Origin: Auricularia sp. M13
Taxonomy: Eukaryota; Basidiomycota; Agaricomycetes; Auriculariales; Auriculariaceae
Assembly: GCA_037042915.1 (NCBI GenBank)
Contig: CM073200.1
Location: forward strand, 992,001-1,056,000
Direction of reading: 5' to 3'
Length of the DNA stretch: 64,000 bases
Positions 1 to 64,000 of the stretch are shown here, in pieces; the first letter of the stretch is position 1, and every line of letters starts with the position of its first letter. The notes beneath the pieces were generated by a model. That model made no database searches. It was given only the letters and a program-made list of their open reading frames with translations, and was not told where the DNA came from. The position numbers and the translations under genes are program-made.

Positions 1-3000
1 GGCGAGCTTCTCTTTTCTGGCGCCGTCGACACGGTCCCTGTAAGGCAGGCCTTCAGAAGAAAAGCCAATACAACATGATATGGCACTGACCTGGTACGAG
101 AACTGTGGGATTAACCCAGCCGAAGTGTCGTTGAATGACAGGGTGATTTTGAAGCACACTGCGAATCTCCTCACTCGCTTGCGTCCACTCGCCGTTTTCC
201 TTCCAAAATCCTCCGCTAATCATATGCTTCATTCGATCCATATTTCCGAGCGCCATGGCGATATCGCGGCTTGGGGCTTGATGGTTACTGAGCACAGAGC
301 ACATTCGGAATATCGCGTTGAAGCATTCGAAGACCTCCGTTGCGAAGCGGATGCCAGGGCCAAAGCGTGGAATATCCTCCGGCAGGTGCGTGAGCAGATG
401 GAGCTTGATCTTGGTCACAATTCGGGTCGGGTCGAGGGCGGTAAATGCGTCCAAAACGTTGCTGATCAATATCCGAAGATCGTCCTAAAATGAAGCATGA
501 TTATACGCAGATGAGGCAGAAAGATTGTACGTGCGAGGTACTCGGTCATATTCTCGATTTTTTCGAACCAAAGGTGTGCTGCGAGCGCTCCAGCAGCTTG
601 CGCCAATTTGAATTGCTTATCGGTCGTAATTTCGTGGAGATGGAAAACCTGTGTCTGCAAGAGCGCCTTGAAATGCTTTCCAATGAGGTTGCTCCTGTAC
701 TGCATCATGTACGACGCGCGAAAGGGTGGGATTGTCAAGCCGCTAATGTCGGTCGACTGCAGCCGCAGCACAAAGAGAGCCTGCATGGCTTCGGTCCACG
801 ACGTGTGGAGCCCGTGCCACACATACTTTGCAACCCCAAGTAAAATTGTATGGAGGAGCTCGACGGGCGTATCAGAATGTGCATTGAGCCCTGCACTCAG
901 TTTAGTCCAAACCATCAAGACTGCACTGTCACGAACCTGCCCATTCCAACAGCGGGTGATACTTGTCACCTGGCTGCGCGTAAAGCCACACCAAGAGGCG
1001 TTGGGCAATTGCCTCTTCGTCCTTCTCGCCCGCATCCTTGAGCTTGCGGGCCTCGGCGATGAGCTTCTCGATCCATACAACGGCAATTGCGTCCTTGACT
1101 CCAGTCTCGGTTTGCTTCAGCTTGACCGCCGTTGCGACGCCGTGGCAGGCGGTCTCAATTTGTTCCTTGACGTATTTGAGGGTCGCTTCGGGTGAGCGAG
1201 GCACTCCGGGCTTCAAGAAGATGCCGTTTCAGAGTAAGCAATTGTCAGAGTTTGACCAACGCACCGTGAAATTGTTGATAAACCATTCGGGTGATTCGTC
1301 ATCGTCCCTCGGTCGCCGAATGTTCTCGCAGCGCCGGCAATGCTTGGTTGACTGTCCGCCTGCATGGGAACAGTTCTCCGACTGCTGGGGGTTGTCGCCG
1401 GGAAGAGCTTGTGCGACAATGCGAAACTTGCAGAGAACCCGCCTTGCGGCGTGATAACACGGGTGCGGTGTTGTATGAGTTGCGCTATACAATAGATGAG
1501 CTTCCCTGGGATCCAGTCGCCGAGCAGAGACTCACAGAATATGCTCCTTGATTGCAGAGAACTGTTCTGGCGCTGTGGCATGTGGCGAAGTACTGACAAA
1601 CCGAACAAAGTACTCTTGCTGAAGGAGTGCCGCGGGCAAGCACATGTTCGAGACATAGATATTGATGTGCTTGTTGTACTGCTTCGAGACGTTGCCGGAA
1701 ACGTCGTCCGCCCAGAGATTTACAAAAACGGTGTAGAGCTCACTGTCACCTGCAAGCGCGCGTAACGGGTTTGGCATAGCGGCGTCCGCGAATTCCTGGC
1801 TCTCCGCTGGATGGATGATCAATATTTCGTCTGGACCAGCAGTTGGAGGACGTACAAGTGAGAGCTGGAAGCATTTCCTGTTCCAGTAGTTCGACATACG
1901 TGAAACGGAACTCATTGATGCGGACCGAGTCGCGCAGATCTGCGGCTACTGGCTCTGGAGCAATCTGGCCACCCTCACCCCGCTATTGACTGTCAGAAAA
2001 CGACGCGATAATTTTGAGATATTGCTCACCGGGCCAAATGCAACCTTGCGACAGAGGCCAACGTTCTCGCCTTTAACGGTGGCCCACATGTAAGGCACCA
2101 CAAACGTGCCGTTGTTGAGCATGGCCAATTCGCCAACGTAAAAGTGCTGGTTCCCATGTACCATCATCGGTGTAAGGAGGTCGCGGGGTACCTCCCGCCA
2201 GCGTGTAGACTCCCACGCCTCGCTAACGCTATCTGGGGCGAGCTCCGGGTACGGATGAAAATGCGGTGCGACCTGTGGGTTTCCGAACTCCTTTTTCAAG
2301 AATAAGTTAAGGTACCTTATTCAAGTCATGTGAAGCGCACCATGGCGATGGTATCTCGGATATCATTTGAGTAGAAAATGTTGCCATGAACGGAGCGGTG
2401 TTGGACCGTATTCGGCGAACATTTCTGTCGTAGCACCTCCTGGCACTTCCGAAGGGCATAGAATGACGGCACCTCCTTTGCACCGCATTGCTCAAGGACA
2501 AAGAGAATCACTTTCATATGAGCATCGGATAGTCGAAGGCGCGGAAGACTGTCCAGGAGGTCAAGGAAAAACATCTAAGCTGCTTCAGCGGATCGCGAAG
2601 CAACAGCATTGCTCAAGAAAGCAGACCGTTTTATTCGGGTACGGAAACCACACAGGGTCGACCTTGTCATCGCTGGCGAGCTGCGCCTGTACTGCCGAGG
2701 CCGTAATGCTCCCAAAGAGCCCTGTAGGGCTTGAGCAAGTCGTTGTCGTCGACAAACTCGGACACATACCACTGTCACGAAGTTCGTCGGCAATAGCGCT
2801 GACGGTTGCGTCGTATTCGTCAGAAGGTCGGTCTTCGTCAGATGCAGAGAGGGCGATAAGGTCCGCGACAAGATTGACCAGCTTGTCCTGATAGCGCTTC
2901 TCAAATGCCTCCACCGTTTGCTGTTGCGCTTGTTCTAACATTTGACGGGCATATTCGGTTTCTTCTGCTGTTGGTTCAAGGCCAAAGTCGTTGAACATTG

Positions 3001-3303
3001 CCTGGAAGTCTGGCAAGGGATCGTGACCTGCGTCAACCGTCGGACGCGTCGGGGATGGTGCAATATCGAAGCCGCCAAGAGCCTCCCTGCTGGTACCGTC
3101 GTCGGTATAGAGAGCAGCCATCTTAGCCCGATGCTTTTGCGCAAACTGGATGGAAGCCGCGTTCTGGACATGGGTTTCAGTCTTGAGGTGCGCACGAGCG
3201 CTCGACTCCTTGATCCAGTCCGACCCGCAGGTCGTGCAACGGACCAAAGTCTGGTCGGCAGCGTGTCGTTCAAAGCTGTCGTCAAGTTTCTTCTTGGGCG
3301 GCA
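1..3303 (-). CDS. Transposase-like protein of an agaricomycete mobile-element family, multi-exon, 3' end outside window
   Basis: Seen: at least nine minus-strand exons join in frame from an ATG at 3303 (MPPKKKLDD) to the left edge. The N-terminus has a zinc-finger-like CTTC..H..H pattern ([10 protein letters not shown], then AHLKTETHV). Further exons carry [17 protein letters not shown] (about 2574), FVVPYMW (about 2110), the block [19 protein letters not shown] (about 1690), [10 protein letters not shown] (1400), a QPGDK exon (960), [20 protein letters not shown] (about 970-900) and [19 protein letters not shown] (about 330). Typical donors and acceptors separate them, for example an intron of about 55 nt around 40-95. 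Family knowledge: this order of blocks recurs in many copies in mushroom and polypore genomes and behaves like a CACTA-superfamily or KDZ/Plavaka-related transposase; I cannot fix the exact family. Every exon is open, so the copy may be young or domesticated. Terminal repeats were not found because the 3' side is outside the window. Confidence 0.7.
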
Positions 3304-3728
3304 TTTTGGGAGGCAGAAGAGATGGGAGCAGGCAGCGCACGAGAGAGGGTGGGCAGATAAGGCCCGCAGCGGTGAGACATGCCAGACAAGAGCGTCAAGA
3401 TCCGACCAAGATGAGTCAATTGTGATGGTGCATCATGCAGAGGCCGCAAATGTGAGCCCTTCCCACTCAAAGAATGAAGAACAAGGTGGCGGGTGTGCAG
3501 TCGTGTTGAACGAGGCAGTTGCGCAAAAGTCCAGGTCGCGCCTATTGCGGACCGGAGTCTAAAAGCGCGGACCGGAGCTGCACAGCGCCCGAACCTGAGC
3601 AGAATGATTACAAGACAGTGAGCTTTGAGAATGAGGACTGTGGAATTGACATGTTAACTTAGATGGTTTACATGCAATTTCGAAATGTGGTGGTAATGTG
3701 ATCGTATGTCGGAAGATCATATGAACAA
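3304..3728. other. Non-coding upstream region of the transposase-like gene
   Basis: No gene recognised. This is the 5' flank of the minus-strand transposase-like gene and runs up to the MITE that begins at 3731. Short open frames overlapping 3282-3562 have no recognisable content. Confidence 0.5.
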
Positions 3729-3730
3729 TA

Positions 3731-4217
3731 CTGTAAAGCTAATAATTATTACCGGGGCCTCTGGACCGTGACACGTCGGAGACATTACCTTGGGCCTCCC
3801 GTGACACGTGACCAAGGCCATATGACTGAAAAAAAAAACTGATAGCTGTACTGGTATTTCTCATCAGGAGGACATGCAGTTGCCCAATTGGATAGGCAAA
3901 CAAGATGTTGTGCCGGATTATTTGATATTCTGGACCTTTCCAGGATTCCCGATGCGTCAACCAGGTAATTCATCGAGAAATAAGGCACTAATCGCTCTAA
4001 TTTGCGACATACTATGTGGAAACCCCTCTACATGTAATGCTATATCATGCGCGCCGAAGGCGCGCCGCTCCTGACGGTAATAACTGAGCAATTGGGCCTT
4101 CGAACGTCGTGACATCCTGTTACCTCGAGCAGCCCGTGACATGCTACAAAAGATGATTATTACCGGGCCGTGCGTCCTCCGTGACGCGTGACGCGGTAAT
4201 AATTATTAGCTTTACAG
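3731..4217. mobile_element. MITE (487 bp) with 24-bp perfect terminal inverted repeats and TA target duplication
   Basis: The left end begins CTGTAAAGCTAATAATTATT at 3731, and the exact reverse complement ends at 4217 (24 bp, 3731-3754 against 4194-4217). TA lies immediately outside both ends (3729-3730 and 4218-4219), as expected for Tc1/mariner-type insertion. No transposase is encoded, so it must be mobilised in trans. The interior repeats short GTGACACG/GTGACGCG and ATTATTACCGGG motifs near both ends. Confidence 0.85.
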
Positions 4218-4516
4218 TAGTCTGATTACCATATCGCGGAAATCCGACTGGAAACCACATCGCAACAACGTCGCGATGACCTGCAGGCTTTAGCCGCCTG
4301 CCACACCGACTAATGGCACTGTGTTCCATACGGAACTCGAGCGGAGGTGTATGGCACGAGCACAAGAGACAAGAAAGACCGCGAACTCCGACAACTCTTA
4401 CTTACTCTCCCATCTCGCGTCAGCCAAGTCAACTCGTGCTGAAATAGTTGCAGCTGTAACTGCTGTTACCAAATCGCAGGTGACACTGGCAAGGTCTTGA
4501 CTTCCTCACTACGACT

Positions 4517-5229
4517 TCACTGAGCCACCCTCGCCATTTTCGCATGCAACGCCTCCTTGAACCCCGGCGTCTCCCAATCGTCCCAGCAAATAGCCAGCAT
4601 GGCCGAATGCCTCCCCGGCCGTGGGTCTCCGGGGCGCAGATGGCCTTCACGATCCTCCGGCAGGATTCTCTGCCAGCGCAGAATGCCCTCCAACTTGAAC
4701 CCTAGCCTCTGCGCAGCATTGATGCTGGGCGCGTTGTCCGCGTGCGCCTGCCACTGCACGCGGCGCAGATGCAGCTCGTCGAAGCAGTATTGGAGGAGGA
4801 GCGCATTCTGGTGCGTGTTGACGTGCGTGCGCTGGAAGCGCGGCGCGACGGTGACGAAGCCGATCTCCGTGCTTTCGTTCTCGACGGAGGTGTTGAGCAG
4901 CCCGACGATACCGGCGAATGTCGCTTCTCCTTCCCCGTTGGAAATGTCGTAGGTCGCCCAGACCGTCCGTGTGGGGTCGGGCGCGATCCATTTGGCGTAC
5001 CACGCGCGCACGGCGTCGAGACTCGTCAGCTGCGCGAAGGGCATGTAGCGGTTAATGTCCGGCGCTGCTTTCACGACTTTCCAGTAGAGCGGGAGGTGCA
5101 CGTCGGGCTGAGGAACGGTGTCAGCTCAGGGAGCGTTGTGCAGAGCTCTGACTCGGAGCGCCTCACGTCGAACACCACTAACCGCACGCGGTCCGACTCA
5201 AGGTTCTTGACTGGGTACAGGAACGACAT
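4517..5229 (-). CDS. GNAT-family N-acetyltransferase (RimJ/RimL-like)
   Basis: Predicted two-exon gene. Exon 1 is 5229-5167 (MSFLYPVKNLESDRVRLVVF..), a 59-nt intron follows (5166-5108, donor GTGAGG, branch CTGAC, acceptor CAG), and exon 2 is 5107-4517; the product is about 217 residues. The opening NLESDRVRL is the usual start of RimJ/RimL-like acetyltransferases. The middle gives IGFVTVAPRFQRTHV, the acetyl-CoA-binding strand and pyrophosphate-loop region of GNAT domains, in the less canonical RimJ form. NAPSINAAQRLGFKLEGILR follows, the typical motif B with the N..A..LGF signature and C-terminal strand. Such enzymes move acetyl from acetyl-CoA to an amine or protein N-terminus; the substrate cannot be told here. 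The ATG at 5229 is chosen because it restores the N-terminal strand. Single copy, with no operon-like partner. Confidence 0.8.
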
Positions 5230-5549
5230 GACCACAATTAGTCGGGATGCGCGAACGCGTTCAAGACTTTAAGACGTAGAAGGGGGAGCCAAGTCAGGTC
5301 AAGTCATACACACGCGCTTGCGCCATTTCGCCGGCGCTTTCGGGAGGTCGTCCCGAATGTGCAATTCAGCGGGGGTCTGTGCGTGATGTATTCCTGAGTG
5401 TTTAATAAACTGAGATGACTAGATACAGTAGGTGAGGAAGACGAGAACAGGTTTGATTGAATGTTCCTCGCATTTTGGTTGTTATCGACCATTTTGGTAC
5501 CAGCAAAGCTAATACAGGATGTCACGTAGCAGAGCGATCCATTTATCAA
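5230..5549. other. Intergenic region between GNAT gene and tRNA
   Basis: No open frame with recognisable content. It contains the divergent 5' flank of the GNAT gene and the upstream flank of the tRNA-Pro gene. Confidence 0.5.
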
Positions 5550-5638
5550 GGCCTGGTGGTCTAGTGGTATGATTCATGCTTAGGGTCGTCGCAGGACGCC
5601 AATGCGTGAGGTCCCGGGTTCAATCCCCGGCTAGGCCC
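5550..5638 (+). tRNA. tRNA-Pro (anticodon AGG), with a short intron
   Basis: The acceptor stem GGCCTGG pairs with CTAGGCC, including one G-T pair, followed by discriminator C, which is typical of eukaryotic tRNA-Pro. Box A is TGGTCTAGTGG and box B is GGTTCAATCCC. The anticodon arm pairs CATGC with GCGTG around the loop TTAGGG, which gives AGG. About 17 nt after the base following the anticodon are extra and fit a canonical tRNA intron (about 5586-5602). A T-rich stretch (TTGTTTTG) just past the gene is a plausible Pol III terminator. Confidence 0.9.
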
Positions 5639-6015
5639 TTGTTTTGTTGTGATGAATGTCCATGCGCTTAGTGTGTCTGAATCCCACGCGCTGAGAGGAT
5701 CATGTTCATCAGTGTCCGATGTCATAACGCTCGCGCTGAAATACGAATCATATTTTTCCTTTTTCTTGTTTCGGTCGTCGTCGGCTCTTGGCTGTGTAGC
5801 TTAGTCCTCTGCTCTTGGCTCGCCTGAGAGTTGTGAATGGTCAGAACAGCTGGCCCATAGTACAATGTGCATAGCAAGATTTCTACTGCGGTTTTACAGT
5901 TCAGTTAACTATGCGGATATTAGAGCTTGCTAAGTTCTTCTTGATATTCCAAGTTGATTCCGGGTTGGCAACTGGGAAGTGCCGGTCGGAAAAGGATCCG
6001 AAATCTTGTTTCTGT

Positions 6016-6091
6016 TGGTCCGCTCGCGCCGCGTCCGCTCTTCTCGTTCCCCGTCCTCCTCCTCCCTTTCCGCCTCAAGACCCAAAACAAT
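6016..6091 (+). promoter_or_regulatory. Pyrimidine-rich leader of the eS4 gene
   Basis: The stretch just before the start codon is almost all C and T (for example CCCCGTCCTCCTCCTCCC). Pyrimidine tracts of this kind are common in the 5' leaders and core promoters of fungal ribosomal protein genes. The transcription start cannot be placed from sequence alone. Confidence 0.45.
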
Positions 6092-7015
6092 ATGGTGCGC
6101 GCATGCTCCAGAGCCCATTCCCTGTCCTCGTGCCTGGAATTTTGCTGACGCTGGCCGTCGTGCGCAGGCCCGCGGACCGAAAAAGCACTTGAAGCGCCTC
6201 AATGCGCCGTCGTCGTGGATGCTCGACAAGCTCTCGGGCACCTACGCGCCGCGTCCGTCGCCGGGCCCGCACAAGCTGCGGGAGTCGTTCCCGTTGACCA
6301 TTCTGCTGCGCAACCGCCTCAAGTACGCGATCACCGGCCGCGAGGTCACCAAGATCCTTGCCCAGCGCCTTGTCAAGGTTGACGGCAAGGTGCGCACGGA
6401 CGACACTTACCCGACGGGCTTCATGGGTGAGCGAGAAATGATATTGGATAGTTCTGAAATTAATCCTGGGATAATTCAGATGTCATTTCGCTGGAGCGCA
6501 CGGGCGAGCACTTCCGCATCCTGTACGACGTCAAGGGCCGCTTCGTCATCCACCGCATCACGGCCGAGGAGGCCTCCTACAAGCTGCTCAAGGTCCGCCG
6601 CGTCGCGCTCGGCGCCCGGGGCGTCCCCTACATCGTCACCCACGACGGCCGCACGATCCGGTACCCGGACCCGCTCATCCGCACCCACGACACCGTCAAG
6701 TTCGACCTCGAGCAGAACAAGATCGTCGACTTTGTCAAGTTCGACACCGGCAACATCGTCGTCGTCACCGGCGGCCGCAACATGGGCCGCGCCGGCGTCA
6801 TCACCCACCGCGAGCACCACCACGGCGGCTTCGACATCGTCCACGTCCGCGACTCGCTCGACCGCACCTTCGCCACCCGCATCTCCAACATTTTCGTCAT
6901 TGGCGAGGGCACCAAGCCTTGGATCTCCCTGCCCAAGGGCAAGGGCACCAAGCTCACCATCTCTGAGGAGCGTGACGTCCGCCGTCGTCAGAAGGCGGCT
7001 GCGCTTGAGGCGTAA
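6092..7015 (+). CDS. RPS4: 40S ribosomal protein eS4
   Basis: Three exons, 265 residues. Exon 1 is the ATG alone (6092-6094). A 73-nt intron (6095-6167, branch CTGAC) is followed by exon 2 (6168-6426), which begins [21 protein letters not shown] 53-nt intron (6427-6479) splits the aspartate codon of GFMD, and exon 3 is 6480-7015. Order of parts: eS4 N-terminal region, S4 RNA-binding segment ([20 protein letters not shown]), the central eS4 domain ([15 protein letters not shown]), a KOW-type segment ([18 protein letters not shown]) and the eS4 C-terminal tail ([18 protein letters not shown]). It is a structural protein of the small ribosomal subunit. Codon use is strongly C-ending, as in highly expressed genes, and this creates long shadow open frames on both strands. 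Confidence 0.97.
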
Positions 7016-7502
7016 ACCTGGCGCGCGGCGCGGTGGGAGGAGTTGTATGCCATGGCCCCCATGTCCTTCTATGTTTCTTACTGCCCCTCCAACTACCAAA
7101 ATGAACGGCTTGGCTAGAGGCGTGGGGTCTGTTTTCCTCGTATGCGTGACTTCGTTTAAAAGGCTACTGTCTGGGTGTTGGTCACCAATCTTGTTGAAAA
7201 CGCAAGGTCGACATGTAGTATTGTCGCTGTGCCGGAGGCTGCTAGACAAGCCGTCTCTTGTCAGTATTAATGCTGTTTGTTTCTAGGCACCCGAACTTCC
7301 TTGCTATCAAACCCAACGGAGACTGCTCTCTGCATCCTGTACCTATGCTCCGTTCCAAGCATGTCATGCCCAGATATAGGCGCCGGCCGCCGACAGATTG
7401 GCTGATCCATCAAAACCAAAGAGGACCACACAATGTAGTTTTCTGAATTTCAACATCTCAGAGCCAATTTCAAGCACCTGCAGTGGCTCGTTGTCTCTTG
7501 CA
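7016..7502. other. Intergenic, eS4 3' flank and kinase-fusion 5' flank
   Basis: No gene seen. It holds the 3' untranslated region of eS4 and the promoter of the downstream kinase-WD40 gene. No terminator or TATA motif is convincing. Confidence 0.5.
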
Positions 7503-10500
7503 ATGGCGGACAGGTGCGCATGAGCAGGATACAATGGCACTAATATCTGCTGCTGACCTCCATTCACACTGCAGCACGAGACCGTTCACGCTGGCCGAGA
7601 CGAAGGCGCGGCGCTACACGCGGAACGACTTCGAGCCGCCCGTGCTCGGGCAGCTGGGAGAGCTGGCGCAGATGACCTTCGACGCGTGCGCGTCTTCCAC
7701 AGCTGATCCCGCGCGCGCGGCTTCTGACGCCAAGCAGCGATCACTGCGAGCAGCTTGCGCGCGCACTTTGCGGCCGACTCGTCGTGCATTCCTCCGAGGC
7801 CAGCAGCAACCGGCGTGTTCTCAAGGTAATTCGCGGATGGATTTTAAGAGCTCGCGCTTTATCTATCTAATTGCAGGCGCTCCTGGCGATTGACTACATC
7901 CTGCACGTCGGCGCGGACGACTTCCGAGCGCATCTCTCTAGCATCACGAACACCACACCCAATGCATTGACGGCGCTTTCTCAGTTGGCATCAGAGCTTC
8001 CTGGTCAATCGCCAACTCGGGAGAAGGCGAAGGAAATACTCTACCTCCTCGACCACCCCGAAATATTGTCATGGGCCCGCCGCGGAGCAGCCAAGGCGCT
8101 CGGACTGCTCCTCGGCCGCGAATTCCAAGTCGGTGTCGGCAAGACGGAGCAGTCCGCTGCCGTGATATCAACTCGCATGGACGGCCTCTCCCTCGCCGAG
8201 CCCGAGAATCGTATGCCACATTCTAGATTTTTCATTTTCTCGATCTGACATACCAGGAATCAGGTGTGCGACGGGTTACCAATCTGAAGGCGACGACGCC
8301 CAGCGTCGAAGACTACCGTGCGACGTTCGAGACGCTGAACATCACTGACGCGATCTCCCTCGTCTCGGAGAGGCCGGTCAAGTCTAGCTTCATCTCGGAC
8401 GTGTACCAAGGACGCTGGGCCCGCTACGGAAGAGATATCAAGGTACAGCGCAATAAATTCGATCCTCAGCGCTGCTTCACACGTCTTACCACGCAACGCG
8501 CAAGGTCGCAGTCAAAGTCGTCCGGGTGACGGGCGGTCTCCCGGAACGCGCTCTGAGGGTACGATCGTTCAAGCAAATTGTTATTCGACGCTCATTTCCC
8601 TCCTTAGCGTCACATCCGCGAAATCTCGCTCTGGCACGAGGTCGCGCACGAGAACATCCTCCCGCTGTGCGGGCTTTACTGGGGCCCGGAGAACGGCAGC
8701 CCGGCCCTGGTGTCGCCCTGGTGCGACAACGGCGATATCAATGCTTACCTGAGCGCAGTGGCCGCTGGCGGACAGGGAGACACGGTTCTGGATGGCTTGA
8801 AGCTGACACTGGTTAGTGCGCGCCCATCGCGAGACAACATGCGTATTTCTGACGCAAGGACAGCTTGAACAGGTGCTGAAGGGCTTGATTTATCGTGCGA
8901 GAATTCATTCGTCTCTGGAACGACCGATTGACCTGGAATTCAGTGCACAACTACAGCCCGACGATCGTTCACGGAGATATCAAAGGGGTGAGATTAGTCG
9001 CGATACAGTATGTGCATCAGCGAAAGTGCTCATGACAGGCTTGCGACTTCTGACAGGCAAATGTACTGGTATCAGACACCGGCGTGGCGCGGCTCTGCGA
9101 CTTTGGTCTCGCATCTGTCGTGAGCGACTCCAAGTCGCTCTCCGCGAACACCACCGCGCGCGGCACGCTGCGCTGGATGGCGCCGGAGCTCTTCGACGAG
9201 GATCACGCACAACACACGACCCAGACCGACGTTTGGGCCTTCGGGTGCCTCGTGTTGGAGGTGCGCCACCCGTCGCACCGCACGTCGCATCATGGTGTAG
9301 GATGGCTGACCATGAAACTCGGCCACATGGCATGATAGGTACAAGCGGGAAGCATCCCGTATTACACTCTGGACAACGAGTCCGCCGTCATCCGCGCCAT
9401 ATACATCGACCGCGAGGTGACCGCGCGCCCCGCCGGCTTTCCCGACCGGCTTTGGTGGCTTGCGTTGCAGACGTGGGCTGTGGCACCACTGGAACGTCCG
9501 ACGGCGCGTGCGCTTAACGCGCAGATGCTGCTGCTGCTCGAGTTGCAAGCAGCCAATCCGTCCTCGTGGTACGATCCCGCTCTGCCGACCACGCAGCAAT
9601 TTCCGCCGCCGGTCGCCTATCGCACGCTGGGACCCGATCACGCAAATATCAAGACGGTTCAGGACCTGGCGACCCTGCAGGCCATGCACGCATTGCTCAT
9701 CTCAGGTAGACGTCACATGTTTCTGCTGCGTTGGCATCGATGCTTACACGGCTACTGCTCCTCCTGCAGAAGACGGCCTGGCCATATTGGAGTCGCAGTT
9801 TCGGTACGACAGCGATTATATCGCCGTTCTCAACCTCAGCGCTGCGGCCGCCAGCGGGATTCGCGGCGTCCCTCCGTCTATTTCTGAGCCTTTCGCAGTC
9901 ACTGCAGCGAAGTATATCCACTCATACATTGGTGCCCCGAAGGAGCAGCGCCGCCACACCAGCACCACATTAGAATTGTTACAAATTGCCCGGGTCCCCC
10001 TCACGCAGCTGCGTGCGCTCGTCCGTCTCCTGGCGCGTGATGACATGGTCCTGGCCACCTGGGCGAGAGAGACTTTTGGTCGTACGTGTCTGTGCACACA
10101 GATTTTGGTTTCTCTCATGCTGTGTTTGTAGCCCCCGCGATGCCGATCATCAAGGGGCATACCGCGCACATTAATGGCTTGCAGTTTACACCGGATAACA
10201 AGCGCATAATATCTGCTTCTGACGACCGCACGATTCGCTTATGGGATCTTGATACGGGCGACTGTGTCCTTGGACCACTTTTGGGGCACACCGAGCGCGT
10301 CACCTGCTTGGGGGTGTCGCCGGACGGCCGCTACGTCGTCTCGGGCTCGGACGACACGACTGTCCGCTTGTGGGACGCTGCTTCGGGAGCCACCGTTGGG
10401 GAGCCCATGCGCAGTCACAAGAGCCCTCTGAGGTGTGTGACGTTCGCGTCCAACAGCAGACGTATCGCCTCTGGCGACGAGACCGGTTTCATATGCATCT

Positions 10501-11096
10501 GGGAGCCTTCAGGCGCCGGAAACCCGCCAACCATTCTCCTTGAGGCGCACACCCCCGGACCTGTTCAGGCGCTCTCTTTCGCCACGTTGTACGCAACGCA
10601 GGTGATCTCCCTATCGGGCTGCGTGATATGTCTGCGTGCTCTGGAGGCAGAGTTCAGTGGCGATGTCCAGCTCGCTCTCGGGGAGCGCGAAGCGCAGCTG
10701 ACCGGAAGCGCCGTTGGGTTCGGAAGCGACACTATGCTCTGTGCACTGGGCTTCCGTGGAGGCGACGTATATGTCGTAGATGTCTGCAGTGGCTCGGCGG
10801 AAACGATCAGCCACTTGGGCGTAGTAAACGACGAATCCACGATTGCCCTCGCGTTCATTCCGCAGAGGGATTTGGCTGCACCCGCGCGTCTTGTCGCTGC
10901 GGTTGATAATACCGTTCAAGTATGGGAACTGGGGTCCGCTGAAGGCAGTTCTTTGAGACATCAAGGTTACATTTGGGTATGCCCTCAGAACATTGTGGTT
11001 TCTTCTGACGGTGAGGTTGTTGCTGTCGAAGGCGACGATAATTCCGTGCTGTTTCACGACCTCGCAGACGAGAGGAAACACGGCTATGAAATATAG
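7503..11096 (+). CDS. Predicted ENTH-like / protein kinase / WD40 fusion protein
   Basis: Multi-exon gene with frame-consistent short introns: 7514-7574, 7686-7737, then near 7830, 8215, 8445, 8560, 8810, 8900, 8995, 9265, 9710 and 10085. It starts ATG GCG GAC AG at 7503 and is spliced so the protein begins MADSTRPFTLAETKARRYT. Residues about 10-150 are helical and resemble an ENTH fold: TRNDFEPP..LGELAQMTFD, then VLKALLAIDYIL and TREKAKEILYLLD. The kinase domain follows with a degenerate glycine loop (SSFISDVYQGRW), VAVKVVR, the alpha-C segment RHIREISLWHEV, VHGDIKGANVLV (HGD for HRD), DFGLA and GTLRWMAPE. After a linker come WD40 repeats: two very clear (GHTAHINGLQFTPD..IRLWD; GHTERVTCLGVSPDGRYVVSG..VRLWD), others diverged. 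Catalytic Lys and Asp are present, so it may be active. The ENTH assignment is the weaker part; kinase and WD40 are certain. Confidence 0.85.
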
Positions 11097-11256
11097 AGTT
11101 ACAGTGATATATTGTTATGGTGGCAGATGTCCAATAGCAAGACTGGGTGGATAATAAAGATGTTTCATGATACTACACAAGGGTAATACATATGGTTACG
11201 CGATTGTTCAGCTCTATCATTATAGAATGTCCTGGTGGAATGTCCCGGGAGATGGT

Positions 11257-11285
11257 AGGGCCAGTAATCATGGGTTACTGGCCCT
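11257..11285. repeat. Perfect hairpin in the convergent 3' intergenic space
   Basis: The 11-bp arms AGGGCCAGTAA and TTACTGGCCCT are separated by a 7-nt loop. They sit between the stop of the kinase-WD40 gene (plus) and the stop of the F-box gene (minus). This may be a transcript-end structure or chance; nothing else is seen in 11097-11293. Confidence 0.6.
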
Positions 11286-11293
11286 GGTAGGAT

Positions 11294-12913
11294 TTATGCG
11301 TCGCAGTAGGCTGGACAAGCATCGCAGGGGATATGCAGACGTCTCCTCGTGCCAGAGGGACCGGGTTCGCGAGCTATGACGTGGATCCTCCGCGTCAAAC
11401 GGCTTGCCTCTATGCGATCCGAGTCAGAGTCCAATCTCAATGATAGGGACTCCAAGACGATTTCGCTCAGAGTTCGGCAGCCCATTTGACGCCTTGTTTG
11501 TACAACATCCAGGAGTGGACCAGCCGCCAAGGCTGGTAACTGAGAGCGCTTCTTCCGCACCACGAAGTGTTTCATGAGGTACGCATGCGCGCGGAACTCA
11601 AGACAACGCAGTTTCGGTGAGGCAGTGGCCGATAGCTGGCGCCTCATGAAGTACTCGGTTTCGTCCGTCTGATCTGAAGCACGGACGATGTCGAGTGTGA
11701 GCATCGTCAGTTCGAGGAAGACACTGTTCTGCATGTCCGCGAGCATGTTCAGCGAGCAGCGTAGCGTGACAAGCGTGGAAGAGTGCTGGCTGATTAAACT
11801 CGGCGCTGAGGAAGGCGCCATACCGAATCTGCGCTGGATAGGATAATCCAGGCCACAGTCAAACGTAACGGACGCCGCGAGTGCGAAGCTGCAGCTGCTG
11901 GAATATTCAACCCACTCCACCAGCTCCATATGCGTTGCTCTCCGGGATTCGAAGGTCCCAGGCGCCATGAGTTGCTCAACCGTCTCGTCACAGACACAAA
12001 GCGATTTATCGAGCGTGATCTGCTGCACATTCGCGTGCCAAAATGAGGCAAGGACTCGCCGAAGGTCCATAGATCCACCACCTCGACTTGGAGTCGTCAG
12101 CGAAATCGAGAGCTCGCTGATGGAATGGTTGTAGTCCGTACTCCAGACGGTGCCGATCAATGGCCGACCTCGGCGAATGTCGGTGAGATGAAGAGAGCTC
12201 AGGCACGGGAAAAGACTTGAGAGGTTTCTCCAGCCCGCCTGAAAATCAATTCTCTGGGCAGAGGCAGGTGGAGGAATATGGGCGAGAATCGCTACAGTCG
12301 TAAAGGCAGGGCAAAATGTGTCGGGCAAGAGAATACCATCCAAACACAGGTAACGTAGACGTGGAGACATCCCAGCGAATAGCGTTGGCCGAGGCATCGG
12401 CGGCTCCCGCGAAGTAGATCCTATACTGTAGCGCGTAATTTTGTGCTGCAGCGTCAGCGATTCTAGCAATGGCGCCGCGACTTCCAAACCAGGCTCGATG
12501 AGTTGCCAAGTGCCCGTCCCGACGATTTCAAGCTCCAAGCTTGTTGCTCGGCGCATATGTTTCCATAGGACAGATGCAAAGTCTGCGCCGTCTTCCTCGC
12601 GAATGCGCAGCCGGTGCAGTGCGAAGGGCAGAGCGCGTGCTCGAGATATTATCTCGTCCAGAGCCGCAGGGGGAAGACTCCTCCAGCCGTGCAAATCTAA
12701 ATTTGTCCATGCAGCTGGATCGGAGATTGCAACCTGTCTCCAGGTCGCGCAGACATGCGAGGCAGCTACAAGGCTGCAAAAGTCGAGGTTGCGGAAAATG
12801 CTACTGATCAACTCTGCTGCAAGGGCGTCGAATGGCGATGGAATACTTATATCCGACGTCGGAGTGCCATAGGACGACGCGGGTGATAGTGGTTCACTGT
12901 CGCTTGTCTGCAT
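11294..12913 (-). CDS. F-box domain protein, LRR-like C-terminal region
   Basis: Single-exon open frame of 539 residues from MQTSDSEPLSP. Residues about 28-75 form an F-box: LAAELISSIFRNLDFCSLVAASHVCATWRQVAISDPAAW, with the usual order of conserved leucines, VC..W and the closing W. The rest is a long stretch of leucine-rich segments (LRIREE, LESLTLQ, LRYLCLDGI, LSSLHLTDI, HSISELSIS, LRCLEFRAH) in the loose pattern of large mushroom F-box families. The likely role is substrate recruitment to an SCF ubiquitin ligase through Skp1; the target is unknown. The frame stays open upstream to 13117 with other ATGs, but MQTSDSEPLSP is preferred because the upstream extension looks non-coding. It is convergent with the kinase-WD40 gene, with only 198 bp between stops. 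Confidence 0.8.
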   Translation of the reverse strand: MQTSDSEPLSPASSYGTPTSDISIPSPFDALAAELISSIFRNLDFCSLVAASHVCATWRQVAISDPAAWTNLDLHGWRSLPPAALDEIISRARALPFALHRLRIREEDGADFASVLWKHMRRATSLELEIVGTGTWQLIEPGLEVAAPLLESLTLQHKITRYSIGSTSREPPMPRPTLFAGMSPRLRYLCLDGILLPDTFCPAFTTVAILAHIPPPASAQRIDFQAGWRNLSSLFPCLSSLHLTDIRRGRPLIGTVWSTDYNHSISELSISLTTPSRGGGSMDLRRVLASFWHANVQQITLDKSLCVCDETVEQLMAPGTFESRRATHMELVEWVEYSSSCSFALAASVTFDCGLDYPIQRRFGMAPSSAPSLISQHSSTLVTLRCSLNMLADMQNSVFLELTMLTLDIVRASDQTDETEYFMRRQLSATASPKLRCLEFRAHAYLMKHFVVRKKRSQLPALAAGPLLDVVQTRRQMGCRTLSEIVLESLSLRLDSDSDRIEASRLTRRIHVIAREPGPSGTRRRLHIPCDACPAYCDA

Positions 12914-13170
12914 GGTGGGAGAGCGGTATGAAGGAGCGGGATGTTTGGTCGCGCTTGCGATAGGTAGAGCCTTGCAACACAGCCATCGATAAGCGCTCGC
13001 TGCCTCGCCATGCGATGCAAACCAGACTGACAAAGTTCCGCCATAGGCGGAGGGCAAAACACTGTACATTGGCGATGAACATGACCGTAGATATTTTGTG
13101 CACAAGAAACAACTCAAATCACAGCCTTCGTGGCAAATTCGCGCTTGACCTGTCCAGATGTGCAGCGAGT

Positions 13171-15029
13171 TTAGCCTGCGTCGTGGGGGAAGGGGATTCT
13201 TACCTCGTCCAAAAAATCGCTGTCCGTAAGAGCGCGGACACCCGTCATGGCCAGCGCCTTGACTATCACCAGCGTTATATCGTGGGCCTCCTTCGTCCCG
13301 GCGGCCTTCGTGAACGCAGCGGTGTGGTTCCCTCCGTTCGCTTCCGTCGGGATAGCTGAAAGAGAATCGGTATCAAATATGGTGGAACCCCGAAGTAAAG
13401 ACTGACAGTATCCTGGATGCAACGCCGGGAGAGCTGGTTCCGCCGATGTCAGTCATTTCCGAAGTTTGCCCATACGCGATGCAATTCCTCACCATAGGTG
13501 ACATTACCCTGTGAACTTCAGCTCAGCAATGATGTAGAAACTGATTAGAGGTACTTGCAAAGTCCGTGGATGCACTGACTCCAAATTCGGGGCCGATCTG
13601 TGTGGTGTATTCAAATCTTTCGAGAACACGCGCAAACTCATGTCCTGATATCTGAGTTATAGTCATTCGGTATGACGCGTCTGAAGGCTTACATACCAAG
13701 CGTCTGGTTGTTCTGCAAATCCTTGAGTAGATGGCCGACTCTGATGTCAGGTTCGCATGATGTGGCTAATGCTGCCGCTCTGGAACGCTAGTCAGAGCGT
13801 CGTACGTCGGCATGCTGGGAGATCGCTCACTTGACGCAATTCACCAGTCTCTCACTGAGATCCCCCGCCTCCTTGCTCGTCGGCGCCCTGACGAGCCAGC
13901 GCATTTTCGCATAGTCTGGAATGACTGGGGCGTGTCAATCAATCTGGACTAAGAACGAATCGGCCTACTTACTGTTGGGCGCCCAGTCCTTGCCCTCAAT
14001 GATTCCGTGAATGCGATGGGTCGGCTTGATCTGTTGACGCAGGACAGAAACAGCGTTATACGCAAGGACGGCTGCGTCCAGTGCATTCCGGCCCTCCCAG
14101 GGCTGCGCACCCGCATGGGCACTGAAAGCAGTCGTTTATCAGGGCTTCACACTTCACACAAGACTACGCCCGAGCGAGAAGACGTACGTGTGGCCGTGAT
14201 ACTCCACCTGGACGTCCCGGATCGCCAGGGTGCTGCTGACCACTGCGGATTTTGGAGGCCCCGTACCCGGATGGCACATCACGCAAACATCCATTTCCTC
14301 GTACGCGCCGCGGTTCAGAAGCTCGACCTTGCCCGCGCCGCCCTCTTCCGCTGTTCAATGTTAGCAAGGACCACAGGGCTGTCAGGGACTCCACGCGCCA
14401 GGGGTTCCCAGAAGAATAACCTTGCCCGAGATGTTGTGTTTTTTCATGGCGGCCTTGATAGCAAGGGCCACCCCCACACCGGCGATTGCAATGAGATTAT
14501 GCCCGCAAGCATGGCCGATACCTGTAAGCTTCATTGAGTCGCACGACGGCTGAGGGTGTCAGATGCTCGTACCAGGAAGCGCATCCATCTCGGAATTAAC
14601 ACCAACGACGGTTCCTCCCTTTCCGTTCGACCATTCTGCCCTCCACGCGGTATCGAAGCCCAAGTAATGCCGAGTGACCTTCCAGCCTCGCGACTCCACG
14701 AATGTCGTCAACGCGTCGTGGGCATGCCTGTGCTCGGTTTATAATCAATCCTACGCGACGCAAAGCACTCACTTCTCCTCCCACATGATCTCCGGGTGGT
14801 CTAGAGGTGTTATACCGCTCAGTCACAGCGCGACCTGGGTGAACCACATCAGCTTACCATGAATGTCCAAGTTGAGCTCCCGGAGACTGTCGTCCAAATC
14901 AGTAATGGTATCGTCGATCGTCTTCAACACGTCTTCGTCGAGTGCACTGCTGTGCCTGTGGACTGTATAGGACGGCGGGGGGTCGTTCGCGGCTTCAGGG
15001 CCCTGACCGAACAGAGTCTTTTCAGCCAT
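13171..15029 (-). CDS. M20-family amidohydrolase / aminoacylase-like peptidase (PM20D2-like)
   Basis: Multi-exon minus gene. A likely start at 15029 gives [16 protein letters not shown]; earlier ATGs up to 15227 remain possible. Recognisable blocks in order: [10 protein letters not shown] (about 14880), [18 protein letters not shown] and [11 protein letters not shown] (about 14600), then after an intron [19 protein letters not shown] (about 14500), [15 protein letters not shown] with the catalytic EE pair (about 14340), [20 protein letters not shown] and VEYHGHT (about 14200), [17 protein letters not shown] (about 14090), and a last exon [19 protein letters not shown] ending [11 protein letters not shown]. 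These are the metal-binding and catalytic segments of M20 dinuclear zinc amidohydrolases, which cleave N-acyl amino acids or dipeptide-like substrates. Some splice sites in 13420-14000 are not pinned down. Confidence 0.82.
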
Positions 15030-15465
15030 AGCGCCGCGGGACACAGCAGCTCCTCGACGCTTCGAGATACCGCATGCTTGCAGGAGCGTTGTGAAGCAGT
15101 TGACCATGATGACCTGCTCCTCAGGATCGCGGCGGTCGCGAGTGGACGAAGTGCCGGCGCCCCGCGATGGCCATGGGACTCCGCCATCAACGTGTCCTGA
15201 TGGTACCAGTGTCCCGAGAATAGTCATCTCAATATGCGCTTCCCGTTCTACAGTACCTCCTTTGGAGGGTGTCCCAAGCGCAGCATGACATAAACCATCT
15301 TTTGTATAATTTTCGAGACTAGCCGTATAGCCGATAATGAAAATCGGGGCAAAGGAAGTTCAACGGCGCGCGCCAGGACTAAAAAAGCCGTGAACTTAAG
15401 CCTCAGGCTCGACACGACTCAGCGGAACGTCCACGTAAATAACAGAAGTTGATAGACTGACCTCG
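15030..15465. other. Intergenic between M20 and dioxygenase genes
   Basis: Promoter region of the M20 gene, part of which may be coding if an upstream start (for example at 15227) is used. No separate gene recognised. Confidence 0.4.
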
Positions 15466-16589
15466 TCAACTTTCATACTGCGTACTTGCCCGCATGAGCC
15501 TGTAATCCTCCCACGAGATCGCCTTGTGTCGGGGAGGATTCTCAGGCCCCTGGCATGACGGAAGACACTCGATAATGGACTCGAGGTCCGGTGCAACAAA
15601 ATATACGATTGAGTAGCGGGATCGCGTGAGCTTTTGTTCGTCTTCACCGGTGTATCCGTACGGCGTGGATGGTAGCGTAACGCGATGGAGAGTAGACTTC
15701 AAGTAGTCTGCGTAGTCCCCAAGCGCATGAGAGACGCATATAGAACATGTATTAAGGCGGCATACCATTGCTCCATCTCTGAAGAGCATCTCCCACGTTG
15801 AGACACATCGCGCCGCTGATGGGAAAGACGTCGATGAACCTATTGCCACCCTCGGGAGTCTCCACTTGCAGCCCGCCGCACTCATCTTGGAAGAGTAGCG
15901 TGATGGTTCCCCAATCACTATGAGCGGGCATGCGCGCTACGCGACCGTCCTCCACAAGCTTCGCCTGCACGGGAGGATAGTGAAGGAACCGCAGTTGGTT
16001 CTCATCCCCGGAGTGATGCTGCAGCAAAGATTCCGGCGAGCTAAGACCGATGCCTAAAGCGAGTGCTTTGATGATTTCGAGAGACGCTTCGTGAAAGGCC
16101 CAATAGAACGCCGTAGACAACGCGCGAAAGCCAGGCAGAATGTCTTCGGAGAGCCACACATTGGGCTGCAAGTTGTTCTGCTCGCTTCCAACCTCGTAAC
16201 TTTCCTGAGATATGAGATCAAATGATTGATAGAGCCTTCAGCACGCCCCAACGCGCCTTGCAGTCAGCTACATCACGGGACTCGGGATCGTGACTATTGC
16301 CGACTTTCTCCAAGCCAGGCCAGGAATAGCCGCGGTGGACGGTGTAGCCTGGAGGATGTGGCGCCGTCTTCTTCTGCTCCATGCTGAGAGCGAAGAGCTT
16401 TTGGCACATGACAAACGCGTCGGCGACCAGATTGTCTGGCACGCCGTGGTTGAGGATGTACACGAACCCGAACCTGCGACAGGCAGCGGCTAGACCGTCT
16501 CCGATGCGTTGTCTATCACTATCATTTGCTGTCCACGGGGCAAAATCGACGATGGGGATGGAGCTGTCCCGAAGGCTCGCGGTCGCCAT
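15466..16589 (-). CDS. 2-oxoglutarate/Fe(II)-dependent dioxygenase (isopenicillin-N-synthase-like)
   Basis: Minus gene starting MATASLRDSSIPIVDFAPW at 16589, whose IPIVDF opening is the hallmark of the family N-terminal domain. Next come GFVYILNHGV and, after introns, YPPVQAKLVEDGRVARMPAHSDWG. Iron ligands are visible as H-S-D in PAHSDWGTITLLFQD and the distal His in STLHRV; the 2-oxoglutarate-binding Arg is in RYSIVYFVAPD. The last exon ends RLMRASTQYES at 15466. Such enzymes oxidise small molecules, often in secondary metabolism. It is co-oriented with the M20 gene about 440 bp away, but the pair alone does not show a cluster. Introns of about 50-60 nt are placed near 16230-16180 and 15760-15710. 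Substrate unknown. Confidence 0.85.
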
Positions 16590-18310
16590 GATGTGCCACC
16601 GATAAGGTGTTACTGTCACCGTCCCGACAAGCCGAGAACACCTCAATTGCACCCGCCATGGCGGACGACGATTCCGGACAGTGGATATGAGATGGTTGAA
16701 TGATGAGACGGTCATGAATTATCTGTGGCTAATCATTTCATTTGCGTGTGCCCCGTGTCAATATTAATGGCCAGGCAGGTGTCCCTGTCCAGATGTTCAG
16801 ATTGATTCACAGCCCGAAATGGGCCAGATCTTGATTACCTCTCATAGACTTGCAGGGTCATCTCCTCGAGCACGGAATCGTGCGAAAATGTCACCTCGGG
16901 CGCGTGTGTGCCACAAATCATCATGAGTCGCCAGGATAGTTAGGTATCAGATGATACCCGCTTGTCAATTGCTCAAACTCCGCACTTTAGGGGCGGTCGA
17001 GATTAGATGCGGCATCAGCTTCCGAGCAATCCGCTTGATCAAATCCCGCCCGACTCGCAGCCTCGTCCTCATCGCACGCTTGCTCCTGTCCACAGTCGGT
17101 AAGCATGGAAGCTCATTTAAATTGGTTCTCTCTGAAGTAACATCTGTATTGAAACTTTCAGTAATCCAATATTTCCGGAATCGACCACCCGATAAGGCAG
17201 GCCGAGTGATGGCAGACGCTACACAGCGCGTCCGCCCGCTCGCCGGTTCAAGGACGCGCTGTAAGTAGTGGCCTGCTTTAAGGAGACTATCGCCAGGAGA
17301 GACCTGACAAGGACGGGAGAAAATATTTGTTATCGTTCCAAGATCGATGTTCCAGTATTCGCGCACGCACCGTTGAATTTGACGCTGCTGGAATTGGCAG
17401 GAAGTTGCGGGTGTTGTGCCGCCGGTGTTTGCCACAAACCAACCGCGACGCCGTCGGGATGATCATCCGTGAATCATCGTTCACAGGGGTGCAGCACCGG
17501 GCAATTGTGTCTTCTAAACACGTTCATGGGAAGCGCGTACTCGGACTACGTCACATTAGGCGAACAGCGCTCCTGTTTCACTCGTCGTCGCTGCTGCCCA
17601 TGGCAATCTAATACCATTCGGGTTCGTCCTTCGTCTCTCGAAGCTCCGCGGCGGAGGCGCCTCTTCTCCAACTCAAAGCTTACGAGACCATTCACCACAG
17701 TTCCGCACAGATTTTGCGGATTGATGTGACAAGTCAACTTTTGCCCCGGGGGAAGAAGTCGGAAGTTGGATTTTGCTTGGTCAGCAGGAACTGGTCATCT
17801 CCAGCGAACGCAAAATTCCTTGGTTTCCCGAGGGCAAAGACCCATAAATCTCTGCCGCTGATTCGTCCAGAACTTCCGTATCCCCACAATTTCATATCTT
17901 CAATCCAAGGGAGTCGACTGATTATTCATATCTGCAGGAGTTGAATACTATGGAGCGTCGTAATATCAGATCAACCGCAGGGAGCATCAATGTGTATTCT
18001 GCTAGGTAAGAAGTGTCCTAAATTTTGACAAATTATAAATGTTTAGTTTTACCCCGATGCCGGAATCTAATCGATGGCGACTTGCAAAATTTCGATTTTT
18101 GCCTCGGTTGTTCGAACGAGTGGTCCGCGGAACGACAAAGGTGGGATTTTGATCAAATTCTCAAAATTTGTGCGATGCTTTCAGCAAAATCCGAAATGTT
18201 GGTTGATATTTCACAAAGGATAGATTTCCGATTGTTGCATACCGCAAAATTTGAGTGTTACCTTTGTCAAAATTTATGTATATCAGGCACAAGCAAAATT
18301 CCACATTTTA
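16590..18310. other. Long non-coding stretch
   Basis: No gene I can support. Open frames up to 156 codons around 16965-17435 lack splice signals or family features. AT content rises toward 18000-18300, with several AAAATTT-type runs. It contains the upstream flank of the dioxygenase gene. Confidence 0.5.
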
Positions 18311-18387
18311 CGGCCAGCGGCCAGCAGCCAGCAGCCAGCGGCCAGCGGCCAGCAGCCAGCAGCCAGCGGCCAGCGGCCAGCAGCCAG
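18311..18387. repeat. 7-bp minisatellite (CGGCCAG / CAGCCAG) with 28-bp higher-order period
   Basis: Eleven exact 7-bp units alternate two by two: CGGCCAG, CGGCCAG, CAGCCAG, CAGCCAG, and so on, giving a 28-bp super-period. It lies just beyond the stop codon of the CaMK-like kinase (minus strand), so it is probably in its 3' untranslated region. Two GAAGGGC units follow. Confidence 0.9.
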
Positions 18388-18433
18388 CGGCGAAGGGCGA
18401 AGGGCGAGAAGCAATACCGGCTGCCGAAAGTAA

Positions 18434-19682
18434 TCACGTGCCTATAGCCAACCATGGGTGGGCAAGAGCCTACGTTGGTGCGTTGAGACGAAACTAATAA
18501 AAACGCCATCGTTTGACTTACTTGGCTGGCAGTGGGTCTCTGGCTAGGATCAGCTGTCAAGAGCAATCGCACAAAGTCTTGACCGACATCCGAAATGCCC
18601 GTCCAGAGATAATTAGGCTCAAAGGAAAATACACCCACGGTGATGGCCTCAATCTCCTCTTCCTCTGTGTCGCGATCGAAGGGCGTCTGACCTGACAACA
18701 GGAAGTACGTTACAATGCCCATCGCCCAGATGTCGATAAGCTTTCCATATCCGGCTACGACGAGTAAGCGATGTCATCCACGGCCGCGCGGAGGATGTGG
18801 ACTTACAACGCTTAAAGATCTCAGGCGCCATATATCCGAGAGTACCGCAGACCGCAATGAGCGGTCTGGTCTCCTTGATAAAGCTGGAGAGGCCAAAGTC
18901 CGCAATGACTAGTTCAGCGTCTTCCGCGGGTGACCGAAAGAGTAGGTTTTCAGGTTTCAAGTCTAGATGAGCGTGAGATGGAGCATATGGAAGGACGTGT
19001 GGAAGGACAGTGATGATACCCCTTACCTCTGTGAACAACACCCTGGTCGTGGATGAATTGAACTGCGTCAAGGACAGTGCGAATAAGGTGAGACGCATGG
19101 CTGAGAATTGCAGGAGATTTAGTGGCCGCTCAAAGTACGGACTGAGACGACCCACAGTTCATCGTAATAGCCCTTCATGCAGACGCGATCGTAGAGTTCA
19201 CCACCAGTGCAAAGATCTAGGATAAGATAGAAGTGGCCGGACGACTAGTGTTGACGTGGGTTAGGATAGGAAGGGAATTCAGGTAGAGCCGCGCGAATGG
19301 AGACATGCCTGGAAAGAGTCGTACAGTCCAATGATGTTACGGTGGCCGCGCGCCAATCGTTTGAGGACGGCGACCTCATAACGAACCTCAGAAATTTGTT
19401 AGTATTTTGAATCAGAAATGAGCAATAACTTACCAGGATAGCTTTCTCTGCCAGCGAGCGCTTGTTCATGACTTTGCAAGCGTAGAGCTTGCCCGTGGCG
19501 ACGTGAACGGCGCGTCGAACAGTAGAGTATGCACCGCTACCCAACGCATCGCCCGTCGTGTACTGTAACCAATATATAGGTATAGGAGGCATGGAATGTA
19601 CTCCAAGGAGACTTACACCATGGTCACGGGTGGTCTTCCGAATAGCCGGGTGAGGACAGTCGGTCAAATTTGGCTGACTGGA
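18434..19682 (-). CDS. CaMK-like serine/threonine protein kinase
   Basis: Multi-exon kinase, minus strand. The first secure exon starts after an acceptor at 19682 (SSQPNLTDCPHPAIRKTTRD). Order: glycine loop GDALGSGAYSTVRRAV, catalytic lysine in LYACKVMNKR, alpha-C/beta-4 VAVLKRLARGHRNIIGLYD, HRDLKPENLLF split by an intron after the G of Asp, DFGLSSF, GTLGYMAPEIFK, then IWAMGIVTYFLLSGQTPFD, DPSQRPTASQ and finally, after a 49-nt intron, ALAHPWLAIGT and stop. All catalytic residues are present. The protein ends directly after the HPWL segment, so the usual autoinhibitory and calmodulin-binding tail of CaM kinases is missing; it may be constitutively active or controlled another way. The N-terminus is unresolved and may continue into exons up to 20482. 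Confidence 0.85.
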
Positions 19683-19929
19683 CTGAAAAAGGTGTTATGG
19701 CAGAAGACATCGGGCTGAATTCAAGCACCTTAGAATTATTGCTCGTGGGACAGGCCGGCTGACGATGACATAGACATGAGTCGGCGTAAACGACGAACCG
19801 GAGCACAAACTCTGGGCAAAGAATCGCCAAGGGACCTAGGATGGGCCTCATCGAGAGCTTTACGAGGAGGGGACTAAGAAGCGCATCAGGTCCGAGACGG
19901 ACACATCGAATGTAGAGACGCACGTTCAC

Positions 19930-20482
19930 TCGAGCAGCCAGTTCGCGTTCAACTGCGAACAGAAGCGATGGATCGATTGAGGGCTGGGGGAGCGTGAGTA
20001 AAGGGCGAGTGGAGAGGCTATGTACAGACCTGGATAACGTGCGGCGGCGGCGGAGACAACGACGCCACAGTCTCTGCGTCGAGCGTTGGCTGGCAGCGCG
20101 TCAGCAGGCGGAATTTGGCGAGACAACACCGACCTGGACGACGAGCTCGCCGACGGAGCCATGCTGAGACACTGTACCGTCCGCGCACGGGCCAGACATG
20201 CCCGTGTTGTGCTGACCCTGATCTGCTGGGCCGACATCGTCCGGCCGTGGCGAGTCTGCAGTCTGAAGAAGCTCAATGGTCAATTCCCGGGCAATGGTAC
20301 TAGGACGGCTGCTAGACACTCACCGCCATGTCGACATCCTCGAAGGATGAGCCGGCCTGCTTCTGCCCCTTGCGGGCAGTACGAGCGCGGCGGGTACGGG
20401 ATGCAGGCGCAGGCTTGGGCGCAACGGGCTCCTTCCTGCGAGGGCTGCGACGCTGCTTCGTCGCGGTCTGGGCGGATTTCAT
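19930..20482 (-). CDS. Basic low-complexity exons, possible 5' part of the CaMK-like kinase gene
   Basis: Seen: ATG at 20482 opens MKSAQTATKQRRSPRRKEPV, a Lys/Arg/Pro/Ala-rich stretch ending FEDVDMA before a GTGAGT donor. In-frame pieces follow after plausible introns: TADSPRPDDVGPADQGQHN.. (20257-20140) and TVASLSPPPPHVIQ (about 20070). It lies on the same strand and directly upstream of the kinase, with good splice signals, so it may encode a disordered basic N-terminal tail. Alternatively it is an independent small gene. The join to the kinase core was not resolved. Confidence 0.35.
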
Positions 20483-20619
20483 CTTCCTGAGTGGCTAGGC
20501 GGCGCGCAGGCGGATGGGGTCGACTTGGGCAGCCATATGCGCCGGCGGTGCCGCATTTTGTACTGGGAGCGGGAGGGCAAGAGAATAAAGGCATCGGCCG
20601 AGGCCGCGACGGCGCCTGA

Positions 20620-21480
20620 ACATGAACCTTGAACCTTGAACCTTGAACAGCCGCTGACGCCCAGCAATGCATGTGATGCTGGCGACGGCACCCTTGCTGC
20701 CCAGCGCCGTCTCTCGGTGAAGTCAGCGCATTAACCCGATGGCCCCGCTGGCGACGGCAGTCTCGCCGCCGTCGTTTCTTGCCCCCGCGCCGTCTCTTGG
20801 CGCCGTCAGCGCATTACTCTGGCAGTCTCGCCGGCGACGGCACCCTCGCCGTCGCCGTTCCTTGTCCCACGCTGCTCTCTTGGCGCCGTCAGTTCATTTC
20901 GGCAGACTCGCTGACGGCGGTGACGCGGACTCGCCGACGGCGGCCGCCTCCCCGCCGTCAGTATCATCTGGACCATGCCGTCCACTCAATCCGCCGTCGC
21001 TCCCGTCTTTGTCCTGCCGCTTCCAGATCTTGGCGCCGTCAATCTCGTACGGTCGAATCTCAGCTGGCCGACGGCGGTTGCATCACTCTCACAACATCAC
21101 GCCGTCGACGCCAGCCGCCGTCGCTTCCCGTCTTAATCCTGCCGCCTCTTGGCGCCGTCAATCTCGTACGGTCGGCTTTGCTGACGGCCGCCGCCTCGCC
21201 GCCATCATTGCACTGCGAGCTTGCCGTCGACGCCCGCAGCCGTCGCTCGCTGTCTTTGTCCTGCCTCAATCTAACCCATTTGACTTTGCTGACGGCCGCC
21301 GCCTCGCCGCCGTCAGTATCATTCCCGATCATGCCGTCGATGCCATCAACGCCAGCTGCAAAATGCTCCGATATTGCTTGCGCTGTCAATAATTCGGTCG
21401 ACCTTACTGACGGCTGCTGCGTCGCTGCCGTCGGTATTGGTCTTGGTCTTGCTGCGGACACGGCGTCAGCGCCCAGCCGG
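20620..21480. repeat. GC-rich cluster of GACGGC..GCCGTC inverted repeats (copy 1)
   Basis: It begins with four tandem CTTGAAC units near 20625, then repeats CTTGGCGCCGTCA (at about 20798, 20878, 21030, 21146) alternating with palindromic blocks of the form TGACGGCNGCCGCCTCGCC then GCCGTCAGTATCAT (about 20930, 21180, 21290, 21410). It ends about 100 bp before the start of the gene at 21582. A second copy lies at 52120-52640, also upstream of a gene. Long open frames across it are a by-product of the GC bias. Confidence 0.7.
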
Positions 21481-21581
21481 TGTGCCTGGACTGCTCACTA
21501 GCGTTGTTTTAAAAACCCCCATGCTTGTGGATGTGGGCTCGTCGGCATCCCACACTTCGTTTTCGCAACACCCAACTCATC

Positions 21582-22601
21582 ATGGCTCAGGGCGGCATCA
21601 CACGTGATAGCACTCATGGCGCGTTTGCGCGGCACATGATCGATTTGAGCCTCACTGAAGGTCGTAACCGTGCGCTCTCCGCCATTAGGCAGGCCCACCC
21701 GTCCGTTGACGACGACGACGCCAATCTTTGGCTCGCCTACATCGAGAACTGTCACTCAACGGGCGTGGAACCTTCGACCTTCATCATGCAGTCGTTTCCC
21801 CTCGTATCATGGGCCACCATTCTACGCTCCGGAGATGGCCTTAATCTCGTTGTCAGTGTGCTCAGTTTTGGATCATCCAGGCACTGACTGATACCTTCAA
21901 ATCATACAGCCTGAGCTCACGCACTTGCTGCCTTTGTCAAATGCAAGTACACCATTTACACGTTTCACCTTTGGAGCTGAGCGTCTGCTTGCAGTCTCAC
22001 TCTCCACCGAACATTCGGCCTGGTCTTCCGGCTCTCGCTCTCACCAACGAGGAGCGGATTGCGCACCCGCAGTCATTTGCACCCGAACCAGGTCAACAGA
22101 CCGACGTCCCTGTTGCTCCGCCGCCTTCAACGCAGACTTGTCTCGAGGGCATCATCCCTGAGGTATGAAGCCCATCGCAGCATTCTCCACAGGCTGTGAT
22201 ATAGGCTCCGCAGAACAGTCCATCCAATGAAGTTCCGGTTCACGAGGCGCGATTGCCGACAGTTCGTCCGCTTCAGCAGCGGAACGACGAGATTGCATCT
22301 CGCACGCTACCCACCTCATCACATAATACCGTGCGAATGGCCGTCCAGGTGACGATTATTCAGTCCTATCCTGCACAATCTCATGGCCCTCCTAGGAATC
22401 CCCTGAGCCCGCGGAAGGCCATGTTGTTGGTTCGGCTACTGGTGACATCCTGGTGAGTAACCTTGCGTACTTGCGTACAATTACTTCTAGTTCTAGTTCT
22501 AACCGTGGATCCTACAGCGCACGCGCTCTATCCACGGAGTCATCAACATGGTATTTGGCACAGTGACTATCGGCACTCTTATCACGCGTCAGGGTTCATG
22601 A
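21582..22601 (+). CDS. Orphan hypothetical protein, six exons, all introns phase 0
   Basis: Exons 21582-21848, 21910-21942, 21995-22162, 22205-22348, 22396-22452 and 22518-22601; each length is a multiple of three and the product is 250 residues. It starts MAQGGITRDSTHGAFARHMI and ends GVINMVFGTVTIGTLITRQG plus one serine. The N-terminal 89 residues look folded (FARHMIDLSLTEGRNRALSAI.., then LWLAYIENC); the middle is Pro/Gln/Ser/Thr-rich and probably disordered. The second intron (21943-21994) starts GCAAGT rather than GT, a typical GC-AG intron. No family recognised. The same all-phase-0 design and an upstream GC-rich cluster are seen at 47595 and 52979, so the three may share an origin or regulation. 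Confidence 0.6.
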
Positions 22602-22881
22602 TTCTCGGACATTCTGCTGTCTTGGCCAATTCTACAATGACTTATCGTCCATCTTGAGCGTTTTCATACATTACCACATTGGAGAACCATATTTCCAGAC
22701 TCCACCCTTCAGGGAATGCTTGTCTTTCAAGGGATTTGAGATTAGACTGTGCCATGCTATTTAGCATCAAGATTCGTGGTCATACGAGGTCTCTTCCGGA
22801 ATGCGCCTAGTCTCCTTCGCAGACTTTGAAGTTCGAAGATAATCGTTCGAATTAAAGTCTGCATCAATACGCGCCCCCCTG
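22602..22881. other. Intergenic, 3' flank of the orphan gene
   Basis: Nothing recognisable. Confidence 0.4.
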
Positions 22882-23130
22882 ATAGAGAGCCCCCAATTCG
22901 GAGGCAATCGCTGATCCGCCCTGATCCGTGACCGGCGCTTAGGTCTTTGGGACGGTCGTGCGCTTCGTAGAGAAGTCCCAATCCTGCAGGCGGGCAGCAC
23001 AACCTGAGATGAGTTTCAATTCCCCTTGAATACCCGTCTGTAATATAGGAGAGATTTTGTTTTGGCGACTTGGACACGACGCGTTTCGATCACGTGCATC
23101 ACGGCCCCAGCCGAATTGGGGGCTCTCTAT
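22882..23130. mobile_element. Small MITE-like element (249 bp) with 20-bp inverted ends
   Basis: ATAGAGAGCCCCCAATTCGG at 22882-22901 is exactly reverse-complemented at 23111-23130. No coding capacity. No clean target duplication is visible, so the superfamily is open. Confidence 0.65.
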
Positions 23131-23789
23131 TAGGCAGGTGTGATTTGATACAGACTAGAATGCGCCGGGTTTGCGGATGCGGCGAAGCCATGGAGTTGGC
23201 CCCAATTTGGCGCCAACGCAGAAGCGGCGCGCAATACTAGCCGTTCTGGCGAGTACACGATTGGCGGATGCGCGAGGGCGTGTGGGAAAGTGAGACATTG
23301 TTTCGTCGGGCGCAGTACGTATGAAAGTCGACTATGACGCTGCTATGGGAGCTGCTTAATGGGCGTGTGAGTGTGGTTTGGGAGAGCAGCTCGCCACCGT
23401 GCGGCGCGGTGAGCTTGTAGGGGACGGTGTGCGTATTGTCACGGATATTAACACAGGTTATCGCCTCCGCGGACTATTAGGCGGTAACCGCAGCGGTCAG
23501 CGGTAACCGCACGTGACGCCAATCCCTGCGTACACGCTGGGACCGATGGGGTAATACGCGAGACAGCCCAAAAGGCAGTCCCAGCAAGCTGTTCGGCGCT
23601 TGCGGCCGCTGCGCCCGAGTGGCGTTTTGCGCTCTTCCCTGCTGTTGGCATCCGGGAGTATCCCGGAGTCATAGCGGACTTCGGACTTGACGAGTCTATC
23701 CCCGTCTCGTCATTGTCTCATCTCACCAAGCGACTCCCTTGAGCCTTGGGATTATTCAGCATGCCTGTGCCTTGCACGTGATCTATTCC

Positions 23790-25230
23790 CGTGGGGTATA
23801 AAAGCCCTGCGGAGTTTACAGTATAAATTCTCAGGTTGTCTCCGCTCTTCTCCGTTCTCAGACAGAGCATAGCCACACTGCACCCTGATCACGCTCAGAG
23901 TCACTGCCGATTCACCCTGTGTCCAAAGCGCCCCGGTCAACCTGTGGGCAATGTGCATAGCGCCACCAGCGTCTGCAGTTCTGCGCGGCGTTGCGCTCGA
24001 CGCGCCCGACCACCTACTCGCTGCTGCACGCCTGCACACGGTGAGTGGCCCTCTCATCTATCGTCAGCATTTTCGCCGTTGCTAACGCATTTTCAGACAT
24101 TGCGTTGCCTGGTTCTCTGCGTCACCATCCGGCCGCCGCGCCAGGCACTGCCCCTCTCATCCCTTCACCGCGCATCGCCCTCCACATCACCATAGGCAGC
24201 ACCGCCGACCTCACCAGCGCCATCTCCCAGACAGCGAGGACGACGAGTGCATTCCCAACGGCGCCAGCGCAGCTCATCCTGACAACTCGAATTCGACCCG
24301 GAGCTCGACGACGGCGATGACCCGTTCCTGGCCGCCAGCGGCGCCGCAGTCGACGAGCGACCGCGCGGCAGTCTGCGCCGCGCGGCCTGGATACCGAGGC
24401 CGGATCGTTCGGCGCGCAGCAGTTGCGGGCCAGCTCTGTGCACCAGGGCTCGACTGCTTTGAGCGGTGTGGGACGCCAGCTGTCGTGATCCGGCGGCGAC
24501 GCGATGCGAGGCGCGAGCGCGAGGGCCGCGTGCGCGAGCTGCGCGACCGTTGCCGCGATTTCCACAACCTCGCGGCCGAGGTCGGCGGGATGGATGTGCT
24601 GGCCGAGGTCGACGCGCTCGCCGTCGTCGACGGCCTCGACGTACCTCCCGGCCGACCCACCCACACGCGGCAGTACTCACTCAACACCGCGTGTGGGTCA
24701 ACGACTAGCGTACGGAGGACGAGCTCGAGCCCGCGCAGGAGCTTGAGCTGCTGGAGCTCAACGAGCACGACTCGTAGTACGATGCGTCGTTGCCCACGCT
24801 CAAACGGCGGCACACCGACACTGAGCCGCCGCCGCCACCGCTGTCTGCGTCGATCCCGCCTGCCAGCGTGCATGCACGCCGACGAGGTCGCTCATCGCAT
24901 GACTCGCCGCGGTGTCCCGCATGCGCAGGCCGCCGGTGTGCGCGCGCCGCGCAAGCAGCTTGCACTTAGCACGGAGAGCTCGAGTGCGCGGAGCACAGCT
25001 CTGCGCACATTGAGCAGCGGGAGGCTTCTGCTGCACGCCGCACGCTCTCTGCGCGCGCGGCTTCATCCAGCTCGAGCTCTTCACGTTCGAGCGCAGGTAG
25101 AAAAATTTTATAAGCTTGAAATCAGTGCTCACGATCGGAAAATGGTCCTCCGCGGTCAGGCGGAGACAGCGCAGCGAGCGCCAGACCCCGCACCGGACGG
25201 GGGAAGGTGAAAGAACGAAGGACTTCAAGT
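23790..25230 (+). pseudogene. Degenerate gene-like region with TATA box and one canonical intron
   Basis: GGGGTATAAAAGCCC at about 23795 looks like a core promoter. A well-formed intron follows (about 24021-24096, GTGAGT donor, TGCTAACG branch, TTTCAG acceptor). Downstream, stretches with coding character, such as EFDPELDDGDDPFLAASG (about 24290) and RDARREREGRVRELRDRC (24500), are broken by stop codons and frame changes. No family recognised. Very GC-rich long ORFs on both strands are not independent genes. Best read as a decayed gene or transposon cargo. Confidence 0.3.
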
Positions 25231-25419
25231 CAGCCCTGTAACACTATCAATGAAGAAAAGAGCAGACACGAACAGGCATGTCAAGTCCACGACCTCAAGC
25301 ATGTCGACTTGCCAGTCCCCCACCGCAATCTGGTCGCCCCGCGTGGGTGCCGTTGACGACTACGCAGCCGTACACCGCGTCGCGACGGTCAGCCCGTCGA
25401 GCGTGTGCGCGATGAGGGT

Positions 25420-25870
25420 GATAGACGGTGCGCTGCAGGCAAGGTCAGTGCGCCATGAACTCACGCGAGAATTCAATGCAAAACGTACATTCATCCCAAT
25501 TCAAGGTGACAAACGTCGTGCTGGCATCCATGGGCAGAGCGATAGGGGGGTCAACGCGGTCGTACAGGACAGCAACACAACCAAAATACCAGTGTCGGTA
25601 TCAGGGTGTTCCAGCGAGTCGGGCGGGACGACGTCGGCGTAGTAAATACAGGACTCGTCTGGTGCAATGGAGACCTTGGGATACGCAACAAAGGCCCAAT
25701 GGCCATCGAGCACGCTCATGCGCACCTTGTCGCCGTAGCGCTCTTCCAACGAGGATACCGTGCCTGGCAGCCAGCGCAGATCGCGCGTCGCGTATGGCGC
25801 GGCGTGCAGCCATGGGAAGCGACTTAGACTCAGAGCACTGTCAGACATGAAGCAAACGCCCATTTTCCAC
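25420..25870 (-). pseudogene. Hypothetical protein fragment with a frame change
   Basis: A minus-strand open frame contains ERYGDKVRMSVLDGHWAFVA, then IYYADVVPPDSLE, and after a shift of frame near 25580 continues YDRVDPPIALPMDASTTFVT and ends EFSREFMAH. The composition looks like real protein, but I do not recognise the family. The frame change could be an unrecognised intron or a mutation. Confidence 0.35.
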
Positions 25871-28588
25871 CGTCACTCCGCGAAGGCGGCATGGGCTGCC
25901 GTATATACAGACACCGACGACGGCGCTACGTGCCCAGCTACCCGTGCGACTAGCCCGTCGGCGTGCGCAGCCGAGAGACAATCTCCTCGGCGCGCGAGCT
26001 GTGCACACCTCCACGAGATGGTTTTGGCGCCCTGCGAGGGCGGCAACCAGCTCGTGGTCGTCCGCACAGCGCCGCCCATTATTGGTCTTCGTAGATGGCG
26101 AAAGCGTTGGCTGCAGCCGTCAAACACGATGGCCGGGGGAGCAATGCACCATGAAAATGCTGGTGCAAGAAGTTGTGAGGGCCGGAAGTCCGGCACAAGA
26201 ACGAGCGGGCTTTTGGTGACCAGTAATTGGTCTACAGTACTGGCAACGCTGGGGCTCGAACTTTCTTTCCAGCACAACATGAGCCACAACGGTCCTGACA
26301 AATCCTTAGGCGACGCACGCGAAGCCCTGCGCCCAGCCCCGCCTTCCCGCTTGCTTGCTCGCGCGTCGGAGGTCGATGGCAACGTCATGCACGAACGTGA
26401 GCCCAACCTCGTTGTTGCCGATCAAGTCGCGACCCGCACTCCCGTGCCCGTGCTACCGAGGGGACACCACGCTACACGGCGTCCGCGCGCGCGTGCAGGC
26501 GACAATCAGGTGCTCGTTCGCGGGCGTGTTGATGCCAACGACGTTCGCACATCGGCCGGGGTTGTTCCTCACCCTCCGCTCCGTCAAAATCGCGTTTTCG
26601 CATACAATGTACGCAACTGTCCAATTACTTTCGCGTTTCTGACCTTTTTTAGCCCATCTGCGCTCATATTGCCAAGCGCCTGGCGTCTTGCTATCTCGGC
26701 CATGTCGCGGTGCCCGTCCTGGACGTCGTCATCATCTTCCTCGTCGGATACAGCCTTTACATCCTATATACCCATCCCCAGTGACTGCTGATCCGGTCCA
26801 GAGTGATCCCGGAGCTAAGGGACGCTTCTGCCAGCATCCCCCATCCCACCGACATCCCATGGATCCCCCAACGAGCACGGTCCAAGGCAGGGAGATGGCG
26901 CCGAGATACACTACACACGCCGAAGGTGAAGACCGAGGAGAGGGACAATGCCCGAGGGCGAAAGGATGTCACTGAGGCGCAGAGAACACAGGCCGAGGGT
27001 CCGAGGATGTAGCCCAGCTTGTACCACGCGACCACGGTCCTCCTACTATCCATACAAAGGGTTCTGCACCGAGGGGAAGCGCAACAAGAGCATCGCCGAG
27101 CCTCCGAGGCTACCTATGGCGTCAACCAAAGGCTACCTAAGGCCCGGTCAGGTCTGCCCCCACCAGAACCGGTCAGAACTCGACATTTTTGTATGTCCGA
27201 TGGCAGAACCCGTCAAAACCAGCTGCCTTGAAAGAACCTTGGAGGTTTGGCCGATTTTGTCATCAGGTCAATCAATGCAACGAATGATTTGATTCGCTCA
27301 AACCCTCTCTCAGCGTGCTCATTCCATTTGCCGCTGTTCGGGTTGCGTTCGGCACATTGAAAAGACGGTCGGCTGCGTTGGGAGTCAGACCATCTCTCTT
27401 GCCTCCGCCCTTTTTCCACCAAGTCACCCGTATCAGCGGTTTGGTACGCATGCTGCTGCCCTCGTCGATGCAGTGCTAACCGCGCTAACCCACTCGCAGC
27501 TTGTAGTCTTTTAGTCTTGGTTACGCCGCATCCTGGCTAGATTGTGCGTGCTACTCTCCGCGCGGTTTTGCCATGCTGACCCATGCCCCCAGTTGGAACT
27601 TTTACCTTTGCTGCGTCCAGAGCCCTTCATGGTACGTGCTTTCTATCTTCTGCGGGACGCTGCTAACGTACCATGTAGATTTGCCTGTCCCGCTTGCTTC
27701 GGACAGTCTTGGGCCGGCGACATCGGTGTACTGACCAGGTACTGACACCGCTTTCGCGCACGTTTGGCGCGTCTCGTGCTGGTGTGCTGTAAGATACCTA
27801 CTATAGGTCATAGCTAGACATGCATTTTATATGAGCCCTTTTCACCCTGAAAGCAGAATTAACGAGCCAAGTAAATTTTAATATGAATACTGAGGAATGC
27901 AGCTGATAGGCTACGTCACAATGGACAAAATCAGTCAGAACATCAAGTCGTCTCAAAGTGTCGATTCCTGTCAAGTTATGGCGCATAATTATGGCGATCT
28001 GCCGACAGAACACACCAGAACTAGACAACTCTTTGCTGGGCTACTTTTGTCGCCTTCTGACCGGTTCTGGCGGGAGCGGTCCTGACTGGGACTGAGGTCC
28101 GAGGAGGGTCCCAGAATACATCCCGAGCATAATAACGCCGGTGCGCGGTGCATATGGCACAGCGGGAGATGTAGAACCATGGTCCGAGGGTAGTGAACCT
28201 CCACCGAGCCGAATTGGGGTATACACCGAGGTTATCTCACCCCCTAGGCGGATAGCGGACAGCGCGTAGGTCATATCGCAAGCTGAACAGCCTGAGGCGC
28301 ATAACCCTGGCAAAGTCTCCGTCTGAGGGTAAACAGTGCGCCGACTGTATGCAACATCGCTCGAACACTCAGTGAAGCGGCATAAAACCCGCGGGCACAC
28401 GGACAGAGCCTGTGATGGCCATGACCACCGCAACACTCCGCGGAGCAAAACCATATGGGGATGCAGCGAAATCCCACCAGGTTGCAAGATCATTCAAGTC
28501 CGTATCGTTGGGTGACAACGAGGATCCAACTCTCTGGGGAATAAAGGAATGGTCAACTGCCGAACGCCCACCTGGGAATACGCGATTG
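25871..28588. other. Repeat-derived and decayed sequence, no intact gene
   Basis: No supportable gene. About 26910-26995 is similar, in reverse, to about 54795-54870 inside the 4.25-kb transposon. About 28297-28350 (CCTGAGGCGCATAACCCTGG) resembles about 57638-57690, the sequence just internal to an A-family LTR; both look like retroelement remains. Possible short introns with GCTAAC branch points occur near 27630-27680, without a continuous reading frame. Confidence 0.4.
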
Positions 28589-28931
28589 TGTAAGGGTTGC
28601 GCTCACCTTACGAGCGTAGTCTCGAATGAGGGTCGCGCTTGAGCGGCCAACGGGCAAACGGAATACGTGCGACTCGGCGTCTAGAACGCGGGGTCGATGC
28701 CTGGCAGGTCGAAGGGCCGGCGGCAGGCGGGAATTGGACAGGGGCGGCGTTGATCAGACGGCGCCGTGCGCGGTGCTAGCGTAGAAAGCAGAGCAAAACC
28801 AAGGTTGCATTAACAGTAACTAACTAGCTAGCTTAGATACATGATGATGTGAGTCATTGGAGAGTCCAATGACTTGCAATCTTATTTCTAGAATGAGCGG
28901 GAAACAACAAGTGTAAGCCGGAATGTTTACA
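28589..28931 (-). repeat. 3' LTR of the Ty3/gypsy element
   Basis: In element orientation it starts TGTAAACATTCC and ends CCCTTACA (TG..CA ends). It is matched over 343 bp by 42689-43031. Outer flank GATTG. Confidence 0.93.
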
Positions 28932-28953
28932 TCACTCCCCCCCCCCCCCCTTT
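28932..28953 (-). other. Polypurine tract of the retrotransposon
   Basis: Directly inside the 3' LTR the minus strand reads AAA, fourteen G, AGTGA; the C14 run is at 28937-28950. This is the expected position and composition of the plus-strand primer of an LTR retroelement. Confidence 0.8.
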
Positions 28954-29070
28954 CAATTAGACGAAGTCCTCTTCGCCACACGTGGTAATTCGGCGCAGCC
29001 AAAAAATGTGCTATTCTGGGCAAGCAGCTAACTAGGCGTAGTGAACCGACTAATGTTAGCCAGGGTCATG

Positions 29071-30758
29071 AGAAAAACGTGCGCACGTGCGCAAGGTGCG
29101 TGCGTAACTTTAATTCAACCATAGAAGCCCATTTAGATAAGATATTGTCATCGTTGAAGGTGATTGTGGTAGCTATGATACCATTGCATGTGATTATCCA
29201 ACAACGGTCATCAAACCTTAAATATCCACAGAGATATTGTTGATATACACATTTCAACTTGCGTGCGCACGTGCGCACGTGCGCAAAACTAACGTGTGCC
29301 TGCGCACGCACTGCGCACGCATGTGGCAAGTATGCGCACGCAAGTTTGCAAGATGCGCACGCTATTGAAATGCGTGCGCAAAGATGCTCACGCTCTGCGC
29401 ACGCAAGTTGGAACCTTGCGCACGCACTCTTGGAACATGCGCACGCAGTCGTAATTGTTGCGCACGCTCACTTGGACTTTGCGCACGCTGTTGAAGAAAT
29501 GTACACAAGCACTTCTTAAGCCTACATGCACCCCTCATAAATGAGTGTTCAATTACTGGACAAGGATCACATGTTCTGAGTTCACATCTTGTTCGTTATC
29601 AAGAACATTACATTCTGACAGACAGGTCTGGTTTACCAAAGTTATAGTTGGTTGACCAGCCCTTAAGTACTAATCTCCAATGAAGCAAAGCCCATGTAGT
29701 TATTACATTAGTGCATCTCAACATGAATCTACATCAGACCTAGTACAGACTTTCCCAAAGGCTGTAGGCTGCCTCAAATACGCATTAACACTTGAGTGTA
29801 ATGCAGTTTGTAATGCATTACACTTTCGACTTCTAATGTGTATTAAACTCAGATGTAATGCACTCACCAATCCTTCACTACAATGTCTTAGAAGGTATCT
29901 TACACTTTACTCCGGTGCTGTCAAAAGTGCATTGCCTTTGGATGAAAGTTACGTAATTGGCAATCGAATACATTTGCAACTTCAAGTGTGCATTAACCTT
30001 CCAGTGTAACACAACTTCTAATTCATTACACTTGTGATATCTAGTGTGCATTAATCTTTGGGCCTAATGTAATCTCCAACTGATCACTTTAACATGCATT
30101 GCAAGCTCTGTAATCCACACTGCTGATGACTTCCTCGACAGTAACGTGGTTTCTAGTTCATTACGCTTGCGGCTTCTAATGTGTATGCTAAATATATAAT
30201 AAGCTTTAGTATACCGCTGACTTTGAATGCGTGTTATCCTGTTACGGCTCATTCGCTTTTCGCTCCTATCGCCGCTGGGCTTATCGGACCTTACTCGCGC
30301 CGACGTCATACGGACCGAGTCATCAGACCGAGACCCGCTGGCGCATGCGTGGCCCCGGCCTGCGGTCAGCGGTCCGGCCGGATCCGGACCCCCTTTATAT
30401 ACCGTGTGCTGTCCGCTCTCTGTACACTAGATTCGAGCTGGTTTGCCCACCGCCGATACATCTCGTCCTTTTTCCCCCCACCCGCAGAGCGTCCGTTCGG
30501 CGAGTATCCTTGGTCACCATAACATATCCATCAAGAATAATACAATACACTAGCAACCTCAGACTTGCACACGCATACTTGTGACTTGTGCACGCATACT
30601 TCTGACCTGCGCACGCATGAGGAAAAGCGTGCGTTCAGAGTTTTGGACCCTGCGCACGCAAGTGAAAACCATGCGCACGTATTTTGAAAACTGCGCACGC
30701 AAGTTGTGCGCACGCAAAATTCTGCGCACGTGTGCACGCACCCTGCGCACGTTTTTCT
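29071..30758. mobile_element. DNA element (about 1.7 kb) with 15-bp inverted ends and GCGCACGC subterminal arrays
   Basis: AGAAAAACGTGCGCA at 29071 is mirrored at 30744-30758. Dense arrays of the octamer-like motif TGCGCACGC, spaced roughly 20-27 bp, occupy 29260-29500 and 30560-30750. The centre (29700-30200) repeats a second motif around GTGTAATGCA/TGTATTAA. Arrays of this kind near both ends are typical transposase-binding regions. No transposase is encoded and no exact target duplication was seen. It is interrupted by the solo LTR at 30240. Confidence 0.6.
30240..30524 (+). mobile_element. Solo LTR, family C (285 bp)
   Basis: It starts TGTTACGGCTC and ends ACCATAACA, with a TATC C-type duplication TATCC on both sides (30235-30239, 30525-30529). 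A TTTATATACC promoter-like box lies inside. Orientation inferred from the TATA position. Confidence 0.85.
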
Positions 30759-30813
30759 AGGGGTCCATGAAAAAATTCTGCGAGGGGCTTTCGTAGTTTC
30801 AAATGAAGAGACA

Positions 30814-31361
30814 CTTACAGCTGTTCCCATACCGGATGGCGCTGGCCGGAACTACTACTACTCCGCCGGCCGACGACGGGAACACGATTTTCTCGACAAC
30901 CGCTTCAGCTTTAGATGCGCGGCCACCTGTGTCTTGACCGTGAGATAGAGGGCTTCTGCAAGGTGTGATTAGCTTAGCGGAATTCAGATGTCCAAAATTT
31001 GACTTTTCTGGCCCTCAGGAGGGTTTCTAGAGTCTACTGGTCTGTTCACATGGTGCAAGTAGTTAGAATTGGCCCCTTGCAGGAGCACAGGTATCCCTGC
31101 ATCGCCCTGTGCGTTTGTATCGGCGCCTGCACATGTGCTTTGGCTGCTGCTGCCGTTCCCGACCGCCAGAAATGCTGTTTTTTAAAACGTCGAATTTCGA
31201 TCATATAAGTACATGTTGCAAAAGCACTACATCCCCCCGTTAAGATGCAGTTCACCGCGCATCAATAGCTGCAGCGGATGGCGAGAAATAAGCGTTCCCG
31301 TCGCGGCTGGCCGAGTAGTAGCGTTTCGGCCGGCGCCATCCGGTATGGGAACAGCTGTAAG
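30814..31361. mobile_element. MITE-like element (548 bp) with about 28-bp inverted ends
   Basis: CTTACAGCTGTTCCCATACC at 30814 is reverse-complemented at the right end (to 31361), and similarity continues through GGATGGCGC. No coding capacity recognised; target duplication uncertain. Confidence 0.6.
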
Positions 31362-31432
31362 ACCCGAGTGAAGGGAGCGAAATCTATGGGAAATCTATGT
31401 GCGAGCAGGGTAGAAGTGAATGTAGAAATAGT

Positions 31433-33672
31433 TTAGAAGTAGGCACAGCTAGGGAGGACGTCCTCGGAGACGGTGTGGTGCAGCATCGGGGTGAGGATGC
31501 GGTCGCCCTCGGCAAACGCATACTGAGGAAGCTCGGGGAGCATGCGGATCTGCTCGCGGCTCAGAGTGCGCACCAAGTTCTCCCAGAACTCGTAGACGAG
31601 ACGTTGCGCCGCGGGGGTCGAGGCGCAGGTTGATGTTGCGGTGCCATGAGATGCGACCATCCTCCGTGACGCACTCGAAGTCGAATCTGTAGCCGTGAAT
31701 AGCGCAGCGGCAGATGCGTACAATGCGCTTGCGCTCTGGTGCACCTGGAACTTCACGGCAGAGCAGCTGTGTGATCTTGAAGATCTCCAGCTTCGCAGCG
31801 TCGTCAAGACCTGAGAGCGTGTTGGTGAGCTCGAGAGGTGACATCGCGAGGGCAAGGCAGTTGTCCGCGATGTGCTCTGTCGTTGAGTGAGTGATCGAGC
31901 AATGTCACAGTATGGTAGAATGATGCGTACCCGCCATAAACTCAGCGGTTCGTCTGTCCGTGTTACGGTGCGCGGCGATCTTGCCCATACTCCGCTTCCG
32001 TTGGATCTCTTTCGCCGCTTCACCCACTCCGTCGGACCGATATACCCGTTCCGCATGCCTCTCCGGACCACTGGCACATCGGCTACCTTTGCTCGGCGCC
32101 ACCGGACCCTTGTCAACCTCAGTCTTTGGATGCGATGCGCCATTGCCATTGTCGTCGACCACCGCTGCGCTGGTTTCCACCCGGGGTGTATCCGTTCGTC
32201 GGTCCGTCTCCTCGGTGTCACATTATGGCCTACACCTTCGGAGATGCAGCACACTACACCTCGGGTATTACCCTGCATGGCCGGTGCGCGCTGGGAGTAC
32301 AGGTGAAGCTGCAACGATCTTGCCGATGTACATCCTTCACCCTCGGTCCCATGGACGCTCGACCGCACCGATACCTCGGACCTCGGCCACCACACTCTCC
32401 TTGGTCCGCGCGCGGCATGGTCCATGGTCCGGAGGCTGTCCGGATGGAGTGGGAGTGTTGATTGTTGGGTGGTGCGCTCGTACCTTGCTCGCCGACGCGT
32501 TGCACTTGCCATTGCGTCGGCGCCTTTTGCCCCAGGTGTCGGTGCGTGCATACATGCAAGGACACCTCGGTCTGTCTCGGATACCCGCCCGATACCCTCC
32601 ATAGGCACGGACATCCTTTATCCCCTTCGTCCGGAGTCGTTCTGCGCCTTCGGTGCGACGCTTCACTCTTTCTTGACCCTCCCTTGACTCCCTTTACCCC
32701 CTATTGCTTCCACTGGCTCCCGATTACCCTCGGTGACTTCCCCAAGGCCTTTCCCATTGCTTCCGGACCTCTCTTTGGTGTTGGTTGGCTTCCTTTGTTG
32801 TCCGGAGCGTTCGGATCCGGTTTGCATCGGACTATATGTACCGGCAATTGCCCTCGGATTTACCCTAGGTTGGATCTGGTCTATTATGTGTTCGACCTTC
32901 CCCTCCTGAGTACCCTTCCTGGTCGGCTACGCCTCCTGGTCGGTGGTGTATGCAGCACACCGTGACAGTCCAATGGCGCTTCGGTGTCGAACACTCCCAG
33001 GATCAGAGTCGCATAGAGCGTGCGAGGAGCCTGCGCTTGGCAACGAGCTGGAGGTATATAGGGAATGACGGTGCGGTCGTTGCCAGTCGAATCTGACGTC
33101 GGTGTCGCCAGACGTGGCATCGAGTCGTGCGAGCTGGCGTCGATGGGGGAGCGATCCGTAGGAGTGTCGTGCGCATAAGAAGAAGAGGGAGAGGGCAGAC
33201 GTGTTGGCGGGTATGGCGGGTCGTATGCGTGTTCGTCGACCTCGGAGATCGGAGGGAGGCGCGGCAGGATTCCTAGGCGCTCCAACCTCTCAAACTCTGC
33301 CATACCGGCAATGTCGTTCAGTCCTGATAGGGAGTCAGCACTGATCAGGAGCCATCGTGTACGAATCGTACCGTAGAGTATGTCGTCGATGTTGACTCCC
33401 GGAGGGAATTCATACGGTCCAGTCATTCCCGCGGCCCACGCGGCTTCAAGAGCTTCAATACGTGCGCCTGCAGTGCAGTGAGACCCGGCTCGCATAGGAT
33501 AGCGCTGAGACTCACGGTCGGTATCGCGCCACATCTCCAAGTAGCGTAGGTTCTCGGCGACGGCGAGCGGCATTGGCATCGGCTCAATCGGTTCATCTTG
33601 CTGGCCAGGGAAGCCGCTGAGAGACTCGGGGATGGACACAATATCGTAGTCGCAGGAGTCGAGGGACGACAT
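31433..33672 (-). pseudogene. Extra ORF between pol and 3' LTR, disrupted by a solo LTR
   Basis: The upstream half starts MSSLDSCDYDIVSIPESLSG at 33672 and runs through acidic, Pro/Ser-rich sequence to LGVFDTEAPLD, where a 1007-bp solo LTR (31961-32967) cuts in. On the other side the frame resumes RRTAEFMA, a GTACGC..CAG intron follows, then EHIADNCLALAMSPLELTNT and CRCAIHGYRFDFECVTEDGR. A run of five C near 31612 where four would keep frame shifts the last part (LVYEFWENLVRTLSREQIRM..), which ends at 31433. No membrane segment, so not env-like; no family recognised. Its position inside the LTR-bounded unit on the same strand implies it travels with the retroelement. Confidence 0.65.
31961..32967 (+). 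mobile_element. Solo LTR, family A copy 1 (1007 bp)
   Basis: It starts TGTTACGGTGCGCGGC and ends CAGCACACCGTGACA. Flanks GTCCG (left) and GTCCA (right) agree at four of five bases, a slightly decayed target duplication. It is homologous over its length to 55885-57631 (outer copy), and its end matches 38490-38601. It splits the extra ORF of the Ty3/gypsy element. Confidence 0.85.
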
Positions 33673-34039
33673 GAGGCGCGGAAAGAAAGGCTGGAAGGGA
33701 AAATGGGCGAAAAGCGAGGCTCAGAGCTTGCATTCGAGCCCAATTTATGTATGAACGCAGGAGCGATGGCGTCACTACACGTGTAGTAGGGCGTAGGGTG
33801 ATGACGGAGTAGGTGTGGATTATGAGAAGAACGTGGGGGCTCACGCGGTGGTCTTGTCGCCGGTCGGCAGGGTGAGTGGGACATCGGCCCGACCGTCGCC
33901 TCGTGTATCATGTCCTTGCATTGTCCTTGGCTCGACGAGCCAGGTATTCGTCCACAAGGTCGGGGTACTGCTTCTTGACCTGTGCGGCAGGCAGCCAGAC
34001 GCTCTCTTCGCGTGGGATTCCCTTGAACTTGACGAGATA

Positions 34040-34418
34040 CTGTACTGGCATGACCGGGAGTTCAGTCACGCGTCACGGAGACTTTTGAACTGAACTGAAA
34101 TTGCGTGACGTCACGGCCGTTGAGCAGCAGTGAACTCGCCTCCGGACCATTGTATGTTGATACCAGAAGCATATCAGCTCCCAGAAGCATTCTCTGCAGC
34201 CCGAAACAGCAGCCACAAGTGAGATGGGTTCAATATGAGCTTCCAAATGTCTGAAACTGAGCAATAAGGCATTCTGATACACAGAATCCGGAGTAAATCA
34301 TTGCTGATGAGTTGGTCGTTGAGTTCAGTCACGCCCAAACCTTGCTTTTGAACTGGTGAACTGGCGGCCGAAAGGTGTCACGCTCAAAGACAATGAACTC
34401 CCGGTCATGCCAGTACAG
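34040..34418. mobile_element. MITE (379 bp) with 25-bp perfect inverted ends and TA duplication, inserted in pol
   Basis: CTGTACTGGCATGACCGGGA starts at 34040 and the exact reverse complement ends at 34418 (25 bp each). TA flanks both ends (34038-34039, 34419-34420). It separates the integrase C-terminus (..GRGIQY) from the chromodomain. Its first bases (CTGTA) resemble those of the MITE at 3731, suggesting related mariner-type mobilisers. Confidence 0.85.
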
Positions 34419-37400
34419 TATTGTATTCCTCGTCCGCGCTTGCGCTCGTCGAGTATCTCTTCACCGTGGAAGAACTCGTTGCCCTCTTGAATGTACTCCG
34501 GCTCAGCGCGTTGCTCTGATTGTTTCGCAAATTCAGCAGGAGTGTCGTTATATGGTTTGAGGTACTCAGCATTTACTATGTCGTGAATATGCATATCGGC
34601 AGGGATCTTGAGCCTGTATGCATTGTCGTTGATGACTTCTAGCACTTCCCAGGGTCCTAGCCATTGGGCAAGTAGCTTCAGCGTTGGTCGTTCTCGTTCC
34701 CACGGCTGGGTCACGTGCTTCCGTGAGACCATGACTTTGTCGCCGACTTTGAAAAGGTGGTACTTACGGCCTTTGTTGTGGTACTTGGCCTGCACATCTT
34801 GGGCCTTTAGAAGAGTCTGCTGAGCCCTTTCAGCGTCAAGGCGCAGTTTCTCTAGGAAAGAGTCGACGCTCGACTCAGCCGAGGCGGAGGCTGCTAGGAT
34901 AAAGTCGTGCGATAGCCTGGGAAAGCGTCCACAGTCCAGTTCAAATGGACTGTAGCCTGTAGAAGGGTTAACGGAACTGTTGTAAGCAAATTCCAAAGCA
35001 GGGAGCAATTCTGACCAGTTATCCTGCGAATAATTGATGTACTAGTGGTCATGGATTTTACTGCGGATTCTGTCTGCCCGTCCGTTTGAGGATGATAGGC
35101 AGTACTGAAAGAGAGCTTGACGCCCAACTTTTCGAACAGCGTCCTCCAAAAATCGCTAGTGAACTTGGTATCGCGGTCAGAGATAATACGTTCTGGCAGA
35201 CCGTAAAGACATACTACTTCCCTGAAGAATCGGTTTGCCGTATCGGCCGCGGAGTCCTTCGAACGCGCTGGAATGTAGTGCACCTGTTTCGATAGCTTGT
35301 CTACCACGAGCAGAACCATGTCGTGACCGTCGTGCAACGTTGCGAACGGTCCTGCGAAGTCTACCGTTACCGTATGCCATCTTGCTTCAGGGACTGCGTT
35401 CGGCATAAGCGTACCAATTGGCGGCTGGTTGCTAGCCTTGTTCCGTTGGCATGAGTCGCAAGAGGAAACGTACGACTTGACGTCACGCGAGATTCGCGGC
35501 CAAAAGTAGAGGCGAGTTATCGCCAAGTACGTCTTGTCTATACCCAAATGACCCGATCCGACAGCATCGTGATGGTCGTGTAAGATGTTCAGGCGCAGAT
35601 CAGCGTGATTCGGAATGCAGAGCTTACGATGGGTCAAGTCCCCGGACGAGTGTTTCTTGAAGAGTAATCCGCTGACGAATTCATAGTCGCGAAACAACTG
35701 TCCCGCTGCGCCTGAAGCGAAAGCGTCGAGTATAGGCGCAAAGTGCATGTCTTGCGGGTAGCCCTCCTTGACCTTTTCGAGGAATAAGGGGTTGACTTGT
35801 GCTGCGGAGACATGCAGGGACTCACTTTCCATCACAGCGGCTATCTCCGTAACTGGCGCGCGAGACAGGGCGTTGACATTGGAATGCGACCGACCAGGAC
35901 GGTGTATGATTTTCAGGATACCGTCCCAGCCTTGCAGCTCCACCACCCACCGTTTAATACGAGCGTTAGTTCCTTTGTAATCCATAATCCACTGAAGCGC
36001 GGAGTGATCAGTGATCAGCTTCAGCGAAGGAACGCCTTCAATATACGGATGGAACTTACGCAGCGCCCAGACGATGTCTAGTAGCTCTAGTTCAGTCGCG
36101 GAATATCTTTGTTCTGCGCCGACAAGTGTGCGCGATGCCGTGCACACAATGTGCTCTTTACCATCGTCTCCCTGCTGAGCTAGAACAGCTCCAATGCCAA
36201 GATACGAGCCGTCCGTATAGATCGTGAACTCGCGATCGTAATTTGGATGTGCTAGGATCGGCTCTTCGCATAGCTTGTTTTTCAGGGAGTCGAAGGTGAG
36301 CTGGCATTCGTCTGACCAGACGAAATCGGCGTCTTTAGCCAGCAAACAAGTGAGAGGCCGCGCTATCATTGAGTAATCCTTGATAAAGCGTTGATAGTAA
36401 CCAGCCATACCTAAGAAGATTTGCACTTGTTTCACGTTCTTGGGAGCGGGGAAGTCCTTGATGGCTCTCACATTCTCCGACTTCATTCCAATACCAAGGC
36501 GGCTGACATTGTGACCCAAAGCCTGGACCTGAGAGTAGCATATGTGAGACTTCTTAAGAGACAGAGTGAATCCTGTGGGGATGAGACGCTCGAAGACTGA
36601 CCTAAGATGCGAGAGATGCGTCTCAAAGTCCGCGGAGTAGACTATAATGTCGTCAATATAGCCTACCGCATAGTCCCACTTCGCTTTTCCCAATGCCTTG
36701 TCCATACACCTTTGGAAAATCGAAGGTCCGTTCTTGATGCCGAACGGCATGCGTTTGTATTGGAACAGTCCGACCGGCGTGCGAAACGCCAGTTTCGGTC
36801 GGTCCTCCTCCTCAATCTCCACTTGATTGAATCCCGCGTTAGCGTCAAATGTGGAGAAGTACTTCTTACCTTGAAATTGATTCAGGTAATCATAGATTCG
36901 AGGTATTGGGTACTGGTCCGAGCGAGACACAGCGTTCAACTTTCGATAGTCAACACAAAAGCGAATTTTACCTCTCTGTTTGATGAGAACAACGTTGGCG
37001 GCCCAGGGAGAATCTGCGGGCTCAATCACATCGTTTGCCAGCAAGCGGGCGACTTCTTCTTCAATGAATCTCCATCCCTCGGGCGATACTCAAAACGGTG
37101 GTGTCGCAACTGGCGAAGCGTCACCTGTATCAATCTTGACCTTGGTCAAGTTAGTATGGCCAAGAGGACAGGATCCGTATGCGAAGACTCACCTATGAGA
37201 TCTCAGAACATCGAGCAATTTCTCCTTCTGCTCTTGAGATAGTTCCTGGTTGACATCGAGATCTTTGAGCGTGATCTCGAAGTCCTCCAGGTCTTGCTGT
37301 TCGTCGAGGTCGTCAGGCGCTACGTCTGCTGTATAGCTGTCACAGCTGGATGGCTTCGAATGATCCAAGAGCGGGAGAGCGCGTCCCAACACTTGTCCCT

Positions 37401-37766
37401 TTGAGATCCTCAAGGGAAACAGCTCGAGATTGTAAATCTCGACCCATTGCTCTGGACGAGCTGCGTCACCTATAGACCGAGCGGCAGCAGCGATTACATT
37501 CCCGTCCTGAAGTGGGACTGGATCGAGGTAATATTTACGCGTCTTCACGCGACCAGTCAACTCACCACGCACTCGCGCGGTGTGGAACGGTCTCACCGTG
37601 TAGCTCTCTGCGGCTCAAATAGCTCCTGGCGAGTCTCGCTTCACCCGAATATCGATTTGGACTTCGCCAGGTAAACGTCTCGTCAGGGTCATACGCTGCG
37701 AAGGAATGTCAATAATCCCTCCGTAGAACATAATGAAGTCGTTGCCCAGGATGATACGCGGCCTCG

Positions 37767-38601
37767 TGTTGCGGTTCTTGGCGATGTTCTTCGCCCACGC
37801 CACTCCCGCGTTGCTTTATCGACGCTCAGTCCTTGTTCGCCGTCCTCAATTCCCACCACCGCTACGCGCTCGGATCCTTGACCTTGGTCGACATGCTCCT
37901 GCAATGCCCTTTGGAGTCGCTCATCAGACGTCGCCCCTCTCTCGTCGCCGCGCCCGTGCACTCCAGCACCGTCGGCGTGCTCCTGCCGCCGTTCGGGCCG
38001 TCGGCTGTGCATGTCCGCTATCGGCCTTCGGCACCGGCCTCGGTCTTGGTCCTGTGCACAGTGCCCGCTGCACTCCCGGTCGGTCGGACCCTTTGCTCGG
38101 AGCATCCCCATGGTGGATCTCGACCACTCGCTGTGCCGCGGCGCGCACTCCGTGGTCTTGGCCATTCGCCACGCAGCTGCTGCTGCACTCCTCCTTCTCG
38201 GCCCTTCTCAGATACCCGCCCGATACCCCCATAGGCATGGACTCTAGTTTAGTATGGTTTCCTTCACCTTCCTTTCGTCACCCCCTTTGGTGGTTCCACT
38301 TTCATTCACTTCGTCGTTGTCCCCCTCGCACTGCCGCAGCACCTCGGTGTCTGTTCTATTTGTGTCTTTCCCCTCGGTCATTGCCCCGATCTTCACCCCT
38401 TCTACTCCGCACCTCAGTCCGCTTTATAGTGTGTTGTGGCTGCGCTTCCATTGCTTCCGGACCCGCTATAGTTACCGGCTATCGCCGAGCTGTGTACCCT
38501 AGGTTGGATCTGGTCAGTTATGTGTACGACCTTCCCCTCCTGAGTACCCTTCCTGGTCGGCTATGCCTCCTGGTCGGTGGTGTATGCAGCACACCGTGAC
38601 A
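37767..38601 (+). mobile_element. Solo LTR, family A copy 2 (835 bp), inserted between protease and RT
   Basis: It starts TGTTGCGGTTCTTGGCG and ends CAGCACACCGTGACA, with exact 5-bp duplications CCTCG at 37762-37766 and 38602-38606. The last 110 bp are nearly identical to the ends of the copies at 32967 and 57631. It lies opposite in orientation to the host retroelement. Confidence 0.88.
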
Positions 38602-41600
38602 CCTCGTTGACATAGAGTTTGGATGGGATCCGTACTTGTTTTCCCCATCTGTCTTCGAACACCAAGGTGAGAATAATGTAATGGGTTATGGTAGCATAGC
38701 CCGATACACCCTTGACATTGATCAGCGGACAGGGTCTCAGGATCTCACTCTTGAAGTGCCTCGCTCTCAATTTCGAGTCAATCAATGATATTGACGATCT
38801 GGTATCTATGCAAGCACGAAAAGAAGTACCCGCGGCCTGGCCATCGAATGAGACCGGTGTATAAGCAGGACTCTTGTCGGCGTACCGCATTTCGCCCAGA
38901 TCGTTGACTCGCGACGTGACAGACGAGTCAGGATTCAGCTCCTGCTCGTGCTTCGAAGCGTTTTTCGTGCCCACCAAAATCTTCGGATTCGGTAAGTGTT
39001 CTGGGTTCTTGTCTATGCACGGGGAAATTTTTTGATGCTTCTTACCTTCAATAGCGGGCGATTCTTTCGGAGAAGACATGGTCTTCGAGGCAGACCTAGT
39101 CGTAACTGCGTACGACTCTGCGAAGTTCGCCCCGTCTTTGCTGTCGTAGGCGTCCGAGGAGTGCTCTGAATCCGAGTCCTCCTCGTCCTCGTCCACATCT
39201 TCGCCTGCTTCCTGATCATCTGCAGGATCGGCGAGATAAGTCTTCGCGGGACGTGGAGCGGATTGCGACTGACCTGCAGCCTTCTGAGCGGGCGCCGACC
39301 CTGACGCAAATCGACGCTGCGTTGATTGCGACGTGAAGGTTGTTTGGCCACGCGGCTTCGAGTCAGGTGCACTAGGCCGTGGTACAGTAGCGGACAAGGT
39401 CGTTGTTGTTTCGCGTTGCGTAAAAGTCTTGTACCGCGGCTGTACGGCCTTCTTCTGATCGAAGCGATCTCTCACTGCGGGCGGCGGCTTGCGGACCAAG
39501 CTCGGTTCGAGGTCAATAAGTACACGACGGAAAGTCGTTAGTGATCGCGCACCTTGTGCTACCATCCCCGACTTTATGTGAGGGTGAAACTCGGCTGGAA
39601 GGCCCGAAAGTAAATCTTGAATACAGTCCTCCTGAGACACGCTAGGCATGACGATACGTCGTAAGCGAGTGCGTGTATTGAAGTAATTGGAGAACGTATC
39701 TCCGTGACGCCATATGCACTGACGAAGTTCCTGGCCTTTCTTGGAGAGGTAGTTGGCCTCTCGGAACTCCATCCTCATGGCGTTAGACCAGTCGTCCCAA
39801 GTCGTATAGCTTTGGCAAGTTTCCGGCGCGAGAGTCGTGATCCATTCCCTTGCCTTGCCGGCAAGGAGCATCAGGAGATTGGCCAATAGATGATCGAAGG
39901 GGACTTTCATCCAAGGGGTATCCTGGATCAAAATCAACGGCACCGGGTCGGTAACCGCTGCAATGCCAGCGACCAGCAGACATATATACTATATCCGCGG
40001 ATATACCTCCGAATCCGCGGATTTGCCTCCGCTTTGTTCCGCTTCCCAGGTACATCATCACCGAGATCATCTTACCGGTGAAGTCAACCAGTGTTGCAAC
40101 ACACCTGGCACTGCATATATCTGCATAGCTACATGAGAATACTCAAGTATCATGTCAGAAAAGTCTCGTCTGCAACTCTGAAGAGATAAATCCGCCTCAG
40201 AGCTTCCATATGCACCTGGCTGGCCTCCGGCTCCGCCCGAGCCTGAGGTCGGCAACCTCTCTAGCGCAAGCTCGGAGGAGACATACATACTAACGTGATG
40301 TACCGGATTTTGCCGATGACCACCCCTTGCTTTCATCTGGTCGTAGATTGCGGTCAGCTTGGCAATCCAGATGTCAACGTCCTTGCCTACTCTGGCAGAG
40401 AACTTGGGCAAGTCACGCACTTTTGGGATCACTTGTCCCAAAGATCCTTGACTGCCCGTCGACCATCCTAGGCCCTGCGACGCACGCTGTTGATCGTTAT
40501 CAGGGGCAGTAATGCCTGGACCTTGGGGCGGCGGTGGCGGTGGCGGCGGCGCCCCAAACATGTTGCCTTCGAGAGGCGGTACAGCGACACCATTCGCGGG
40601 CGGCAGCGCTGCGTCACCTCCTAACGGACTGTTTTGTGACGCATATGGGGGAGCCGGTGTGGCGCGTGTGCCTGCAGCAGGCACGCGATGCGGATCGACC
40701 GATGGATCCGGATAGGGTGCCGATGCAAGAGGAACAGAGAGCAGCCTATCTTCCGAGTGAACGGCGCTGGCATCTGCGTATGCCGTATAAGGAGCACCTC
40801 TGAAGAACGGAACTCCAGTCGCAGGTTGTACTGGCGGCGACAGAAATCGTACTCGAGGCGGCATGGACGATGACAGTGGCAGCTGTGCGGCAGTCGGATG
40901 CGCAGCAAGTGGCGGCCAGGGCGGTGTGGTGGAGCCTCCACCGTCTAGAAAGAAGGAGTGAGGCTCTGGCTTCTCATGACTGATCGTCCGGTCTCGGCGT
41001 GCACAGAGGGGGGGGGGGGTTGCTCGTATTGAGCGTGATGATCGCAACCCGGAGATGGCCGGGACGGACTTGGCGCTCCGTACAGACACGGGCAATCTCT
41101 GCCATTTCTTTCAGAAATCGCTGTTTCCAGCCTCGCAAGTCGAGCGTCAAAGCGGTCCCAATCAACCGATCTGCACTGGCATGAGCACGACGTCGCTTGA
41201 GGAATGCGTGCCGCATGAAAAGTCCTGGATATAGCATCGAGCAGCTCTTGAGAGCGCGCGTTTGCCGACGCATCTAGCGAGCCGGTCAGTGAAGTAAATT
41301 GCTCACCAAGCGAGCTCTCAATATGGTCAAAGGTTTCATCCATCTTCTTCTCGAGAGCAGAGTGGATGTCGTCGAGTCTCTTAAGGATAAGGTCCCATAA
41401 CCTGTCGAATAGTTTAGGGACGTTCCTCTTGAGTTTTCCTTGCTCGTCCGAGATCCTCTTCTCAAACTGGGTGAGGTGCTCAAGCAGGGCCTTCTGGTTG
41501 TCAGGCATCAGTTCCAGCAGCTTCTGGATCCTGTCTAGACGAGACAAGAATCCAGTATCTCCGTCAGTCAAGAGAGATAAGATCGTTGTGACTTGATCGA

Positions 41601-42672
41601 ACGTAGGCAGTCTGAAATCCGATCTTTCATCAGTGAAAGCATCGAATACTGCTGAGATCTCATCGACTACATCCGAGAGGTCGTTTTCGGACTGTTCTTT
41701 GAATTCTTTCAGGAAAGCACGTCCTAACTCCTCTAGAAACTCATTCTGTTTCTGCATAGACGATCCTAAGAGGTCGAATACATTCCATTGACTACCAGCT
41801 ATGTTCCCTAGCACCTTATTGATTATAGGAATAGTGCTCGGCTTGGCTTCTTTCACTTCCTCGACAGCAGCTTTCTTGGCGCCTTGTACCTTCTCACTGA
41901 AATCCATCCATGGGTCCTCTGCGGCAGGTGGCGGAGACTCAGGCAGTGGAATATTAAACGGCTTGATTGGAGATGCAGCAGGAGGCGTAGCTGGCTTCGG
42001 GGAAGACGTGGAAGGATCTAATGGTGCTGCGACGGGACTCACGATCGGTGTGGGAGATGCTGGAGTGGCAAATACCGTTTGCACCAGCAGTGTGCTCTGT
42101 GCAAAGGACTTTGGCGAGTCGATGAGCGACTCATCAGGCTCCCGTGACTGCGAAAACAAGTCCCATGTCGGTACCGGGGAAATGCGCTGTGCACGAGGTG
42201 GAGAGCGGTGACTGGGGTCATCCCCAGCATCATGAGGCGAAGTCACCTGACCAGCCTGCGGATGCGATGACGTTGCTGCAGGTTCAGTGGCAATGTGTTG
42301 GCTTGGCGCTGGAAAGGCGCCCGGGATTACCTCTGTGTCAGAGGAATCCGATTCTTGCACGCGGCGACCACGAGGTTTGGGTATGTAAGTGGTCTTCTTG
42401 TAGGTGTTCCCGCGGCGTGTCGTAACAACTGGCGTGGAAAAGATTGGATTGAGAATCACGGGATTGGGTAATACAGGATTCGGAGCCGTAGGAGGCTCAG
42501 AGCTCGACACCGGCGTGTTAGCGGGTGTATGACTCGCCGAAGCGGGCCCTTCCTGAGTCGCAGACTGCGGCGGCCTTGCTGCAGCTGGGCAGCCGGGACG
42601 ATCAGGGGAAAACATCACGGTAGGTACCTACGGTGTGCTATAAAAAAGGTTAGACGTCAGCGTGCTCAAGAA

Positions 42673-42686
42673 GGATTCGTCCACCA
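42673..42686 (-). other. Primer binding site candidate
   Basis: Two bases inside the 5' LTR the minus strand reads TGGTGGACGAATCC, starting with the TGG expected to pair with a tRNA CCA end. The tRNA was not identified. Confidence 0.5.
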
Positions 42687-42688
42687 AA

Positions 42689-43031
42689 TGTAAGGGTTGC
42701 GCTCACCTTACGAGCGTAGTCTCGAATGAGGGTCGCGCTTGAGCGGCCAACGGGCAAACGGAATACGTGCGACTCGGCGTCTAGAACGCGGGGTCGATGC
42801 CTGGCAGGTCGAAGGGCCGGCGGCAGGCGGGAATTGGACGGGGGCGGCGTTGATCAGACGGCGCCGTGCGCGGTGCTAGCGTAGAAAGCAGAGCAAAACC
42901 AAGGTTGCATTAACAGTAACTAACTAGCTAGCTTAGATACATGATGATGTGAGTCATTGGAGAGTCCAATGACTCACTATCTTATTTCTCGAATGAGCGG
43001 GAAACAACAAGTGTAAGCCGGAATGTTTACA
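42689..43031 (-). repeat. 5' LTR of the Ty3/gypsy element
   Basis: 343 bp, matching 28589-28931 with about five differences by eye; same TG..CA ends. Outer flank GATTG at 43032-43036. Confidence 0.93.
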
Positions 43032-43290
43032 GATTGGGTTGTCTAGCTTATTACAATACCAATGTCATCAGGAAATGCTTCGCGTGAGCTGCCAAAGGGA
43101 CAACCCTGGTATTAGAACTATTACTATAGTCTGGAAAGACTGTAATCGATTTCATACTAGTACTTTATGGAGGTACCAGCAAAATACTACAATCACCGCG
43201 ATAACTACTACACAAAGCATTTTGTGAAGTGCCATACCGCAAGCTTTATGTCTACTACGTCGCCTCGTAGCACATTGCACCCTGGACACT

Positions 43291-43785
43291 TCAGTCTCTG
43301 CTTGCCACAGCACTGCCTTGGGGGTTTACCCACTGTGGCAGCTTGTTCAAAAACGGAGAGAGGTCGATCGGATCGCTGCATTGAAGAGCGGAGTATTCAT
43401 CTGCGGAGAGAGCTTTCAGCCATTTCTGATTGTAGAAATTCCTTGGGAGTCTGGGGACCATGCGCGGGGAGGTTTGACGAAGAGGAGCGTCGTTGGTCCT
43501 CCGACGGAACTGATTACAACCCCCTGTACTCTCCCCGACACTGAAGAGGTCGTGGATGTGCGGATCGACAAGGTAATGGAAGATCTGGGTTATATCCGGG
43601 TTCACCCAGAACTTCTGGATGCGTCGACAAGTTTTGCGCCCATGACGCGAAAGCTCTTCATCCGTTTCGTCTTCGCTGATCACATCCTCGTCCATAAGCC
43701 GCATGATAGGCAGGAAGTCTGCCAGGACGGCCTCTGCCTCGCAGACCCTGATTCTGAGCCTGTGGAGCTGTATTGAATTGGTCAA
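43291..43785 (-). CDS. Hypothetical protein of a dispersed basidiomycete family
   Basis: 164-residue open frame. The central part reads DEDVISEDETDEELSRHGRK, then FWVNPDITQIFHYLVD, and PRLPRNFYNQKWLKALSADE toward the C-terminus. The layout of an acidic start, then W.NP..T..FH, then a LP.NFYD.EWL-like end is reminiscent of short proteins found in many copies near mobile elements in mushroom genomes; this is from memory of the pattern, not a search. No catalytic motif. It lies 250 bp outside the Ty3/gypsy element. Confidence 0.4.
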   Translation of the reverse strand: MTNSIQLHRLRIRVCEAEAVLADFLPIMRLMDEDVISEDETDEELSRHGRKTCRRIQKFWVNPDITQIFHYLVDPHIHDLFSVGESTGGCNQFRRRTNDAPLRQTSPRMVPRLPRNFYNQKWLKALSADEYSALQCSDPIDLSPFLNKLPQWVNPQGSAVASRD

Positions 43786-44518
43786 ACCCTCGCATCGCGT
43801 AACACACTGTGTCCGCGGCGACGCACCGAGGTTCTTCGGGCGGCCATGCGGCAGTGCGCGAGCGCTAACTGACGTTGCTCTTTGCCGTCATTTCCCGTTT
43901 GGTGAGGCTGCGATGAACCCGTCAGCAGCAGATACAGGAAGCTATAGAGAATGTCTGACATTCGCCATGGCTCGTGAAGTTTGAGAGAAGTGTCGAGGTC
44001 AGTGGGGGTATCGACTGAGTTTGATTGATTGGCAGCGCACTGACGGTATAAATATTAGTGGGTGAGGGGGTGTTAAATTGGCAGAATTGACCCAGAGGCC
44101 GCTTGACGGCGCCAAGAGACGGCGGCGTCAAGAAACAAGCCGGTGCCAAGGAGCCGCCTGCGTTGATGAACCGGACGGCGGTCGTTGCCTTTACCGGCAG
44201 GTTCTCGACGGCTTTTTGGATATGCGCGGCGCCGCGATACCATACGTGTTGTCCGCTAATGGACTGTGTGACCCATCACACCATTCCGATGCTTTTTCAA
44301 GCACGTGAAGCGATCAGTTAGAAGATAATGCGGTGAGATGACTGATAATGCGGTGAGATAACCGTTATTCGAGCAGTTTGAGATGAGCTATAGTTTACAT
44401 ATGGCGGAAAGATAATGATGACCGATGAAGATAGAGCTGTAACATGATATGGATAGGCCACGCTCCCATGTAATCCCTTAGAGACTGGTCCCTGTCACAG
44501 GCCTATCCAACAATGCGC
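43786..44518. other. Intergenic
   Basis: No gene seen. Near 44100-44125 the sequence GACGGCGCCAAGAGACGG is the reverse complement of the CTCTTGGCGCCGTC motif found in the clusters at 20620 and 52120. AT-rich beyond 44330. Confidence 0.4.
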
Positions 44519-45792
44519 TTAACGAAAACAAATATCACACGGCGTTGCACTCACCAGGTTGCAGACGAGCAGTATATTTGTTTCGTCCTGCTTACTGTAA
44601 CATTTAGAGACGTCGAGATGCTGCTCGGCCAGACTGCCGATGAGTTTCTACCAGAAGGTCACGTCGCATTCCATACAGTGCCTGGTGAATGAGAGAGACC
44701 TTACCTTCACGTCCTTGTATCGCTCATCAGGCCAGTTCAAGGCCTGCTGTAGATTATATCCACCACTATTCGGCCGGGAATGCCGACCCCGAGGTCTAGG
44801 AATGGTGCGGCGCTCGGCGGGAGAAGGGCCACGAAACGGGGAAGACGGGGGTAAATGTACGGGCTGCGAGCTCACGTCGACATCCTGCAAAGATCCTTCC
44901 TGCAAATACTCGATTAGGAGCGTTCTAAACCGAAACAACCAGCTCACAGACGCTGCGAGCCCCATAGCCGCCGCCGTAGATGGCTCGCCGTCGTGCCTGT
45001 CGCACAGCGCGTCCAGCTTGACCAGGACTTGGACGTATACGCAGGAGAACATAGGACTCTGCTAAACGCGGATTAAATCAAGGAATCAGAGGGGAAACCA
45101 GACTAACAGTGCTCGTAGATTGTGCAGTGTTTCGACCTGAAGGATCTCCCTTTCACGAGCAGTCAGTCGCGATGCACGCGGTCGAAGGCAAAATGGGTAC
45201 TTACGGCATCGCTTGTCAGCTTGAATGGATTGAGGAGCGACGGCGCCGAGACCTTGATTTCGACGATGGCGAAGAGGTTCATCTTGCGACGCCTCATTTT
45301 CTATAAGCGATCAATAAACGCAAACCCGACATGACCATTCACGAACGCTGACGATAAAATTAAGCAGAGCGCGAGGGTCCCAAGCCTTGCCGAGTAGGAC
45401 AGAGCATGGCGTGATGCACTATGAAGGCCTTGTAGCCGCGTGCTTAATAAAATGATGAAAACTCACCTCAACGAGTCGGTTCATTAGCGCGAGCTCTTCA
45501 GCTATGGCGCGCTCGTCGAAAGTAGGAAGCTTCGGAACGTTCGCATCGCCATATTCCTGTACGCACGTGGTTTAGAGACTGACAGAGATGCATGAGTAGA
45601 AACGTACGGGTACGTCAGGGACACGACGGCGGAGGTTTCCGGGCTGTGCGTGGCTATGAGTAAGGCGAGGAGAAGCAGATCCTGAGGACTTACGTGCAAG
45701 TCATCCTGCAGGTCCTCCGAGACGGTGAACGGCGACGGCGACGATGGATACTGTGCGGTCGGATCGAGTGAGGGAGGGGATTTCTGATGCAT
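44519..45792 (-). CDS. Hypothetical multi-exon protein
   Basis: Starts MHQKSPPSLDPTAQYPSSPS at 45792. Successive in-frame exons follow: FTVSEDLQDDLH (ending at GTAAGT, about 45693), PGNLRRRVPDVP, EYGDANVPKLPTFDERAIAE..NRLVE (about 45560-45470), KMRRRKMNLFAIVEIKV..LTSDA (about 45305-45210), then MFSCVYVQVLVKLDALCDRH and a Pro/Arg-rich tail, with a final exon KLIGSLAEQHLDVSKCY and stop at 44519. Introns have GTAAGT/GTGAGT/GTACGT donors and CAG or TAG acceptors; some are unusually long for this window (about 100-160 nt). I do not recognise the family. The extent of the 3' exons is uncertain. Confidence 0.5.
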
Positions 45793-47326
45793 TTATCAAG
45801 TTTCGATCGGCGCAAAGAGTTGAGACGTACGGGCGGGATAAGAAGAGTAGGAAAAAAGAATCCTCCGGGCGAGACATGGCGATCGGAAGAGAGGAAGCGT
45901 GGAGCGTCAGCAGCACTGCAATGGGCAAGCTGATCCAGACGCGGGGTGAGCCGTTCGTATCGCGCGGTGGTGGTCTCGCGGGAAGACGTCTTGGCAGATG
46001 TGTACTGTGGCGGGTGTGAGAACGTGCTGACGCGGGGGAAAGGAGAGGAGAGCTGGCCTTTGGCATTGATTACGAGGGCCGGCAGTGAAGACGAACGGAC
46101 GCGGGGGAGATACGAGGTATGCGATCCAAGGACTCAGGCGTCCGGATGTTTATATCGCACGACTGGTGCATTGAGCGATGTCGCGTCCGTGCAGATGCAT
46201 TGGAGGACAATGGATATCGAGGACGTAAAGAGCAGGAGCAAGGTTCTGGCAACGTTGCCCGCGGAATGGGTTTGACGAGCACCGTCCTCGTCCCTGGAGA
46301 GCTCGCGTTGTGGAATCGAGCTTGCTTGACGCTCCCAGAGGACGATGTACGCATGGGCCCGGGCAGAAGAGGCGTCGGGGAGTGGGACGGAGCGATGAAG
46401 CGGATGTGGGCGCAGCACTGCGTCGGGACCTGAAGGCGGCATTGTGCTCATGAGGGAGCACACGTGTATGGATAAAGCCAGATCTCGAGTAAATGAGCAA
46501 GAGATTAGAGTGCCGCCGTGAGATCGCCTTGGTAGGAGACGCATGGCACGAGGCCCAGAGCGCCAGTAGGTGGGATCAACAGACACACGTACGTACGGTC
46601 AGGGCAGCGACGACGCGCTCCAACAAAGCCGCAAGAAGCAGGCAGGTCATATCAAGACCAGGGCATGGAACAAAGGCAAGATTATCGGGATAAGAGCACG
46701 AACCAAGGCGCTCTGACAGACACAGTCGCCAGCGATGCAACAATTTTGCTGGGTTGTCGACAGCCCATGCTACGCAGACGGATGGACCGACGGACCAGCT
46801 GCAATCCATACCAGGATGCCCTGAGTGACCAACGGGTCGACTAAGGGCACGAATGAGCCCGTCTGCAACTCAGAAAACAGATTCGGACTGGGCTGGAATC
46901 GGAGTCGAAACAATCTCATAACACGAGATCTGGCAGATGACGTTGAACGCGCGCTACACGTGTGGGTCGAGCGCTTGAGCCTAGTGAAAGCGAACGCCCG
47001 GTATAATCACAATCAGCTGCACACGCGGCAGCTGCGTTCGCAGCTCAGAGTCAGGGGCCAGCAACTGGTGCCTCGCACGGTGGGCGGCGTTTTGCTCGTG
47101 TTTCCTGGTTGTCTGCTCACTGATGAGTTCAGCATTTCCTCAGAGCTCGAGGACAAGTAGCGCCGCCGGAGACTTGTGCTCAAGCGCCAACCGCCTTTGC
47201 CCTGGCAGGCACGCAAACTGCCAACATCAGGTTCGCGGCAGCTAAACGGAAGACGGGACGGATCGGCCGAATCCAGTGGACCCTTGGCGAGTAAGTACCA
47301 TGCGTCGCGGCCCAGTGCGAACGATC
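45793..47326. other. Non-coding or unrecognised region
   Basis: Open frames of 90-150 codons on both strands overlap each other and lack convincing splice signals or motifs. Nothing I can support as a gene. Confidence 0.4.
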
Positions 47327-47418
47327 TCGCCGTCGCCGTCCCTCGCCGTCGCCCTTCGCCGCCGCCATCCCCCCCGTCGCCGTTGCCGTCGCCGGCGCCG
47401 TTGCCGTTGCCGTCGATC
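47327..47418. repeat. CGCCGTC/GTTGCC simple-sequence tract upstream of the exon-cassette gene
   Basis: Irregular short units CGCCGTCGC, CCGTCGCCG and TTGCCGTTGCCG run for about 90 bp. The composition recalls the GCCGTC motifs of the two larger clusters in this window. It lies about 180 bp before the start codon at 47595. Confidence 0.6.
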
Positions 47419-47594
47419 TATCAGGAACGACGATGGCATAATCCAGATTTCCTTGGCGTGCATTGGTCCGGACGGCGTGCATTGATCAAGACGACATGCA
47501 TTGGGCAAGGCGTGCACGCACAACCTCGCGCAACGGCAAGCATGGGTCGCGTACTTAATGGCGGGTCGGCGCGGCCATTCAGTCCACGTCCCCA

Positions 47595-49607
47595 ATGTCG
47601 CTTCAGAACAACAACGAGATCGAGTCCAACCGTTGCACCGGCACCTGCCCTGGCAGGTCAGTGGCAAGCACCGCGGTGAGCGTTGTTCAGTTTCAACATC
47701 ATAGTGTTGCCAGCGCTGACACCTTTCCAGCCCGCCGCGTTCGGTCCTGGTTCGGCTATGCAGAGCCCATGGACCGTAGATGAGGTTTGTAGTCCCATAT
47801 CCGTTCTGCTGCAATCTTGATAACATTGGTCACAGCTGCTCGGTTTCTATCGCTCGTACGGCTACCTTCCCAACTTTGGATTCGTAAGTCCTCGCGCGCC
47901 CCAGCTCAAGGTCGAGAAATGCTAACTTCTTCGTAGCCAACAAATCCTGCCATGCCCGTTCAAGGTGCAAGTGTGCTCGAGTCGCAGGATGTCACAAACA
48001 ACGTCGACGTCGTATGTCCTTTTCCCGTGCCGGCCGCGCTTCTGCTGACCGTGCTTGCAGCCCCGGATGACGTTCAACGGCTCGATGTCGCACCAGGACG
48101 GCCGCGCTGCCGCTCAACAGCAGGTATGGCAGCGTACAATGCAGGTACCGGCCTAGTGATTTATGCTGCTCTTAGCCGCAGGCCACGACGCTTCATCACG
48201 GTGTGACCCCGCACGCGAGCGCCGATGTCGCCCCCGTGAGTCTACCGGCCGTCTCAAGCTTTCTTGTCCCTTCCTGACCGGCTTTGCAGCCCCAGATGAC
48301 GTCCAACGGGGCGATGTCCCGCCAGGACGGCCGCGCTGTCGCTCCATCGCAGGTATGTCAGTGTACAGTGCAGGTACCGGCCTACTCACCTATGCCGCAG
48401 ACCAAGACGCTTCATCATGGCGTTCCCCCACACGCGAGCGCCGATGTCGCCCTGGTGAGGACTTCACCGCCCTCCGTCTTTCTTGTCCCTTCCTGACCGG
48501 CTTTGCAGCCCCAGATGACGTCCAACGGGGCGATGTCCCGCCAGGACGGCCGCGCTGTCGCTCCATCGCAGGTATGTCAGTGTACAGTGCAGGTACCGGC
48601 CTACTCACCTATGCCGCAGACCAAGACGCTTCATCATGGCGTTCCCCACACGCGAGCGCCGATGTCGCCCTGGTGAGGACTTCACCGCCCTCCGTCTTTC
48701 TCGTCCCTTCCTGACCGGCTTTGCAGCCCCACATGGCGTCCAACGGGGCGATGTCCCGCCAGGACGGCCGCGCTGCCGCTCAACAGCAGGTATGGCAGCG
48801 TACAATGCAGGTACCGGCCTGCTGGCTTATGTTGCGCTCAGCCCCAGACGACGACGCTTCAGCACGGTGTGCCCGCACACGCGAGCGCCGATGTCGCCCT
48901 CGTGAGGTTTTCAGCTATATTTCTCATCTCCATCTGACCGTCTCTGCAGTCCCAGAGGTCCAACGGGGCTATGTCCAACGCGTACGGCCGCGCTCCTGCG
49001 CCCTCGCAGGTACAGTAGTTTACGATGCTGGTAGTGGTCTGCTCGCTCATGCTACTTTAAGCCCCAGACTACCATGCTTCATCACGGCGTACAGGGACAC
49101 GCCAACACCGACGGCCGCCTCGTGAGTTTTCCGACGCTGCTCTCGCCCTCGCCTGATCCTGTTCGCAGCTCCAAACGGCAATGGACTGCTCACCGTCCTG
49201 CGCGGAAGGTCGTACCGCCACTCCCTCCCAGGTACCTGTCCCATGCGACTGAATTGCAGCGCATGCCGCTCACTGGCCCATGTATAGCTGGGACTTAGTA
49301 TGCAACGCGACGATGTCCCTCCCCAGGTAGCTAGCGGAGATTGCACCGTGCAATCGTCTCAGGTATGCCCGTCTACTTCGCTGACCGCCTCGGCTTTCCT
49401 CACATGTGCTTGCTGTGACTTCAAGACCCCTACGCCTCATCCTATGGTATGCACCTTTTCCGTCAGTCTCGTTCTCTTATCAAGTATCTAATTATCACAT
49501 AGCCCCATGCTATTGCACCCCCCACCGACTATCCCAACCCCTTGTGTGACCCCGTGAGCCAGACTGTCTTCGAGACCGATGTTCGAATCGAGTTTGTTTA
49601 CGTTTGA
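47595..49607 (+). CDS. Orphan protein from an 18-exon gene containing tandemly duplicated exon-intron cassettes
   Basis: Predicted exons: 47595-47675, 47731-47784, 47836-47883, 47937-48011, then alternating A exons (48061-48123, 48290-48352, 48509-48571, 48727-48789, 48951-49010, about 49169-49231) and B exons (48182-48235, 48401-48454, 48620-48672, 48848-48901, 49068-49121, about 49288-49362), two short exons and a stop at 49607. All introns are phase 0 with strong signals (GTGAG, GTATG, GTAAG; TGCAG, CGCAG). N-terminus MSLQNNNEIESNRCTGTCPG; exon 2-3 give MQSPWTVDELLGFYRSYGYL. A exons (20-21 residues) share SNGAMSRQDGRA; B exons (18 residues) share TLHHGV..HASADVA. About 365 residues, low complexity, no known domain. 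B exon 3 (48620-48672) has lost one C and is out of frame. No signal peptide or membrane segment. Confidence 0.65.
48061..49370 (+). repeat. Six tandem copies of a 218-229 bp A-exon/intron/B-exon/intron cassette
   Basis: A-exon starts at 48061, 48290, 48509, 48727, 48951 and 49169 give periods 229, 219, 218, 224 and 218. Cassettes 2 and 3 are almost identical including both introns. Cassettes 5 and 6 are progressively diverged, so duplication seems most recent in the middle. Confidence 0.85.
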
Positions 49608-52119
49608 AGTTTCCCCCATCGATGATGTGTAGTACTGTTGGATGCCGTTTGTCGCGGGCATCTTTGTATCCTGTCTATTCCAATGCTCGTTTCCTTACGT
49701 CAATGATTCACCATCCTTGTGCCGTAACATCGCCCTGCTTATAATTATGCATATGACACTCATGCGGTCCATTAACGCGAAGATCAGCATTCCAGCACGA
49801 CGTCCAAAGGTCACAGAGTCGCTTGCGGGACCCACATATGCTCTCCTGTACATCCTTCACATCGGATCCAGACGCCTAGAGTCCTTTCTAGTCCTCGCTC
49901 AAAGGGCGTGCAAATACAAGTTTCTCATACCGGCTTCCTTTTTCACACGGACCATCTCCACTGGGTACTACCGTACTGATTTTCGACAGCGTTATTTCGA
50001 ATTCGATGTGGATGAAGGGGAAACTTCCCTCCTGGAGTGGCGGGACAGTTGTTGTTCAGCTGTCAGGCTGTTAACGACAATCCAGAGTGGCCAATGAGTT
50101 GGTGAATGGCAATGGCCCCAACATGCTTCTTGGACTTGGGTTCCTTGAAAAAGAAATAGGGCACAAGATTGAACGTGCACCTTTGAGTGCCTGGTCCGTG
50201 GGGGGGCTCAACGGCGCTCTGGGTGGAGACCGCGTACTCAGGCTTGCACTGCGGCCGGACTGCGGCAACACATGTAATAACGTGCCAGCAGGTAGTAAAG
50301 CGTCCACGTCGCTGATATACAGCATCGAGAACAGTGCTGTCGCCATGCTCTCCTCGAATTAGCGGAGCACCTCAGACTCTGAGGAAACGGTCAATTACTC
50401 ATATCATCCACCGGAGCAGAGCGAGGGAATACGCACGTAGCCGGGGGCGAGAATCTGGTTCTGCGAGAATAGCTGGCCCTTGACGCCGAGCTGGTGGTCG
50501 TGATGACGGGCGAATCGCGTGCGTTCTACAAACATTGACCATGCTCAAGCTCTTGCCTTCGTCCGCTGGAGCGCGGGGGTGGGGGTTATTTTAACATCCA
50601 GCGCTGGTGCTGGTGGGCGCCACGTTCGGGCCCTGGCTGTTGTCAGTTGAGAACATCAGTTCCATATGCTTGACCCTGCAATCGAGTGGCGGTCCACCTC
50701 CTCGATGATAAAGAATCTGCAGACAACGATGATAGTATTGAGCAAGTCGCAGAGTGAAGCGCAGTACTGAGCGTGCGAGGTTAATGCTTGAGGGCAAGAG
50801 CAATATTAATTGTCGTCGGAGGTGGGTATTAGGTTACAAGGTCGGGATTCGTGTCGGCCGTATGTAAAGTGTTCTTCGCCCTTGCTTTGGTCAACTGCAT
50901 GGGGATTATAAACAGTCAATGCGCATTCGGGGACGGCGTGGACGCAGATGGCCCATCCGGCATCATTCTGTGGGTCATCGTCTGTGCAAACGCGCTCAGA
51001 TGGGCCGGAATGACCAATATTTCCATGTCCACCAGTTGTCGGAAACCGCCCGAAGGGGCTGCAGCGCTCATTTGCCGCAGATGATGCGTGGCCCCGCACG
51101 GGTCTGGGTCCGCAGAGAGAGCCCGCACGTCGAGTCCGCAAATGCGCCAGATACTTGACGATGGACTGCTGATCCCATGTAGTGCGGCGACAGTCGCTGG
51201 CCGTAGATGCTCAGCAAGCGCAGTACACGGTGTGGCGGCGCCGGACGGAGAGCGGGAATGCGAAAATCCATGTTCGTGCCCCAGATTGCGAGCACGCGCA
51301 CCAACTCAGCGCTGTCAGAGAGCTGTGGCATGCAAGCCAAGACTGCGTGGAACGGAGCGTCGGGGCCGCCTGCGTCTGCGTGATGTCGCGCGGCAGGGCA
51401 TCAGCGCCAGTTCAAATGGCGAAAATGGGTTTGTGGCGACTCCGAACAATCCGAACTTGCTGACTATCCACGAATGCAAAGTTGGCGTCATGGATAGTTT
51501 TAGCAGAGATGTGACATAGAGAATGGGCGTCAATTCGGGCCTGAGACGAGGGTAGGCCAAACGATGGGACGCGCGTGGCATTTAAAACCTTGTCTCCAAG
51601 CGCATGTGGCAGTTTGAGCAGTTTGGAGCAGTTTGGATGGTGCGGAAAGACACGGACAAGGTGGTCAAAGCGGCTGAAAAGTCGTTTTCTCGAGCTGAGG
51701 CAACAAGCAGCCTGCGTTGATTTGATTCGGCGTGCGCGCGCGACACGGAGCTGCAGAATTGCAGCTAGTACTGGATTATTGCAGTCGGAGAGCATGCCAG
51801 CCCTGAGCGGGAACCTGAACATCATGGATGTGACCCAGAAGGTGCAGACGCCTGCATGGGCGCCATGCGCCCAAGAGTGCCGTCCGGCGTCCGTATGGAC
51901 GGTTGGCGGATTAGAAAAAGTGCGTTTGCCACAGTTTGGCACCAGGTAACTGAATGTCCCATATTGCCAGAACTCGATACAAGGAACTAGGTCGTTCTGG
52001 TGGATGGCGAGGAACCCGGAGCCAAAAGAGCCGGAAGCAGATTTCCAAAGACAGATTAGGCAAATCCCGGGGATTTTGGTCGGAGATAAAGGACGGCACT
52101 GCGTGACCGTAAACTTGAA
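49608..52119. other. Region without a recognised gene
   Basis: A plus ORF at 49642-50097 (151 codons) and a minus ORF at 51412-52134 (240 codons) have no family features. A short minus stretch at about 50510-50400 (HHDHQLGVKGQLFSQNQILA) looks protein-like and could be a decayed exon. Confidence 0.35.
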
Positions 52120-52640
52120 CGTGTCAACGGTCAACTGTGAACGTTGAACCTTCGACTGCCGCTGGCTACTAGCCAGTGCGACAGTTCTTGCGCAGCGCCG
52201 TCTCTCGTTAATCCGATAGTCTCCCGGGCTCGGACGACAGCCACACCGCCTTCGTTGCTTGCCCCGCGCCGTCTCTTGGCGCCGTCAGCACCCACGCCGT
52301 TCTCTTGGCGCTGTCAGTTCAATTCGGCAGACTCGCTGACGGCGGCGACGCGCGGACTCGACGGCGGCGGCCGCCTCGCCGCCGTCAGTATTAGTCTTGA
52401 TCTTGTCGCCGACAGTCGTCACTCACCTCTTGCAATCACCGCCTAGTTGCACTGTCACTGGAGTTCTCAAATCCACTTATTCTTTCTGACGGCGGCCGCC
52501 TCGCCGTCGTCGTGTTTTGCCGTCACTTGGCGCCGTCAGTCCAATCTGTTTGACCGTCATCATTTTGATAGTACCGTCAACGCCAGCTGCCGCCGGTCCC
52601 GATATTCCATCATCGTGGTGTCACCGCCCAGCCGCCCTGT
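52120..52640. repeat. GC-rich cluster of GACGGC..GCCGTC inverted repeats (copy 2)
   Basis: It begins with TTGAAC-like units (about 52127-52150), then CTCTTGGCGCCGTCAG (52271), GGCAGACTCGCTGACGGC (52325), GCGGCCGCCTCGCCGCCGTC (52367), CTGACGGCGGCCGCCTCGCC (52486) and CTTGGCGCCGTCAGTCC (52528). Same motif order as 20620-21480, including the shared string TCGGCAGACTCGCTGACGGC. Confidence 0.7.
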
Positions 52641-52978
52641 CTCTTGGTGCCGCCTGGATACACCGGTTGCCTTTCTATCGTCACGAAGCGTCACTTATTC
52701 AGGACTTCTTTACCAACATGGCCAATAGATGTACTTTCTGGATGAAACTATATCAAGACACCCGATATTGTCATGTTCTCGACGCCACTCTGCTACACGA
52801 GGCCTTCTTCAGCCAGAGAGCGCACGGACACAGCCGTTACCGACGTTTGCCTTTCACTTGCTACTGCCGTTGCTCCCCCGTCAGAGCGCCGTTTCATTTC
52901 ATACGCCGTGTTGCTCTTATAATCGCCCCGGGATTCAATCCACAGTTCTCCCACCTGTGGCTCTTCTTGAGTAGAAAC

Positions 52979-55900
52979 ATGCCGGTTCTCAGCTCGCGAC
53001 GAAGACCATCTTCTGCAATTTACGTTGGCCGCGACGACAGCGGATCCACCGACTTGACCTGCTCGCCGATCTCGGTCTCGTTCAACAATGTCCCGCCTGG
53101 CATGAACGGCAGAATTGCGCGTTTGTCGTCTCCGCCGCACGCCAGATCGACAGGTTGCAAGAGCGGCTCTGGAATCTGCAGCTCACGGATGTTCGACAAT
53201 GTCGCGCACAGTCGCAGCTTTGGGGACAGCAAGGACGACGAGCATCAACGCGACGAGGGCGACACCGCAGAACTATCCGATACCAGACGAAAGGCTAAGT
53301 GCACGGTTCAACGAGTGAAGAGCCTGACTGAGCGAAACAAACAGGTGAGACATTGACATTGCCCTCTTATTCGAACGTCACGAAGATCATCGCTTAACTG
53401 TCCAACCATACATCCATTTCTGACGTTTAACTACCCCACATCATCCCCTACATTCAATCGCCTCTCATAACACACCAACACAAATTCTGACGCATCATTT
53501 CAGGTTCTGGACAGGATTGCTTCGATTTTTTCCGGCTCGAAACTCGGGGTGCCGTCACGGATGGCTCGAGCCCGACCTTCGCCTTCAGTCAGCCCTTTTC
53601 CCTCCGTGGTCGTCCCCAGCCTCGTCTCCTTTGCCCGCTCGCGCAACGAAGTCGATTGTTCCGGCTCGGATACGGAGCGCGAGTGCCATGATCGCACGCG
53701 CAACACAGCAGGGGACCTGTCCGATATTCGCCGCCACTCAACCACTTCGTCAGACGACCATTCTGTAACCCCGCTGCCCTTCATGTCCAGACGATCAGGC
53801 CAATACGAGGAACCAAACTTCAATTCCAGACACTCCGGTGAAAACGAGAGCGTCGAGCCGCGGCGATATCGCTTGCAAAGGACGCCAGGCTTGATTTCTG
53901 CGCCATTCCCAACCGCGTCAGCCAGAGAGTCACAAGTCCGATCGCCAATTTCTGCTGTCGCGACCTTCGCCGCGCCCGGCAGTCCTCGCTCGAGAATATT
54001 ATCAGTCTCCCAGCGATATGTGGAGGAGGAAGAAAAACCGGTTAGCATTGCTCTCAACCGCGAATCCGGTAGCAAGCGGCAGCCGCGCGAATTCATCACC
54101 AGCGGCAGTGTACGGCGAAGCCTGTCTGGCAGGGTAGGTTCCAGCTCTGTTCATGACATGCGTATTGACGCCACGTAGACTTCGGGATATTCGCCTGAGG
54201 CATCGGGGCTATGTTAAGTGTTCATTATCTGGTATAATGGTCCCAAGTTGCTCAGTATAGAAACCTGGGACTTGTGGTCCCAGGTTTCCATGGTCCCAAG
54301 ATTCACACATGTGCTAGGGTGCCATAGCTAGAGGTCCCAGATTCTGGTCAGTCCCAAGTCTGTTAGCAGGTCCCAAGTTTACTACTAGTGTACCAATACC
54401 ATATGATATTCAAGTTTGGCACACGAGAAACCAAAATAGAAATCCTGATGGATAGACAAGGACTTGAACCCTCAACCCACTGTTCTACAACCAGGACCTT
54501 AACCACTAAGCCAGGATACCAATGATGACAAGGTTGTTATTGTTCAATACATAGAATTACAGTGAGCGAGGATTGGTTGAATAAATTGTAAATAAAGTAT
54601 CACCAAATGTGAATTACATAATGGTGTATATATAATTCTGGAAGCCCTCTTTAGGCTCTATAATGTAGTATATGTTTCTAGAGGCACAGGTGCAGCTTGA
54701 GGTGACAGGAAGGATGCGATGGAGAGTGTAAAAATTAATACTCTGTTGCAGTCATCCTATTGCAGGCTCTGCTACACACCTTTAGTGCGCTGGCTCATAT
54801 TCTCTGCGCCTCAGCAATGTCTTTTTGCCCTTGGGCATCGTCTTTCCCCTTGGTCTTCACCTTTGGTGGGTATAGCAAATCTCGGCACTACAGTGGGGAA
54901 ACTTGAGAATGCTGGTCCATAAATTGCATATACCACGTAATCTACTGCAGGGAGAACTATGGTGTATATATGGGACTTGTAGCTCTCAAAGAGCTCTATC
55001 AGGTGGTATATAGTTACTGGCAAAGAGATGCAATCCGGGGGTGAGAGAGAGGATCCGATGAAGAGGTGGAAAATCACATCGCCAGAATCAGGTCCTCCAG
55101 ATCATTTGAGGTTTCCCTCTCAATCTATACGTAATTCTGAGGTGAGTTTACTATTTCAGCCAAAGTGGTTGGATGTCCGATTCTGGAGCCAGTGGACCCA
55201 CAATTTCTGCTTGCTCAACCTCTGAACGAGGCAATGGCCTACCTAACTGCATACCCGTGGACTGAGACATGGTCTAGAGTACATTATATGTAGTTTTATC
55301 CTCTGAGAAGTATTTTCTCACCATTGGTTGGCCCTCAAGGTCATTCAATTCCCCGATATAGGAAGCATGGAATCCAGGTTAATTGAGAAATTGCTCCAGA
55401 ATGGGACATCCAACCACTTTGGCTGAAATAGTAAACTCACCTCAGAATTACGTATAGATTGAGAGGGAAACCTCAAATGATCCGGAGGACCTGATTCTGG
55501 CGATGTGATTTTCCACCTCTTCATCGGATCCTCTCTCTCACCCCCGGATTGCATCTCTTTGCCAGTACCTATATACCACCTGATAGAGCTCTTTGAGAGC
55601 TACAAGTCCCATATATACACCATAGTTCTCCCTGCAGTAGATTACGTGGTATATGCAATTTATGGACCAGCATTCTCACGTTTCCCCACCGTATCTCCCT
55701 GCCTCAGACCATGTGCCAGGGGTGCATCGTGGGCTGGTCAGCTCTCAATATGATGTACTTGCTGTCCTCTATCCAACTAGGGGGTGATAGTGTCACGGCA
55801 GAGTGCTCATCACTTGCTAAGACTGATGCCTGAGAGAGGAGAGAGGGACAAGGAAGAACAGACAAGGGGTACAATTGACCAGACTGTTACGGTGCGCGGC

Positions 55901-58900
55901 AATTGCGCCCATACACCGCTTCTGTTGGATCTCTTTTGCCACTTCGCCTGCTCCGTCTGACCGATATACCCGTCCTGCAAGCCTCTCCAGATTGCTGGCA
56001 CCTTGGATACCTTCTCTCGGCATCACCGGATTGTCAACCTTGGTCCTTGGATGTGACGCACCATTGCCATTGTCGTTGACCACCGCTGCGTTGGTTTTCA
56101 ACCAGCATGTAGCTGCTTGTCGGTCCGTCTCCTTGGTGTCACATTACGGCCTACACCTTCAGATATGCAGCACATCACACCTCGGGCATTGCCCTGCATT
56201 GCCGGTGCACGCGGGGAGTACAGGCAAAGCTGCAACGATCATGCCAACGTCCATCCTTCACCCTCTGTCCCTGTTACGCCCGTGCCCCGGTCCGCGGACC
56301 CCACGTGCTCTCGGCATCACTCGGCGTCATTCTACGTCACTCGGCCAACTCGGTCAACTCGGTCAAGCTCCCGAATACCCGGTTTATCTCCCCTCGTGTT
56401 CATATGCTCGGGATATGTTCTCCTCATCGTCCTCTACCTCTAGACCTCTCCCTCTCATCTCTAGCTTCTCTCCTTACTCGCATACATCCACCTAACTCGC
56501 CTTGTCCCTATTGTATCCATAGTGTTCATATCCGGTTTGCTCCACTCGTCTTAATCATTCGCCTCTCGTCATTCGTCCGATCCCCCGATACCTTACCCAC
56601 TCGCTCTTACTCATCCTATCGGCCGATGACGAAGATCTCTATTGATCTGAGGCCCCTCTCCTTCGTCTCTAGGATACACTCCGATTACATCGGATCACCT
56701 CCCCAGGTATAAAAGACCCTCGACTTTGTATCTAGCTCCCCAGTTACGAAATCGACATAGTCGTGCCCCTCGCACACTCTATCCCTCTCTCTCGACTTCG
56801 CCTCTGGGTTCTTCCCTCGCCCGACTTACTCGTCTGAGTCCTCTGTTGCTCGTGGTCCCTTCGGTCGTGCTACTCGACGTAGCCGGTGTGCTCAATAAAA
56901 CACCAAAGGCTCTAGTTGTTCGTTCGAGTGTTCTCTGCGCCCGGACGTTCGACTATCCTTGCAACCAAACCCCCAAGGCACAGCAGGCTTAACAGTCCCA
57001 TGGATGCTTGACTGCTCCGGTACCTCGGACCTCAGCTGCCACACTCTCCTCAATCCGCGCTCGGCACTGTCCATGGTCCAGAGGACGTCTGGACACATTG
57101 GGAGTCTAGATTGTTGGGTGGTGCACTTGTACTGCGCTTGCTGACGCGTTGTGCTCACTGCTGCGCTCGCCATTGCGTCGGCCCCCTTTCTCCCCCGGTG
57201 TCGGTGTGTGCATACATGCAAAGACACCTCGGTCTATCTCAGATACCCACCCGATACCCTCCATAGGCACGGACATCCTTTATCACCTTTGTCCGGAGTC
57301 GTTCTGCTTTTGGTGCAATGCTTGTGCTCTTTCTTGACCCTCCCTTGACCCCCTTTACCCCCCATTGCTTTCACTGGCTCCCGATTACCCTCGGTGACTT
57401 CCCCGATGTCTTTCCCCATTGCTTCCGGACCTCCCTTTGGTGTTGGTTGGCTCCTCTGTCATCCGGAGCGCTCAGATCCAGTCGGCCTCTGACCGGACTA
57501 TATATACCGGCGATTGCCCTTGGATGTACCCTAGGTTGGATCTGGTCTATTATGTGTTTGACCTTCCCCTCCGGAGTACCCTTCCTGGTCGACTATGCCT
57601 CCTGGTCAGTCCTGTATGCAGCACATTGACAAATGGCCTGAGGCATGCAACCCTGGCCAAGTCTCAGTCCAAGGGGAAACAGTGCACCAAACTCCTCTCT
57701 TGGGTGTCAGTCTTGGTGAGTGACGAGCACTCTGCCATGACAAGAAGAAGCATTCAGAGTGGCAAAACAGATCCAGTGGGAGCATATGGGCATGATCGCC
57801 ATGTACTGTGACATGTATCTGCTTGGAATTGTATTCAGTGTACCCTAATTTGATATAATCAGTTGTTCTGCTCATATTTTCCTTCCAGAATCCTCCTGAA
57901 CCTGTCTGAGCACGAGTGAAGTGCTTTGCTGTGACAGTTGCATACCAAATCATGTTTGGACATCCATTCTTCCTCTCTGGCTTAGATATATTATCTCCAC
58001 TAAGACATAATATTATAGAGCCCATTGAGAGCTACAATAATCATATATACTTTATAATTTTTGGCCTCTTGGTTTCAATGTTATTTGCATTCTTCTGAAC
58101 AGAGGTGCTTGAGTCTTACCATATATTGCCAGCAATGGAGCTCACCATCATCTCCTCCCTGGTCTAGTGGTTAAAGCATGGACGGGTTTGGCACTGGCGA
58201 CTGGTTGAGGGTTCAAATCTCCTGCAGGTCAGAAGTCATTTTGACTTGCGCATTGAGATGAATCCACTCCTAAGTCGCATGTGAGCCCCCTGAAAGTTGG
58301 GACTACTGAATCTGGGACTCTGGAACTTGGGACCTCCAGAGGTTGGGACCTCCAGTAGAAGTTGGGACCTATGTCCCAATGAAAGCTGGGATTTGGGTCC
58401 CAACTCTCAGTACTGGAGGATTTGGGACCAGTATACCAGAGGAAGGGAGGCTTACATATGTGAGGCATCGGCAAGACATCGCTCTCCGAAGGTACGCGCA
58501 AGACAGGGTTCGCCCTCTCCTACAGGATCGCTGGGCAGCTTTCCCCGCAAGGAGCTCTCGCTACGCGTGCAGAACCCCGGCCGTGCGGTAACACTGCGTG
58601 AGAAAGGGCTCGCTGCAAGTCCGTTATCGCCACATCGTGATCGCAAGACTGCGCGATGCTCGTTATCGAGAGACTGGTCCAGCTGCATCACGGAACAGTC
58701 TGACATCACTACCACTTCGCGCTCGAGTCGTGATCGCCCACAGGCGAGCGAGCACGGCGTCGGTCACCGTAGCTCGTGGTCGACGACGGAACTGGACGAT
58801 GTTGTTCGGTGCGACGAGAGCTCGACGACACGCAGCATCCGGGATGTGCTCTCACGCTCGTCGAACTCGATGAGGAGCAACAACGATAACCAACCTGGGA

Positions 58901-59484
58901 GGCAGTCTCGTACGGCTTTATCGACAGCGGCACCGCGGGGTGAGTCCGGCTTCAAGTCTGCGGGCACCACGATGCGCATGACGCGGCAGCCAGCGTCAGA
59001 AAACATGAAACCCATGATGGACGCGTTGGACATGTTTGAAAGCCAGTTAGCGCGGTTCACTGATACTGCTGCTCCGGTCTCCGCAGGCGGCTCGACAACG
59101 ACCGGCAGCGGCACGGCGGCACCAGTGTACGAGCTGCTTCGCAATGCGGCAGCACTCGTCCAGAGCGCCCAAGCACTCAACTCGCTGTTACGTCGTGCCA
59201 CAGTGCACGCGCTGGAGATCCAGATCGATGCCGAGGTTGGCGAGGCGCCGACGATGGTAGATGCGGGCGAGGTGTGGCCCCGTATCGGCGGCGAGTATCG
59301 CGAATGCATGCACGCCAGTGACGTCGTCGTGCGACTTGTCACCAGCGTGCTGCTTGGCGTCGGGTGCGTCATGCGCGAGACTAGCAGCGGATACCAGCGC
59401 ACTGGGTCGAACACCGGCATGTCGGTGTGCCGGACGGCCGAGGGTGTAGGACCGCGCCTACGCCAGGGGGCCACCGCAACTTAA
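52979..59484 (+). CDS. Serine-rich hypothetical protein; gene with a transposon-bearing 4.4-kb intron
   Basis: Exon 1 52979-53344 (MPVLSSRRRPSSAIYVGRDD .. LTERNKQ), intron 53345-53503, exon 2 53504-54133 (VLDRIASIFSGSKLGVPSR .. RRSLSGR), intron 54134-58506, exon 3 58507-59484 (GSPSPTGSLGSFPRKELSLR ..). All junctions are phase 0 and exon lengths are multiples of three (122, 210 and 325 residues). The first two thirds are Ser/Arg/Pro-rich and probably disordered. The C-terminal 200 residues look helical (MKPMMDALDMFESQLARFTD, LLRNAAALVQSAQALNSLLR). The second intron contains an element with an 11-bp duplication (TGAGGCATCGG); without it the intron would be 108 nt. No family recognised. Alternatively exons 1-2 and exon 3 are separate genes. 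An intron near the end could also link to the exon at 59509. Confidence 0.55.
54455..54525 (-). repeat. tRNA-like module (SINE-type head) at the left side of the 4.25-kb element
   Basis: Box A TGGCTTAGTGG (54503-54513, minus) and perfect box B GGTTCAAGTCC (54460-54470). The acceptor stem does not pair, so it is not a working tRNA gene. It shares GGTTGAGGGTTCAA with the plus-strand module at 58158. Confidence 0.6.
54893..55689. repeat. Long inverted repeat: two 297-bp arms around a 203-bp loop
   Basis: Arms 54893-55189 and 55393-55689 are reverse complements with only a few mismatches and no length difference (outer and inner coordinates sum to the same value, 110582). Both arms contain CTATACGTAATTCTGAGG and CGATGAAGAGGTGGAAAATC on opposite strands. 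The identical ORFs predicted in mirror image are by-products. Confidence 0.9.
55885..57631 (+). mobile_element. LTR, family A copy 3, interrupted by another solo LTR
   Basis: It starts TGTTACGGTGCGCGGC and ends CAGCACATTGACA. Without the nested LTR it is 1019 bp, close to copy 1 (1007 bp). Flanks do not form a duplication, and the sequence after the end resembles internal retroelement sequence also found near 28297, so this is probably the 5' LTR plus remnant of a truncated element. Confidence 0.8.
56272..56994 (+). mobile_element. Solo LTR, family B (723 bp), nested in the family A LTR
   Basis: It starts TGTTACGCCCGTGCCCCGG and ends GGCAGCAGGCTTAACA-like (..CAGCAGGCTTAACA), with exact GTCCC duplications (56267-56271, 56995-56999). 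The empty site is visible in A copy 1 (CCCTCGGTCCCATGG near 32340). Contains GGTATAAAAGACC and a CAATAAAAC polyadenylation-type signal. Confidence 0.9.
58151..58230 (+). repeat. tRNA-like module (SINE-type head) at the right side of the 4.25-kb element
   Basis: Box A TGGTCTAGTGG (58158-58168) and box B GGTTCAAATCT (58210-58220). No consistent acceptor stem. Mirror-positioned relative to the module at 54455-54525. Confidence 0.6.
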
Positions 59485-59508
59485 GGGTCCTGGGTGGGTC
59501 GTGGGAAG

Positions 59509-59580
59509 ATGTCGGACCCAACCGATGCCGAGCCCGCCGCCTCTGGTTCTGCAACACCCGGCCTCATTCACAATCTCACT
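59509..59580 (+). CDS. Short exon, possible start of a gene or extra exon of the upstream gene
   Basis: ATG at 59509 opens MSDPTDAEPAASGSATPGLI and reaches a GTATGT donor after 72 nt (phase 0). Only 24 nt separate it from the preceding stop codon. A possible intron (about 59445-59486, ending TTAAG) would fuse it in frame to the upstream gene. The following intron region would then hold the hAT element. Low certainty. Confidence 0.3.
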
Positions 59581-59985
59581 GTATGTAACTGAGTCTCCGA
59601 AAGGATTCCGCATTTGCAGATATTCTCATTAAGCAGATTTCCTACTGCTCAGGTATATATCCGAAGAATGTTACAGCAGCCGCTAATGGCTGGCCTCAGT
59701 CAGACTGCATAAAAGGTCAGGCTATTTCTGAGGTTTGAAAACTTGTGAGAACTCGTATAATGGAGTGCAGAGCTATGGCGTAAGGCGTACCTGCAAGGGG
59801 CCGTCAAAATTATATTTTAGTATATACCGTCAGAATTTTCCGCAAGCCTGAGCTCGCTGGACTAACTAACTATATGACGTCACTTTTACCCAAAACGGTA
59901 ACTCCGCTGTCACCGAGTTGGCTCCGAGCTGCCAAACTGCCAGCCCCAGTGTCATCCGTCTGTCAAAACAACACTCTCAGTCAAT

Positions 59986-60029
59986 CAGAATAATTCTGTG
60001 AGGCCTGCAGGCCTCACAGAATTATTCTG
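59986..60029. repeat. Perfect 44-bp palindrome inside the hAT element
   Basis: CAGAATAATTCTGTGAGGCC is followed by its exact reverse complement around a central CTGCAG; no loop. It sits about 190 bp from the left terminus. Confidence 0.95.
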
Positions 60030-60099
60030 TTGAGGTTTCAAACTCACATGTAGGATAGTCCCAGAGGGCTTTTTATTTCATTTTACCCTGAGATAAGCC

Positions 60100-61580
60100 T
60101 CTTCGGCGACAGCTCCGGTCGAGGCGCAGCCGGCGCTTATTGCCACAATGCGTCGCTCATGCCGGCCGCCGCGTCAAGCCCGTGCGCACCGTGATGATCG
60201 TGCTCCGGCACTGCCGCATCAGCTCGTGGACTCGTCTCCACCGGCGCTTAATAGCCTGGCCTGATCTCCGTGGTCAGCCGTGGGCTCGACGTGCATGACG
60301 GACGGCCCTGCGGCCTGCGCGGGCGCATTTCGCACATGCAGCTTGTGCATTTCGGTGTTCAGCCTGTACAGCTGTCACTTGCGCTTCAGGGCGGCGGTTG
60401 AGCAGCAGTCCGCGGAGTCTCGGCGTCGGTCGAGGATACGCTCATCATGAGACTGAGAACAGCGTCGGGCACCGGCCGCTCGTCGGATTTGGACGCGCGC
60501 CTTTTCTCGGAACGCGAGGTATGTCGTCTGTTGCTCAGCGCAAGGACACGGCCGACTGACCACCTCGCGCAGGCCGCAATCCGAGATTCCACCGCCCGCG
60601 ACACGTTTGTCCGATCACCCACCCTGCACGGCATCAGTGCGGACGCCGGGATCGCTCGCCGTCACAACGTTGCGTGGCGCCGCCAACCATACACCGCCAC
60701 CAACACGAACTCGCTGCAGCGCCGCCAAAACTCGGTGTCAGGCTCATCCATACGACTTGAGCGCGGTATCAAAGTGATATAGCGCTGCGCTGGACACTTC
60801 ATCACCGGTGAGTAGTTTTCTTCCTTTTTCACATCGACCCTGATTTCGTGTTCCAGGTCAATCGCGTACGTTCGGCCTGAAATTCGCCACTCTGTCTCGC
60901 ACCACTATCATGGCCTTCAGTGCGTTCTTACACCGCCGTGCGTTGCGCCGTTCTGTCTGCAGACTGTATTTTGCTGACCCACAGATCGCGCTGTTTCGCG
61001 AGACCCAGGCCGCGAGCGCCTTTGCGGCGCTGGATATCGACAGCTGAATGACGGTCGAGCTACGCGCCGCGCGCGGAAGACGCGGACCTGCATGAAAAGT
61101 GCCCGGCGTACTTCTCAGCACTTTTTCCAGGTGCCGGTGACGACTCCGCATACCCTTGCAGACTCACGCGCTGCGCGGCCGCACAGGCGATCATCTCTAT
61201 CCCGTTCCATCTGGGCAAACTCTGGCCCAACTACTCGTGCACTGCGCTTCGCACCGTACCGCTGGGCTCGAACCGCATCAAGACGCTGAGAATGGATCTC
61301 CCGCGCAGCGCCGGCCGTCCGAAAAGTCGGTGAGTCGAGTTTGTTCCCCTTCTTCATACCACGGCATGAGCTCGCATCCCCGGCTCTCCCGCCACCGCGG
61401 CCGCCACCGCTGTATGAAGACCAGTCGCAGCGACTCCTCGACGGCGTGGGGCAGTGCTCCCTTCTGTCGGCTGTCGCTTTGGGGTTGTCCGGACAGCTCC
61501 CGGCGGGTGTTTGCCCGCGGCCCATAGCTATTCATTGCCACCTGACACTCCTGCTCCCCGCCGTCCATCGCACTCTGAGT
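60100..61580. other. GC-rich gene-like fragments carried in the hAT element
   Basis: Both strands have open stretches with protein-like composition, for example minus ERILDRRRDSADCC and LNTEMHKLHVRNAPAQAAG (60430-60290) and plus FHLGKLWPNYSCTALRTVPL (about 61205-61265). Stops and frame changes break them. Possibly captured gene pieces; no family recognised. Confidence 0.3.
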
Positions 61581-61632
61581 ACCCAGAATCGCTGAGAAAT
61601 GTATTGTAATGCGCTTGACATCACCCGCGGTG

Positions 61633-62319
61633 GATGGCGGCTCCATCTCAATGGTTTCCTTTTATATTTTGCACCGGCTGATCGCATGCTCGGGAGTTCG
61701 GCCGCAAAGGCCGCCATGGTTCGTTGATGACCCAAAGCCGGACAAACACGACCGTCGTTTCCTTTCCCACCGTCGACCCGCACCCACCACCCCTCCGCGG
61801 CACGCTCCCCCCTCCCCCCTCCCCCGTCCCACCCGCTATCTCCTGCCTTCCCAGCCGCCCGCCTGCCGCTGCTCGACTGCGCCCAGCGGTGTCAAGCCCG
61901 GCTCTGTCCTCGCAGCCACTCCCATGCCCACCGTCCCTCCTTCGTTCCGTCCACTTCCCCCCCCACTTCTATGTCATGCACACGGTCTCCCGGTTTGCAT
62001 CATTGCTTGTAGATACTTAATTGCTCGTTAATTTCAGTTGGTCCAATATCTGTCTGTCCGTCGTGTTTCCAGGGTTAAAAAAAATCCTAGCCCAAATGAA
62101 CAGGGAATCGGATGCCAGCTTATTTTTTCAGCAAACAGTTTGAATTTCTTCCAGAGGCTTGTGGGTGTTACTCAACGCGTGCTCGTGGTCAGCTTGAAAA
62201 AGTGTGGACTTTGTCTGTCCGCTTTCATCCGGATATTACAGCGTAATCACCGATGCCGAGTTGTTGCGATCAGCCGGTGCAAAATATAAAAGGAAACCAT
62301 TGAGATGGAGCCGCATCCC
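61633..62319. repeat. Inverted-repeat element (about 687 bp, about 52-bp ends) nested in the hAT element
   Basis: The left arm (about 61633-61684) contains CTCCATCTCAATGGTTTCCT and CACCGGCTGATCGC. The right arm (about 62267-62319) is its reverse complement with a single-base length difference. Between the arms is CT-rich sequence without a gene. Target duplication not clear. Confidence 0.7.
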
Positions 62320-63586
62320 GAATAACGACATGCCATGAGTATTCTATTGTTCTGTCAGCCGTTGACCTGGTAACTGTTTTGATTGAAGGGAACAATCGTT
62401 CGATTGTCGGTGGCGGGTCGAGAATCCCGCGACTTAAAGCTCCGCTCTCGTCTCTCTTCCCCTTTCCCCACCCACGGTCATTCGAAGGCCGCGGCCGCTC
62501 GTCGTCGTCTTTTCGTGCATGGCCTGGGCAACGTGCTCGCCGCAACATTCAGCCTTCGTCGCCGTCGCTGCATTCGTAGCGGTGACCACCACCATCGTCG
62601 TCGCTGCATTTGCGGCGGCGGCCTCCGCTCTCTGTTGCCATCGCGCCATCCGGGGAAGATGCGGTCAATAACTTCTTGGCGAGGACGGCAGGGATGAGGC
62701 AATGAGGGTTGCGGATGCGACGTCGGCTGTGGCGGGACGGGTGGGCACCGGCACTAATGCCGTGCGCTCTGGCGTAATCGCGCGCACCGCAGGTGCTGGT
62801 GTGCAAAGACAGCGTGCGTAGACAATACATTCGGCACTTTGCTTTTTACTGACAATATCACCTTTTTTTTCTGTTCCATTTTCTCTCCGGACTCCGTGCA
62901 CCGCCTTACAATCATGGAATTTACCCCGTTCTGGAATTTACACCGGTATTTACCCCAATCTCATTTTAATCCTCGTTTTTACTGTCGGCATTGGGGTTTA
63001 ATCCGATTTGCTTCGTTCTCTATCTGCATGCGGGGGAATGATCGGCGATTGTCTTTACGGGATATTTGCATGCATCTTATCGTGACATACCCCGATTTAC
63101 CCCGATCGCCGCGACTTGGTGCGTATCCCGGTATATCCTCGTCTGGCTCCATCTCACCCCCGTTTTTATCCGGGTTTACTTTATCTTGCTGTACTCTCCC
63201 GCTTGCCACTGTATATACCCGTCTTGTGTATATCCTGGCCTAACCCTCAATAAAATAATTCCGATGAGGCTTGAAGCCACTTGAGAATAATCCTAAGTTG
63301 ACTGAGGAGGCTCGTCAAAAGACACTCCCAATTGGCAAAGACTACCCAAGACTCGGCCTTGAATATACAGGGACTGTGTCTTCAGTCAGAGCTCACTCCT
63401 TCTGTGTCTGCCAGGGCATCTCAGGACTGTCCTGGGGGCAGAAGTAGTATCAAACAGAATTTTTCGTAACGGCCTGACGGCCGGACTAACTAACCAACGG
63501 TATATCACGGGATCAATTCCTGACCGCCCCTTGCGTACCTGCCCGCTGCAAACAGACTACGCACTCTGGCAGGAAATAAGCCGAGC

Positions 63587-64000
63587 ATGGCTAGGGCGCC
63601 GCCCCCGAGCGCAGTTGTGAATTTCACCGTGACCTCGCCGGTTGATGGGCAGCCTGCTTGTTCGTCACGACGCGGCGCTCTGGCTAGTGCGAGTTTCTTC
63701 AGCACGGCTAGGCGCATGCCTTACAGCAGTATCACGTAGTCTGGAATGCGGGAACGACACGCCGCTCGGAAGCGCACCATACGCGCAACCGACTGTGCCC
63801 CGGACGCAGTCCGAGTCGCTGCATCCTCCATCTCGTTCTACTCGGAGCGAGAACGAGCCCGATTCACCGGCACCTTCGCGACCGCGGACTCAGCGGCGGA
63901 GGACGGCGAAATGTTGTCTTCCATCGAAGTCTACCAAGGAGACTAGAAATGTGGGCCCGTTCCCTATCGTCTTTGCGACCCTTATCGTTGCGCTCATGGC
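63587..64000 (+). CDS. Hypothetical protein, N-terminal part, probable membrane anchor; runs off the window
   Basis: ATG at 63587 gives MARAPPPSAVVNFTVTSPVD. A 40-nt intron (63687-63726, GTGCGA..TTACAG) keeps the frame into SRSLECGNDTPLGSAPYAQP. A Ser/Pro/Arg-rich stretch and TRNVGPFPIVFATLIVALMA-type hydrophobic segment follow at the very edge, open to the end. The hydrophobic run suggests a single membrane span. It starts 46 bp after the hAT duplication, so the element sits in its promoter or, if the exon at 59509 belongs here, in its first intron. Confidence 0.4.

Follow-up and report, generated by a model that had tools for sequence, protein, structure and literature searches.

Repeat proteins of fungi usually grow inside one exon. 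A locus on contig CM073200.1 (C8 below) of Auricularia sp. M13 raises the question of whether a fungal gene could also grow by duplicating whole exon-intron units, and how the composition of such a gene might change without loss of the reading frame. Here, the unit of growth appears to be an alternating two-exon cassette with its own introns. The locus lies within a stretch of 64,000 nucleotides, hereafter the window (C8:992001–1056000), of a genome of 52.1 Mb in 14 contigs. The tandem cassettes are real, and they are very probably part of a spliced, protein-coding gene. Our best explanation, which we consider probable as a whole, is that the window gene belongs to a protein-coding family with at least three members on C8, laid out as a short unique 5′ part (exons 1–4), an array of A and B exons, and a locus-specific 3′ end. 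The symmetric exons of the array would be exchanged in frame, and the product would act together with a neighbouring gene, N.

The units of the array follow one another head to tail, starting at 48061, 48290, 48509, 48727, 48950, and 49169. The resulting spacings of 229, 219, 218, 223, and 219 bp confirm the unit length of 218–229 bp given in the preliminary description; TRF reports a period of 219 at 48045–48907 and at 48045–49090, and repeat finding also recovers the array. Two exon types alternate, A with about 21 codons and B with about 18. Six cassettes had been proposed, of which five A-B cassettes are complete and are followed by a sixth A exon to which no B exon can be clearly paired, giving six A exons and five B exons in total.

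The gene model lies on the plus strand and begins with the ATG of exon 1 (47595..47675, 81 nt), which is three bases shorter than the 84-nt exon of both paralogues, with differences at two places. Exon 2 (47731..47784, 54 nt), for which our splice scan puts the donor a few bases further upstream, exon 3 (47836..47883, 48 nt), and exon 4 (47937..48011, 75 nt) complete the unique part, exon 4 being at most weakly A-like (permutation p 0.05–0.09 against A1, A2, and A4). The array consists of A1 (48061..48123), B1 (48182..48235), A2 (48290..48352), B2 (48401..48454), A3 (48509..48571, identical to A2), B3 (48620..48672), A4 (48727..48789), B4 (48848..48901), A5 (48950..49009), B5 (49068..49121), and A6 (49169..49231). 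The exon lengths of 63 and 54 nt proposed earlier hold for most of these exons, the exceptions being A5 with 60 nt and B3, which is assembled here with 53 nt but has 54 nt in each of the two paralogues. In place of the sixth B exon stands a 75-nt exon (49288..49362) of unclear type, composite or degenerate, which scores against both types (best permutation p 0.03 with A6 and 0.004 with B2, uncorrected). It is followed by a weakly supported 21-nt exon (49426..49446) and the last exon with a TGA stop (49503..49607). Introns measure 47–58 nt in the array and 47–63 nt over the whole gene model, and GT and AG are found at every internal exon border. As predicted from sequence, the repeat unit holds exons together with introns, and the exons are symmetric in the intact paralogue, as in genes grown by tandem exon duplication.

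Chains of GT and AG could also arise by chance in a repeat. We therefore scored chains of 45–70-nt introns joining stop-free exons in a dynamic-programming scan, in which the weights for generic fungal donors, branch sites, and acceptors came from general knowledge and not from training on this genome. For the array, nulls were made by permuting alignment columns, which retains the repeat structure. None of 200 such nulls reached the observed score of the five-unit array in any of four settings, and none of 400 nulls reached that of the non-repeated exons 1–4 at either penalty. The proposal of conserved splice signals is borne out by this array chain far above chance, together with the intact borders. 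Against 150 simple shuffles, the whole gene stands out by 18–26 SD at penalties 10 and 12 and by 5.7–9.4 SD at penalty 14, values that the repeats inflate. The cassette region ranks first of 118 segments of the window, both strands included, and when 420 segments of 1.5 kb from the C8 sequence examined were scored, the three cassette loci supplied all of the top six. For the window model, the 3′ end is unsupported by the scan because nulls often reach the score from A6 to the stop: 62/400 (any phase) and 95/400 (phase 0) at the laxer penalty, and 39/400 and 400/400, respectively, at the stricter one.

When any phase was allowed and no ATG was required, the scan preferred to read the array in a different frame while keeping the introns nearly unchanged; stops in this alternative frame speak against it. 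The scan is not biased to phase 0, because a WD40 gene of the window (an unverified model) comes out with mixed phases. A test based on the longest ORF chain, in which 0/200 shuffles reached the any-phase value and 1/200 the phase-0 value, was replaced by the signal-score test because it prefers few introns and scored other window segments higher. A tandem array of approximately 296-bp units close to an N-like gene (L057 5905–7382, C8:1,131,905–1,133,382) served as a minisatellite control for the scan. Over C8:1,131.9–1,133.4 kb it scored 5.5 at penalty 9 in phase 0 and 19.0 at penalty 8 in any phase, the laxest setting.

The coding reading is best examined in the paralogue L010 (C8:1,204,369–1,208,741, minus strand), which is 98.6% identical to window 45579..49947 and carries its gene at 1,204.6–1,207.3 kb. 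This gene scores 62.3 at penalty 9, far above the minisatellite control. Its 18 exons of 21–105 nt are all multiples of three, all introns are in phase 0, and an uninterrupted ORF of 368 codons runs between ATG and TGA. Of the alternative frames of the spliced sequence, the two forward ones contain 7 and 4 stops and the three reverse ones 1, 20, and 10, and none of 2000 base shuffles was open. Across units 1–5 of L010, the sole change in exon length is one codon, in A5, and introns vary by 6–10 nt. Some exon pairs differ mainly at third codon positions, with differences at positions 1, 2, and 3 of (1, 1, 7) for B2 and B4, (2, 5, 10) for B4 and B5, and (9, 6, 17) for A2 and exon A7 of the L009 locus described below; the A exons of units 1–5 have no third-position excess. 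A summed test gave 47 third-position differences out of 95 (p 0.0008), which is illustrative only, the five pairs having been picked post hoc.

A second paralogue, L009 (C8:1,251,090–1,254,130, plus strand), is 99.2% identical to window 46196..49235. The idea that this copy is truncated at A6 was rejected, as further cassettes follow downstream. Beyond A6, we find seven further exons and a terminal exon, forming strongly diverged cassettes: B6′ (60 nt), A7 (63), B7 (48), A8 (24), B8 (69), A9 (54), B9 (120), and the last exon (102, TAA), all multiples of three. Joined, they keep one open forward frame (4 stops each in frames 1 and 2), as did 3 of 2000 base shuffles. B6′, A7, B7, and A9 match their own type in the expected order (best p ≤0.0175, uncorrected) and do not match the opposite type (p 0.17 or more); the eight residues of A8 match A weakly, and B8 and B9 match neither type significantly. 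The DNA of the tail finds only itself in a search, with short dispersed matches past the gene end; the protein search adds nothing to the self-match but exon A6 in the two other loci. The two terminal exons, when compared, have no similarity (p 0.96). The significance of the tail in the splice scan is modest: at penalty 8, 9/200 nulls (any phase) and 1/200 (phase 0) reach the score of the tail, and at penalty 10, 9/200 and 8/200. The splice-chain case for this tail is weakened because the minisatellite control reaches 19.0 at the laxest setting, compared with 12.9 for the tail at penalty 8, although the minisatellite was scanned in a longer stretch.

That value is one of the observations that would suit a plain non-coding minisatellite whose GT-AG chains are there by chance. 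The GC-rich repeats of the array also read without stops for long distances in more than one frame, and intron 1 is conserved as strongly as the exons. We nevertheless hold such a minisatellite to be highly improbable, in view of the absence of any repeat-preserving null at the observed score in four settings, the significance of the non-repeated exons 1–4, and the alternation of types, which can still be seen in the protein sequence of cassettes whose DNA has no detected similarity. The first proposal, that entire exon-intron units were duplicated inside one gene, is well supported by these nulls, by the single open forward frame of L010, by the type alternation in the L009 tail, and by the third-position excess in some exon pairs. 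From these observations we infer that the cassette exons are spliced and translated.

The statement that all exons are in phase 0 applies to L010 (18/18) and has to be qualified for the window copy, where 17 of 18 exons are multiples of three. B3 is one base short of its twin B2, and the window frame is lost from there onward. As assembled, L009 has three frame-breaking exons (A1, A2, and A4). These breaks, together with partial copies of the segment and retroelement pieces nearby, could be taken as signs of a decaying family, once a spliced cassette gene, in which the window copy and L009 have become pseudogenes, leaving L010 as the one active copy or no active copy at all. The distribution of gaps points in another direction. 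In 11 near-identical pairs, which overlap and are not independent, we counted 105 mismatches and 60 gaps, 49 of them of one base, and 23 of these 49 sit in runs of at least three; in 7 of the 11 pairs, gaps are as numerous as mismatches or more so, one pair of 1,356 bp having 6 gaps and 3 mismatches. This indel excess fits long-read assembly error without proving it. Furthermore, the GT and AG of the splice sites are all kept in the part common to the three copies, and the tail exons of L009 are open. We thus regard a decaying family as unlikely, and the window copy itself may contain either assembly errors or traces of decay. The retroelement pieces lie at 34325–39988 on the minus strand and are Ty3/Gypsy-like, with a Tf2-1-like SH3 domain (34325–35041), reverse transcriptase, RNase H, and integrase (34894–37089), and gag (38561–39988).

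How could such arrays have been reshaped? Because their exons are symmetric, cassettes could be gained, lost, or swapped in frame by unequal exchange within a locus and by gene conversion between loci. Unit 4 of the window is a mosaic: the 5′ part of A4 is nearest to A2 and A3, and its 3′ part, like the beginning of the intron behind it, corresponds to unit 1. All three loci have the same number of cassettes in the 5′ part that they share. Compared per 150 bases, the identity between L009 and the window is 0.31–0.64 left of 46.2 kb, 0.97–1.00 across 46.2–49.2 kb, and 0.36–0.56 beyond, where the low flank values would not by themselves show homology. At 46.2 kb the value jumps from 0.64 to 0.99, past 49.2 kb it is down to 0.56, and the 99% identity ends sharply at the donor of A6. 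The near-identical tract has diverged sequence on both sides, with a diverged N copy on the left (48% and 47% identity in the two best matches) and diverged cassettes on the right. The simplest reading is that L009 carries a conversion tract that begins in the intergenic region and ends at the A6 donor, which would have fused two arrays in frame. With units 1 to A6 of one type and a diverged tail, it looks like the product of such an exchange, and the contrast between L009 and L010 supports the view that an exchange of cassettes can leave the frame intact.

Segmental duplication or hitchhiking with a mobile element, and not gene conversion, might have made the three near-identical segments. 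They have differing ends and two orientations, and one piece, C8:1,164,318–1,167,189 (94.6% identical to window 44394–47287), contains N and intergenic DNA but no cassette gene. We consider such an origin rather unlikely, because the L009 segment is flanked by diverged N on the left and by A-B cassettes on the right, as expected of conversion within an existing locus, and ten ORFs in and around the region have no Pfam match. A general repeat search lists a single inverted pair flanking the cassette gene, and this pair is weak (32 nt, 72%). In our reading, the gene pairs form an old family, and their arrays were probably reshaped by gene conversion or unequal exchange.

Symmetric exons might also serve alternative splicing, with cassette skipping as their purpose and many length variants as the outcome, as in schistosome micro-exon genes. 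In A2 and A3 alike, two candidate acceptors lie in frame at a distance of 6 nt (48290–48298 and 48509–48517), a possible source of small isoforms. In-frame duplication also explains the symmetry of the exons, and we judge it distinctly improbable that skipping is what the cassettes are for.

Gene N is divergent from the cassette gene and lies on the minus strand at 46133–44396, with approximately 11 exons and approximate start and end. Using the any-phase scan at penalty 10, 8 of its 11 introns are in phase 0; in any-phase scans, the proportions are 10/10 for the N copy at C8:1,164 kb and 9/9 for a relative at C8:1,127 kb. Each of the three cassette genes has an N match as its head-to-head neighbour; weaker matches occur on C8, C1, C4, C6, and C7. 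No convincing cassette partner was found in the sequence examined around other N-like matches at C8 ~1,091, 1,127, 1,164, 1,197.5, and 1,247 kb, which covered a few kb at 1,127 and 1,164 kb. Judged by its position, the intergenic region (46134..47594) may serve N and the cassette gene as a shared bidirectional promoter. No Pfam family matched the translations of two N copies.

A, P, S, and Q are abundant in the predicted L010 protein, which has 55% disorder-promoting residues and looks disordered. Its best Pfam match, LacZ_4, scores 20.8 bits against a curated cut-off of 27.3, no match above the cut-off was obtained, and no PDB match had an E value below 0.8. Two versions of the protein had no homologues in a large protein database. 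This negative result is uninformative because an F-box ORF from the window, the single control, was also unmatched, the database probably being poor in fungi. By hydropathy, the N-terminus is not strongly hydrophobic (best mean 0.99 over 11 residues and 0.55 over 19), which argues against a signal peptide. A KEX2-processed peptide was rejected from this lack of a signal-like N-terminus and from the absence of KR or RR sites in both the 368-aa L010 protein and the 200-aa L009 tail. A mating-type locus of the HD or receptor kind was also rejected, as the sole Homeobox_KN match lies on C3 and the five STE3 matches on C7. Together with short introns and many exons, these matches suit a basidiomycete. 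The product would be an intracellular, largely disordered, and fast-evolving repeat protein acting with N, its biochemical role being the weakest step of the proposal. A bolder version is possible, if doubtful: in a family of head-to-head pairs, one partner would be assembled from interchangeable two-exon cassettes, conversion would swap blocks at exon borders to give in-frame chimeras, splicing might choose among cassettes, and the pair would have a fast-evolving function in recognition or conflict.

Other repeats and duplications occur in the region. A GC-rich repeat is present at window 20698–20892 and 52263–52317; all matches listed for the latter, as lower bounds, lie at 1.01–1.26 Mb of C8, the stretch with the gene pairs. 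Window 19963–21315 is approximately 99% identical over 1.05–1.35 kb to sequences at C8 ~1,063, 1,200, and 1,246 kb, and short tandem repeat clusters at 29301–30730 are built on TGCGCACGCA. Two segments, 32368–32971 and 57020–57625, are both 80–81% identical to one place at about C8:1,100.4 kb and form a local duplicated family.

In the sister locus L009, two arrays seem to have been joined in frame at a cassette border into a natural chimera, and by such a route a fungus might remodel a repeat protein. The family might be a compact system for testing whether intron-separated symmetric exons aid recombination without loss of the frame, a long-standing claim of exon shuffling. The rarity of this arrangement in fungi rests on literature searching and not on a genome survey: we found no equivalent among the best literature matches for tandem exon duplication, microexons, or repeat genes in fungi.

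Several known systems resemble the cassette genes in part. Fibrillar collagens with their 54-bp exons, titin, and Dscam are animal proteins that grew by the duplication of symmetric exons together with their introns. They share this mode of growth with the present array but are animal genes of other families, and the likeness is one of description. Aphid bicycle genes have many small exons. They form a family recognised by its exon-intron structure, as mentioned in the available part of one source (PMC11333574). The parallel is again by description and, as far as that source goes, lies in a family defined by structure, those genes being insect effectors. Schistosome micro-exon genes have symmetric exons and evolve fast. 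The accessible part of one account gives them very short exons (3–81 bp), introns of up to 5 kbp, and secreted products (PMC10526429). The cassette genes likewise have many short symmetric exons, here of 21–105 nt and all multiples of three in L010. Compared with what that account covers, they differ in their introns, which are long in micro-exon genes and 47–63 nt here, in their two-type tandem array, and in an N-terminus that is not strongly hydrophobic, whereas micro-exon gene products are secreted. SP7-like effectors of arbuscular mycorrhizal fungi are described, in the portions available, as having a conserved intron ahead of the first repeat (PMC11333574) and KEX2 sites within the repeats (PMC5293756). 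On that partial basis, they too are repeat proteins of fungi in which the repeats are linked to the structure of the gene, but the cassette genes have two introns per repeat and no KR or RR site. KEX2-processed repeat proteins of Agaricomycetes, judged from the section at hand (PMC9769878), are alike in being fungal repeat proteins and unlike in that the cassette product has no KEX2 site and no evident signal peptide. Within the literature searched, and from the parts of those sources available, SP7-like effectors and schistosome micro-exon genes are the closest systems found.
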